From assembly GCA_020543525.1 (NCBI GenBank), contig JAHYIO010000033.1:248001-312000 (forward strand): 64,000 bases of DNA, read 5' to 3'. Under the pieces are notes generated by a model that saw only the letters and a list, made by a program, of their open reading frames with translations, made no database searches and was not told where the DNA came from. Source of the DNA: Coriolopsis trogii. Lineage: Eukaryota; Basidiomycota; Agaricomycetes; Polyporales; Polyporaceae. Both the position numbers and the translations under genes were made by a program. Each line of letters starts with the position of its first letter. Positions within the stretch are counted from its first letter, which is position 1. Shown here in pieces: positions 1 through 64,000 of the stretch.

Positions 1-320
1 TAGCGCAGGAGTCCTTGATACACACCGCAGAGCATGCTACCAGCTTCAGGCCCCAGCAGTCTCTCCGCCTTCTCGAACCCATAGTCGCGCCGGGTTTGGG
101 GGTCGACCGGGACGACATCCTTGGCCATCGCACGAGCTAGGTGGTGGATGGTGCTGACAGGCTCGCCAGCCTTGCAGTGAAAGACATGAAACTTCCAGTC
201 GGCCTTCTGGCACGCAGTGCTGCAGTACCACACGCTACGGCAGCCAGCACATCGTTTGAGGTTGGACGTCTTCCCAGACTCGCAGGAGACATAGACACAA
301 CGATGCTTCTTTCCGGTCAT
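1..320 (-). CDS. MYND zinc-finger protein, 3' end outside window
   Basis: The reading frame opens at the ATG at 320 and runs off the left edge of the window (about 106 residues visible). Residues 8-42 form a MYND-type zinc finger: spaced cysteines, then the CAGC...WYCSTACQKADW...H...C pattern. This zinc-binding, protein-interaction module is common in many unrelated basidiomycete proteins. The part after the finger is not diagnostic, so the role is unknown. A good splice pair lies just upstream (donor at 374/373, acceptor at 324-322), so the true first exon may lie at or above 375. The joined frame stays open upstream of this Met, so the N-terminus is uncertain. Confidence 0.75.
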   Translation of the reverse strand, partial: MTGKKHRCVYVSCESGKTSNLKRCAGCRSVWYCSTACQKADWKFHVFHCKAGEPVSTIHHLARAMAKDVVPVDPQTRRDYGFEKAERLLGPEAGSMLCGVYQGLLR

Positions 321-759
321 TCTGATAGGTTATAACAATGAGTCACGAAACTCTCCCCAGTGTACGGTACTCACCTGCGCTCCTTGTGTTGTGGAGACTC
401 TGGAAGAAAGTGACGAACAGAGCAGAAGAGTAAGGTGAAGATATAAGGTTTTTGCGCTGGCCCGGTCCCATGAGGCGCAAGTAAGGTTACCTTTGACGTC
501 CTTCCCAGATATAAATAATCACAGCCAAATCGCGCCCGCGAAACACCAACCTGTCTGACTTCCACAAGTACGAGCAGGCATGTCAACATAGAGATGGGTT
601 GAAAGTTGGCTTACCCGCCGAATTACAGTCCTCGCTGTCGACGCAATCCGCGGTCATAATGGTCATGCTGGCGCGCCATACCGTGAAAGCGCCAGATGTG
701 GCATGGAGCGGATGACTTCGAGTTCTCGTCCTCTATGCGCTAAACAAGTAGATGATGTA
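321..759 (-). other. 5' region of MYND gene with probable intron
   Basis: Contains a 53-nt GT-AG intron candidate (322-374) on the minus strand. The upstream exon is open in the joined frame from about 589, but shows no recognisable domain and may be 5' UTR. Nothing else is supported up to the TA dinucleotide at 758-759 that borders the foldback element. Confidence 0.4.
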
Positions 760-1105
760 CTCATGGTTACGTAAAGTGTTCGAACGCCTACAGTTAGGCG
801 CTCGTCGCAAACACAGAGATTATTTGTTTGTACTCTCAGCTACTGAGATTAATACTATCATACTGGTATCAAAGTGTTGATGTATCTGTCCTCTACGAGT
901 ACGTATAGTATAAACTATGATTCAATTGAAGTGTCTGCCTTGACAGCCACAACATGGCATGATGCACCCTGACCAATTGTCAGTCCCCTGGCCATTCTCA
1001 TATTTGAGATTCTGGCCTAAAAATATGTGACTGTATTCTTAAGATGCATGAGTACTCTGTAAAATATTCTGATGAATATCCATGGTCATTTGACCAAGTT
1101 GTGAC
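760..1105 (+). repeat. Left terminal inverted repeat, 346 bp
   Basis: Inverted copy of 1334-1679 with no difference seen. It carries a subterminal hairpin (CGCCTA at 785-790 pairing with TAGGCG at 795-800). Confidence 0.9.
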
Positions 1106-1333
1106 TCATTCTATTTGGAAAAGACATAGGGATGTCTGGCATAGTTCAAACTGAAGCCCCATTTGTGGACCTGTGGGTTAGGACTTGCATTTGGCTTTCA
1201 CTCATATATTAGCAGTAGCACAGTAGTATTCAAATAGTCAAGAGTAGGGTCATTCCATGAGCAGACTGTGGCACAGATGCAGCTGTATTCCAGATAGGGA
1301 CATGTGTCCCTGCACCTCTTCAACTTTGTATGT

Positions 1334-1679
1334 GTCACAACTTGGTCAAATGACCATGGATATTCATCAGAATATTTTACAGAGTACTCATGCATCTTAA
1401 GAATACAGTCACATATTTTTAGGCCAGAATCTCAAATATGAGAATGGCCAGGGGACTGACAATTGGTCAGGGTGCATCATGCCATGTTGTGGCTGTCAAG
1501 GCAGACACTTCAATTGAATCATAGTTTATACTATACGTACTCGTAGAGGACAGATACATCAACACTTTGATACCAGTATGATAGTATTAATCTCAGTAGC
1601 TGAGAGTACAAACAAATAATCTCTGTGTTTGCGACGAGCGCCTAACTGTAGGCGTTCGAACACTTTACGTAACCATGAG
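1334..1679 (-). repeat. Right terminal inverted repeat, 346 bp
   Basis: Inverted copy of 760-1105. Its outer end is 61 bp from the stop codon of the RED gene, so that gene's transcripts may run into the element. Confidence 0.9.
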
Positions 1680-1739
1680 TAAGGCTGAGCGACTCAGTGC
1701 TGGTGGAAGGAGTGCATTGAAAGCAATATGCCGCAGTAG

Positions 1740-3495
1740 CTATGATTTACTCTTCTTGTCCGTATACGCCTTGAGCCTACAGAACCCGTCAGTTGCCGCC
1801 ATAGGCGCAAGTGGAATCGCAACTTACCGTTGGTAGTCTCTCTCGACCTTGGCCTTCGCATCCTTCCCGCTAGTTTCCCCGCTACCTCCACCTCCGCCGG
1901 CCTTTTTCTTCTCTTTCCTCGCCCGCCGCTTATCCGCCTTCTCCACCTCCTCACTCATAGCCAATAGATCCTTGATAGAGGGCAGGGCAGAAGACGCGAG
2001 CGGCTGCAAACGGACTGGACGCTCCTCCTCCTCTACCTCCCCGTCCTCGTCAGGAGTGGCTGGACGGTGCGTCGCAGCCGCTGATCGTCTCTGAGGCGAC
2101 ATCGACCGCGACTCGGACTTCGTATCTCGCACAAGAGATGGAGGTCGAGAGGCCTCTCGTTCGTCGTCGGAAGTAGCGAGCCATTTTCCGGGACGGGAAG
2201 CCCCCTCGTCCCGCAGCTCGCCGTCCTCGTCTCGCAGCTCGCCGTCCTCGTCTCGTGGGCGTGACTGACTAGCGTTCGCCCCGTCTTCATCACTCTCGTC
2301 GTCGTCGCCAAGATCGATACCGGTGTACTCGCCCGCACCAGCAAAGATATCAAAGTCCTCGTCCACAGGCTCGGGTTCTGGCTCGAGCGGCGGCTTAGAG
2401 GACGACGCCGTAGAGGGCCCGAGGGCTTGTGTCTGTTCCGCTACCGGAACGGCCTGGCTGGTCGAGGCAGCCTGCTCCTCTTCCTGAGGTTTGGGCTCTT
2501 GCGCACTGTCCCCCACGACCTTGCGCTTCTTCTTCTTCCGCTCCCCGTTCTCCTCTCCCTCGCCCACCTTCACCTTCTTCCTCCGCTTCACCTTACCGTC
2601 CGCACTCGTACCACCGCCCCCGACAGGCTTGAACCCAATCGGCTTGAACTTGCCCGCTTTCTTCGCCTCTTCTAGCGCCTTGTCCGCCGCGCTCAGCGTA
2701 GCCTCCGCCGGCGCGGCACCTTCCCCGACGGCCGCGGGGACACCCCGCTTGCTCTTTAGTTCGCGCAGGAGGTCCTCGCGCGTCCGCTTCTTTGGCTGGG
2801 CAGTGGACTCCAGGAAGGCCTCCTCGAGAGAGACGTCTTCGGTCACAGCTGCCTCCGCAGCCATGCGCGCGCGGTTCTGCTCGAGGAGGGCAAAATCGAG
2901 ACCCTTGACGAGCACGGTGTGTTGACTGTCTCCACCTAGATATTTTCTTTGTTCTTCTACCTGTCAAACAATGGTATATGGGGTGCATATATGCGGGTGA
3001 ACGAGTTAGAGACTATATGCAGGTTGTATGCACAGGACGTACAGCTTCACGATCCTCAGTCTCCGCCGCACGACGCTCGAACTCCTCAGCTAGGGCCTCG
3101 ACCTGTCATAACCATGCCTCTTGTCAGTATTGGCCTCAAAGAGTACCGCGTATCCATTGTCCGAAGGCATTCCCCCCTGCTCCCCCGTGCGATGCGTCCG
3201 TGCAGAGCAGCCTCGTATCAAAGATACCCCAACGCACCTGCGCAAAGTCCTTGTTCACACCCTGCCTCCGCTCCGACGCGCGATCGCGATAGTCCTCCCC
3301 CTTCCCGCCCTTCTTGAGCGTGCGCGGCTTGAACGCCGGCTGCGACGCGTCCACCGTCGTCTTCTGCTTCTTCTTTCCCGCACTGGCAGCAGCTGCTGTG
3401 AGGAGCGAGCCGCGTACATGAGCGGAAGAACTCGCGCTGCTGCCCGGCGGCTTCTCAGACGTCTGGAGGAGCTTTCGGAAAGACTCTTGGTCCAT
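1740..3495 (-). CDS. RED/IK family spliceosomal protein
   Basis: Four exons: 3495-3238, 3102-3043, 2960-1828 and 1776-1740, all GT-AG, giving 495 aa. RED (IK, Smu2) is a pre-mRNA splicing factor that acts with Smu1 in spliceosome activation in the nucleus. The N-terminus carries the family signature: basic FKPRTLKK, then YRDRASERRQGVNKDFAQ, the VEALAEEFERRAAETEDRE helix, and the YLGGDSQHTVLVKGLDFALLEQ segment. A long acidic/basic low-complexity middle follows, with a tandem RDEDGEL repeat. The C-terminus reads RDYQRLKAYTDKKSKS, like the usual end of RED proteins. The start at 3495 (MDQESFRKLL) matches the family. The foldback element lies just 3'. Confidence 0.9.
2207..2254 (-). repeat. 21-bp tandem coding repeat in RED
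   Basis: Two near-identical 21-bp units plus part of a third encode repeated Arg-Asp-Glu-Asp-Gly-Glu-Leu in the acidic middle of the RED protein. Copy number is likely to vary between strains. Confidence 0.8.
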
Positions 3496-4450
3496 GGCTA
3501 GGTGAGGGTAGGGGAGAGAGAGACCTCGGACCGCTTGCCGCTTGCCACGACCCAGGTGAAGGGCGCCTACATGCGGGTACTTGCAACATGTATTTACAAG
3601 CCATGATGCTCCTGTAGGGGGTTTGTCCGTGTATTGACAGTGTGACAGGACACCCAACCTATTGCTGCAAGGAGATGAGGTACCAAACGGCACACCAATG
3701 GACTCAAGACTCTTCAGGATTCAATATACATTCTTCTCTTCTACTTGATAACTACCACCCCCTTCTTGGGTTGTATGTACTCACGGACTGTGGACTGTGG
3801 AAGATATGTAAGACGGAACGAGTGATGAGCGCGCCGGACGTAAGGTGATCGAGCGAGAGAGAGGTGGAGACAGAGATGGGACATGATACAAACGAGGTAC
3901 GTGCTACGCTGCTGACGACACACACACAGAGCCAACCGGATCCAGACCAGGGGAAAGACGAGGACGAGGAGCAACGGAGATAGACGGGGGGATGCGAGAA
4001 AAAAAGGGCGGAGGTGTACGGTACACAGTACGCTAGCGGGATGGGGTCAAGAACTGAAGTCCGAAACGCATGCCTTTCCAGTCAGGGACAGTGGGTGCGG
4101 GTGTGGGTGCAGATTAGTGCGGGAATGAGGTACGGTGGAGTGCCTCCAGCACTCCAGGTTGACGACGGACAGCGCTGCAGCGCATATATAGTATGAGACA
4201 GGGAAGTGTGGGGTCGTGAGGGAAGAGCCAGGCTTGTCGTGACACATGGGGCGGAGGGGGAGGGGATACGATGTCCGTCTGTGAATCTCGGTATCTCGGG
4301 TCGTCGGTCTGGGCTCTGTCGGGAACAATGCGTGTTGCGCAGCAGAACGAGCGTCGAGTATGGTATGTGAACGGGCAGGGAAGCGGATGTAAGGGTGCGA
4401 TGGCAGGTAGGGTGACTATGACGTATGGGCACGAGACGCTAATGGAGGAT
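3496..4450. other. Intergenic, promoter of RED and 3' flank of CDC55
   Basis: No frame here has coding character or a recognisable domain. It should hold the RED promoter at its left end and the CDC55 3' UTR at its right end. Confidence 0.5.
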
Positions 4451-6230
4451 TTATGCGGCACTGTACAAGAACAGGTTGTTCGTTGCCGCAATCTGAGAAT
4501 TGTCGAGTCAGGATAAGTCACGGGGGACAACGAATGCGACTTACAGCAATCGTGTTTTCCCGTGGATGCCAGCTGGCATGCAGGATCTTCTTGTTGAAGT
4601 CCAACGTCTCAAGCGCCATGTTCTCCCTCAGACCACCTTGGCGCATGCCGTTCTTCATACCTGGCTTGTTGCCGGGGAGAGGCCCACCAATCTTCTTCGC
4701 CTTGAATGCGGACTTGTCGGCTTGCAGCACGACGTCATTGAGGGTCTCTGCGTCATATATCCGGAAGTAGTTGTGGTACGACCCTGTGAGCACATGCCTA
4801 TGCGAGGTAGGATGATAAGCAATATGACGACAACCGTGCACGACATAAATTGTAAAGAGAAGGACACTTACTTGTCATCACCGCTCCATACGCACTCGAA
4901 CTTGTCGAAGATGCAGTCGTTCTCGTAGAGATCGCACAGCTTCCCCCGAAGGTGATCATGGATTGGGATCGTCTTCAGCGGTCGATTCTCCATGTTGATG
5001 TCCCAGATCTTGAGGTTGAGGTAGTCACGAGACAAGATGTACCGACCGTCACGACTGAACTTCACATCCGAGATGGAAGAGATGATTTCGGAGAAGAACG
5101 ACCGGTTTTGTGGATCCTCCTCCTCCTCAAACACTGCAGTGCGTATCGCCACATATGTCAATGCAAGGCGAGAGAGACGTAGTAAGGTACGGCCACATAC
5201 TCTTCGCATGCTTGTCGCACAGCGCGGAATCACGCATATCAGCCAGTTTGATGTTACTTTTCGAGCTGCTGTACATGAAGAGATTGCAGTGCAGGGGGTG
5301 AAACTCGGCAGCAGTGATGACTTCCGTCAGCTCCTCCATGTTGACAGGCTTGATATCGACGATGTCTTCGCAGGGCTGAGCGGCAGGACTTTGATGCTCT
5401 CAAAATGATGACTCACTGAAACTGCGATCGCTAATATCCAGGTTCCATAGATTGATTCGCAGGTCATCAGCAGAAATGTACGTCTCCTGGTCCGAGTTCA
5501 CGGATATGGAGTGGATGTGGTATGCATGGGCGTTTGAGTAGACTTTCCGAGGTACCGCAGCGATGATATTGTCTTGTTGCGTCATCCGGGGCAATCTGAG
5601 GTTCTGTGTCGATATGGGTGGGGGGAGTGATCTCTGGCCGTCGACGAGGTTGCTCTCCGATACCACCCGTAATTGCTTTTCAAACACTTTCCATAGTTTG
5701 ATTGTCTTGTCTGTGCGGCCGCAAGGTCACGAAGGGATTCTCCGACGTAGAGCAGCGTTACGCACCATTAGTCGATAACAAGAAGTGTGCGGCATTCTGT
5801 CGTTTGCACCACTTGATCTTGTTGATCTTCTCCTCGATCTCCAATGACTTGAGGTAGTCGAACTCTGGCTCGTGCGACTGAAACTCGGTGTAGAACTTGT
5901 ACTCGCAGGTCTTTTTCTGGGGTACGAGGGCGGGAGATTAGCCGGGCGCATCAATCACGAGCAAGAGGCGAGGCGCACCATCTCATTGCGCTCGAACAAG
6001 ACGACACGACCTCCCTTGTCTCCAGTAGCAAGGTAGTTGCCTGTCGCATCAAACTCTACCGTCGAGATGATGTCGGCTGTGTAGACGGGCAGGGTGGGGT
6101 GAGACGCTGGACGGGGTGGAGTGGCTCGAGGTGTGCGCGACATACCCTCTGTGATATCCTCGACCTCGCCCTTGTCGCCAAAGCATTGGGCAAACCGCCA
6201 ACCTCCTGAAGAAGATGCGTCGTGATCCAT
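4451..6230 (-). CDS. CDC55: PP2A regulatory subunit B (B55/PR55)
   Basis: Eight exons: 6230-6146, 6076-5979, 5916-5766, 5710-5417, 5365-5201, 5133-4872, 4797-4545 and 4492-4451, giving 449 aa, the usual B55 length. B55 is a seven-bladed WD40 propeller that directs the PP2A phosphatase to substrates in mitosis, morphogenesis and stress signalling. Family landmarks run in order: [51 protein letters not shown] blade 2, [56 protein letters not shown] and the C-terminal [11 protein letters not shown]. It is divergently paired with COX9 across 396 bp. No missing segment was seen. Confidence 0.97.
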
Positions 6231-6626
6231 GATCGAGTCGGGTGAGGATGGTACGATTACGATGTCGAGTACGGCGTGGGGGCGCTGGGTACGTGTTCAG
6301 CGGGGACGATGCTGGCGGGTGGGACGGGGAAAGATGGGGAGCGTGTCGTGCAGTGCTGGAGATGGCGTGCAGGAGGAGGAAGACCGGATATTCGCACCGT
6401 CAGCGAGGGTCGATCGAGTGGGAGAGCGAGCGGAGTGCAGGAGGCTGAGGCCCAGGACGCGCATCCAGCCTCGACGATGGCCCCGCCTCCCTGTGTACGC
6501 GTGTTTGGCTCATGGCCACCGCCCGTCCATCTCTCGGCGCCTCTCCGTCTCCCGTCCTTCATCCCGACTTTGCCCTCGTCGTCCCACTCGTCCCCCGCCC
6601 CCCGCCCCTCGACGAAGCAGCGCACA
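6231..6626. promoter_or_regulatory. Shared promoter of CDC55 and COX9
   Basis: A 396-bp region between two divergent start codons, pyrimidine-rich just before the COX9 ATG. No single regulatory site stands out. Confidence 0.5.
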
Positions 6627-6970
6627 ATGCCCATCGCACCCATCACCGGAAAGCTCAGGAAGCGTTTCTGGCTCGACCTCACCACCGCCCTCGGCCTCGG
6701 TGTCAGCGCGGGCTACGCATTCTGGTCAGTCACGGTTCCATTTCTTCTCTGCGGGTCATGCAAACTCAACACACCCTACAGGTATGGTGTGCACCTCAAG
6801 CGTGGTGAGCATCTCGTTCTTGTTGCAGATCGCGCCGCGCACCGTGTCGTGCATTCCTGCGCGCACCCCTCGATCGTCTCCGCGGATGTTGACTCGCACT
6901 TTTCTCCACCACAGTTCAACGCCAGGAGGAGTTCTACCTCAAGTACGAGCGGGCCAAGCAAGAGGAGTAG
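6627..6970 (+). CDS. COX9: Cytochrome c oxidase subunit VIIa (Cox9-type)
   Basis: Three exons: 6627-6724, 6782-6804 (a 23-nt internal exon) and 6915-6970, giving 58 aa. This nuclear-encoded small subunit of complex IV has one transmembrane helix and sits in the mitochondrial inner membrane. The N-terminus MPIAPITGKLRKRFWLDL is the classic subunit VIIa opening. A hydrophobic helix follows, then YGVHLKRVQRQEEFYLKYE. Length and layout match yeast Cox9 (59 aa). The tiny middle exon would be missed by simple gene finders, but phases on both sides fit exactly. Confidence 0.93.
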
Positions 6971-7301
6971 AGAACTTGTTTTCGTTCTGTAAACCCATCC
7001 GCAATCGCATCGCTTTCTCTCGCACTCCACCGTTGACTGTGCAAGAGCTGTAGTTGCCCTCTGCGGCGGCTATGGCGAGTCGCGACCGCCAGCCTGGACC
7101 GTACCCGGCGCGTTCTCGGACGAGCATCCTTCCAATCAGCCTCTAAGCTTATGATCGCCTATAGACCACGGAAGGCATATAAATGTAATAAATAAACGAT
7201 TAGATGGCCTCCAGAAGTCCTTCAAGAGACTATCGCTCTCGACAGTGGATCCGTCTCCGTCAAGTACAGTAAGTCGTAGAGATCATCATACATGCGTAGC
7301 G
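6971..7301. other. 3' flanks of convergent COX9 and J-protein genes
   Basis: A 331-bp convergent spacer holding only untranslated sequence, including an A/T-rich stretch with poly(A)-like signals. Confidence 0.6.
7187..7196 (+). terminator. Overlapping AATAAA poly(A) signals
   Basis: Two overlapping AATAAA hexamers about 220 bp past the COX9 stop, in the sense orientation for COX9. Confidence 0.5.
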
Positions 7302-8866
7302 TTATTTCAATAGACCCATCTCCCGCAACTTATCACAACTCTCGATTGGCTCCTGGTCTATCCGCTTCACCTTTTCCCAATCCGTGCCGATACCAAAGAT
7401 GCCAACCTCTTGGTCTTTCCGTCGTTGTTTCCGGTCTAGGCCCCGTTGGCATTGCGAGTACAGGTCAGTCGTGTACGCGCGTTCGACATTGCCTTCGAAT
7501 TTGCGTAGTTGTGGACCAGGCTGGTTCCCGTTGCGCGCGAGCTCGGCAGCTATAGGATGTCCGGAGAACTCTGCGGCATTGACGTGGTATTTGACATTGA
7601 GGCCGCCCGTCGTGCGTTCCACGTTGTATCGCGGAGATGGCGAGAATGAGAAGCGAGGGTCGGGTGTCGGTGGCGTCGAGAACAGACTGGGAAGAGCGTT
7701 GAGAATGGAGAAAGCGAACAGGACGAAGAGGGGCAGGAGCTGCATCCACATTGACCGTGGCTCCGCCGCTGCCGCTGGCTGTTCTCGTCGTGCGTTCGTG
7801 CGCACGCGCGTTGTGCGGAAGCCTCCAGGACCAAAAGTTGCGGTAAACACTGAGGGCGCGTTAGCCACGAAGGTAAGGTATCCTTGATATGACACTCACT
7901 AGGTCCGCCAAAGCCTCCCCCGCCGAATGACCCACCGTTCATTGGCATACCACCGCCGAAGAACATATTGAACAATTCCTCGGGACTGATCTCTCCTTCG
8001 AAACCGCCACCGCCACCGAACCCTCCTCGCGAGAATGCTGGTGACGGGCCAGACGATGACATGCCACTGAAACGTGACTCTGGGTCGGAACCATGTTCGT
8101 CGTATGCTGCTCGTTTCTGCGGGTCTGTATAGGAAGAGGACGTCAGAAGATCCATAAGGCAAGAATAATTCCAAGGGTACCGACCTGAAAGGACCTGGAA
8201 TGCTTTGGATACCACTTCACAGGGAGAGATGTCAGACACCTGACACGTATGGGCACCTCCAGAAGACTCACTCTTGAAAGCCTCGTCTGCGCCAGGGGCA
8301 CCATTCTTGTCCGGATGTAGGGCAAGGGCAAGCTGTTTACGAGATAGCATGATTCATGAGTCAAATTGTTCATTGAACGAAGTGCGACATACCTTCCGAT
8401 AGGCCTTTTTGACCGCGGCCTCGTCGCAATCCCGCTTGAGCGAGAGAATCTCATAGTACTCCGTGACTTTGCACGCCCGCACGCGGTTCACGACAGCCAG
8501 ATTCTCCGGGGTATAGCTCTTCTTCGACGTCGCACCTGGAGCATCTCCATTCGCCTTCGCCTTGCCCTCCGCCTTCGAAGACTCCGCCGTGTGTCTTTGT
8601 CGTGCGCCAGAGGCGGAAGGGTGCGCTTCCGCTGCCGACGAGCTAGCACTCGCACCTGTGCTGGACCCGGCCTGCGACGAGGAGCTCTCGGTGGTCGATT
8701 CGCTGTATTCGGCCTCTATGATCTCAAGGAGCTTCACGCCCTCCGCGGTGGAGAAGAGGGTGAGGGACTTCTGGCAGAAGCGCTTAGCGGAGGCGTGGTT
8801 GCCTGCGTTCCGGTGCTTCTGTGCGATGGCGAGACACTTGAGAGCCTCGTCCTTGTTGCTCTCCAT
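7302..8866 (-). CDS. ER membrane J-domain co-chaperone (DNAJB12/Hlj1-like)
   Basis: Five exons: 8866-8393, 8332-8272, 8214-8185, 8124-7900 and 7849-7302, giving 445 aa. Residues 1-45 are the conserved helical N-terminus (MESNKDEALKCLAIAQKH). A Ser/Ala-rich linker follows, then the J domain at about 138-200 with YYEILSLKRDCDEAAVKKAYRK, the HPD motif and a DPQKRAAYDEHG end. Next come a Gly/Phe-rich stretch, one transmembrane helix (MWMQLLPLFVLFAF) and a DUF1977-type tail. Tail-anchored J-proteins of this layout stimulate Hsp70 at the ER surface in ER-associated degradation. It is divergent from the F-box gene at 9204. Confidence 0.92.
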
Positions 8867-9203
8867 GCTGGCCGAGTAGAGGGGATATGAAGTTGCCAGA
8901 GATGGAGAGGGAAGGGAGCGAGGAGTGGTCGTGGGTGACGATGACGGTAGTCACAGAACAGGTCAATACGTGTTCCTGGTCCGACACTAGCCTGTGCAAA
9001 GGCTGATAGAACGTGTTTACTAATGAAACCTTGACTTTACTTACCCACTTCATTATTCGCCCAGAAGCCCGGCTGATCCGCTACTATCGCGAGCTACTAG
9101 CGCCGAGCTATGTAATAAGTCTCAACGACACTTGCTATACTCTCCACCTTGGATATCTCCCACCACCCTACGACTCACGACGTCCCTCCGCCTTCCCCGA
9201 GAC
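8867..9203. promoter_or_regulatory. Shared promoter of J-protein and FBXO9-like genes
   Basis: A 337-bp divergent intergenic region. No clear TATA box or named factor site was recognised. Confidence 0.4.
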
Positions 9204-10862
9204 ATGCAGGCGGCACAGGCGACCGTCGAGGCGGAGCCAGAGGAACTTGTGCGTTTTCGTCAGCAATGGCTCGAGGAGGTGCGAAGCAAGAAGAAACCAC
9301 GCTCGAGTCAAGACGATCTCGCCCCTCCCGCTGCCTCCGCTGTGCCATCGACGTCCAGCGGAGATGTACGAGCGGAACCCCATACGTCTCCTGCACCTCG
9401 TTCTACCCAACACCACTCGCCTCATGATGCTCCGACCTCTCCGCCAGCAGCCGCACGCAGACCGATCACGTCCACCGCCATGCCTCCCATGGGACACGCT
9501 CTGAAACGCGCCGTTCAGGTATACAGGCAGGCCGTACAGGCTGAACAGCGAAGCGAGCTCAATGACGCCCTTCGGTTATACCGCACTGCATTCAGGATGG
9601 ACTCGAACGTTGACCGAGCGTACCACTTGATGGAGGAAGAGGTGCACAGGCAGGCGGCCGCAGAGCATAAGCCGCCTCCGCCGCCGCCCGCACAACATCG
9701 CAAGGCAGGTTCTGTAGATGCTGTGACACACGACTTGCAGAGTATGGATCTAGGTCGCGGTCCTGGGAGTATCCCGATCGCGCATTTGCGGAGAGACGGC
9801 GTTGTCACCGGGACGCTCGCAACGCTGGTTGCGTCATGGCCTGCAGAACTCAGCTTTGACCCGGAGGACGAGCAGGCAGGGGTTCCTATCAAGACTATGC
9901 CAGATGAGCTACTCGTGCTCGTGCTTCGCCTCCTCGATCATAGTGCCATTGAGCGGTTCGCTGCCGTCAATCGCAAGGCGCGTGTCATCACACTAGACGC
10001 GTCGATATGGAGGTTAGCATACTCCTCAGGTAGTCTGTCTTGTCCGTGGCTGACGCGAAACAGACCCATGGTCAAGACAGTATTAAGACCACCGCAGCTG
10101 GCAGACGAAGAGGAGCTGGAGGCGTTGATCTTGAAATACATGACGGACTTTCGCCGGGTATACATAGAACATCCACGCGTGCGGTACGATGGGGTTTACA
10201 TCGCTATATGCCACTACATGTACGTACCTCGTTCAATATACTGTCTCCCCCTGTTGATGTGGGATCATACACTGCTAAAGCCGGAACGGTATCGGCGAGA
10301 ACTCTTGGGTGAACGTACGTCGTTCACATTCTGCGCAGACTTCGATGGTGGGACTGACTCACCGGATCACAGTACAGTCATTTCGTCACATACTACCGGT
10401 ACCTGTACGTGCTTGCTTCCCTGGTCGAAACACCCTTACCGACAATTCATCACAGGAGATTTTATCCGGACGGGCAAGTGCTCTCCTATCTCGCCAACGA
10501 GGAGCATGGACCCGCTCAAGTCATACCCCTGCTGAAGCCCACAATGCGCTCAAAGGTATGACTTACCCGTTACAACCAATAGGCGCATTGCACTGAACTC
10601 ACTCAAGGGCTTCTCCATCGGTACCTGGTACCTCGAAGGAACCGAACTATACGTCAAGGACCTCCGCGACCCAAATGGTGGCGACGAGAAACGGTACACG
10701 TTCCAAATGCTCCTGGAGCTCCGGTCCCGCCCCCTTGGTCGCTGGAATCGTCTCGATTTCCGCTCGTACGACACTGTGGACGTCACAAGCGGAGAAGCAG
10801 AGCCGATCACACTCAAGAACGAGCGGCCGTTCTGGTTCTCCAAGGTCCGTTCGTACACATGA
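9204..10862 (+). CDS. F-box protein, FBXO9/Hrt3/Pof7 family
   Basis: Six exons: 9204-10012, 10064-10219, 10281-10314, 10373-10404, 10456-10555 and 10608-10862, giving 461 aa. Substrate receptor of an SCF ubiquitin ligase. A TPR-like segment (AVQVYRQAVQAEQRSELNDALRLYRTAF) precedes the F-box (IKTMPDELLVLVLRLLDH). The C-terminal half has the family landmarks FIEHPRVR-like YIEHPRVRYDGVYIA, YYRYLRFYPDGQVLSYL, KGFSIGTWYLEG, RYTFQMLLELRSRPLGRWNRL and the end RPFWFSKVRSYT. Start at 9204 is chosen because upstream residues are not family-like. The 51-nt first intron keeps the frame and has no stop, so a retained-intron protein is possible. Confidence 0.92.
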
Positions 10863-11281
10863 AAATGTCGAACGTGGCAGGTCTGGGCGTGGCTTGTTGG
10901 GAGGGATTATATACGGACAGTCGGCAGGACGGTTGCAGACCAATAGAGCATATCTTCCGAGATGAAGTTAACGTAACGTAGAGCCCTCTGTGTGTCGCTA
11001 TCGCTGGTCTCCAGGTACGGGTGCGTACTAAGATAGATGCTATTGTCTGTCCATGTACACGGTGCGTGTTCTTCGTATACCCGTACGGCGTACTCACGTG
11101 TGGATCCTAGGTTCAGGCAGTTGTACTGGATGACTCCTACGTTTGCTCCTGACGAACGTCTTCATAAATTGATTCCGCCTAGGTCGTGTAGGCATGTTGC
11201 ATCTCAATCTGCCGATCTGACTCGACACTATCGTACATATCGGCCCTTTCCCCGATTATACAGTCAACCAGCCAACTCGAC
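10863..11281. other. Convergent spacer
   Basis: 3' flanks of the FBXO9-like and NTF2-like genes. No gene, repeat or RNA was seen. Confidence 0.5.
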
Positions 11282-11794
11282 TCAAACACCCTTCACGGTG
11301 AACCCTCCTCGGACCTCATCTGGCAAGTCCCCATGCAACCTCGTAATTAGAGCGTTCATCCTCGCACTCGCAGCAGCATCGATGAATTCCACGCTCTCCT
11401 TGATCAACACCCCATCCACGTCCCCTTCGACCTCTCCCTCCCCCGTAAACGTCAAGACCCAGATCAGATCCTGCTCCACCACCTCCTCCGAGCCCTTCGG
11501 GGCCAGGAAGTAGCTCATGTGGACGACCGCGCGCCGCTTGTGCTCGTCGACGATGATGTCGTGCACCTCCTCGCGCCCGGAGCCGACGAACGGCCCCGAG
11601 GACTGCAGGTGCGCGAGGAAAGCGGCGTTGTCCATCCGGTCCGTCAGCTTGGGGTTTCGGGAGAGGAGGTAGTTGTGGCCCCAGGCATGGATCGCGTCGG
11701 GGTGGCGGATGGACATGATCGAGTCTATGTCCTTTGGTGCTGCGTGTGCGAGTGCGAGGGCGTGCAGCTTTGCGTAGAGCGGGGAGGGTGCCAT
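11282..11794 (-). CDS. SnoaL/NTF2-like fold protein
   Basis: Single exon, 170 aa, no signal peptide. Helical N-terminus (SPLYAKLHALALAHAAPKDI) followed by alternating strands, with AIHAWGHNYLL, FVGSGREEVHDIIVDEHKR and VVHMSYFLAPKG, as in the SnoaL-like/NTF2-like family common in basidiomycetes. That fold covers polyketide cyclases, isomerases and many small proteins of unknown role, so no reaction can be named. Start at 11794 gives a compact domain with the expected first helix. Confidence 0.75.
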   Translation of the reverse strand: MAPSPLYAKLHALALAHAAPKDIDSIMSIRHPDAIHAWGHNYLLSRNPKLTDRMDNAAFLAHLQSSGPFVGSGREEVHDIIVDEHKRRAVVHMSYFLAPKGSEEVVEQDLIWVLTFTGEGEVEGDVDGVLIKESVEFIDAAASARMNALITRLHGDLPDEVRGGFTVKGV

Positions 11795-12245
11795 GGTCCC
11801 TGCGGGACGGAGGAGATGGCGAAGAGAGACGGCCAGATACAGTAACGGGTGATGGTAGCGTGTCTTGCCGGTACGTCGTGCCGTTCTGGCGTGCAGTGTG
11901 AACGAATTGGATTGCTCGCATACAGAACGCTGTTATTTATATGGCAGAAGCGCCTCTACCATATGCAGCCATATACGACTATGGTAATTGCGCCACCAAA
12001 ACTTGAGTCACAAGGACCGCACCGGTGAGTCCGCAGCCTGTTGCAACTCTTCAGCCTACAATGTCTACAAGGAGTCACCAGTCTCCAGATCCGCGAGTCC
12101 GTGCATCTCACACGTTGGCTGTGTATCCATCAATCATCTCAGTTTCTCCACGTCCCGGCGAGCATCGCGATACTACAAGACTGCACGGCCCATACACACT
12201 ACCCAAGCCGACTGTCCGTCAGTCTCCGGTGTAAATCGTACTGAG
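11795..12245. other. Intergenic
   Basis: Promoter side of the NTF2-like gene and 3' flank of the first F-box paralogue. No other feature was seen. Confidence 0.5.
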
Positions 12246-13845
12246 TTACGGCCTGATCCACTCCACATCCCGGACATGCTCACGCATGCAAGCAGCGTCC
12301 CCTTCAGTGATGGACGTACAGTACATGAAGTTGACAAGCGAAGGAGGAATGCCGTGCTCCGAACGGACCCTGAACGCATAGATGAGCTCGGATATGCACC
12401 TGGGCCTCATTCCGGCCGTGGTCTCCTCGTCCCACACGCTCTTCCCAAAGTAGACTGCGTAAAACGCGAGGGTTGTGAGCTTCGGGAGCAACAGCTCGAG
12501 CCTCCCATCCGTACGTGGACGGACGGCTCCAAGGGCCGCGCAAATCCCGCTTGAGGAGACGTCGCCAGAGAGGAGAGTGAGCCGGCTGACTTTGGGGACC
12601 CTTTGGAAGAACCACTCCCAGTCGGTATAATTCTCGAAGAGGTGGCTCGGCAACTCGAGGGTGCGGACGTTGGAAAACAGAGCCGTGGCTTCACGGACGA
12701 TGCCCGCCGTGATCAGGATCGCACGGTCCGCGTACATCCCCAACTCGAGGACGGGAGTCCACTCTTGCACGTCAGTCCACTCTTGCACGTCGTTCTCCTG
12801 GTAGATGCATCCAAAAAGCTCCAGAGTATCGCCATAGCTTCCGTCGCTGATCACTATCTCGTCGAACACTGCCGGATAGAACCGGACGAGCGAGGGCGTG
12901 AGCATGCTGATGTGAGCGCCGTTCTTCGCCGTGCAGTTTACGATTCGCAAGTCTGGGAGTGTGGTAGGGAACGACATGCGTTCGAGGAGAGCGCCGCATT
13001 CCAGGATGTCGCTTCCTCCTATACGAAGTGATCGGAGTCGGGGAAAGCAGAGGGCTCTGCGTTCGTTCGGAGGCATGTTGCCTTGAATCCCGGCAGCGGA
13101 CGGAATGAACTTGTTCAGTGTCAAGGCTTCCAAGGTCGGCGCCAAGAAGGTGAGCGCTGTCCACATGTCCTCGAATCTACCCATCAACTGCTGCTGGATC
13201 TCGCCATTGCACCACAAGATTCTTGAGCTCTAAATGACGCAGGTGACGAGCGGGGGTTTGGAAAAAATGCAGGAAGGATTTCGACGGATTAAACTCTAGA
13301 TCATCATCGTCTTTTGCAGTTAAAGTGATTGTTCGGAGTAAGACAGGTGATGAAATGACTTCGTCGCAAAAGGCCTGTATCAGTGGCGTAGGTGCCTTAC
13401 TGAGGACAAGTTCTTCGAGTCGTGGGGAAAGTCGTGCAGCAAGGCGTATCATCTCCAATGTTGTCTCCTCAGGCCGCTTGTCTGCAATTCCCCCCAAAGG
13501 GATTAAGAGAGATAGAGGAGTTTGTTCTGATCGAGAGAGGAATGTGGTGATTGCGTCCGCTGGCAGACGCCCGAAGGAAATTCTTGCCCAGAGTGATGGG
13601 GTAGACAACGCGACAGCACGCCAATAGCGTGAAACGTGAGCCATCCGAATCCAGCGTGGAGGTTCGTCAAAAAGCAAATGGAACGGGTGTTTTTGTGCCT
13701 CGTACCAGCGACGGGCGAGAAGGAGCATGATCTGGGAGAGGAGTTCTGGAGCGAGCTCTCCGAAGCGGCTGTTCTGATCGCTGCTAATGTTGCGATATAG
13801 GTTATTGACCTGAGATTCGCAACCATCTTCGTCCGAACGTACCAT
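12246..13845 (-). pseudogene. F-box protein paralogue 1, broken by an internal deletion
   Basis: N-terminal frame 13845-13177 and C-terminal frame 13217-12246 overlap in different phases. The first holds the F-box-like segment ELAPELLSQIMLLL and HVSRYWRAVALSTPSLW. The second continues with RFEDMWTALTFLAPTLEALTL and the C-terminal repeats. In the two neighbouring paralogues the junction holds about 22 more residues (VFRSPLTTLV...). Here they are missing and the frame slips at about 13185-13205. No splice pair can bridge this. A short 18-bp duplication (VQEWTD twice) lies at 12755-12790. Probably a recent pseudogene, or two truncated proteins; a sequencing error would not explain the lost segment. 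Confidence 0.7.
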
Positions 13846-14204
13846 GAAGCTCTTGCAAGCATATTTCCAGCCTCAGACTGAGGATAGTCGTGCAGCGAAG
13901 AATCAATGTGGAATGCGCCAGACTGAGCGATCGCATGAGACGTCCGTGTCAGTAAAGATCGGTAAATAACTCACGTTCGCACTTGCGTTCCATCCAGTCG
14001 TCGACATGGCACAACCTGAGTACTGTCATAAAACTCAGATCTGTCCCACCTGAAATGGGGCCGTCAACGCTCAGCGCTCAGCGCTTAGTCCTCCTAATCC
14101 TGTCCACGTGACCATCCCGTGGTCTTGAGTCTCCCCCCGAGACCGTGAAGTTCAATGACTCATTGACTGTTCTGGGGCTGGTACATCGTAGGTAACCCGT
14201 CCAC
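13846..14204. other. Intergenic between F-box paralogues
   Basis: No coding frame or repeat recognised. It may include the remains of a first exon or promoter for paralogue 1. Confidence 0.4.
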
Positions 14205-15690
14205 TCACTCATCGCCGTCACTTTCCGCAGTCACAGCGTCCGCCAACATGTACCTCATAGAGTAGAATTGTCTCTTCTCTTCGCACTTCACCTCCTGCAC
14301 AAACTCGCGCATGCGAGCGACGTCCTCCGCGGTGACGCGCATGCATCCGATGAAAACGACCTTCGAGAGCGGCACGCCGTGCTCCGCACGAGCCCTGACT
14401 GCATTGACGAGCCCGGATGCGCACCTCGTCCTCGTCCCGGCCATCGTCTCCTCTTCCGACATGTCCTCGTCAAAGTCGATCTCGCACAATCGGAGGGTCG
14501 TCAGCTTCGGGAGCAACGGCTTGAGGGCGGGCGTTGGAGAACAGAGCTGGCGCTTCACGGACGAGGAGGGTTAGCTGGTCATCGTCGGTCTCGTGGTCCG
14601 CGAACATCTTCAGTTCTAGGAGGTGGTCCCACATGCGCAGATCTGAGTCGCCGGTTGTGTAATGGATGTATGCGTCGAGTTCCAGACACGAATTAGCGTG
14701 GCCCTGGGCTTCGATGTGAATTTCGTCGAACACTCCAGGGTAGAACCGGACAAGCGAGGGCACGAGCATGTTGAACTGCGTGCTGAGCGTGGCCGTGCAT
14801 GGGTCGAAACGCAACTCCGTGTTTGTAGGGAACGACATGCGTTCGAGGAGAGCGGTGCATTTCACGACGTCGCCTCCTAGACTGACGTCTCGTAGTCGCG
14901 GGAATAAAAGGGGGGATGCTGCGCTTCGAAACGCAGTCGCGGGTGGGAGGGACTGCATGAGTCGCAACACTTCCAGAGTCGGTGCCAAGCGGGCGAGAAC
15001 TGTCCACAGTTGTTCGAATGTGCCCAAACGCGGCGGTTGCTCGTCGGTGCACTGGCAGGTGGATTCAACGTCAACCACGAGAGTGGTCAACGGCGAACGA
15101 AAGACCGGATCTGACCATTGCACCGGGAGATTGTACAGCTCTAGATGGCGTAGGTGACGGGTAGGGGTCCGGAGGGGACGCAGGATGGGCTCCCATGGTT
15201 CGAGGTCTTGAGCGCCATTGTCTTCCCCAGCCAGGACGAGCCTTTGGAGCAAGTCAGGAGAAGAGTTGACTCTGTCGCAAAAGGCCCGTATCAGCTGCCG
15301 AGGCGCCTCAAGTTGGAACTCTTGCAGCCGTGGAGCGACTTGTGCAGCAAGTTCGAACCCCTCCATCCTCTCATCGTTCATCAATATGTACCCCAGTGGC
15401 ATCACGAGGGCCGGGGAGCACGCTGGGATATTGAGAGGAATGCCGTAGATACTTCCATGTCCGTGAGGAGGACGTGTGACCAGAGCGATGGGGTGGACAA
15501 TGCGACAGCACGCCAATAGCGCGAGACGTGGGACACTCCGATCCAGCGCAGTGCCTGAGAGCCTTTGGTTACGTATTGGCGAGCCATGTACCAGTCACTG
15601 CGAGCGACAAGAATCATAATACACGAAAGAAGTTCTGGGGGCAGTCGTCCGATGGGGGAGGATCGATATCTGTCGAGAGGAACATTGTGA
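14205..15690 (-). pseudogene. F-box protein paralogue 2, multiple frameshifts
   Basis: Homology to the intact gene at 16382-18022 spans the whole region but in three pieces. A first piece, from about 15690, reads IGRLPPELLSCIM and HVSRYWRAVALSTPSLW and stops at 15402 after a single-base slip. The main piece follows within 15516-14470. A last piece at 14558-14205 ends in VTAEDVARMREF. Between the last two, the segment corresponding to the WEWFFQRVP region of paralogue 1 is deleted, with a further frame change. No in-frame ATG precedes the first piece. It is a decayed copy. Confidence 0.75.
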
Positions 15691-16381
15691 AGATTGCTAG
15701 GTTTTTTGGTACTTATTCAGCTACGCGCAGTCAAGACTATTGCCAACATACCATCCAGTCCAGCTGGTGAGTGAACGCGTGAGATTGTCGTCTACTGAAT
15801 TCGGCGTAGGACACTGCATGACTCGGACGCCTCGAGACTGAGTGGAGTAATCATGAAGTAATTAGCCTCAGTGTACAAGGGGACTAATTCGTTGAGACAC
15901 ACCTTAGATCAGCAGAGCCTGCCTGCTGCCAGGGTTTCGTTCACTCGGAGGATGTTGAGAGGAATGAAAGTCGTCGCGCAACGTTAACGCTTCCGAAGCG
16001 TTGCGCGATTTTGGGTTGGGCGCTGTCGTCCAGGCCCCTTCCGGCCCGGCGAGTGCGAGCCCAACGGGTTGGAACCCAAATCCCCTGCCGTGACAAACAA
16101 ATTCTACATCTTGCGTTCAACGCTACTAGTCGGTATCACCCTATTCGGATCCCTGACACCTTGTCGCCGCGTGTCGTGTCGACGAGCACTGGCAGATGAG
16201 CAACAATTTGGGGAGTTAGATAAAGCTAGGAGAAGCGGCCGTCCAGCACATAGGAGAATTTCCGGTTATGTGTGATGCACCCGAGACTTGCGAGTCATTC
16301 CACTGACATTAACTCAGCTCCGTCAGCTACGGTACACAGCGCAATCCACCAGTCTTCTCCTCGGAAGGCAGATACCAAACC
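15691..16381. other. Intergenic with hairpin-forming segment
   Basis: No gene seen. Holds the two inverted repeats described at 15974-16079, between a decayed and an intact F-box copy. Confidence 0.4.
15974..16079. repeat. Two adjacent hairpins
   Basis: First hairpin: TCGCGCAACG (15974-15983) pairs with CGTTGCGCGA (15999-16008), with a nested AACGCTT/AAGCGTT pair inside. Second: TTGGGTTGGGC (16011-16021) pairs with GCCCAAC (16059-16065) and AACCCAA (16073-16079). The role is unknown. It could be part of a degraded mobile element or a structured non-coding segment. Confidence 0.55.
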
Positions 16382-18022
16382 TCACTCTTCAAGAATATCG
16401 TCCCGGACATGTTCGCGCATGCGTGCAACGTCTTCCCTCGTGACACCCCGGCACTCCTGGAATGTGACATCCGACAATGGCATCCCAGCCTCCGCGCGAG
16501 TCCTCAGCACCGCCAAGAGCTCCAACGCGAATCGAGTCCGTGTCTCGTTCTTCATGTCCTCTTCCGACATGTCCTTGTCAAAGTTAGTCTCGGACAGCAT
16601 GAGCGAGGTGAGCTTCGGGACCAACAACTTCAGTTCTCCCTCCGCGCCGGACGGACAAACGGCTCCAAGAGCGTCGCAGAACCCGGTTGACGGGATGTCG
16701 CCCCTGTCGAGCGAAAGAGAGCTGAGATTGGGGACTGATTGGAAGAACGCCTCCCAGCAGAGACGGTCGCCAAACAGCAGACCTGGAGCGATAATCTTGC
16801 GGACATTGGCGAACAGAGCTGGGGCCTCCCGGACGAGCATCGTGAATGGGTGCTCGTCGCCCTTGTTGGTTGTGAAGAACTTGAGTTCGAGGAGTTCACG
16901 GCACTTGTGCCGGGCGTTCTCGTCATCCACGTATGCCTGGAGTTCCAAACTCGTGTCGTCGATAAACTCAATGTCCATGAAGATCTCGTCGAACACTCGC
17001 GGATAGAGCCGGGCAAGGGCGGCCGCGATCGTGGCAAATTCGGGGCTATCGCTGGACGCGACGGTGTCGATGGACAGCTTGCAGCTTGTCGAGAAGGAGA
17101 TGCGGTCAAGGAAAGCAGTGATTTCGCCAGGGTCGTCCACGATAGACATGTGTTGCAGTCGTGGGAAGGAGAGGTGCTCGTCCTCGATCAAATACGTGCT
17201 GCTTGGGAGCATCATCGCATCGGGGATGGCATACTTGAGGGTCAACGCTTCTAGCGACGGGGCCAGGGAGACGAGAGCGGTCCACATCTTTTCAAATGTA
17301 CCCATGTACGGCGGCTCCTTGTGGGCAACCAAGTAGATCCTCTCATGATCGATCACAAGGGTAGTCAAAGGCGAGCGGAAGACAAGGTCAGACCACTGCG
17401 CTGGGAGGTTGTGAAGTTCGAGATGGCGCAAGCGATGGGCCACCCTGGTGCCGAGGGGTGGGAGGATAGGAGGATCCCATGGGCCATAGTTGCAACCACT
17501 GTCGGATTCACCGGCAAGAATGAGTGTCTGAAGGACATCCGGAAAGGAGTCGACTTCAATGCAGAACGCTCGTATGAATCGTCTTGGCGCTGCGATGCGG
17601 AGCTTCTGGTATCGGGAGACAGATCGTGTAGCTAGTATTATCGCGTCCTGTAAGGTCCCTCCAGACAACGTTGACGCCTGTGTTTGCAAGACAAGCTCAA
17701 GCAATAAGGGTGCCTGATTTGAGCGCGCGAGAAACGTGATGAAGGCGTCTGCACTCCAAGTCTTGAAGGCGATCGTCGTCCACAGTGCCTGAGTAGACAA
17801 CGCAACAGAACGCCAGTAGCGTGAGACGTGAGACATTCCTACTTTCCAGAGCGGCTGCTCTCGAGGGAACTTTTCGCATAAATGCTGCCAGTCAAGAGCT
17901 GCGAAAACCATGATGTTCGAGAGAAGTTCCGCGGGAAGCCGTCCAATGTGGGACGAGTTAGAACGATTCTCGTTGAGAACAGCGCTAACGGCGAAGTTGG
18001 AGTTAGTGAGCATACCGAACAC
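16382..18022 (-). CDS. F-box/LRR-type protein paralogue 3, intact
   Basis: Single uninterrupted frame of 546 aa. The N-terminal F-box-like motif is IGRLPAELLSNIM...HVSRYWRSVALSTQALW (about residues 27-75). Leucine-rich, loosely repeated sequence follows to the C-terminus, which ends in GVTREDVARMREHVRDD. Such proteins form large, fast-evolving families in Agaricomycetes. By family they recruit targets to SCF ubiquitin ligases, but the target is unknown. This is the only copy of the three tandem paralogues with an open frame and is the reference for reading the two broken ones. Confidence 0.85.
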   Translation of the reverse strand: MFGMLTNSNFAVSAVLNENRSNSSHIGRLPAELLSNIMVFAALDWQHLCEKFPREQPLWKVGMSHVSRYWRSVALSTQALWTTIAFKTWSADAFITFLARSNQAPLLLELVLQTQASTLSGGTLQDAIILATRSVSRYQKLRIAAPRRFIRAFCIEVDSFPDVLQTLILAGESDSGCNYGPWDPPILPPLGTRVAHRLRHLELHNLPAQWSDLVFRSPLTTLVIDHERIYLVAHKEPPYMGTFEKMWTALVSLAPSLEALTLKYAIPDAMMLPSSTYLIEDEHLSFPRLQHMSIVDDPGEITAFLDRISFSTSCKLSIDTVASSDSPEFATIAAALARLYPRVFDEIFMDIEFIDDTSLELQAYVDDENARHKCRELLELKFFTTNKGDEHPFTMLVREAPALFANVRKIIAPGLLFGDRLCWEAFFQSVPNLSSLSLDRGDIPSTGFCDALGAVCPSGAEGELKLLVPKLTSLMLSETNFDKDMSEEDMKNETRTRFALELLAVLRTRAEAGMPLSDVTFQECRGVTREDVARMREHVRDDILEE

Positions 18023-20649
18023 ATTTCAGGTACCAACGGTCATACCATGGAGTCATAGTGTATACCTGCGTACACTTTCCGTCGTGTCTGGAATGGTGCA
18101 AGTTGCACAGTGCTAGCGCTGATGCTTGTCCCCGAGCGGATTGTCATTCCCTAGTACACTTCAGACTTGAACACTGAGTGGCGCACCTGTAGCCCGTAGT
18201 TCCCTGCCCTTCTGCTTCGAGTCGCAGCTGAGATCCTGTTGGCCCCGCCGGTGAGACTCGAGGACAGAGGTAATCAACTTGAAGCGCCGTGCCAGCAGAA
18301 AAGGCGACCGGGCCTTCGGCGTCGTTTTCCCGGGCCGGCTTCCCGGCGGCATAGTTCCTCAAGGCCTCAACGACGAACCACCGAGTTCATTGTTCTCCCT
18401 AATCCTATGCTACTGTTGTGCGACGTCGCTTCCAACTAGTCCTGGCCATCCATCCAAGATCTCCCTACTGTTCATTTTCTCCTAGTATGACTGTATGTTC
18501 TTCGAAATCTCTGCCATCTGAATCAGCCCTTAAACGGTTTTGTAGATCGGCAACGCTGTGAGTCCGCGGCCGCTGTGTCGCGACTCACTGGACACCAGTA
18601 AGGCATGTTTGACTAAGCAGATGTCCGAGCTGGAACCACAACTGTCAAGCTTCCATCAATGTTTTGCCTCTGGAGTAATACCTTGATTGTTAGGACGCAC
18701 CAAGGTGATCCGAGTCGCTAGGGTGCGTGCATTCTGCCTTGGATTCTTTCGACTACAGCAGTGCCCTGCACTGGACGTCCCATCATTTCCACCGTGGGGC
18801 AGACGCTATGATGCTGCATATGTGCGAACGTCTCCAGTACTCCCGCTGCCGCTTCTACGGTCAGGGTTGATCTCGAATAGTAGCTGTCTGAGTCAAACTG
18901 ATTTGTCGCGGTCTTACCAGCGACAATTTGCGGAGCTGCTGAGGTGTGTTACAGTTTGGGTCGGTCAGCACAGGTGGTTCGTGTGTTGTGTCAAGGCGCG
19001 AACTTGCCTGCCACAGACAGGACGTATGGAAGCGCAGCCGCTGGTGACTGCGGTGTTCGCGGTGGAAAGCATTCAGTCAGCCTCCTAGAGGATGTATGGG
19101 TGCTTCTCACCCGCTAGAATGCTGTTGAGAGCTGCGTGAATCCCGGGAATGGGCAAGTACCTAGTTTAGAGCTGCCAAGCCACATAACGGCACAATAGCT
19201 TATGTGACTGATGCTCGTACCCATATTGCGATCAGATGATGCGTCTTATTCGATCCATGGCCGGATAGCTTCATGACTTCCTGTTCCCTGCATCGAATTT
19301 GCTATGCAGCTGCACCACTTTCCGTCAGCCGGACCTGGTGCAATGCGCCACCTACTAGTCAAGAGCTGAACAGATTCCCGCATACATGTGCGCATATTGA
19401 ACCTTACATTTGGATGCATAGCCATAGAGGTCTTCCTTGGGCAGGCCTGCCCTCATATTGAGAACTCTCGCTGTCAACATAACTTCGTCTATGTGCTTTC
19501 TTCGAATCCGGAAACCATTCACGAAAGGAGAGACTCTAGCCAGAAAAAGAGATATCAGATGAACTATCCAGCAAGCAGGGCAATCGTTGAAGCAGTGGGT
19601 CTGATCGTGCCGGATGCGCGCAACGTCTTCGAGCACTTGTTCCTCGGAATCGCTTACATTCACTGGAGGGTACCAGTCGAGTCCGTTTTTGTAGCATGTC
19701 TAAAAGAATATGGAGTTATCGAAACATAGCTGAGGCTGTGGAGGACCACGATATCCTGGGCTGCACAATTGCGGGGTTCTGGGGACTGTATTGAACACTG
19801 AACCCCATTGAACACAGCATTGACGCAACTTGCATGGACTATTCTTAGGGCACTGCATTCCGGCGCCTGCACCTAACGACAGTCATAGTTAAAATGACAT
19901 ACAGGTTCATGGCTCGTACGCTCAGGTGACAACTGAACACAACGTACAACTCAATTGATTGAGCGCCAGGGGCGCAGTTTGTGCCATTTAGAGCACGCGA
20001 ACCGAACACTTAGCCGCAGCACCAAGGGGAGGCTGGTGTACCCAGCGTTTCCGAGTTGGACTTGCCACAGGGCAGCCATATCTGCGCCATGTCTACGGGC
20101 CCGTTGACCTTCGGAGGGCGAACATGGATGGCTCATAGGCTGCTGAGCGAGACGATGTAAACAAAAGTTGCCTATGACTGTGTTGCCGTCGTCTCCAACG
20201 GAGGACATCTCAAAAGCCACAACCGCCTTCTCCATTCATGTTACCACCTACTATCGACTTGTGCTGAGTGCTCGAAAGCATTCATCAGGGACGGATCGCC
20301 TGACGAAGAATCTGGAATTGTCAAATGAACTTCGCGCCACCATGTTGAACAGCACATGGAAGGCTATAACACTGTCCGAGCGCACTGTGCTGGCTACAAA
20401 GGATTTAGTTAGCAATGGTCATTAATATGGAGAGAAAATATGTGCATCGACCATACGCGGGAGATGGAGCCGCTCGGGTACCACATATAAGGCCCCATAG
20501 CACGCTAAGCCCTGCAGCAAGTGCCTCAGCTCCCATTCGCTACCGCATCCATTGTATCGAACATTCATAGGGTGAGCTGGGCAGACTCACCTGATCCTTA
20601 GAACGTCAAAGTGCTTTCTCACACCCTTGCTTCACACAACCTCAGCGAC
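18023..20649. other. Gene-poor region
   Basis: About 2.6 kb with no frame I can support as a gene. At about 19600-19663 on the minus strand a short stretch reading LEDVARIRHD resembles the VTREDVARMREH end of the neighbouring F-box genes, a possible relic of a fourth copy. Confidence 0.4.
20484..20491 (+). promoter_or_regulatory. TATA-like box of the Cys-rich protein gene
   Basis: CATATAAG about 160 bp before the ATG at 20650, consistent with a core promoter. Confidence 0.4.
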
Positions 20650-21153
20650 ATGCGCTCCATCGCTGCTCTTGCCAACCTTGCGCTCGTTGCCATCTTTGTC
20701 GGCGAAAGGGCTGTTGCGGACCCTACCTCCCTGGAGGCTCGGCAGACTCTCTTTCCGCAGCCACCATTCTGCACCCCAGGGGCTGTACCCGATATGTGCT
20801 CCACTGTAGGCATGAAGTGCTTCTTGGTCGAGATAGTCCCCGGCGTGACGCTGCCAACCTTTCCAGGAGGAGTAAGTCAGAGCGCACGTAACGCGTTGCC
20901 ATGTATTCATTGTCTCACTCATTGTACGTGTGTAGGCTTGCCTTCCAGACAATTGCTTGGGCACTTGCACGAGCGACGAAGACTGTCAGAGCTCTGCGTG
21001 CGCTTTGCCAGTGCCGCCGGTTCCGGGCTTGACCCTGAAATCCGTGTGTCAGCTTGGTGTAAGTCATCTGGTGCTCGGATCGGGATCGAAGCTGATCATG
21101 CCACCTTCTAGGTCTGCGTCCTCAACCTGAGTGGTCTGCTCGGAGGGCTGTGA
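20650..21153 (+). CDS. Small secreted cysteine-rich protein
   Basis: Three exons: 20650-20871, 20936-21058 and 21112-21153, all phase 0 and GT-AG, giving 128 aa. Residues 1-23 are a signal peptide (MRSIAALANLALVAIFVGERAVA). The mature part has ten cysteines in two groups: C-x9-C-x6-C near residues 41-57, then C-x4-C-x3-C-x5-C-x4-C and a final C-x4-C. The stretch NCLGTCTSDEDCQSSAC recalls small disulphide modules of the WAP type without a full match. It has no catalytic motif. Effector-like or cell-wall roles are possible but only inferred. Confidence 0.8.
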
Positions 21154-22440
21154 GTCTAACAAGGATGTGAGGGCGTCGGCCTGTCGACATCATGAGAATC
21201 GCTAGCAGTAAACAATTAGGCATGAAATCTGTGTCTCCAAACGATGTAAACCCTCAGATATTGACTCCATTGTACGATAGGGCGAGGAGAGTTAGTCTTG
21301 AGAATATACATATCTCGTGTTGTCCAACACCTATCACTTGTGCACGTGTTCTCAGAGGCGGCAAGCGTTGGTATGTCGTGTTCCCTTTGAAGTGAAACAC
21401 TTTGAAATAGCATTACAATGGTACTATAGAGACCATGTGATCGGCCACTTCCCACGGGGGACGTGCAAAATGATTTCTCTACTCTCTTCCAGAGGTTGCT
21501 ATGGGGTGAACCTATCCAATGTGAAAACCGTACTTCACCCGATCGTCTTCACTGGCAGCGAGATCATCAGGGTTTGTGCTGATATATTCGCCGAGGCACG
21601 TAGCGCACAAAGAAGGCGGTAATGGATTGGTGAAGATATAACAATAAACGTACTGGTCCAGCCGCAGGTGGCAGCTTAGCATGTGGGCCGACGTCCGTCG
21701 TAGAGCAGATGGTAATATGTTCTGAACATTGCAAGCTTTTGGAGAGGCTTCAGCGCGACGCGGTGTGTACAACATCAGGACCAAAGGCACAAAAGAAGCA
21801 AAGAAAGGGGGAGACATACCGGGTGAGTTATGAGTCTCCTCGTATCCTTGACTGAAGATGACTTAGATCGTGTCGGTGATGGCCAGACTCGGAAGGTGGC
21901 AGGCGAAGAGCGAGCGCTCTCATGTGTCGCGACTGAACGCGGTCAGTACTATTTCCGTCGGAGGCTTCACCAAGCATAGCATAGATCAAGATGCCTAGGA
22001 GATACACAGATGTACTGGAGGGGGGATTTGACAATAGGGATTAGATTGGACGAGTCCGGGAGCGAGATTTGATCAAAAGAGCGAGAGCGCTGCATCTGGC
22101 TGCGTGGGAACGGAGGCCCATACTGAAACTTGCCCTTCCCAGGCTGTCATCTCTTCCGACCTAGATCGCCCACCTTTCTGAGCTCGCGAACCACTCCGTA
22201 TCCGTCTGATATTTGAGTTCTCTTCCAACATGTTGAGACTGGATGTGGAACACTTGCGTCCGACGGCTCGCGGCAGCAGGCCAGTGGGAAGACTACTAGT
22301 ACAGACATCCGATACACTGCCACGTATCACATACATCGGAGAGGCTTCCTTTACGTTGAACCATGTTGAACCTTGTGCCTTTACCCCCTGGCTACATCGT
22401 GCGACCCACTGCTTCTTGCATACGCTTACTCCGGTGAGTT
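21154..22440. other. Intergenic, possible degraded membrane-protein fragment
   Basis: Minus-strand reading around 22034-21700 is hydrophobic in pieces (YLLGILIYAML; FFASFVPLVLMLY) but interrupted by a stop and lacks convincing splice sites. I cannot build a gene from it. Confidence 0.3.
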
Positions 22441-22742
22441 CTAAACCCGAGCTGTAATATCGTACCATCCATCGGTTACGAAGCACCTGTCGACCCTGAA
22501 CAACTCACTCACTGGAAGCAGGATGAATAGCGACGTGGACACGGCTATTCTGAACACCTCCGCTGCCATCTACAACGGGTACTCGTTAGCCTCTGGTTCC
22601 CCATCCGACAGGGCAGGCAGCATTGAACATATGGGGCTGCCTGACGCGACTCACCTTTAGGGACAACTACAGCCTCGACTACAGGCGCTGTTGACATTAT
22701 AACAACGGAAACGAGCGCGACAAATGCAAGTACAAAGCGCAT
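22441..22742 (-). CDS. Short secreted peptide A (new array family)
   Basis: Three exons: 22742-22655, 22569-22513 and 22451-22441 (an 11-nt last coding exon), giving 51 aa. Residues 1-24 form a strong signal peptide (MRFVLAFVALVSVVIMSTAP...). The rest is about 27 residues ending GGVQNSRVHVAIHPASTRV. Donors are GTGAGT in both introns (85 and 61 nt). The model is supported by copy B, which shares exon lengths of 88, 57 and 11 nt, phases and the terminal Thr-Arg-Val. There is no cysteine or CaaX box. A TATA-like TATAG lies about 116 bp upstream and the shared box about 250 bp upstream. I recognise no family; function unknown. Confidence 0.75.
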
Positions 22743-23549
22743 GATGACAGAGGAGGAGTGGGCGATCAAACTGCTGCTGCTGCGTCCGGCTGCGTTGCCG
22801 CAGGTACTTATGCGACCAAGAGATTCGTTCATTTCGGATGCTGACTTGTACCCGCGCTATACGGTGACCTTTGTCTCGGCCTCCGTTGAGATCTTGGGGC
22901 AGCAAGCCCTCTACCTTAGACCGTTCATAGAAACGGAATGGTACTATGGATTCCAGGTTCGGTCGTTACGTTGGCTCTGATCGGGTGTATACTGACAGGC
23001 TTTGTGGCGTGTGGTAGGTACGTACTAGGCCCTGTTAGGCAGAAACACCTTCCTTGAAGACACTCAGACACATCCTCTTCTTCATGTGTGCACACCAACT
23101 AGCCTTGCTGTCCGCATGTGAGTTGACCCCATGACCTTCCTCTGTCATGCACCACCACTCATTCAGAAGCTGACCAGCGTTCCGTGAACAGCGTAGGAAT
23201 GGTCTACGCGCGGGTGCAAGTACGGAGCGGTTACTTTGGCATCTCCTCATCAGGGAGCACAGCACATCCATGTCGCCCTACGTATCAGCATCTCTTATTG
23301 TCGGTCGCCGGGTCCACTGTAAACATGTTGATGTCTCTCTATTGTTGAGGAGAGGTGACATTAACGAATCGTGCCTTGCGGACACTGCCTGTGGCGCAGA
23401 GACTGGAACAGGGTACTCCATAGAACGTTTAGATTCGGACTCCCACGAACGAATTTGGTACGTGACGAATCAAGGATGGATAGGTCCTTTCAGAGTCAGA
23501 CTCTGCTTTTTGACTGACAGCGAACCTCTATCATACTTCGGTGAGGTCT
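22743..23549. other. Spacer between peptide genes A and B
   Basis: About 0.8 kb holding the promoter of gene A, including its conserved box. No further coding sequence was recognised. Confidence 0.5.
22993..23018 (-). promoter_or_regulatory. Conserved upstream box of peptide gene A
   Basis: TGACAGGCTTTGTGGCGTGT... on the plus strand. The same box lies before genes B and DC (24101-24126, 25327-25352) at 250-280 bp from each ATG, and is absent where no gene start follows. Confidence 0.6.
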
Positions 23550-23839
23550 TCATACACGAGCTGCCGTTCAATGTGATCAGTCACGTAGCTCATCTCTGGA
23601 TACAGGTATCTCACTCACTAGAAGCAGGAGCAATCGCAATGTGGGCGCGACTTTGTTGGAGTGCTCCGCCGCTGGCTAGTACGGCGAACAGTCAGCGTAT
23701 ACTGCTCTTCGCGATGCGCCCGAGTGAACGAGGCTGTCTGACAGGACTCACCTCTAGGGACAACCGCCACTGCGACCGCAGGCCCGGCCGATATCGCAAT
23801 CACGCACACGAGCGTTATGCACGTCAAGATGAACCGCAT
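23550..23839 (-). CDS. Short secreted peptide B (new array family)
   Basis: Three exons: 23839-23752, 23675-23619 and 23560-23550, giving 51 aa. Signal peptide MRFILTCITLVCVIAISAGP..., then a Val-Pro-Arg junction and the tail GGALQQSRAHIAIAPASTRV. Exon lengths 88, 57 and 11 nt equal those of gene A. Introns are 76 and 58 nt. The peptides differ at about half of their positions while the splice layout is unchanged, so selection on both protein and structure is likely. A TATATAG box lies at 23931-23937. The Val-Pro-Lys/Arg at the exon 1 end could be a processing site, but that is only a guess. Confidence 0.75.
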
Positions 23840-23930
23840 GACGGCGCAGTATGAGTTGTACGGACGGGAGACAAGGGGTGGTAGCGGATGGGAAGGTGCT
23901 TTCAGTGGCTCGTATCAGGTATGTCTGCTG

Positions 23931-23937
23931 CTATATA
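23931..23937 (-). promoter_or_regulatory. TATA box of peptide gene B
   Basis: TATATAG on the minus strand about 95 bp before the ATG at 23839. Confidence 0.5.
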
Positions 23938-24100
23938 GCTCGTCCCCTCGGGTGCTGACTTGCACCTGGGCCTTTCAGCTTCCATACTCGATCGCGCTCT
24001 CTCCTTATCTTGAGCTTCTTTCTCGATCGCAGGTCAGACGGTCCCATGAGCTCCAGACTCGGTAACAGTTTATGATTTCGGACACAATGCCGCCGGGAGC

Positions 24101-24126
24101 TGACAGGCTTCGTGGCGCATGATAGG
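24101..24126 (-). promoter_or_regulatory. Conserved upstream box of peptide gene B
   Basis: TGACAGGCTTCGTGGCGCAT then GATAGG on the plus strand, 262 bp from the ATG of gene B. Nearly identical to the boxes before genes A and DC. Confidence 0.6.
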
Positions 24127-24480
24127 TCCGGAGAGGCTGGAATGCATCCGATTGGGGACAAACGCACGCGTTCTCTTCTGCACATGCAGGGACTCGACGT
24201 CCTGTCCGTGGTCCGCGTGAGCATAGTAGCTCAGCGCTCCGAACACCGCGTAGATACTGCTAGACAAGTTTTGGCGTCGGGCTGGGCTCCCGTGAACCTT
24301 CGTAGGACAAGACGGTCTCACGGACCGAGGAGCACAATGCGCCCCTCATTGGGACGAGCGTATGTGACTGGGGACAATCGTTCACTGCGCCATGCATGTC
24401 TAGACGCAGCGGCTACCTGTATATAGTACAATGCGAGACACAATAAGCGATCGTATCGTATCGGACGTTCATAGGAAGGA

Positions 24481-25049
24481 TCAAAGCTGGGCTGTTTCAT
24501 ATAGCGCCGTCAGTCACTATTTTCATTCTCCTCTGACTGGGGTAGAACGCACTAGGAGTGGGAAGAATGCGGACGTGAGCCTTGCTTCCTTGATGACCTC
24601 CGTTATCCTCTGCGCGTTCAAATGGTCAGTACCGAACGCAACCCAGTTGCGTCAAGATGCATGCTTCATGCCTCCGGATTCCTGGGATGCTGAGGCCGTT
24701 GGCAGAGACTCACCTCTGACAGCAAGGGACGGAGTAGCGACTGCAGGTACAGCTGGTCTCCCGAAGGGGGGGGAGGTGGAGACATCGATATAAGATCAGT
24801 CTCATTTTCATGTACGACTATCAGTGCGCGCACCAGCAGTAGGGTGGATGAAGACATGGAGCTTACTACCCTGGATCATGCCATCAGTGCTTGGAGCAGG
24901 CTCTACGGATCGTAAGAGGTGAGCAACGAGCGTCATCAGTCCACTACCCAGAGCTCACCTCTAGGCATGATTGCATACGCAGCTGCAGGCATGACCGACT
25001 TTGTGGCAGCGAGCATGACAGATAAGGCGACCATAACTGTGGGCTTCAT
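24481..25049 (-). CDS. Two-module secreted peptide precursor DC
   Basis: Five exons: 25049-24959, 24902-24834, 24752-24714, 24609-24553 and 24491-24481, giving 88 aa. Residues 1-26 are a signal peptide (MKPTVMVALSVMLAATKSV...). Module 1 has the core DGMIQGSKLHVFIHPTA. A hydrophobic linker exon (AVPAVATPSLAVR) resembles the end of the signal exon in genes A and B. Module 2 ends NGGHQGSKAHVRILPTPTQL. Each join falls in phase 1, as in A and B, and the last exon is again 11 nt. Module 2 has no ATG and no upstream box of its own, which supports one gene with an internally duplicated module rather than two genes. Function unknown. Confidence 0.65.
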
Positions 25050-25119
25050 GATATCTGCTGGTCGAATGGGAAGACTGAATCAGAAAGGTCGTTGCCTGAA
25101 TATGTCTCGAGGGTTTGAA

Positions 25120-25125
25120 TATATA
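25120..25125 (-). promoter_or_regulatory. TATA box of peptide gene DC
   Basis: TATATA on the minus strand about 70 bp before the ATG at 25049. Confidence 0.5.
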
Positions 25126-25326
25126 CTCAACGCTGACCTCACGGTCTTCTGTGCTACTTGCACAACGTGATTCTCGATATTGCACGTACCTGGTCTTCAC
25201 CCGTCCTTTGACTCATGTCTAGCTTCTCGCTCGTCATTGCATACCTAAGCCACCTTCCCTCGGCGACGAGTGTACCATGTGATCCCATTGAGTATCAGTC
25301 GTATTGGACGCGATGTTGATGGACGT

Positions 25327-25352
25327 TGACACACTTCGTGGCGCACGATAGA
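25327..25352 (-). promoter_or_regulatory. Conserved upstream box of peptide gene DC
   Basis: TGACACACTTCGTGGCGCAC then GATAGA on the plus strand, 278 bp from the DC ATG. Matches the boxes of genes A and B at most positions. Confidence 0.55.
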
Positions 25353-25589
25353 CCCAAGGACCTTCTCTACTGCGCTCTCGCCCATGCACAAGAGCAGTGT
25401 GAGTATTGTCCCTCGCGGCCTTATCTCGCTCGGTAAACTTATGCTCCTGTCGAGCCTATGAATGCTAACGGGAGCACTTCGTTGCCTGCTATGAATCGTC
25501 CGTGGTCGTCGCAAACTGTAAGATGCAGCATCAGAATCCGAGTACATTAGTAGGCAAAGCACACTAGGAACAAATCGCGAGTTGGCTTG

Positions 25590-26852
25590 TCAGAAGTGCT
25601 CATCGAATTGGGCGGGTATGTAGAAGGTGAGGACGCCACCGGCGTCGGCGACGTTCCCTATATACACGTAGAGAATCATGCAATGGTTCTCGCATATACC
25701 TGCAGAATAAGCATCGCTCAACATGCAAAGCGTGGAAACATGTCAGCGGGGCTAGGTTGAGGTACGCACAGGCAATAGTCGTGGTAGACACGACATGACT
25801 GTTGAGGAACTTCAGGAGACGCTTGTGGGAGACGAGCACGCCATGCATCTGTTTGGGATCCTTTGGCTCGGGCTCGTCTCCGTCTGGATTTTGGCTCGCT
25901 GGATCCCTCGCTATATGCTATCGCTCAGAAGGCAGCACACAAATAGACGATATTGCAAGAGCGTACTCATCGGAGGGTTGGTCAACCCGCTCCAGGCAAC
26001 CTCTATACGCGCGTTGTCCGTGCCTGTCGCGAGTTGCAGCTCGCCCGAGTGGTTTGCACGGAAAGAGATGCCGTCGGAGGCTAAAGGACGTAGTCTGTCT
26101 ACGACTGTGCGCATCTTCGCCAATGGCGGTAGGAGAATATGGACCTAACCATAGGACGTTCGTCAGTGGTAGCCCAGTCGCTCAAGAAGATGACGGGCAT
26201 ACGTCAGGTTCGGGACACATGGGCTCCTTCAGCCGCTCTATGTCGCCATGACGCAAGACGTCTATCAGAAGCTGCTGAACAATATTCATGGTGCGGCCCA
26301 TAGCGTTCGTCGACGATATCTCGAAGCTGAGGACGGACTTCTTCTCATGGTTTTTAGCGAGTCTGATGGAAGTATGTCAGAACTTGGTCTTTGCTCGTGA
26401 CTGTCAGAGCGTACTTCATGATGATCTGAGTGTCATTGGAGGAGAATGCGCTGGAGGAGTTTTTGCCTGACGTGGTTGAGGAAGCAGAACGTAAGGCTGC
26501 GAGCAGGGCTTCCGCCAGTACAGAGATGACGATCTCGTTGTTCGAGTTCGACTGTATGCGGTATTCCGTGAACAAAGACGAAACTTTGATCTGTCTGTGA
26601 GATTGTCATGAGAGTCACAGTCGTCAGGATTGTACCGTTCAAACTCACGACCAGACTTGTATGCCCCCTTCGTTGACGTCTCCGGTGCATATGATACGCA
26701 TCTCGTGCTCTGCAAACTTGATGATGCATGTCTTCTGCAGTTTCTCGACGGATTGCACGATTTCTAGGCCTCTGTCAGCGCGTGCCAAGGCTTCAAACGC
26801 CTGACTTACTGACGAAGGTCTCGACATTTTCTATGTTTGCTCTGAATCGCAT
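25590..26852 (-). CDS. HUS1: DNA damage checkpoint clamp subunit Hus1
   Basis: Seven exons: 26852-26810, 26763-26649, 26594-26415, 26362-26203, 26144-25967, 25910-25770 and 25699-25590, giving 308 aa. Hus1 is one of three subunits of the PCNA-like 9-1-1 ring loaded at damaged DNA to activate ATR signalling in the nucleus. Landmarks are MRFRANIENVETFVKIVQSV at the start, CIIKFAEHEMRIICTGDV, SLFTEYRIQSNSNNEI, HVVSTTTIACICENHCMIL and YIGNVADAGGVLTFYIPA at the C-terminus. Length is normal. The promoter shared with the BTB gene contains an ACGCGT box, fitting cell-cycle control. Confidence 0.96.
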
Positions 26853-27098
26853 AGTCTGCGTGGCGCACGTACTGGTACAAGCTACTACTAGGGTGACGCG
26901 CGTGTGCCGTTGCAGGCGCGCTGGGTCACGCTCACGTGATGTCAATCATTGACGCGTTGTGAGTGTCACGGGAAAACTGCGGCAAGAAGGCCCGTGTCCT
27001 CGAGGACTCGAACGTCTTGCAGCAACCTTATTGTTGGTAAGAGAGTCGGGTTTCTGCAGCTGTCTACCAAGGTACCTCTCTGACCGCGATCTACATCG
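26853..27098. promoter_or_regulatory. HUS1/BTB divergent promoter with MCB and E-box
   Basis: CACGTG at 26933-26938 and ACGCGT (MluI cell-cycle box, the MBF site of fungi) at 26952-26957, about 100 bp upstream of HUS1. The site is seen; binding by MBF is inferred from known control of replication and checkpoint genes in fungi. Confidence 0.55.
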
Positions 27099-28732
27099 AT
27101 GCAGGACCCCGCTACAATCTCCCCAAAGCTTAAGCCAACTAATGCCGCCCATCCTTTGGACAAACCAGACGCGGACATTGTCCTACGCAGCTCAGACTTG
27201 GTCGACTTCCGAGTGCGCAAGCACATCCTCTTCGAGGCTTCCCCAGTGTTCGAGTCAATACTGTCTATTCCCCAGCCGACATCCTGCGACACCACTCCTC
27301 CCGTCGTAGAACTCGTTGAAGAGTCCACGACGCTCGACATCCTTCTACGCATTTGTTATCCGATCGTGGAACCCATATCCCAGTGGTCCTTGGAAGACAG
27401 CGCTCCGGAACCAGGAAGTATGATATGGAGCTGCCCATCGCCCTCCTAACCAACGAGCTCGTAGCTGCGGCCTCCCACTCACCGATGCAGGTCTGGGCCA
27501 TTGCTTGCCGGACGGGTTTGGAGGAAATAGCTCTTCACACTGCGAAAGCGACATTGGTTATCCCCCAACTTGACTTTGCCAGCCTCGGCCGTATGGAAGA
27601 CATTAGTGCTGGCGACTACTTCCGTCTCCTTCAGTTTCATCGTGCCAACGGGATCGTGGACCAGCCCAACTTCCGTCTCCTCACTCCCCCATCACCGTCT
27701 CCTGACGCTCCAGCCAAGTCCCCTATGTGTCACCCCGTCGTACGCAACGTCGATATGATCTGTAGATCATCGGACGGTGTAGACCTCGAGGTCAACAAGA
27801 GTCTCCTGTCTGCAGGGTCCGCGATGATGACGGAGAAGATCGATGGCCTACTAGGTATCGAGAAGAACGCATCCGATATGTCTTCCAAGACTTCGTCATC
27901 CCTTCCTGTCCTGCTTATTGACGAACCTGTCCGGCGACTCAATAGTTTGGTCACGATCTGCTCTTGCCGCACATTCGCCTTGCCGTCGGATCCATACGAT
28001 TACGCCGAGCTCCTCGGTATCGCCCGCAAGTACCAAGTCCATGACGCTGCCGCGACTCTGTTGAGGGGGTGGTGTGGTCCGATCGAGAGGAATCCCATGG
28101 GGGCCTATTTTGCGGCCGTTATCCATGGCCTGCCGGATTGTGCGAGGGAAGCGGCAAAGAAGACTCTAGCAACCTTGCCCGCCGATACGGTATATCTAGA
28201 GATCATGGAGGAGGCGCCTGCGCACTCGATGCATACGTTGCTGCGGTACCACGAGGCGTGTCGGTCAGTCGTGGCAGATGCGCTGACTACGTTCAAATGG
28301 ACCTTGCCTCGCGACTTGTTCACCACTGGCAGAACTGCCGATCGCGAAGATAATTCTCTGGTCCTTCAGTACCTAGCGGGCATGTCCGATGACGAGCGGC
28401 CAGAGCCTGGGCTGCCGCAGACGAGAACACCATATAGGCACTCACGCTATACGTTGCTTCAACGTCCTGATCCTCCTCCGACTGCCGGGACACGTGTCGA
28501 AAATTCTCCCTATGTGTGGCTATCAAGCTACGTCAACGAGGTCTCTGAGATCGCGCAGAGAGACCCCCAGCGTGTCTCCGAGCTTGCGGGGCTGCCATGG
28601 GAGCGCGCTACTTCTGCTGGGACGTGGTGTCGGACATGTCATCCCTTTGCCCTGGCTGTGTCTCAGCTGTGCTCAACTCTACAAGATAGTACACGAGAGG
28701 CTGAGTTGGTGAGTCAACACGTCGCTCAGTAG
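27099..28732 (+). pseudogene. BTB/POZ-domain gene with one frameshift
   Basis: Two overlapping frames make one basidiomycete BTB protein. The first (from 27099) has DADIVLRSSDLVDFRVRKHIL, a typical BTB start, and runs to LLRICYPIVEPISQWSLED. The second resumes with KYDMELPIALLTNELVA and continues to the stop at 28732, including a second BTB-like segment (NVDMICRSSDGVDLEVNKSLL). The switch lies at about 27400-27425. No GT-AG pair of workable size explains it. Either a one-base indel has inactivated the gene or the sequence has an error there; the long open second frame favours a recent event. Confidence 0.6.
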
Positions 28733-29120
28733 TCTTTTGATAGCTGACATAGCTCACTACTGGTGCTTCAGGTGACGTTGGACCTTTAAATATCATATGG
28801 ATCGATGGTGGTCCCGAGGCTCGTTATCGTTGTGCCATCTCAGCCACATCTAAGGACACCCACGCGGTGCGCACCACTTCTGGGGCCTGGTCCCTGGAGG
28901 AGGGGTTTAGAACGCGATCACGTGACAGACGCGTCGTGTGATGTCACTGGCTTGGTTCGGGCGGTTAGGCTGGATCGATGTTCGACTTCGGCTGCGGTCT
29001 CAGCCCCCCGCCTTCCTCCTCTCTCTTTCCCCTTCCCCCATCTTCTCTCCTTTCCTCCCCACGGCTTCGCGCCTCCTCACGAGCTCGCCACGACCTGAGA
29101 CGACATCAACTTTGACGACA
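28733..29120. other. Promoter region of the Ser/Thr/Pro-rich protein gene
   Basis: Ends in a strongly pyrimidine-rich run (about 28995-29060), common before highly expressed fungal genes. No gene seen. Confidence 0.45.
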
Positions 29121-31341
29121 ATGGGCTTCCTCAAGCGATTCTTCTCCCTCGGTAGCACAAAGACTAGGAAGAACAAGAAGAAGCAGCAGCAGAACGCGAC
29201 TGCTGCGAAGGTCGACGCCGAGGGTCGTATTGTTGCGGAGAGACAGGATCCAGACACGAGCGCGAACCGTCTGTTGCGCTCATCCTCGACGAAGTTCTCT
29301 GTAATGTCGGAAATCGACTATACTACCCTTCCTCCACTTCGTCAGTCCTTCCTCCATCATGTATGCGAGTGTGCTGCTGACTGCGACCGCAGCCCATTCC
29401 GTCCAGGATCTTCTGCACCCATCGCCAAACTTCTCTCCATCCGCGTCACTGATCACCGTCGCATCCACCACTCCCATTCAACGAAGTGGGACCTACGTCG
29501 TCAAGGTTCATGGTCGCACAACGCACTCGCGCACCGAGTTTCCTCGTGCGAACCCCCCTATCTCTCCTACCAAGCCTCGCAGGAAGCAACCATCGACCTC
29601 GGCATCCTCATCCCACGACGACTTCTCTGACAATGAAGACGACGATGCACGTGAAAGCGAACCACAGCCGAGGTTGGAGGAGGTCAACTTTACTCCGAAG
29701 GACACTTCCAGGATGTACAAGCTGCGACGAGATCCCTCGGTTGCTAGCTTGCTTGACTTGTACGACGATAAGGGCTGTCTCGACTCAGCTATCTTCGAGA
29801 ACACGACTCTCTCTCCCGCTCCAGCGTCTGCTCCTCAGCAAGGACGGGAGCCTTCCAAGCGCTCTGGATCCACATTGCGGCAACTACTTGGTGGCCTTGA
29901 GCCTCCTTCCAACCCTAACAAGACGGAAGGCGACATATCTTGGGCGGAGCGTTTCTTGAAGTAGGTGTTACGTTGTTGCTCAATTGGATTCACGTTAACG
30001 TAACGCTTCCATAGCGAACAACTTGGCGATGACTCGTCTTCTTCCTCTCCATCCACCCCCGAACTTGAGACACCCAAAGACACTTCGTTCCCCGACGCTC
30101 CTTCCGCACCACGTGTCGCAGCCGCCGACACCACCCTCTCTTCTCTAGACCAGGACTCTAGCATGTACAACCCTGCCATCTCCTCCATGGAGGTCGAAGT
30201 GAGTGGCAGTGAAGAGGGCGTATTTGCAACTGTAGCTACGCCCGTCACGAAGCCACTGCTCTCGGACCCCAAGACGCCCCAGCGCGCCTCAGAAGTATTT
30301 GGCTTCTTAACTCGCAGGAATACCTTGCCCGCGAAAGAGCGAGACCTCCCCCCACTTCCTCAAATTACCACTCCCGAACACACCGGCGATACCCCTCATG
30401 ATACCTCCCTCGGTGACCACCTTGATGCGACACATTCGGCGAACACTAGCCATTCCACACAACTCACCTCCAGCGACACCAACTCCCACGCCTCTCACGC
30501 CCAGATCCATACCGCGACGATGACGAAGCTCTCGAGTGCCTTCGCGGCCTCCACGACCTCTTTGAACCTCTTGATCACCGCAGATGAAGATTCTGCAGAA
30601 CCTACCCCGACTTCGCAGGGAGTCGTTTCGCATTCCACCGGCAGTGCTCTATCCTTGGCAACAAGCCATACCACCGGTGCATCGCTCTCAAGCAGCAACA
30701 GCACGAAAGCTGCACCCAGTAAAATCCCTCGTGGACCACGCGCTCGTCCCCTGTCAATCTGCAGGCGCGACAACGCTGCTACTCAAGAGGTCAAATCATC
30801 CGAAGAACCGACCCTAGCCTATAGTCCGCCCGCCGAGACCGTTGTTGTGAATCAACGACGCAGGACCTCGGATGAGAAACCACGACCTGTCGTAAGGGAG
30901 GCTTTCAGTAACATACGACAGCCGCGGCAGCATCGCCGTATCGGTTCTCGTTCGTCCACGTTTTCGGACGACGACAGCTGTGACCAGAGCGCCGACCCGT
31001 TGAAGCTCGCCGGTCCTTCGTCCACGTCCTCGAAACCGGAGGTGCAACCCCGGAAACGGTCGACCAGGCCTGAGCAAGTCCTCCAGTGGCAAGGGCGTGG
31101 CAAGGAGAACACCCCCAGTCCTCCACCTGCCGGCCGCGCCTCACCAGGCCCGTCCTCAATTCCTCTGCTTTCTCTCACTCTCGCCACGCCTGCCCGCCAT
31201 CGAGCTCTGATGGAGCCGCCGTCTCCGGCGTCTAGCTCGGAGCTGTCACCGGTAGGGCGAGAAATCATGAACGACCTGCGACAGCAGCACATGCGCGCGC
31301 GGCAGGTCGAGCGGAGACGAGGCGTCTGGGCGCGGGAGTAG
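29121..31341 (+). CDS. Ser/Thr/Pro-rich basidiomycete protein of unknown function
   Basis: Three exons: 29121-29340, 29393-29960 and 30015-31341, giving 704 aa. The basic N-terminus MGFLKRFFSLGSTKTRKNKKK is followed by mostly disordered sequence with many Ser, Thr and Pro, potential kinase sites and short basic patches. A conserved-looking segment (LPPLPHSVQDLLHPSPNF, TPIQRSGTYVVKVHGRTTHS) lies near residues 72-115, and an Arg-rich C-terminus reads MRARQVERRRGVWARE. No enzyme motif, membrane helix or signal peptide is visible. The layout suggests a regulatory or scaffold protein, but I do not recognise the family. Confidence 0.75.
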
Positions 31342-32515
31342 TGTTGTCCACAACGACCTTCGACCCCAACCTGATCCTGCACGTTGCATTGCCCGTTATC
31401 TTGCACTTCGACACCATTCTTGCACGGACTGTAGTGACGATATTTATTGGACACGTCTCGAGAGATGACGCCTGTCGTGTATACATAGAAGACGGTTCGT
31501 GTCGGACACTACCGAGCTTTTCCTCCCTCTCCTCGTCTCCTCCCCATACCCCCTCCTCTTGTCCGCCTCTTGTCTTTCTAGGCTCCAGGCTCCCACTCTC
31601 GCGTTTTTGCACGTCGGTTTCGTATGTTTGATGTTATGTGTGCTGTGTGTGTACGTCGGGCGGGCTGGTCCACCGTACCGGTCCGTCCGATGCAGGCTTT
31701 CGATGCGCTTTCCGTCTGAATGTTATGGCTATCGTTGATCTTATGCATTGTGAAACTGCTTTTGGTGTGCAGTGTTGCCTGAACTCTGGTGGGCTTACAT
31801 AGGAGCTTGTCGCGAGAATGGGCAGTCGGGCAAGTTCAGCTAATGTCATCGCTGAGCCCCTCCTCGATTGTTGATACATTGCGAGGTTTCAAACGTTGTC
31901 GGCTAGCGGCATGCGTCCCGTCTCACCTCCCGCCCAAGCTAAGGCGTGGCTGTCTCAGCTACCCGGTGGTCTGACTTCTCGTGGTCCGTGGGGGCCAGCT
32001 CTGTGTAGAAAATGTGAGCACTGGCAGGGGCCTAGCGATAACGTCGTTCATTGCAAACTGTATGTACTACCAGCCTAAGTTACTGACGGATGCGTCACAG
32101 GCTCCGAGGATATTATGAGCTTGTACTATAGCTAGCTTCCAAACTCTCAGACTTTGAAAGCGAACGACCGCAGTGCTTGAGACGATATGACATTGCGACA
32201 ACTTCAAGATTCCAGGGTGTCTATGGGAGCGGTACATACTCCATCAACCGTTGACTTCCGAGCCATCATCTTTTTCCAGCGAATCGAGAGCTCGCCCGTA
32301 ACGACAGTCCGGGACTAATTTCAAGTTGGAACACGCGGAACGTGCATATGTAGCTGAGGTCAAACACAGTCGTCAGCTACCCCTCTATTTTGTGGTCATG
32401 AGACAGCGGGAGCAAACATACGACACGGAGGATTCGACCCAATGTCGAGAGATCACCTTGGCAGAGTGACTCGGGGAATGACCGAGAATCAGCCAGAGGA
32501 ACTGGCAGGCGTGCT
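31342..32515. other. Intergenic
   Basis: Begins with T/C-rich 3' UTR-like sequence of the preceding gene. No gene or repeat was recognised. Confidence 0.5.
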
Positions 32516-33840
32516 TCAGCCAAGAACGAATTCGTGGAACCGAGAGCTGAAAACGGCCCCATCGTTGTCGGCGGACGCCATAACTGCACCATTGACGGAG
32601 AAGCATATGTGTCGGATGAAGGATGAATGGCCAGCAAGGTTAGCGACACATTCTCCATTGCTCGTCGTATACACTTCCATGTTGTTGTCGAGAGAAGTCG
32701 CCACATATTGACCATCGGGAGAGAATGAATGAACGACGAACCGGTCCCACGGTCCCTCGGTCTTGTCGGGCACCATCAAGACAGGAATGTAACGATTACC
32801 CGAACGGCCCAGCGGGTCTAGTTTGGGCTTGGTTCGGACGATTCCTAGAAAGTGCTCAGTCCGCCACCGAGAGTATCCTGGGGTCCACAAAAACCGCGGA
32901 TCACTATCCCTGAGTGCATATTCGGAGTTGTACATGTGTGAGTCGTATGTGTGATATGCAACGCGGCTCCCGTCCCATGATACGACTGCTGATCGCCTTT
33001 CGTTGTGTGCTTCAGGGTCTAGAATATCCCGTTTAGCGGCGGTCCTTATGTAATCCGTCAAGAGGCCACCATGATGCTGCACGTTGTTCTGTTCATCAAC
33101 CCGAACCATGGAGGAGTACTTTGCGTGGCAATAGTCGCACTCGAGGATAAAAAGACCTTCTATGGTGTGAGTGTAGCCCTCGACATATCCAAAATACCCG
33201 GGGCACGCGTCTCTGGCTTGCGAGTGATGTCGTTGTGGGGTGTCGACTATGTTCTCTTGGACGACCCCATTACGAAGACCAGCGATGTCCAAGTATAGGA
33301 GGTAACGTCGCGCAGGAGCGATCAATATCCAACGTCCCCCTGGGCTGACTGTGTGCTCCCGCACGCTTGTGCCAGCAGGCATGAATCCGAGGTCAATAGT
33401 GATCGGTTCTGCTCCGCCGAGTCGGGTGTAGGTCGCCGAGTCCCAGGCGTATACACTGCAAAGCGACTTCCCGCCGTCGACGAAGGAGGCTACGACCGTC
33501 CCGTTGGTGCACCAGTTGCAGGAGAATGAGTCAACGGTTCTAGATGTTCCCCAGTCCCCGTCCTCGCGAAGAGGAGTGTGGAGGGTGGTGACTACCGAAT
33601 TGGACTCAAGGTCCCATACGCATAAGCGCTTTTCGGCATTGTCATTCCAGTCGCCGTAGCGCACCAGAAACCGTCCATCTGGAGAAAACGCGAAGGATCG
33701 CCGGGAAAGCCAGGTATGGTTATCCCACTGGACCTTCACTTTGCCTGATTGGCTGTCCCAAATGATGAGGGTGTCGTTTTCGTCGCAACTACTGATCCAT
33801 CTTCCATCCGTTGAAGCAGAGAGCGATGTAATACTCCGAG
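32516..33840 (-). pseudogene. WD40-repeat fragment lacking a start
   Basis: An open frame of about 440 codons reads as WD40 blades: SITSLSASTDGRWISSCDEN, LIIWDSQSGKVKVQW, FAFSPDGRFLVRYGDW, VVHSFSPDGQYVATSLDNN and HICFSVNGAVMASADNDG. The frame is open up into the end of the F-box gene at 33853, where it meets a stop, and no in-frame ATG occurs before about residue 140. It is thus most likely the C-terminal remnant of a larger WD40 (perhaps NACHT-WD40) gene, or an exon set whose first exon I cannot find. Confidence 0.55.
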
Positions 33841-33852
33841 GATGCTTGTCCT

Positions 33853-35139
33853 TCAGACGTGCACAATCTGTTCGTATGTCTTGTGAGCGAATGGTGGGCT
33901 GTCATCTGAAACATCCAAATTACCGTCTGAGAACTTGATATGGAAGATGTTTCTCTGCCTCAAAGCGGGTAAAAGGTACTGTAGTCGGGTGGTCCATAGA
34001 CTGATTATCTCTTCACTGGCCGCAGGTAATTCGAAAGTCACCGTCCATATGAGTGACGCGTCAAGGAGAATGCTACGTTCCAGCATCTCGCAAGAGTCCA
34101 GGAGTTCAGCAGAGGACAGTGTTGACGTAACTTCGACACTTGAGGGGGGAGGTAGGAAGCGAACATGCAGAATCTTAACATTGGGGAAACAGTCTTTACG
34201 AAGCCATGGCACGAGATCCCGAATGGTTGAGCCGTCTGCACGTGGGATGCATGCATAACCCAAAGAAAGAGTGTGCAAACGGCTGAAGTAATGAGGGGAG
34301 GCGAGAGTTGATAGTTGTGACAGAGAGAAAATAGCAGAATGGGAGTCCGGGCTGATGACTTCGTTGAGCAAATCATGCGCTTCGGGACTGATCTCGAGAA
34401 CATTACCTTGTCATACCCGTAGCTCGTGACCCCAGGGACAAGACTTCCAGAGTACCATGACATGCCTGCAGCAGTGCAACCATGAAGGGCTGAGACATAT
34501 CGCGCCCGTCGCCCGACTGTCGATCCATCTCAGTCGCTGAGACGGGAACCATTATATAAAACTCACCGTATCCAGCGAGAGCAGATTTAACGTCCCTATG
34601 GTGTTCAAAGTCGTCTCTGTGTCTGGTGCCACTACCTTCAAGTCGTGCAGACCCAAGTGGCGGATGCCTGGAACACTAGAGAGGAAGGTCGCGAAGCGGT
34701 GGAAAGATGTAACCGTGACGTGACAGAGATTGAGTGTATCCAGGGACGGATAAGTTCGCAGCGAGGCCGTGATGATCCTTGACTGTGCAGCGGAAGAGCC
34801 CAGGCATAACGTATCTTCGAACGTCCATGTGTGTATGTTGGGGAGTTGGCCTAATAGGATAGCCACCGCTGCCTCAGCGACGCGGCTGTGGGCATGTACA
34901 CCTTGTACGGCGGCACGTAGATGGGGTACAATTTCAAACACGCGAAGTAAGTTGTCCAAATGTTGCTTGGCAACTATCTCAACGTCCTCGAAGAGACGGA
35001 GGCGACTCCGAGGAAGCCACGCGCGGCAGACCAGCGAGCAGGATTGGAGAGCTGATCTTTTGGAGCCTCCACCCACTACGTCTATGATTTGTTCCGCGAC
35101 CTCTGTAGGTACTCTTGGCTGCGTCGCGCTCGACATCAT
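33853..35139 (-). CDS. F-box domain protein
   Basis: Exons 35139-34567, 34489-34407 and 34351-33853, giving 384 aa. The F-box-like motif is RVPTEVAEQIIDVVGGGSKR...SLVCRAWLPRSRLRLFEDV (residues 8-55). Leucine-rich sequence follows, with LPNIHTWTFEDTL, LHTLSLGYACIP and NVKILHVRFLPP. It is a likely SCF substrate receptor of the expanded Agaricomycete class; the target is unknown. The second exon is uncertain: a closer acceptor at 34529 also keeps the frame, and the second intron uses a weak GTAATG donor. The WD40 remnant lies immediately downstream on the same strand. Confidence 0.7.
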
Positions 35140-35881
35140 GACTGCGATGTTGGGTATCGGTTCTGACGGATGAATCTGGCCTTCGAGGGATAACCAGATC
35201 AGATGAAAGATATTGAGACCGCCGCGAGGCGAACAAATCACAGGTTGAGCGAGCATTCTTGATCATGATAGGCGATTGAAACATACCACGTAGGCACCAA
35301 TCCAGAGCGGTTGAGGTTGAGGGGGGAGAGCGAACTGCTAGTCAAGGGGGGAAAGCGGGAGGCTGTCAGATGGGCGTATGATAGCGAGAAGCAGCACAGG
35401 AAGAGACGCACAGCCCAACTCATACCAGCTCTTGATCACGGGTCGATCGGAGGCTTTGAGCGTGGGTTCCTCTCCCTGTCTTCACGTGTTCCCAGGCATA
35501 CGAGCATGGCCGCAACGAGGGCAACACTCAAGGGAGATCTTGACATTGGCATCACTCGATCTTGCGAGGAGGAATGATACACGTTGGAAGCCGAAGCCGT
35601 GTGCAACGCCTGAAGACATCCCGTTGAGTCTCTGCACGAAACTGGCGGGCATTCGGAGGAATGGCCAAGCTTCCAGACATGGTCGGCCGACGGGCTTCTC
35701 AAGATGACAGAGTGATTATTCGTGATAGGTCGTGTTCGAGTACGATTAACAAAGCATCGGGGTAGTATCTAGTAACACTGGGAAGCATTAGTACTGTACG
35801 ACGAAGACAAGTCCATTGAGTCACTCCTCTGAATCGAGGAGCGGATTTCGGCTATAAAATAGGATCACACCACGCTTCGTT
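35140..35881. other. Intergenic
   Basis: Promoter side of the F-box gene and 3' flank of the RTC4-domain gene. TATAAAATA occurs at about 35852-35861 but serves no gene start I can find. Confidence 0.45.
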
Positions 35882-38800
35882 CTACTCCATGAACGAGTAG
35901 TCATACTCCAGCGCAGACGGACTCGCAGGTCGGCTCTGGGAGTCGTCGTTGAGGAGCCAATCCCAAGAACCCCCACCGCTCTTCTGCGACTGCTTGCCGA
36001 AACGCGCCTTCCCCATAGCGCCAGCCGTAGTCACTCCATCTCCGAGGCCGGAAGGGCGGACGTCGTCATCGTCTGTAGTCCATTCGAAGACGTCGTTCCC
36101 AGTTCGCGTGTTCGGTATCCAGTCGTCCGTTCTCTTCGAGCGCGCGGCCGAAGTACTGGTGGACGGTTGGCTGGCGACGAGCGAAGAGTCGAATGGTGAG
36201 CAGGAAGGGGAGGCGATAGAGGAAGGGCTGCCAAAGGCACACCGCTCACCTCATTGCTTCCTGGGCCTGCTGCTGTCGCCGCTCCCTCGCAACCTGTAGC
36301 GGAGCTTTCGCACCTGACCCGCCAGCCTTCGTCAATGACGAGACGCCCGGAGCAGGCACGGTATCGAACCTCCGCGTCCTTGTGTTCGAGCTCGGTCGTG
36401 AGAGGTGGGACTCGGACTTATGCACAGTCACGGTCCCTTTCTTTCCCCATGCGACGAACGGCAGAGACTGCGACGACGAAGGCGGTGGCAGGTCAACGTC
36501 CTCTGCCTCCGCTTCGGGCCCACTCTCGTCGTTCTGTCGTGATACCGATACCGCCCGAGGTTTCGGACGAGGGCGCGGCTTCACCTTGACCGCCTTGGGT
36601 GTGGCATCGTCGGCGGGCACAGGCGACGTGCGTATATGGTCGACTTGGACATCGCTCTGCACCTCTCGCGTCTTCCGCCTGCGCTTCGTTGGCCCAGCAG
36701 CATTCGACTCCGCAGTGTCACTGCTCAATTCGATGACGACAGCACCAGCAGGAGGACCAGAGTTGCGTCCGGACGACTTCCGCTTACGACCGGAGCTCTG
36801 AGGGGAGGAGGACGCGGGTCCGGCGGACTCACCGTCGGTCTGCGCCCCGGGTGCTCTGGGCTTCGGTCGCGGTCGCGGTTTCGTCTTCGGTTCGTGGGGT
36901 TCCACTGCGAGCGCATGCGCCTTTGCTTTCCTCTTCGCGTCTGCCTTCGCCTTGCGCGCCTCTTCCTCCTCTCTCCGTTCCTCTTCCTCGAGCTCCTTCC
37001 GCCGCGCCCGAGCACGTTCCAAGAACATCTGCTCACCGGCGCCGAGCTTTCGACCTTTCGGACTCGCCACTCCGACAAGTTCTGCCTCGCCCTCGTCCGC
37101 GGGGAACATCGCGACCCCATACTCCACGCTCTCGCGGAGCGTCTCAATCGCCTTGTCACGGGGCAGCGCCAGGTCTTCGATGATGAGCCGCACGGCCGTC
37201 TCGGGCACAAGCACACGTGCGATGAAGTCCGACGGTGCGAGCGGGAGTGTCGCATCAGGGTGGAACTTGGCTGGCGGGAAGAGGTCACAGAGCGTTTGGT
37301 GCATGATGACGTACCCAAGCTCGCCGTAGCTAGAGAATCAACACACAGATTACAATCCCCGTCAGCGTCTTGCGGTATAAACGGGACACAGCACCGCCAG
37401 AGACACGCACTATCCCGGCTGGGCCTTGTTGAAGTTCAAGAACTGCCCGCGCACACCAGCAGCTTGGCGGGAGCCCTGCTGGCGCACGTTCTGCACAACT
37501 TCTTGCCAGAATTCGTTCTCCTTCCTGGGCCGCCGGCTGCTGCTCGCCCGAGCGACGTTGGAGGTATCCGTGAAGTCTTCATCGACGTCGTCAATGAGCG
37601 CTTTGAGGGCGCCCTGTATTCGCATGACTCTGTCCGCGAGCTTGTCCCACGCTATCTTCGTCGGCCAGCCCTTGCTGCGAGCGCGAGGGATCCAGTCGCG
37701 CTCGAAACGATGTCGTTGGCACACACCGACGAACGCAGCGAGGGGGGCGCGTAACCCGAGGGGATTGGACATACGGTCGTCTGGACGAGACACTCGTTTG
37801 GCGGCGACAATGAGAGAGCGCAACTGAGGCGTGGGTTCTTCGGGCAGAGGCTCGTCGCACCACGGACAGAGCGTCTTAGGGTCAATGTTAGGGTCGAGGA
37901 ACACTGCGTATGACAGTACTTGGTTAGTTGTTAGAAGTATGACATACGCATACACCCACTGTCATCGTCCGAGTCCGAACCATCATTCAGCACAAACTTG
38001 TTGAAGTTGTCTCGAGACCTCTTGCGATAGGAGTTGCCTCCGTGCTCGTCATCAGAGCCAGGGGTGACACGCTTGCTTAACGGTGAGATCTTCTGAAGGT
38101 TCGCGAGGACTTGTGTTTCCATTGGGAAGGGTCGCAACTCTCGCTGAGGCAGATCATCGTCTTCCGACGACGACGTGATGGCAGATCTCCTCTGCGCAGC
38201 GGAAGCTTTGATCTTCAAATGAGGAGGTGACGGTGTTTGTCGGGATGCGGGAGATGTCAAAGGGGACAGAGTGGGGAAGTTGGCAAGACGAGCTTTGCCG
38301 ATATGTTGGATGGGAGAGCTCAGAGGCGACAGGTCACCTATCGGGCTGGCACGTTCCTTCCCCTTCCCGCTTCCCTTAACCTTCGCCCGTCTAGCATGCC
38401 TATCCTCAAGGGTGCTTTTCTTGTCGTGTTGGGAGGAGAGCGGAGAAAGTGCAGCGAATGGGTCAGATTTCTCCGTCTTGCGCGCTCTCGTGGTAGACTT
38501 CTTGCGAGGAAAGCTTGTCTTAATATCATCAGAGTCGTGGTCTGATGAGTCGGAGGAAATTTGGATGGGTTCTTGTGCAGTTTGCGAGCGGGACAGCGGT
38601 TGGCTCTTATCCTGGGACGAATGCGCGCCTAGATCGGGTACCGTCTGCGATTTCCCGAGGCTACTTCTTGTACCTTTGTTCACGGGTCGCGGTGCTGGCC
38701 GAGAAGGGCGAGGAGTCCTGTTCATGTCGTTATCTTTGGCCAACTCCTTTCCTCTCCGCAATTCAACGTTCTCGCAAGGGGGTGTGACGGTTCGGCAAGC

Positions 38801-39442
38801 ACGAGGCTTGTCCTGATTTGGACTATGCTCGCGGAGAGGAAGCTTCTTCCTCCTGTTCTCCTTGTCGCGTTCCGTGGATGCAGCGATGCGACTGCTCGAG
38901 CGAGAGGCTGGGACTGAGCGAAATGAGGAAGACGGACCTGCAAGAGACGCCTGTGGATGGTGTTCTTGGGAGTTCTCGGGAGTCTGGGACGTAGAAGACG
39001 TCGCCGCGGAGCTTCTTTTAGGTATCTTCATGTGCTTCAGGTTGATTGCCTTATAGTTGGGATCTGCCTGGTGACGGTCGATGGCTAGGGTTACCGAGGC
39101 GGGAATTGACGGTGCGGACGTTTTCGTCTTCCGTGGTTTCTTGGGCGTTTCTGAGCCATAGCGGGAGGAGCTCGAGAGGAAGTCGATCTCATCGTCGCTG
39201 GATTCGTCACTGTCATGGAATTTGATGGTCTTTCCCTTGCGCGACGTGTGTGGTTCGATAGACGGGGCCCGAGAACTTGTGCGGCTGCGAGATGCCCGCT
39301 GACCAAAGTCACTACCAAAGTCCTCAAATGCGGCACCAGTGGTCTGTGAAGAAGCGGGACGCTTTGCGAGTCGTGTGGTCGAAGACGCGTCCGTGTCGAG
39401 AGAGGCACCTTGGACCCTCAGCCTATGTGTCCAGCTCTCCAT
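35882..39442 (-). CDS. RTC4-like domain protein
   Basis: Four exons: 39442-37954, 37903-37411, 37329-36250 and 36170-35882, giving 1116 aa. A long disordered, Ser- and Lys-rich N-terminal half leads to an RTC4-like domain at about 497-720. It opens with CPWCDEPLPEEPTPQLRSL and contains NPLGLRAPLAAFVGVCQRHRFE, IPRARSKGWPTKIAWDKLADRV and the PGYYGELGYVIMHQTLCDLF end. Rtc4 in yeast is a nuclear protein linked genetically to telomere capping; its mechanism is unknown. A charged coiled segment (ELEEEERREEEEARKAKADA) and a basic tail with WDWLLNDDSQ follow. It is divergent from the F-box gene at 39754. Confidence 0.85.
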
Positions 39443-39753
39443 GGATATTACAGGCGCATATGCGTATTGCTCTCAGCGTATAAGTCTTGCGTATGGGGGT
39501 CTCAGAGAGCGGCAAGACGAGGGTAGGATGAGACTGGGAGGTCTATACGAGGACGACGGTCGTTTAGGAGAGACGCTAAAAGGAGCGCCTGTCGCGCGTC
39601 GTGAGAAGAACGCGTTACGTCACGGTCACGTTGCTTGCGCCATCACACGGTCACGACGGACGACGGCTGACATCATCCCGCGGCTTCTTGGCCGTGGACC
39701 ACGACGATCTCCCCGCATGAGACGACGACCAAGCACTCAGAACACCTCGGAAC
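39443..39753. promoter_or_regulatory. Divergent promoter with repeated CACGGTCACG and a CRE-like site
   Basis: CACGGTCACG occurs at 39621-39630 and 39646-39655. TTACGTCA (39615-39622), a CRE/ATF-type site, overlaps the first copy. The sites are seen; their binding factors are inferred. Confidence 0.45.
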
Positions 39754-41825
39754 ATGCATGGGCTCATGCACATGCACATACATGGCCTGCTCGATGTTCC
39801 AGATGAAATCTTGCTTCAGGTGTTGCATTATCTAGACCTTCAACATATACTTATTCTCAGACAGGTGACCGCGGCACATTACCCCATACAGCATGCTCAC
39901 AACTGACGGCTGCTCTGTCAGACATGTACACGACTCTGCGCGGTCACCCAAGACCACCATGCATGGCTCCAAATACTCCGCCAACAGAGTCAGCATCTGC
40001 CTTTACCACTCCATCTAGCCCAAAACCCGTCTTCGGTAGCTCACCTGAGCTCGCACGACCTCGAGGGCATCGTACGTCGCCTGCATAGCATACATCGTAC
40101 CTGGCCCCAGCCACGGACCCATTACTTTGTCCTCGGTCACCGTGATTCTTGCGTTCTCGATCCTGTTTTCAGCAACGACGACGGCGTGCGTACCATACAC
40201 TCCCTCGAAATTTTTCTAGACAGATGGTTACTCTGCATCTATCAAGAGAAACGAGTAGAGATCTGGGACCTCGACTCCATCACCAAGGAGCCCAACAAAC
40301 CCATCCTCTGTACAAGCGAACAAGTCAAAGGCGCAGGGTCGTTTTCCTCCGCAATAACACATCTTAATGAGTCAAGTTGCGTGCTCACGATCGCTGTCTC
40401 GTGGTAAGCATCACACCCCGTCTCTCCACGTGGGGGCCGACTGACAAGAACGAAATGGTAATGCCAGCCACGAGGTGTGCCATGTAATGCAAGTCCGATT
40501 ACGCCATTCTTGCTCGATATCCACCACCGGGGACTGGGACGACGTGCACAATATACAGATTTCCACTAAAGCAGTCATTCCTTTCGCTTCTCCGTTATAC
40601 TGTCTACGCGCCCTGGACCCCGAGCGGTCTCTCCTCCTACTTGGTCTCCCCTCAGCCTTTCATTTGCTCAACTGGGAAACCCGTGAGCGCACTGCCGTTA
40701 ACATGCTGTCTGAAGAAGAGGAGGAGCTGGTAAGTGTAGAATACTTCATATGCTGTGACTGATCGCTGATACACTCATCATCAGTGGAACGGAGTCGTTG
40801 GAGCGATATTCCTGACGCGCCGGCATATTCTGGTTCTCAAAGCACATTCACTGGAAATTTGTACTCTGCTCGACAGTCCTCAGCTCCATATGAGTGATCA
40901 CACGGCATCTAGATCCTCAGATTCACGGAGATCCCACAGGAAACCCGCCGCGCAAATGTCCGCCGCCGTTCTGTCTCACTTCTTCCCTGGTACGACGCTT
41001 CGTGGCGTCTCTTTCTCCAGGCCGGTTCTTCATGCGCATGGCGCCCAAGCGAATAACCCCTATACAGACCCAGAACCTTTGACCATCTCGCTCTCATTCC
41101 TCGCCTACGATGTGCTCCGTGGCTTGTTCCAGTGCTCCGTAGTGGTCACGATACCTCCTCCTCCAGACCCGGCACGTCCGGACATCCTCCCACCTCCGGT
41201 CGACGTGCGAGTTCGCTTGGTCTCGTCGCACAACATGGCCGTCATTGCTACCCCCGAGACGCACGACGAGGGTACCCCTGTGCCCCGCAGCGGCTTCTCT
41301 CATGGGGCGCGCGGCTTCGTCTCTGCGTGCGCCCTTGGGCCCGCTGGACGTCGTGGCGTTTGGGTCGAGCGGCGGCGCGGCGCTGTGCGCCGCGTAGTCT
41401 ATGCGTTTTGTTCACGGACTGAAGGGGACGAAGACGATGACGAAGGTGTCGCGATCGGTGGCGATAGCGAAAGCTACGCTCCGGTCAAGGGACGGGACGA
41501 CCAGACCCGTTTCCAGCCTCGCACGCCTGCCCCCGCCGCGAACTCAGACGTGTACGCAGACGCAGACGCGCCCTCTTCGAGTTGGAATGCACAGACTCCG
41601 AGCGAGATCGAAGGCAAGGAAGTATATGAGGTGAATTCATACGATCTTCGAGGTGAAGGCTCTCAAATTCCTACTAAGTACATGTCTGCTGATACCTGAC
41701 TATGACATGCAGACGACATCACCCACATCGCTTTCTCAGAGACCACGGGGATTATAGCGTTGGGTACACGCAAAGGTGATATTCGGGTGCTCGGCCGATC
41801 GGCACAAGGGCCTACGGACGAGTAG
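39754..41825 (+). CDS. F-box protein with propeller-like C-terminal region
   Basis: Five exons: 39754-39864, 39922-40403, 40468-40729, 40785-41652 and 41713-41825, giving 611 aa. The F-box at residues 8-45 reads LLDVPDEILLQVLHYLDLQHILILRQTCTRL. WD40-like strands follow: WLLCIYQEKRVEIWDLDS, SLLLLGLPSAFHLLNWETRE, HILVLKAHSLEICTLL and, near the end, DDITHIAFSETTGIIALGTRKGDI. It is typical of basidiomycete F-box/WD proteins, likely SCF receptors with an unknown target. The end is chosen by the phase-1 donor at 41652; reading on instead gives a stop at 41699. Confidence 0.82.
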
Positions 41826-42150
41826 TGGGTCGTTCACGCTGTTTCGTTTACGGTCAGGGCGAAGGGTCCACCACATTCCGACCGAGAAACTGTTCTCGCC
41901 TACTGGGCATGATGGAGGGCTTCATAATTGTGGTAGTTTGGTTCCTCGCCTCCGCTGGTTCGAAAGCAGATGTAGAACCCGTGCCGTGGGCGTTCAACTA
42001 AAAATAGTCGTGCAAGTCTCGCACAAAGTTTGGATAAGGCAAGTCAGCGTGTAGTGGGAACTTACTGCGCTTTTCGTAAAGCACAATGGCGTTCCTGGTG
42101 TCCTCGGTGTGTCTCGTCGTGACTCACCGATTGGTATATTAGCCCGAACG
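41826..42150. other. Intergenic
   Basis: Short spacer between the F-box gene and the hydrolase gene. No feature was recognised. Confidence 0.4.
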
Positions 42151-43215
42151 ATGGCTGGACTCTGCGACAACTGCTTCACTGGTTTGTGAATTTCTTAAGG
42201 GTGTCACTAGTTACTCCATCGGCGCACTATACTCATACCTTCATTCTTTACATAGGCGTGCGCCACGAGGGTGTACCCGAAGGTTAGTTGTGTTGTAATA
42301 TTGTGGCAGGAAATCGACGAACATCTAACAAGTGATCTAGGCAAGATCGTCACCATCGCCGGTGTGGAATGCTATGTAGGCACACCCGCAGGCGACTATC
42401 CGAAGGACAAGGTTGTCCTCGTCCTCACCGACGTATTCGGCATCCCACTCGTCAACAACAAGGTGCGTCACGCTCTGACTGCCCGTGACCTCAGCCTCAC
42501 GATTCTCACAGCTGCTCGTCGACGACTTCGCGCGTAACGGGTACAAGACGATCATGCCCGACCTTTTCAACGGCGACGCCCGTCCGGCGGACACTATCGG
42601 CAATGCAGACTTTGACCGTGCTGCATGGGTCGCCCGACATGGTCCTGAGACCTGGAAGCCCGTGCTCGACGCTGTCGTCAGCGCACTCAAGGACGAGGGC
42701 GTGACGTGGATTGGGACGACGGGGTACTGCTTCGGGGCCCCGCCGGCGTAGTATCTCGCGCTCAAAGGAGATAGCAACGTTACGGTTGTGACGCACCCCT
42801 CGCGGCTGCGTGTCCCAGAGGACCTGCAGGCGAGTAGATGAGCTGCACCTCTGTTATGCGGATTCAGGAGATGTTGACGGGTTGGCGGGGCTTCTAGGAA
42901 TACTTTGACAAGGTCAAGGCGCCGCTGCTGATCAACAGCTGCGAGACGGACCCGGCGTTCCCATCCGAGGCGCAGAAAGTGGCCGATGAGATGTTCGGGA
43001 GTGGTAAGTTCGCCACGGGGTACGAGCGCACGTACTGGGAGGGGTGCACCCATGGCTTTGCTGTTCGTGGGGACATGGTGCGCAATTTGATGAAGTTTAG
43101 TCGCCTCCGGGGGTTGCGCGCTGACATTGATATCTGACAGAGCGACCCCAAAGTGAAGGCTGGGAAAGAGGGAGTTTTCGAGGCGACGGTGAAGTTCTTC
43201 AACAAGTACAAGTAG
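42151..43215 (+). pseudogene. Dienelactone hydrolase family gene with an in-frame stop
   Basis: Six exons: 42151-42181, 42257-42283, 42341-42462, 42512-42829, 42898-43077 and 43141-43215, 251 codons including the final stop. The family is an alpha/beta hydrolase acting on dienelactones and related esters. Landmarks are CDNCFTGVRHEGVPEGKI, VVLVLTDVFGIPLVNNKLL, the nucleophile GYCFGA, SCETDPAFP and THGFAVRGD, so the Cys-Asp-His triad positions are all present. A TAG at 42749-42751, ten codons after the Cys, interrupts the frame where relatives have a residue before Tyr. The fourth intron is GC-AG (42830). It is either a young pseudogene, an error, or a read-through case. Confidence 0.65.
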
Positions 43216-43452
43216 CGAACGAGAGCGCAGCGGCTATCTATTGAGAAGTGTTCGAGTTTCGATCGGGCGCTAACAATGTGGCATGACCACCGGCGGCCCT
43301 GCGTCGGGCAACGAAGGGGATACTTCAATATAGGGTTTATTCATTTACAAACTGTTTCAACGTGCGTTACGAAACCACCATAGTACTGCAGCACATCGCA
43401 CATCCAGTATCCTACATCTCCTGCGAATGGTCGACTGGTTGGCCGACCAGGC
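43216..43452. other. Convergent 3' flanks
   Basis: 3' untranslated sequence of the hydrolase and FIP genes. Confidence 0.5.
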
Positions 43453-43797
43453 TCAGTTCCACTGAGCGACGAGGTACTGGTTGCCGTTGTCGGGATCGAC
43501 GACGTACACCTTGATGGTGGAGGTGTCGATGAATCCCTCGCCCTCGTTCCACTCGAGGAAGTTGAGCTTCTGCGAGCCGTCGGCCTCGACGCCGTTCGCG
43601 GCGCGGACGCCAAGGTCTCTCGTGTTGTGGACGACGCGGTACTTGAAAGCCTTGGTGGTGAGCACGCGCGGGAAGGTGACGGTGTTGATGAAGTTCGTGA
43701 ACGGGGGATCGCCGCGGCCCCACCGCGGGGTGTAGTCAACATTGATCGCCTTGAGGGCGGAGATGATGGCGAAGATGAATGGGGTAATATCAGCCAT
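43453..43797 (-). CDS. FIP: Fungal immunomodulatory protein (LZ-8/FIP family)
   Basis: Single coding exon, 114 aa, close to the family length of about 110-115. FIPs are small, secreted-like lectin-fold proteins without a cleaved signal, dimerising by the N-terminal helix, with an immunoglobulin-like beta sandwich, and they act on mammalian immune cells. Landmarks are the hydrophobic helix ITPFIFAIISALKAINV, DYTPRWGRGDPP, FINTVTFPRVLTTKAFKYRV, VEADGSQKLNFLEWNEGEG, STIKVYVVDP and the C-terminal VAQWN. The biological role in the fungus is unknown. A TATAAAAG box (44004-44010) and a probable 5' UTR intron (43806-43946) precede the ATG. Confidence 0.95.
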   Translation of the reverse strand: MADITPFIFAIISALKAINVDYTPRWGRGDPPFTNFINTVTFPRVLTTKAFKYRVVHNTRDLGVRAANGVEADGSQKLNFLEWNEGEGFIDTSTIKVYVVDPDNGNQYLVAQWN

Positions 43798-44010
43798 TGT
43801 GTACGCTGTCGGGCGGAAGTGTCAATACAAGGAACACCAATGGTTCGAGGGAAGACGGTGAGCCGACGCACGTTGGGGTCGTGTGATTCTGCGTCGAGGG
43901 TATATCAACACACACGAGTTATAGAATCGCTATAGACACTACTCACCGACTGTAGTAGAGCGTTGTACTGGTGCTGAGGTTCTGCAGTGCAAGTTTGTCC
44001 CACTTTTATA
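43798..44010 (-). promoter_or_regulatory. FIP 5' UTR intron and TATA box
   Basis: TATAAAAGTG reads on the minus strand from 44010. A GTGAGT donor (43941-43946) and a CGACAG acceptor (43806-43808) would remove 141 nt, leaving the ATG eight nt into the next exon. Confidence 0.5.
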
Positions 44011-45660
44011 CTGAGAGTCGCGAGTCCACAGCGCCTGCAAGTCCTATAACCTCAACATGGTACCTTCTAGTAATGGCATTGTCCGGGCAAGTGCCGCTAC
44101 AAGGACCTGTGGGTCTCTTCGAATCCGAAGCCGACTGACCCTTCCATACATTGTTGGGTGGCATAAGACGTTGAGCTGACAACGGGCTCTAGATAGCGCG
44201 CACAATGAATGTACATCACAGACCAGTGTGGTTGAATGGCACCAGCGGTCCATAGAGATGCTTCATAGTAGATTAGTGAACTCCATAAGTGGAGGTGATA
44301 AGTAGGTTTACCGTTTCAAGAATCATAATGGCGACCAGACTATGCACATCATCATCATGATGCTCGCCCTACAACTCACCACAGTGAGTCATCCTGGAGG
44401 TCAGTAGGCATGGCATGCCGAGGATGACTCGACGGCATGCCACTTCTCTGTCTCCAGCCCTGCGCCTGGAGCAACGATAGTGTGGTCATGGGGCAGAGAC
44501 GGCAGACATCAGCTTGGAATGCTGGCATTGAGGACGCTTGTGCTGCGGCCATGCCGACGATCGTTAACGAGAACAGCATCCAAACGCTGAGAGAGTTGGG
44601 GAACGCACCTCTAGTAAGTCAGCATGCGGCTCTTGGCGCTGTCAAAGGATTCAACTAACGGCTGTTCCCCGTCCTTCGTTTGACGAGTTCGTTCGTCCTT
44701 GCCGAGGTGAAGGACAGTTGAGGTGGACGCGCAGTATCATTATGACACGTACGTGCGGTTCGGAGCGTCGGACGCGGCGGATCCAACGGACTCCTCCGGT
44801 GAGTCTTGACGTTGTAGGCAGAGACAGCCTCGGCCGCTCAGGCGGTCTGTCAATCGATATCATAGAACAATATGCCAATGTTTCTTCCACACCGTATGGC
44901 TCGTTGATTCACTTAGCCGCACCACCCAATGTGGTCGGAACACATGCAAAATTGACATCGATTTTGGTATGCGGATGTCGTTATGAATTAAGTCGTTGAG
45001 CCTGTCGGGTGACTATTGGCGTGGATGTTTAGTCTTCAGTCAAGTGCGACTCGGTAAACTCTGGCCCGTCTAGCCGAAATGCTTAGAAGTCAAAGAGGGG
45101 ATGGCGCCACTTGATCTTTCGATTGGTACAAGTGCCTGTAGAGCAATAACGGTGAAATCAAGCTGCACTGAAAGGTGCAATGCGTCAGCACTCACCAGTT
45201 TACACTGGTAAACTATCGAACCTCTAGCGGATTGGCGATCTTGCAGGCCGTCTCACATAAGACGGCTCCACGATCCTTGCTTTCGACGTAGACAAGATCT
45301 CTCAAGCCTGACGGGGGACTCGGACTCGGATGGCTGGCAAGGCAGAACAGCTACATCGAGGAAGGCATATGGTTATGGCACGCCGCATAGCAGCGGTGGT
45401 TCGAGGCGAAGTCCGGATATGGCAGGCGCGCGCTAGAGAAGGAGGAGTGACGTCGAGTGGCTTATGAGACGAAGCCCTGAAGCGCCAAGTATGGACGATC
45501 AGCAGTACGTAGACAGTTGAACAGTCCGTAGTCAGCTTCACTCGGAATCTCGGCCATGAACTTTTCCTCAGCCCTCGCAACCTAAGACTTGTATTTCTAT
45601 ACCGCGTATTGCTCTTCTCTTCTCTCTGGCCCAGCCACTCACTCATGGTTCTCACCCGAC
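44011..45660. other. Gene-poor spacer
   Basis: About 1.65 kb without a supported gene. A 67-codon minus-strand frame at 44376-44579 starts with a signal-like segment but has no relative here. A near-palindrome built on GGCATGCC lies at about 44405-44440. Confidence 0.4.
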
Positions 45661-48240
45661 ATGTCTGAAGAAATGGCACCCTCCTGGCGTTCACTAGCCT
45701 CTGCCGCCTCTCGTTCAATCAAGGGCTACATTGCCCAACAGCGCGATCTCAAACAGGCCTACCCTGCCTCACGGGGCGCACCTCCTCCTGGTAGCGAACA
45801 GCCGGGGAAGCGACAGACGTGGACTCAGTGGGCGGGACAGAAGCTGCGACGCGGCACTCAAGACGATAACAGTGGCGACCGCTTGACGCTCTTCCCGGGA
45901 TGGGCAACAAGGAGATACCGCGAGCCTCCACGGGCGGGCGAAGACGGTGCGTCGCCTATCACCCTTTGTGTTCTATGGTACTGTACTGGGGATACTAATG
46001 GACACGCCTCATCCTGTGAAGACACCCCGTTTGACATCGACGTCTTCGTATCTGGCTATGCCTACAAGCTCACGGGCGTTGGCTTCAACACGCGTGCAGG
46101 CCGCGCTTTCCTCCGTTTGGCAAAGAGTGAGTAGGTGCAATCTGTGATTCTCTATGCGTATGACTTCATGCGGGCCAATGTAGGCTTTGCTGCTCTTCCG
46201 AAGCTGCCAATGGCACCCGGTGTGACCAAATCTACCGAGGATTTGCTTGCCAGCGCCCATCTTCCGCCTCTGCCCGACGAGATGACAGAAGAAGAGGAAA
46301 TGCGAATGCTCGAAGAGAACTTCCGGAGGTTAGAGTCGGACGCGCAAAGTATGGACAGCAATCGGACTTCGGATGCATATTCTATGAGGTCGTCCGACTC
46401 ACGACAATCCCGTGCAACATCTGCAACATCTACTACATCTGTTTCGTCTAACTACAGCAACAAGAGCTTCGGCTCTTCTCTTCATCTCCCCGACACACCT
46501 TCGCCTCCTCTCATCCCTGGAAGTGCCACCGACTTGCAGCGATGGCACGCAAATCTAGAAGCACGGCTTCATCCTTTTTGGTCCTCGGTTCTTGCCAATC
46601 GAACTGTTCGCGTTTCGCTATATGCAGTCGATCCGTCATTGTTTGACGGTCGCGACTCTGAATCCTCCGGTAGTTCTAACTCTCCGGAGGACAAACCCAT
46701 CATGACACGAGAGGTGCCCACGGCAGTAGACGGGTCCTTCCAGGTCAAGCTTTCCATTCCTTGGGAACACATGTGCGTCCATCCCGGGGCGCTGCACATC
46801 GCTTTTGGAGGCTCGAACGTGGAGCAGGACTTGTTCGTCAATGCAGAGCTGTTGGCGCCGCCTGTTCCTACACCCTCACCAGCTGCGGCCCCCTATCAGT
46901 ACCAGCCTGAATATTGCCCCCCACCGCCTTCAGTGACGGCGGTGACTTCGATGCCCATCACCTTGACACACGCCTCGGTACGTGTCATATCGGACATTGA
47001 CGATACCGTCAAGCTCTCCGGGATACTTGGGGGCGCGCGTGCAGTGTTCCACAACGTCTTCGTGAAGGACCTGCGCGAGAGTGTCATCCGAGGCATGGGA
47101 GACTGGTACACGGGCATGTGGAAGCGCGGCGTCCGGTTCCACTACGTGGTAAGATCCACTCTATAATCTCAAGCTTCCGCCTCAGCTCATGCCCCGCGTT
47201 CCACTTAGTCGAACGGACCGTTCGAACTCCTCCCGGTCGTGAACGAGTTCATGCAGATTTCGCGCCTACCCCCAGGCTCCATCCGACTGCGTTCCTACGG
47301 CGGCCGCTCGCTCTTCAACGGCCTGCTCTCCGCCCCAGCGATGCGGAAACGCACCGCGGTCCTCGACGTCCTGAACCACTTCCCCGATGCCGAGTTCTTC
47401 CTCGTCGGGGACTCGGGCGAGCAAGACCTCGAGCTGTACGCCGAGATCGCGCGCGAGCGCCCCTCCCAGATCCTCGCCATCTTCATCCGCGACGCGTCCT
47501 CGCGGGACAGCGCGGTCCCGCCGCTCGACGACCCGACGGGCGACGAGGCGTTCAGGGCCGACTTTGCCTCCAGGCCGGGGACGCCGACGAGCACGAGCGG
47601 CAGGATCTCGGGCACGTTCGGGCGGCGCTCGGGGAGGAGCACGCCCGTGCGTTCACTGTCCGAGGCGCAGGCGCAATCCCCGCTCTCCGGTCTACCTGGG
47701 AGTCTGCCGAGGAGATCGAGAAGGTCGGGCTCGGGCTCGTACAGCATCCCGGAGACGCTTGGGCCGTCGTCGTCGGCGTCGAGCGGGGAGATGAGCGACT
47801 ATTTTAGTAGCAACTCTGCGGCGCCTGGGCCCGGGCCTGCCTTTGCGTCTCGCCCGCCGGTGAACTCGCCCATTACAGAGGAGCCGCATGAGAGCCCGCC
47901 GATGATGCTGCCCACACCCAACGCGAACGCGAACGTGAATGGGGGGAGGTCGTGGCCTCCACCTGGGTTTGCGCAGTCTGCAGCCTCCCAGACGGAGTTT
48001 GGCTTGGAGGAGCGGGAGAGCCGGGACGGGCGGTGGCAGCCGAGACCGCAGGCGATGAGTCCGAGCAGCTCGTATACTTCGCAAGCACCGTTGTCCGACG
48101 CTGAGAAGAAGCGGTTCGAGCTGCAGATGCGGTTGTGGAGAGCGCGGTACGAGGTGCCGCATCGGATCCCTATACGGGTCTTCCGAGAACCGGAGGAGTG
48201 TGTGGAAGTGGACGAGATTCTCCAGGCGCGCGGACGATGA
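45661..48240 (+). CDS. APP1: Actin-patch phosphatidate phosphatase App1
   Basis: Four exons: 45661-45946, 46022-46126, 46184-47148 and 47209-48240, giving 795 aa. App1 is a Mg-dependent phosphatidate phosphatase of the HAD class that makes diacylglycerol at actin patches during endocytosis. The catalytic DxDxT motif is visible in SVRVISDIDDTVKLSGIL (about residue 410). Further on are VFVKDLRESVIRGMGDWYTG, VSNGPFELLPVVNEF, LPPGSIRLRSYG and FFLVGDSGEQDLELY. A long acidic and Pro/Ser-rich tail follows, as in the family, with sites for endocytic partners likely. Start at 45661 gives MSEEMAPSWRSLA; an earlier in-frame Met is also possible. Confidence 0.93.
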
Positions 48241-48404
48241 GCGAGTCTGCCACTCGCTGTACCGTGCCTGCTGAACGCCTGCGCTTGCTTGTTTACGTGC
48301 CGTTCGTTCCAGTTTCCAGGGATCCATGCATTTGTATCACAGCGGAGAGAATATACACACTGTACACATACCGGTACCGTAACATAGAGGAGTAAGATAA
48401 TGGA

Positions 48405-49322
48405 CTAGGATACGGGTATAGGAGATGGGGAATTCTCGAGACTCTTACTCGACGTCGACGTGTTCATGTGGCTTTCTATGTCGGAAAGCATCGAGTTCAT
48501 TTCCTAGTACACCAATTGGCCGTATCAGCTTTCCAGCGACGAGTGACGTATGTGGTCGGAGTGTGAGCGCACCTGGTTATTAGGCTCGAAGGACAACCCG
48601 AGCTGGATCGCCTCCTTTGCCTCCACGTACTGCCCGAGCTTCATGAGTGCGCGCGCCTTCCGGAAGTGGCCCTTGGACCAGGGCCGTTTGAGCTGGATGA
48701 CGGTCTCGGCGTCGACCAGCGCGCTGAGGTAGTCGCCGGCCTCGTAGAAGGCGGCGGAGCGGTTGGAGAGGATCATGGAGAGCTCTTCGCGCATGAGCTG
48801 CTGGGCTTCCCATGGGGGCCGCTGGACGGCGATGCTGGCGGCCATTGTGTACCGCTGGATGGCTTGTACGTGCATGCCACCCTTGAACAAAGTCTGACGG
48901 CAGAGCGGACGGTCTCAGCCGGGAGGACAGGCGAACGGAGCTACAGTACAACGTACGTTTCCTTCGTCCTTGGTGTTGTTGATCGCGGCGGAGAGGTTCT
49001 GGGAGACGACTTGCGGGGGCGGGGGACAGCGGAGGTTGGGGTTCGCGACGAGGATGCGGGAGAGGCGGTTGAGGGCGCGGTAGTCGACGTTGCAGTCTGC
49101 GCACTTTTCCTGCTTGTGTGGGCTGCAGAGCGCGGTCGCGTTCTCGGGTGGGCCGAGGGAGAGGGCGACGGGGCGGAAGCTCTCTTCGATCAGGGCTTGC
49201 ATGAGCGGGTCTGGGGGACGCATGACCATCGTTTGTTGCGCCTGCTGGGGCATGTTCTGGGGAGGGGCGGGGCCATGCGAGTGGGTGGGCTGGCCGGGGC
49301 CGTGCGAGTGTTCGTGCGACAT
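48405..49322 (-). CDS. SEC72: ER translocation subunit Sec72 (TPR)
   Basis: Three exons: 49322-48957, 48893-48573 and 48503-48405, giving 261 aa. Sec72 is a cytosolic TPR subunit of the Sec62/63 post-translational translocon. The N-terminal part has the family's ALCSPHKQEKCADCNVDYRALNRL and the Pro-rich PPPPQVV. TPR helices follow: AINNTKDEGNTLFKGGMHV, REELSMILSNRSAAFYEAGD, WSKGHFRKARALMKLGQY and EAIQLGLSFEPNNQ. A His/Gly/Pro-rich extension precedes these. The last exon encodes an acidic tail. It is divergent from DED1 over 361 bp. Confidence 0.88.
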
Positions 49323-49683
49323 AGCTGGGACGAGGAGGGAGGAGAGGCGAAGAGAGAGAGTGAGTGAGTGACAAGTGTCTGAGGAGAGTCTCTGTGAGTG
49401 CTGGCTACTGAGCGCTTGTGGGCCAGATGCCTGCCTAATCCGGCCCGACGCGCTGTGCCACGTCGCGCGTCGTATTGGCGCCCATGCGGCCGGATGCGGC
49501 AAGGCACGTTACGTCAGCATGGGGCAGGGTACCTTTTGTAAGCGGGGAGCGAAGGGGCAATTTTCTCACTCGCCTTTGTGGTGGACCATCACCTCTTGTT
49601 TCCAGCTCAACAACGCTCATAGACGAAAATCCCTCAGACTCAGTCGTATCTTCGTCCTTCTCTTCAGACTCGCTACGTTTAAT
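49323..49683. promoter_or_regulatory. Shared promoter of SEC72 and DED1
   Basis: Includes TTACGTCA (49509-49516), a CRE/ATF-like site. A pyrimidine-rich stretch precedes the DED1 start. Use of the site is inferred. Confidence 0.45.
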
Positions 49684-51797
<2,114 letters not shown>

Positions 51798-52848
51798 TTA
51801 CATCTCTCGCGAATCTTTTTCCCCTCAAATGCTAAACATTTCGAAGAAACCTCCAAGAACCCAAGACTCACATCCATTTTCGACGCTCCGACTTCACGAC
51901 TTATGCCCCCTCCCCCTTTCCCCTTTCCGCTCCTGCATCGACTTCGCGCCTCAAGCCTCCCTTCCTCCTCGACACCACCACATCAGTAATGTGATTCCGG
52001 TTTGATCTACAACAACATGCGCTGCTCTCACAACATTCACGCTCTCGGTCTCGTTGCACTCATCTGCTCATCGTCTATCGTACGGCCCTACTAATACCGT
52101 CTGTTTCAATACTCAGGCGACGTCCGCTATATCCTTATTGCAGCATCCTCCCCATAGATGTTATAGGGGCCAGTCCTCAGCATGAGCAGAACTAATGTCT
52201 ACCTTCGTTTCGCGATACCCTGATTTATTGCGACGCGCAGTCGGACATTTACTATATCCTAGCATCACGAGACAATCTGTTAGAGCATCGCACATCCTTG
52301 TACCGTAGTCTTAGCATCTTTTCTATCGAGGCATCTCTGGGTCGTTGTACAAGGGCGGTGTGAACGGAGATGTGTGACACAAAGAGGCTCTGTCTGAACA
52401 CAAAGTGAAGGCATAAGATAGGAGCAAGAGCCGGCGGGATACTTACGGTACTTTATAAGCGGCTCGAATCGGTGGCTGAGCCTGGGGGTCAATCAGGTCG
52501 GCCGGCTTCTCTCGAGGGAGTACTCCTCCGCTTGCACGCTGACTGTGACACACAGGAAGCTTTCTTGATTTTTCGTCCAACGAGCGCATTCAGTCTGCGT
52601 GCCATCGCACACACACACGTTCGCACTCTCTGTCTCGCTTTGTCGTTCGTCCGAGCTTGAGTCTTTTCCGTCCGCCAGCGAGCAGAGCCTTTGTCCCCAG
52701 CGCACGGCACTTACGGATCACGACCCTCACACGACAGCCAGCGAGGCTCGAGCCAGAGGAGCCCATAACCACAGCGACGGCGACTCGCATCCATTCATCG
52801 CACGTAAGCCTCCCACATCCATTCTCCCCATCGCACAAAATCCATCGC
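51798..52848. other. DED1 3' flank and promoter of next gene
   Basis: About 1 kb, T/C-rich near both ends. An open frame continues upstream of 52849 to 52657, so the next gene's start could be earlier. No other feature. Confidence 0.5.
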
Positions 52849-54964
52849 ATGCATCCCCCCCGCCCCCAGCCCGACTCCCAGACAGGCCCGTCACCGACAT
52901 TGTCGATGACACAGACGCTCTCGCACTCGCCGTCCGAGCCTGAAGAGACCAATCGCGAGAGCAACAACAGCGGTAACAACAGTAACAGCAACGTCAATAG
53001 CAATATGTACCGACCGCCGTCGACGGCATCCTTCCTGGACCCGACTGAGCTCTCGCCCTCGACGCCCCGGCGCATGAAGCCGCTCCCGAAACGCAGGCGC
53101 ACGTCTGACCCGGGCTCACAAGAGCACGAAGGGAGGCAGAGCCACCCGACGGCCAGCCCTGGAGAGCAGCCCGCCCACCCGAACGCAAACGCAAACGCAA
53201 ACGCCGCAGGCGCAGGCGCAAATGCGAACGGGAGCAGGGGGGACGCTGTCGAGGGCGGCCAGGCCCCGGCCTCGGCCCCAGCCCCAGCTCAAGACCCGAC
53301 GCTCGCGGCGCAGATGGCGTTGGAGGCGTACTATATGCCCGTGCTCGGGGGCGTCCCGGACCTGTTCAACTTCAAGTCCTTCACGGGTCAAGGCGAGGGT
53401 GGCGGGGTGGGGGCGGAGGCGGACCCCTCGCGGACGTCGACGCCCATCAGCATCGATCTGAGCGCGGCGCTCGCCGGGTTCAGCGCGGGCTTGTACGGCG
53501 CGGGCGGGGGCTACCTGGGCGGGGACGGATATGGGCTGGATGAGGACGGGGACGGGGACGGCGAGGGCGAGGGCGAGGGCGATGCGGATGGGGACTATGT
53601 GGACCACCTGCAGCAGCCGGGGAACACGAAGAAGCGGAAGGTGCCCGCGAATATGTCGGGCTCGGCTCATGGGCACGATACCGGCTCGGGCGGGGACGGG
53701 GAGGACGAGCTGGGAGAGAGGGGTATCCCGTCGGGGCGGGAGCGGGATGTGGATGCTGGGGGCGAAGGGAGAGGCGGTGGTGGGGGTGGCGGCGGTGGGC
53801 TAGGGGGAACGCTGCAGCTTGCGCAGGGGCGGGGCGCGCTAGGGAGGGTGGGCGGGAAGAGAGGGAGGCTGCCGCGCGCGACGCTGGTTGGACTGCAACA
53901 CAAGGAGGTGCTGAGGAGCCGGAAGAGGCAGCTCGCGGCGGTCATTGGTACGCTCACGCATGGGGACACGCTCGCGCTCGACCAGGCGTTGTCCGCGAGC
54001 TCGCTGTTCTCGCGCGCGAACGCCCCGCCCCCTCCGGTGCGGCTCTCGCGCAGGCGGGGACCTCGCCTTGCACGCGCCTTGAAGGCTTATCTCGAGTCGC
54101 ATCCGCGTCACGGCGAGGGGAAGGAGAACAAGCTGCCGTCCTCCGACTTTACGTTCGTCCACCATTGCGCGAGTGAGTGCTTATCGGGTCCTGGTGGTGA
54201 CTGTCTGACCAAATTATCTGCCATGTGTCCTCGAAGCCTCGGATCGGCTCGTCGCGATGAACGAGGAGGTCGCACTCCTCCACAGCCGTTTTGAAGCCGA
54301 GCTCGCACGCCAGGCTGCGAAGGCGGCAGAGGCGGCGAAGCAGGCGGCAGCAGCGGCGGCTCTCAACGGGCCCCTGGCGAAACGGACGGATCGTTCGAAG
54401 CAGGCGGCGCGGACGACTGGTGGGGCCAAGAACACGGACAAGGGCACACTGGAACAGTCCCTGTTGGGCAACACGAAGGGCAAAGGTGGAAAGAAGAAGA
54501 AGCGGTCAGCCCTGGCGAACGCTTCGAACCCGCACCACCTGCGGAACTACGTGCCCTCGCGGCTGCCTCATACGGGGCCGCCGAGCGCGCAGCAGGCGTC
54601 GCAGAACGCACAGAACCTGCTCACGCCGCTGCCGCTGCGGTTCCTGTCTGCGGAGATCCCGCCGCGTCGGCGCAAGAAGTCGGAGGGGACTGCGACGGCG
54701 AAAGCGAAGACGACGGCGGTGCCGGTGGGGGCGACGCTGACGAACCCGGCGGACGAGTGGATCTGCCCGTTCTGCGAGTACGAGCTGTTCTACGGGGACG
54801 ACGCGAGCTACCACCGGGCGGTGCGGAACCGGAAGAAGATCCTGCGTCGGCGGCGGAGGGCGCGCGAGCGTGCGGCGGCTGCGGCGAGTGGGGTGGCGCC
54901 CACGGGGACGGCTGAGAAGGCGGAGGGGGAGGAGGTGCAGGCTGGCTTCGAGCCTTCTCCCGCC

Positions 54965-54995
<31 letters not shown>

Positions 54996-55096
54996 TGACG
55001 AAGGAGGGCGGCCCTGCGCATGTCGCAGCTGGGGGCAAGCAGGCGAGGTGGAAGGAGGGGGAGAGAGGGGGAGAGGCGGTTGGGGCGCACGCGTAG
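52849..55096 (+). CDS. Unknown protein with a conserved WICPFCEYELFYG motif
   Basis: Two exons, 52849-54172 and 54237-55096, giving 727 aa. Mostly low-complexity: Asn/Ala, Gly/Asp (about residues 205-320), then basic segments. An ordered stretch from HKEVLRSRKRQLAAVIGTL through HGDTLALDQALS is a likely alpha-helical region. A second, after the intron (SDRLVAMNEEVALLHSRFEAELARQAAK), is a probable coiled coil. The C-terminal part has WICPFCEYELFYGDDASYH, a two-cysteine motif, directly before an Arg/Lys-rich run (RNRKKILRRRRRARERA). It looks nuclear. I do not recognise a family. The start may lie upstream, where the frame is open to 52657. A poly-Ala tract is near 54965. Confidence 0.7.
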
Positions 55097-55933
55097 TTGT
55101 GTAGGCCGGCGTATGTTGCTGGATAGAGGATGTCGGTGTGCGGTATGAGTTTGGCTTTCGAGTCCATTACACGCGATCTGCAGCGGGAATCTGGACGATG
55201 CGGGACGGGGCGGGCTGTGCCTGGAGATTGCATCTCGAGCGCATTCTCGAGCTGATGGGCGCTCCTTTGGCCCAGCGATGGCGCCGATCACGTGTGTTAA
55301 GCCGAACTAGGTTGGGCTTCGATTCGTCAGTGTTTGCTCGAGTCCACCGGCCTTGGCCGCCTCTCGCTCTCTCCGCCAGCCGTCTGTCCGTCGTGTCTGC
55401 TGTGAGTCGCCCCGCCCGTCGCTGTATGCGCCGCGCATACACCCGCCGCTCACCCTCCGCGTCCCAGCGTGCAGCCCTGCAAGCACAGTCTCCGACCGGC
55501 TCTCGCCAATCTCACACCCGACAGCGTCGCTGAGATCCATCGGTGCCGCAACTTTCTCCCAACACCAAACGACTTTGCGAATTCGACTCGCTCCCCGCTC
55601 TCGTCGCAGCCGCCATCTCGCAGCCCCGCCGGTCATTTTCTCGCAGCAATGTATGTCGAGTCCCAGCCCATATGTCGCGTATGTCATACCCAGATGCTGT
55701 GATGGTCGGGGCGGGCTCCCCAGAGATCTCGCGATCGTCGTTGTCGCTGCCATCATGCCCGACTCGTGCCCGTACCCCGCATGCAGGCGGGCGGTGATTC
55801 CGTCTGGTCGTGTAAACTAGTCCCGCGCTAGTCTTCTTTGCTGCCTTCGACATCTTTCATGTAGTCCGCTCGTCTTTCCTTCCCTCCTCCATCTCCTTTG
55901 ATACCCCCCTTTGGATGCCATTGACTATATGTG
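55097..55933. other. Intergenic, promoter and 5' UTR of GATA gene
   Basis: About 0.8 kb, C/T-rich near the right end. No supported gene. Confidence 0.5.
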
Positions 55934-57751
55934 ATGCCTCCCTACGCCAACGCCTCTCACGATCTTTCTTCCGCCTCCTCTTCGTCCTCTCGCAACTCGC
56001 TTGCTAATCCTCCGCGTCCCAGTCTAGCTTCTACCACCACATACACCTCTCTCGGCCACGCCCTCGCGTCTAGCGCAGCCAGACTCTCCGATACAACTCA
56101 CCATACCCGGTCCTCATCCGCCCACAAGCGTCCTCACTCACAGATGGCGTCCGAGATTCGGTATACGTATCCTCCGCAAGACGTGCACCCTCCGCCTTCG
56201 TTTCCGTATGCTTATCCCGCCCCGCCGTATGAGAATGGCCCATATGCGCAGAGCTCTTCTCGCCCACCCGTACGCTCTCCTCCCCCACAGCCCGTACAAC
56301 AGCATCCGCCGCCGCCGACACAGTATAACGGGCCGCCCCCTCCAACATACCCATCACAACCTGGATACCCCCCGCCGGCGTACGGCGTCCCCCCTCAGCA
56401 TCCGCAGCATTGGCAAGGCGAGTGGTCACATTACAGTACTGCCTATCCGCCAGCTCCTCCGCCCGGCCAGCCGCCTTATCCTCCTCCTCCCGGTGGTTCA
56501 CGGCCTGATCTGTCGCCCTCCACACCCAACGACGATCGCCGCTATCCCCAACCGCCGCCTAGACAAGAGCCTCCGCCTCAGCCGCGCAGGACCGAAGAAC
56601 GTCCGCCGCCCCCACAACGCCAGGAAACAGCACCCCATCCACCCGCCCCAGTACGTAAAACTCGCGACAATGAACCCCCTCCGCCCGCCCAGGGTCCCCC
56701 GTCGTCTATGGCAGTTCCCGCGCAGGCGCCTCCCCCGCCCCCGCCGCCCGCACAACAGCATCCTCCGCCTGGTCATGCACCCCATCCCGCCTCTCTCATT
56801 GGAATTGATTTTGCAAAGGTACGGACGGCCCACTATCTCGCCAACGCTGTCTATTCTTGACACAGGTCCGTGCACAGTTGGCAGAGTCTTATCATCTGAT
56901 CCTCGAACATGCGACCGCGATGCAATACGAGATAACGCCGAGCCGCCCGCCGCCGCCTGCTGAGACCCTGGAACGCTTGCTCCAAGCTGCAACGTATGGT
57001 GCACAGGTCCTTGATGCTGCCAAAAAGCGCGTTGTTGTTCCTGAGCCTCCTCGTCCGCCACCTGAGCGAGCCCCGGAGGAGGCCGATGGGGAGAGTGCAC
57101 GAGCGCGACAGGCTCCGGTGAGTGGAAGGTCTATGCACACATCCATGACGTGCAAAGGGGCTGATTATTCGCGCAATGGATCCCCCAGCAGCAGCAACAA
57201 CAACAACAACAACAATCTCAGCAGCAGTCACAGCAGCAGCAACCGCAGTCACAACAGGCTGAAAGCCAGCCGCCAACGGAGGGACAGACGTGCTTGGGGT
57301 GCAGCGCGACGTCGACGCCAGAATGGCGGCGTGGTCCGATGGGTCAGTGTCTGCGTACGGCCCGTCGGCCTTTCGGGAGCGGGGGCAGAATATGATGCTG
57401 ATATATTGCTTTCGGCTCGCAGGTCCGCGCACATTATGCAACGCCTGCGGCCTGGTCTATGCTAAGCTTGTGCGTCTCTCTTGTCTTGTCTTGTCTTGTC
57501 ACCCGCTTCGCGATGGTCTCCAGTCCCTGATCGTCTCGTTTATCATTCTGCAGATCAAGAAACGCAACAGGACGGAGCCTGGCCGTGGACGGGGCGGACA
57601 GAAGCAGGCGGCACAGCAGACGGGGCAGATCGTCCACGGGCCGTTGGAAGAGCCTGGTATCCCGTCGCCTGGGGATGGCAGCAGCGACGACGACGATTCG
57701 TATGGGTCGCAGGCGGACAGGAGAAGCGAGATGGGATACCGCAGAGACTGA
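55934..57751 (+). CDS. GATA-type zinc-finger transcription factor
   Basis: Five exons: 55934-56818, 56866-57117, 57189-57342, 57423-57469 and 57554-57751, giving 511 aa. Pro-rich N-terminal 280 residues, then a helical segment (IDFAKVRAQLAESYHLILEHA; TLERLLQAATYGAQVLDAA). A Gln-rich tract opens exon 3 and runs into a single C-x2-C GATA finger: CLGCSATSTPEWRRGPMGP...LCNACGLVYAKLIKKR. The finger is split across three exons. It binds GATA-containing DNA. The Trp-Arg-Arg-Gly-Pro-Met-Gly form resembles fungal factors of the white-collar-2/nitrogen type, but no PAS domain is seen. Confidence 0.9.
57189..57245 (+). repeat. Gln-encoding CAG/CAA tract in GATA factor
   Basis: Starts exactly at the acceptor of exon 3: eight Gln codons, then mixed Gln/Ser. 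CAG acceptor repeats here could cause alternative acceptor choice. Confidence 0.7.
57480..57500 (+). repeat. CTTGT microsatellite in GATA intron
   Basis: Four copies of CTTGT within the last intron of the GATA gene. Confidence 0.7.
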
Positions 57752-60307
57752 TGGATCCTCTTTCGCTGAGTGGTTCTCGTCTCCGGCTTCGGGGCTCGCA
57801 TGGTAACGAGTGTGCTCTTTTCGTTCACTGCCTGTTCGCTCCGTTCATCTTATTCTGTTTGTGTGTTTATGTTGTACGGTCACATTGGTAAGCTTTTGCC
57901 CCTCTGCCCCCTCCTGCTTTTTCTCTTGGTCTGCGTTATTGCCTCCTACTGCCCGTTTTTGGCCCGCGGAAATGTACCCATTTCGATCCTTTGCTTGTAC
58001 TCCTTGCCCGTTCGTTCGTTCGGTCGTTCCTTGCCGACTCGTCACCCTCCGCCCTCCTCCGCTTCTGACGTTGTGACATATGCTACATTAGCTCCCTCCC
58101 CGGTCCTTGCGTATATTATCCTAACTCACGTACAGCGTCGCTGATCTGTGTATACCTTTGGGGGGTTCCGGTAGGCCCGCCAACGGTCAATCAGTCCGAA
58201 ATCCATGGAGTCTTGGTCATTTCGAAGCCCGAAGCTTTCGAGAGCCTGCGGTCCGCTCGCGCCGATCGCGACTTGGTGCCCAGCGCTGCGGGACCCGGGT
58301 TCGTGTGGCTGGGAGGCTGCGCTGTGGTTTGGAATCTGGGTTGGTGGAAGCCCTGGAAGCCTGGGATGGGTGATAGATTCGCACACCGCCCCGGCCTCAA
58401 CGCCATCCGTCCAACGAACGAGTATCCAAGAACCAGAGGGGATGCGTACCTGCGGTATGCTGGCGCAGTGCCTGTGGCAGGGAAGGGAACGCACCCGTCG
58501 TGTCGTCGCGTTCGTGCGTCTTTGTCGGATCCTATGGTGACCATCCGTGGAAGAGCGGGAGGACGACGTCGGTTGCGTGGTACATCGCAATATCGCGAAG
58601 GCCATGCATGTGGCACGGTGCACGTTCAGCAGAGTGAGTACTCGTGAGTCGTGCCATTGACGTCGACCGTCGACAGTCGACAGTCATTGACGGGTGCACG
58701 TTGCACTTGGCGCACCTCGCCGCTGGCGCGTGTCGCACGACGCACAAGCAGTTCGCGACTACCACTACCGTGTCACTTCGCAAGAAATCCCTGATGAGCC
58801 TGAGAACGAGCGGCGGGAGGTAATGCGGCAGTCGAGTCGAGTCGAGTCGCGCCCCATGATTTGATAGATCGACTATCTTCCCCGCCGCCGCCCCCTCCCC
58901 TCGTCGGCAATCGCAAATGGGTGTGGCCCATCGCGCGCGTGGGCGAGGAATGGCGCCGCGGAGGCAATTAGGCTGGATTCGCGCTGATTGACGTCTGGGC
59001 CTCAGGGTCGCCGCACCTGTCACGGTGAGCGATAGACCGACTTGAGTTGTATGATGATTCGTCGATGATGGCATGTTGTGTTGATGCCTCATCGTGCAGC
59101 GGGGACGGTCCCGCGCGCAGTCGTTCTTGTACTGACTTGACTTCCTCGGAGCACACGCTGTATACATATTCAGGATTTCCCTCTCTCGATCGGTCGAACT
59201 ACGGCGGTGGCGGAGAGCGGATACGAAGAAGATGTCCTCTTGCGGCTGCGAGAGTAGACGAAGTTCGAAGTCATATCTCGCACCTTTGCGCCGTTGCGGA
59301 TACGAGCGTGAGTGGTTCCCTCCGCATATAAATGAATACGGAAGTTGTCAGCAGCTGCGCTCCGCCCGCACTTGTCACACGCCGCACGGACTTGCGAACG
59401 GGAGAGCACCAAACGGCATATGAATCTGCGGTGTCACCTCGGGTACCAGTGTACTAGATGTTGATGGTATGCTACCAGTTCATTTGGAACTCACTTATTC
59501 CCCGCACAGTTCAACCCACCTCCACCGACTCGTGTGTCATGACTGATAGTAAGCGTAATAACAGCCAGACGACCGACGACGAATCGGAAGCCCGGGGGTG
59601 TACCGTACCAACCATTCGAGCCTGGGGGCGATCTGTCAAGTCTCAACCTTCCCTGCGGCTGGAAACCCGGGCTGGTGAGTGAGAGCGAGCTCATGGGCAT
59701 GTGAGATGATTTACGTACGGTAATAGCCCCGGCTTCGCAGGGAACGTCTGAATCCGAGCTTCTGCGTGCGCAGGTGATAATTCTCCATGGCCAGGCTTCT
59801 CGACTGTGCATATGCTTCTGAGGTTCTGTATGCACGTGCGGCATTCCAGTCTTCTTTGCCCCTCCTGGAACCGTCGACTTCGACTCGGGCTGCATTCGTT
59901 GTTCACAATTCGTGCGATAGGGGATCTCGTCGATATGCTGCTGTTGGCGAACGCCATGGCATTGCGACTGATGCTGGGGGAGAGAATGAAGGAAGGGACG
60001 TCAGTCTCCGCTCTACTTCGTTTTGAGCTTATGTCGCATGATTGGGAACGCTATGGCTGGTTCTGTAATTTACAGAACTGTTGATCAAGTCGACCGTTGT
60101 GACCCTCCAGTGGATGCTTTGCCTGTATAAGATCAGTTGATTGGTTGATTCCACGTCACGGATCCATGCGTCAAAACAATCGTCGATCAAATGCATGCTA
60201 GTACCAAGGCAGAGCGTAAGATAGTATACAATACAAAGAGAGAGAGCAAACCAGGCTTCCGAAATACATGAGTCCATTCCAACGACGTTCTCGCACACGC
60301 GTATCGA
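57752..60307. other. Gene-poor region
   Basis: About 2.5 kb. The 58100-58650 part has several overlapping frames, none with a domain. At 59539-60027 a spliced plus-strand frame can be drawn but has no recognisable content. GTCGA tandem repeats occur at 58831-58849 and repeated GTCGAC near 58665-58685. Confidence 0.4.
58831..58849. repeat. GTCGA tandem repeat
   Basis: Nearly four copies of GTCGA (reverse complement TCGAC). A possible local binding-site cluster, or simple repeat. Confidence 0.5.
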
Positions 60308-61236
60308 TCACGACCCGCCCTGCGCAGGCTTGGGCTGAACCCCAGGCTGCTGCTGCTGTTGCTGCTGCTGCATCTGCGGGTGCCCAGGCATGCCCACCAT
60401 CTGCTGAGGGATGCCCCGTCCCGCCCCAGGAGGCACCTGCCAGTACGCCTGCGGGACCTGCATCTGGCCCGGCATCATGCCCATCGGCCGGCCAAAGTTG
60501 TACATCTGCGCCGAGTACTGCGCGAGCAGCTGCGGGTTCGCCATCGCGACCTGCGGCGCCGCCCCCGCGTTCGGCGCCTGCTGGTGTTGCGTGTGCTGGC
60601 CCGCGTGCGCGTGCGGGGCGTGCACCTGCTGTCCGGGCTGCTTGCCTGCGAGGTGGGGAGGCATCTGCTGCTGCTGGGCCTGCAACTGTCGCATGTAGTA
60701 CGCATACGCGTGCTGCTGGTGCTGTAGCGACTGCTGGGTCTGCTGAGGTTGTGCGTGCGTCTGAGGCTGAACCTGGTGTTGCTGGGGCGACGGCTGAGCT
60801 CGCGGGACCTGGCCCTGAGGCTGCTGTGGCACCTGCGACGGTTGCGGCATCTGCTGCTGCTGCTGTGGGATCTGCTGCTGCTGCATTTGTGGGGTCCCGT
60901 TCGGCATCGGAGAGCGGGACAAGAGCTGCTGGTTCGGCACCATCGGGCTGCTCCGCGGCCCCGCATTCGCCGCCGCGACCGCCGCCGCCTGAGCGGGAGT
61001 TTGGGGCATCGGACTGCGCGCCTGGGCGGGGCCCGCCTGCTGCTGTTGCGCTTGGTTCATCCGCTGGGCCGCCGCGGCGTGGGCTTGCGCCTGAGCCTGT
61101 GCTTGCGCCTGAGCGTGAGCCTGCGCGGTGTATGCAAGATACTGCTGGTACTGTAACGGGTTGATGACGGGCGCGTTCCCCTGGCCGTTGGGTGCAGCGA
61201 CTCCGGCCGCTGCTCCTGCCGCCGCCACTTTACGAC

Positions 61237-61270
<34 letters not shown>

Positions 61271-62966
61271 TTGTGGGTGCTGCTGCTGTTGTTGCTGCTG
61301 TTGGTGCTGGTGCTGGTGCTGTTGCTGTTGCTGTTGTTGCGCTTGAGCGGCGGCGTACATTGCTAACTGATGATGCGTATAGGCCGCAATTTGTCCCTGT
61401 TGCGGGGTTTGGGGAGCGGGGGACGGTTGCATAGCGCGCTGTTGACTGACTAGTACTTGCTGAACGGGTTGAGCAGGAGGCACTGCAGACGGAGGGCGCG
61501 GAGAGGAACCGGCAGGGGGGCTGCCTGCGTGCGCGACAGGTGCAACGCGCGGCGATGGCGCAGACTGTACTGCGGGCACGGGGGTCCCCGTCCGCAGCTG
61601 AGCCTGGAATTGCTGCTGCAGATGGGGCGGAATAGCGAGTTGGGCGCTTTGGGGAGCGATGGGTGCTGTGGGTGCAGGCGTCGGAGGCGGTCTGGAGATC
61701 CGCGGGGACTGCACGCTGTCAGACTTCTTCTTCTGAGGCTGCTTTCGGATGTTCGCCACAGTCGGAGGGGAGGCGGCGCTAACTGGTGCGGGTGATGGGG
61801 CATTGGGTGGCGGAGGGTGAAATTGCACGGCAGGTGGGACGGGAGTAGACGCTGCCGGAGGAGCGATGTGAGTCGGAACAGGTGTAGGGACGCCCGGGGG
61901 GAGCGCAGGAGGGATGACGGTTCCCCCAGCAGAGGCTAGTCCGGCAGGATGAGGAGAAGCCGTCGTGGGTACGGTCGCTGGCATTTGTTGTGTTACAGCT
62001 GGTTGCGCAGTCGCCCTCGCTTGCCGTATCCGCTGTAACGTGTCGAGAATGGGGAATTTTCTGATGCGTGATGGAGGTTAGACCGGGTGCATAGCATGAT
62101 GAAGGATGCATACCCAGGTGGCACGTTCCGTTGTGGACTCATGAACTGCATAAGCTTCAAACGACGAGCTTTTTCCAACTCGTCAGCTTCCTGATCCATG
62201 GCGGCTGCCTTTCGCTTGAGAGGGAGGGGTGCAGGGGGCGTAGAAACTCTTTGTGTGGCATTCACGACGCGCGTTAGATGTGCATCAGGCTCTAGACATA
62301 GAGGAGGCACTGTCGCAAGCTAGACAGGGGTAAAGTCAGAACGTTTCCATCACTTTGCGATAAACAACATCGTGCTATGCATAACATAGGGGCGAGCGCC
62401 GATGCTCAGGCCAGGGGCGTACTCACCAGGAGACGCGCCTCTAGCTGCAACGCATCTGCATCCGACCAGGGAGTTGGCTGTTTCTGATTCAAGAGACAAA
62501 TATCGGCCCAACGGGACTCGTCGTTGGGAGTCAGGACTACTCGTGTCCGTTCAGGCTTATCAAGCTCCGGATCGCTGCTTTTGGCCGGCCGGTAGTCGAG
62601 TAATTCAACTATCAAGCAGCCTGAATCAATCCAACAGTCAGAAGTCGCGTAACCAGCTGGATGTGGTGGTGGGATGCAACCTTCGTAGAACGGCAGTCCA
62701 GCGGCGTCAAAGAGTGGTAGCAAGTCCACGGGTATATGCTGGGCGCGTATGTCGTCAAGCAGTGACTGTGAGAGTCCAAGTCAGCCAACTCGTGTTCCAA
62801 ACCACAATAATACAAATCATACCGCAGTTTGGTGGTTGTACATCAGCTTGGAACCATTGTTCAAGGTCCAGTATTCACGGTAGAGTCGTACGGAGAACGA
62901 TGCCGGGGAGTTCTCGTGGGCTTTAAGCAGACCCTGAACGAAGCGGCTAGTGTTATACAGTGTCAT
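60308..62966 (-). CDS. SPT20: SAGA complex subunit Spt20
   Basis: Five exons: 62966-62823, 62765-62681, 62620-62427, 62319-62114 and 62060-60308, giving 793 aa. Spt20 is a structural subunit of the SAGA transcription co-activator. The conserved N-terminal domain spans exons 1-4: MTLYNTSRFVQGLLKAHENS, EYWTLNNGSKLMYN, SLLDDIRAQHIPVDLL, FYEGCLIVELLDYRPAKS, PERTRVVLTPND, WADICLLNQK, LEARLLLATVPPLCLEPDAH and LKRKAAAMDQEADELEKARR. The last exon is a Gln/Pro/Ala-rich disordered half with long Gln runs. Start at 62966 is the family start; an extra Met lies 12 nt upstream. It is divergent from HGH1 over 222 bp. Confidence 0.93.
61232..61345 (-). repeat. Long poly-Gln tract in SPT20
   Basis: A CTG/TTG-rich run encodes about 38 residues of almost only Gln with a few His, coding on the minus strand. 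Likely length-variable between strains. Confidence 0.85.
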
Positions 62967-63188
62967 GACAGCCGGCATGTATGACCCCAGATGTATAGCG
63001 GGTAGGCGTATAACCGAACAGTTGGTGGACGAACATGAAGACACGGAGGCGAGTGGCCAAACATGGCCCACCACAGCGCGACGCGTTTCTTACGTAAACC
63101 TGTGCAACGGCGTCTGTAGGACTAACCCAGTACTAAGCATCTTTTGTGTTATACGACTTCAGCTTCAGGAAACACTTCGTACACCAAC
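62967..63188. promoter_or_regulatory. Shared promoter of SPT20 and HGH1
   Basis: 222-bp divergent intergenic region; the start codons face away from each other. No specific site was recognised. Confidence 0.45.
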
Positions 63189-64000
63189 ATGTCCGAGGCT
63201 GCTCAACTTCAAGAGGTGAGTCGTCCTTGATACAAGATTGATTCTTCTAGCTGACGGTGTGACTAGCTTGCACAATTTCTACGTGACAAGAACCCAAATG
63301 TTCGCCAGATCGCGCTCTCAAATCTTCTAGGCCAGACGCCCAAAGGTTCTCCTCATCGAGATCTGTTTTACTCGGGTGTTGGGGGAGGTGGCCTAAAGCA
63401 AAAACAGGACAACGACATCATCAGAGACATCAAGATCCTATGCAGAGACCAGCTAGTACGCAGTATTATCTACAAATTTTGAATGCTCACGAATATCGCA
63501 TCTCCTGTAGGCCACGGCGCATGATGCCTTCCGGGCTCTTGTCAATTTGTCAGATAATTCCCTGCTCGTGGGTACGCTGTCCGAGCTCTCTTTTATGAAG
63601 TTCGTCGTATCGTACATCATTGTATGTCGCTTATGCTAGAATTTCGCTGCGTCTAAGCGACCCGGATAGCTGACGAATGGCCGACAGAACTTCCAATCGG
63701 TCCTCGCGGATCTCGCCTCCATGCTCCTATCCAACGTGACCGCATCTTCAAGCGCATGCAGTGTCCTTCTCTCTCTGAAGATTCCAGTTCTTCCCGACCC
63801 GAAGTCCCCACTGAAGATCTTCCCTGTTGACTCTCGGTCAGGTACCTGCCCAGCGCCGGTGCCTTACCCACAAGGAGAGCCAAAGGAAGTCCTTGCGCTA
63901 CCCCTCCTCCTAGACGTGTTCGTCAAAGCCGCACGCGTGGCGGATGACGATGACCGGGAGAAGCGTGTCTTCAGAGGCGATCTGCATTTCCTCGCGAGTG
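63189..64000 (+). CDS. HGH1: Hgh1 family armadillo-like protein, 3' end outside window
   Basis: Exons 63189-63215, 63267-63455, 63511-63621 and 63688 onwards, open to the window edge (about 213 residues visible). Hgh1 (human FAM203/HGH1) is a cytosolic ARM-repeat protein that helps eEF2 folding with the chaperonin TRiC. Landmarks are LAQFLRDKNPNVRQIALSNLLGQTP, DIIRDIKILCRDQLATAHDAFRALVNLSDN, FQSVLADLASMLLSNVT and LPLLLDVFVKAARV. Start at 63189 gives MSEAAQLQE, spliced to the conserved repeat. Divergent from SPT20. Confidence 0.9.

Follow-up and report, generated by a model that had tools for sequence, protein, structure and literature searches.

A family of small genes for short peptides was found in the genome of Coriolopsis trogii. 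At least six genes belong to it; they carry seven cores and are spread over four places in the genome. Genes A, B and DC form an array on the minus strand of the window (the whole 64,000-nucleotide stretch of DNA analysed), and contigs other than this one carry genes E, F and G. The best explanation, which we regard as somewhat better than an even bet, is a dispersed family of small prepropeptides that would be cut by signal peptidase and by a kexin-like protease to yield an extracellular peptide, with DC having arisen by fusion. That the genes are coding is strongly supported, and secretion of the peptides is likely; we infer the processing, and the function proposed below is a guess. The family is apparently unannotated in this polypore genome.

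Layout of the peptide gene array

The three short spliced gene models A, B and DC have a coding span of 22441-25049 (minus strand). They had been described in the initial annotation as real genes for short secreted peptides, and this description was supported: the exons, the phase-1 joins, the GT-AG introns and the 11-nt last exons could all be read as laid out there. Of the interval proposed at that time (22441..25352), only the span given above is coding, and the remainder contains a copy of an upstream element common to A, B and DC. The array had also been counted as three genes, which is correct for the gene models, but these contain four homologous units, two of which (D and C) are joined. 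The splice donors, said to be conserved, are exactly so in A and B, but C and D use GTGCGT and GTGCGC, respectively. The features are as follows.

22441..22451, minus strand: gene A, exon 3 (11 nt), TRV-stop
22513..22569, minus strand: gene A, exon 2, core DGSGGVQNSRVHVAIHPAS
22655..22742, minus strand: gene A, exon 1, predicted signal peptide, ending Val-Val-Pro-Lys; hydrophobicity reached by 0 of 60 comparable ATG-to-donor exons of the window
22972..23017, minus strand: upstream element of A, 46 nt, 230-275 nt 5' of the ATG; repeat D1, 61% identical to the B copy
23550..23560, minus strand: gene B, exon 3 (11 nt), TRV-stop; all four differences from A silent
23619..23675, minus strand: gene B, exon 2, core ASGGALQQSRAHIAIAPAS
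23752..23839, minus strand: gene B, exon 1, predicted signal peptide, ending Val-Val-Pro-Arg; hydrophobicity reached by 0 of 60 comparable exons
24080..24125, minus strand: upstream element of B; repeat D1, reference copy
24481..24491, minus strand: gene DC, exon 5 (11 nt), TQL-stop
24553..24609, minus strand: gene DC, exon 4, core of unit C, EDNGGHQGSKAHVRILPTP
24714..24752, minus strand: gene DC, exon 3 (39 nt), apparent remnant of the unit C signal exon, VPAVATPSLAVR, which has become a linker and contains a Leu-x-x-Arg site; repeat family D4
24834..24902, minus strand: gene DC, exon 2 (69 nt), core of unit D, EPAPSTDGMIQGSKLHVFIHPTA
24959..25049, minus strand: gene DC, exon 1 (unit D), predicted signal peptide, ending Ile-Met-Pro-Arg; 3 of 60 other exons of the window as hydrophobic
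25306..25351, minus strand: upstream element of DC; repeat D1, 74% identical to the B copy

The products of A and B are 51 aa each, and the exon lengths of the two genes are identical (88, 57 and 11 nt), whereas their introns are unequal (85 versus 76 nt and 61 versus 58 nt). The spliced frames are open, and the genes would be transcribed and spliced along these models. Upstream of each of A, B and DC, the 46-nt D1 element lies at a distance of 230-302 nt from the ATG, and the identity between units was higher in the stretch from -300 to -200 (54-63%) than in the last 100 nt 5' of the ATG (36-41%). The array arose by tandem duplication, as is plain from its repeats, including this upstream element. 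A search of the 38.8-Mb assembly with the array DNA detected no further close copy.

TATA-like boxes were noticed by eye or by a loose regular expression only. An antisense open reading frame overlapping B (23174-23851, plus strand, 226 aa) had no Pfam match and was treated as a chance frame.

Core motif and dispersed paralogues

With the histidine as the reference position of the alignment, all seven cores share an invariant Q(-5), H(0) and P(+5), and the variable motif positions were occupied by Ser or Gly (-3), Val or Ile (+1) and Ile or Val (+3). The resulting motif, Q-x-[SG]-x-x-H-[VI]-x-[IV]-x-P, is present in 7/7 cores. It replaces the Ser-(Arg/Lys)-x-His pattern proposed initially, which fits the four array cores but is not family-wide. 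The loose motif occurred four times in the six frames of the 64-kb window, namely at the four array cores. A full gene model is present at three of these sites, and the remaining one (C) is without a signal exon of its own.

The dispersed members of the family, E, F and G, had not been seen initially. Their signal exon, phase-1 intron and core resemble those of the array genes. Gene E (contig C33) was found by a search of the same genome with B, which matched its signal exon weakly, with an E-value of 0.056, the core being read afterwards; the signal exon ends in YYPR, the intron behind it is in phase 1, and the core reads GEDGKLQRGGVHVAIHPS. Gene F, on the same contig and approximately 76 kb from E, was found via the core pattern, and here it was the signal exon that was read afterwards. 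In the case of gene G (contig C28), an averaged query matched the signal exon (E-value 3e-4), and the core EAGKLQQSGAHVVVHPG was then present at the expected place.

A 17-place core pattern was matched at seven places in the genome, compared with none in the control; three of these were A, E and F, and four had no signal exon. The HVAIHP core pattern, with at most one mismatch, was matched at 59 places (control, 22), but a hydrophobic ATG exon with an intron and a phase-1 join was present only at A, E and F; among the other 56 places, 55 had no model and one had a non-hydrophobic model. A wider pattern was matched at 10 places (control, 2), one of which (L086) is gene G. Two other places from this pattern (L085 and L034) had no gene model and were rejected, as were four weak genome matches (L012-L015), of which L012 and L013 are near-identical copies of an unrelated stretch. 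The two last genome searches detected no further family member. Six genes is a lower bound, because patterns based on HVAIHP would miss cores like those of B, C and D.

The neighbours of E with a Pfam match encode a helicase and an FHA/G-patch protein, and no counterpart was seen at the array. The helicase was rejected as a representative of the window's DED1 type (best stretch 49% identical over 55 residues). The DED1-type helicase of the window itself is 89-97% identical, across 70-84% of the query, to proteins of Lentinus, Earliella, Trametes and Cubamyces, which rank in the best dozen matches, and further polypores, including Ganoderma and Daedalea, reach 94-95%; this points to a polypore of the Polyporaceae type. 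None of the three open reading frames scanned around F matched Pfam.

Searches for relatives elsewhere

With A alone as query, no relative was detected among 5.8 billion proteins, in a database which includes named polypore proteins. An alignment query (all of A plus pieces of five other cores, G excluded) gave one candidate, and none at E <= 10. This is weak evidence of absence, because candidates must share several exact 5-residue words. The lack of annotated relatives therefore says little, the more so as genes this short (about 50 codons, split into two or three exons) are easily left unannotated. A literature search with partial coverage, through titles and abstract openings, found no description of the peptide family. 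Nothing contradicted the initial statement that no family with this layout was known, the protein search being weak for peptides of 50 aa. The motif, the exon layout and the paralogues suffice for a direct search of polypore genomes, RNA-seq data and secretomes.

Gene DC as a probable fusion of two units

Gene DC (88 aa, five exons of 91, 69, 39, 57 and 11 nt) had been regarded as a single gene, a view that missed its composition: it looks like a fusion of the neighbouring units D and C into a two-core precursor. The 39-nt exon and the start of the following intron aligned to the end of B exon 1 and intron 1 with a score of 37, against 27 for the best of 500 shuffles, although the same local-alignment test against A and D gave p values of only 0.06 and 0.04. 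The end of a B-like signal exon is kept in unit C, and the start is absent. The spacing of the exon 1 ends is 1097 nt from A to B and 962 nt from B to C, but only 245 nt from C to D. In the simplest history, a deletion would have removed the end of D together with the promoter and the signal start of C, joining D to C.

It is conceivable, if rather doubtful, that DC is not a working fusion, and that D ends by read-through (IHPTAGARTDSRT-stop) while C is a promoterless relic. This would agree with the lack of an ATG exon belonging to C, with the probably weak donor of D, and with an alignment that is clear against B only. It is opposed by the joined frame, which has no stop and keeps phase 1 through the 39-nt bridge, and by the retention in C of Q, H, I and P and of the 11-nt exon. 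If DC is a fusion, it makes one origin of multi-core precursors testable via close species.

Signal peptide and predicted processing

Exon 1 was strongly hydrophobic in all six genes, with peak values of 2.6-3.2. When 60 other ATG-to-donor exons of similar length from the window were compared, none was as hydrophobic as those of A, B, E and G, one reached the level of F and three that of D. As far as hydrophobicity can tell, the N-terminal signal peptide used as a criterion for fungal Kex2-processed repeat proteins (KEPs) is present in all six. With the signal cut placed by eye, five of the six genes (A, B, DC, E and G) have a spacer of 4-6 residues that ends in Pro-Arg or Pro-Lys directly before the core; in the C unit, the residues at this point are Leu-Ala-Val-Arg.

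In the portions of PMC8528282 drawn on here, Kex2 is described as cutting after Arg at P1, with Lys at P2 (also Arg, Thr, Pro, Glu or Ile, Pro being among the five best alternatives) and an aliphatic residue at P4. Arg at P1 with an aliphatic P4 precedes four of the seven cores, those of B (VVPR), D (IMPR), G (AVPR) and C (LAVR). Departures from the rule are E (YYPR), with Arg at P1 and Tyr at P4, A, with Lys at P1, and F, whose junction is GQ-GRK. Because of the Lys at P1 in A and the missing Pro-Arg at the F junction, the cleavage site varies among the genes.

In the proposed pathway, exon 1 would provide the signal peptide and the spacer, exon 2 the core, and in the array the 11-nt exon would add the last three residues. 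Signal peptidase would remove the signal, and a kexin-like protease would then cut after the Pro-Arg or Pro-Lys at the junction of exons 1 and 2. A linear, cysteine-free peptide would be released outside the hypha, with a modelled length of 22 aa in A, B and C, and the kexin cut would give exact N-termini, as in the expected peptides DGSGGVQNSRVHVAIHPASTRV, ASGGALQQSRAHIAIAPASTRV and EDNGGHQGSKAHVRILPTPTQL. Downstream of the signal exon, A, B and DC have no Cys, and the same is true of E and G up to the stop that was read. The F core is also without Cys, and its read-through tail would add three.

Comparison with known systems

According to the parts of the KEP surveys considered (PMC6339444, PMC7329392 and PMC9769878), a KEP has at least three repeats between KR, RR, KK or RK sites, and the automated rules start from annotated proteins; in PMC9769878, KEPs were additionally picked by eye from repeat output. 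The array family is like the KEPs of these excerpts in its signal peptide, short cores, presumed kexin cleavage and linear peptides, and DC has two similar cores. It is unlike them in core number (one in A, B, E, F and G, and two in DC, versus at least three) and in the lack of dibasic sites between cores, the junctions being PK, PR and VR, with RK in F only. Judged by its sequences against the published rules in the form quoted here, the array family is not a KEP. Genes like these escape the survey rules, and a layer of fungal secreted peptides may therefore be uncounted.

In B, C, D and G, a short, putative N-terminal pro-segment ends in a non-dibasic aliphatic-x-x-Arg site, as in the Kex2-processed pro-domain (K2PP) effectors portrayed in the sections of PMC8528282 used. 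The predicted products here differ in being short peptides (17-22 aa in A, B, C, E and G, and 36 aa in D) instead of folded proteins, and no host or virulence link is known for the array family. Ascomycete alpha-type pheromone precursors yield, as predicted for the present genes, a secreted, linear and cysteine-free peptide, and the starts of D (EPAP) and G (EA) recall STE13-type dipeptides; in contrast to those precursors, there are no KR-site repeats, and an STE13-like start is present in only two of the seven cores. Basidiomycete a-type lipopeptide pheromones have a C-terminal CaaX and are synthesised in the cytoplasm without a signal peptide. The present genes are unlike these in that all six have a signal exon. 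Cys is also lacking close to the C-terminal ends of A, B and DC, and close to those of E and G provided that translation stops in exon 2. Plant-type small secreted peptides belong to small families in which single-core precursors share one conserved motif; the present genes differ in being fungal and in having the core at or near the C-terminus without a long variable pro-region, and no sequence similarity is claimed.

The dikaritin RiPP marker UstYa/DUF3328 was not found in a Pfam scan of 40 open reading frames of the window and 10 around E and F, the exons being short. Cysteine-rich small secreted proteins and hydrophobins were rejected, as the mature parts of A, B and DC, and those of E and G when read to the stop, have no Cys.

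Possible function

As three positions are invariant in otherwise diverging cores, the likeliest role is extracellular signalling, either among hyphae or towards other organisms, although this is a guess in which we place less than even confidence. The invariant Gln, His and Pro would point to a common partner, for instance a receptor. It is possible, though a tentative proposal, that the genes represent a previously unrecognised class of fungal peptide hormones, with single-core precursors and a monobasic Pro-Arg cut, lying outside repeat-based KEP surveys. If this is true, DC would mark the birth of a multi-core precursor from two adjacent single-core genes, and thereby a possible route to KEPs.

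A role of the peptides in antimicrobial or anti-animal defence, and not as signals, seems unlikely, at perhaps one chance in a few. Such a role would suit peptides that are predicted to be secreted and are short, duplicated and diverging; moreover, for the Coprinopsis KEPs, of which six knockouts had no phenotype, roles towards the biotic environment are suggested in the part of PMC9769878 consulted. The cores are, however, cysteine-free and not strongly cationic, and the invariant Q, H and P would argue for a specific partner over membrane action.

The 11-nt last exon

An 11-nt last exon had been presented as the hallmark of these genes. This was upheld for A, B and C, and we are fairly confident that the exon is real within the array. 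Between A and B, 4 of its 11 positions differ, all silently, so that Arg, Val and the stop are kept; random change of four positions keeps TRV-stop in 0.31% of trials (P = 0.003). The chance occurrence of exon 3 was estimated by dinucleotide shuffles of the 140 nt 3' of each donor (A, B and C). Any 11-nt terminal exon behind a 50-70-nt intron was obtained in 4.1-5.4% of shuffles per gene; the share fell to 0.6-0.8% with an intron of 58-61 nt, and to 0.05-0.075% with a 50-70-nt intron and the ending T-[RQK]-[VIL]-stop. Intron 2 of C is 46% identical to that of A (shuffles, 44%) and 55% identical to that of B (shuffles, 46%; highest, 62%). C keeps a 61-nt intron and an 11-nt exon with TQL-stop, though this intron is no longer recognisably like that of A. 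A match to the branch-point pattern [CT]T[AG]A[CT] was present in intron 2 of B and C, and absent in A at the place searched.

The exon was not recognised in E and F by a scripted search, or in G by eye, and it is therefore an array trait, not one shown for the family. Candidate tails of E and F were rejected, as none was like TRV or TQL and the short last exons considered had no CTRAY branch point within 60 nt. Upon read-through, E would end in HPSA-stop and G in HPG-stop, and F stays open for more than 60 codons.

The genes could belong to the same family and yet stop translation in exon 2, the 11-nt exons being 3' UTR or chance, but we think this improbable. An in-frame stop lies inside or directly behind the donor in four of the seven cores (A, B, E and G), so that A and B, unspliced at the second donor, would end in ...PASSE-stop, and this reading would also account for the failure to identify exon 3 in the dispersed genes. 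C, D and F have no such stop and yet keep a GT donor, and in each of A, B and C an 11-nt exon follows in phase after 58-61 nt. The silence of all four A/B differences and the rarity of the T-[RQK]-[VIL]-stop exon in shuffles (at most 0.075% per gene) also speak against termination in exon 2.

Coding evidence and selection

Comparison of A with B gave a dS of 1.42 and a dN of 0.33 (whole-CDS pS 0.64, pN 0.26), and a Fisher test on rounded counts gave 2.4e-5. The differences were distributed over codon positions 1, 2 and 3 as 14, 14 and 30. For the seven 12-codon cores (A-G), the 21 pairs, which are non-independent, gave a pooled pS of 0.68 and pN of 0.29 in frame, and in the wrong-frame controls the relation was reversed (pS/pN 0.29/0.43 and 0.32/0.41). 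Two of the pairs had a pS close to pN, namely C-E (0.42/0.38) and D-F (0.41/0.35). As read from these substitution patterns, A, B and the cores are under purifying selection at the protein level.

Nucleotide identity is indecisive for coding in A and B, because the introns (54-58% identical) are nearly as alike as the exons (61-65%), and it is the codon pattern that decides the question. The similar identities of introns and exons would fit a decayed tandem repeat without any genes, its frames open by chance, but this is very improbable in the face of the codon-position pattern, the frame controls and the three dispersed paralogues.

Repeat and opposite-strand frames around the peptide-gene array

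A piece resembling the upstream region of gene A, one of the three minus-strand peptide genes (A, B and DC), recurs approximately 1.5 kb further down. It was detected in the window repeat comparison through a 22-nt repeat (82%) with copies at 21417-21438 and 22937-22958. The copy at 21417-21438 is possibly the relic of a lost fifth unit; no core (the conserved peptide exon) was found near it with the loose motif.

Two open frames were present on the strand opposite the array:

22938-23012, +, short hydrophobic frame running from ATG to splice donor, over the 46-nt upstream element of A
23174-23851, +, 226-aa frame antisense to gene B

By eye, no counterpart of the shorter frame was seen in the upstream-element copies of B and DC. 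The 226-aa frame had no Pfam match, and is probably due to chance.

Related genes elsewhere in the genome

In gene F (L023, contig C33), the frame after position 1519 stays open for more than 60 codons beyond the donor of the core exon, so that, judged from the reading frame, its C-terminus might be longer than those of the other genes if intron 2 were retained. Upstream of gene G (L084, contig C28), the motif TTTAATAAACCT or TTTATTAAACCT, followed by GACTTTTTTGTCCG, was present twice, at approximately 500 and 60 nt before the ATG.

L012 (C1) and L013 (C34) were rejected as relatives of the peptide family, as they share a near-identical stretch, found at several places in the genome, which is unrelated to the peptides and probably a repeat or mobile element. 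Of the four weak matches L012 to L015, the sequence comparison covered these two.

Other genes in the window

Domain searches gave the following matches:

1827-2963, -, RED_N domain
9027-10532, +, ORF, sub-threshold F-box-like match
13180-13872, -, ORF, sub-threshold F-box-like match
16385-18025, -, ORF, sub-threshold F-box-like match
25603-25917, -, weak, sub-threshold match to the HUS1 C-terminus (E 0.013), directly upstream of DC
25756-26145, +, weak, sub-threshold match to P5-ATPase (E 2.5e-4), opposite the HUS1-like match
32519-33901, -, WD40 protein
36249-37337, -, RTC4-like domain
46135-48237, +, APP1 phosphatidate phosphatase
50292-51794, +, DED1-type helicase

The three F-box-like ORFs, at lower coordinates than the array, possibly form a small F-box group.
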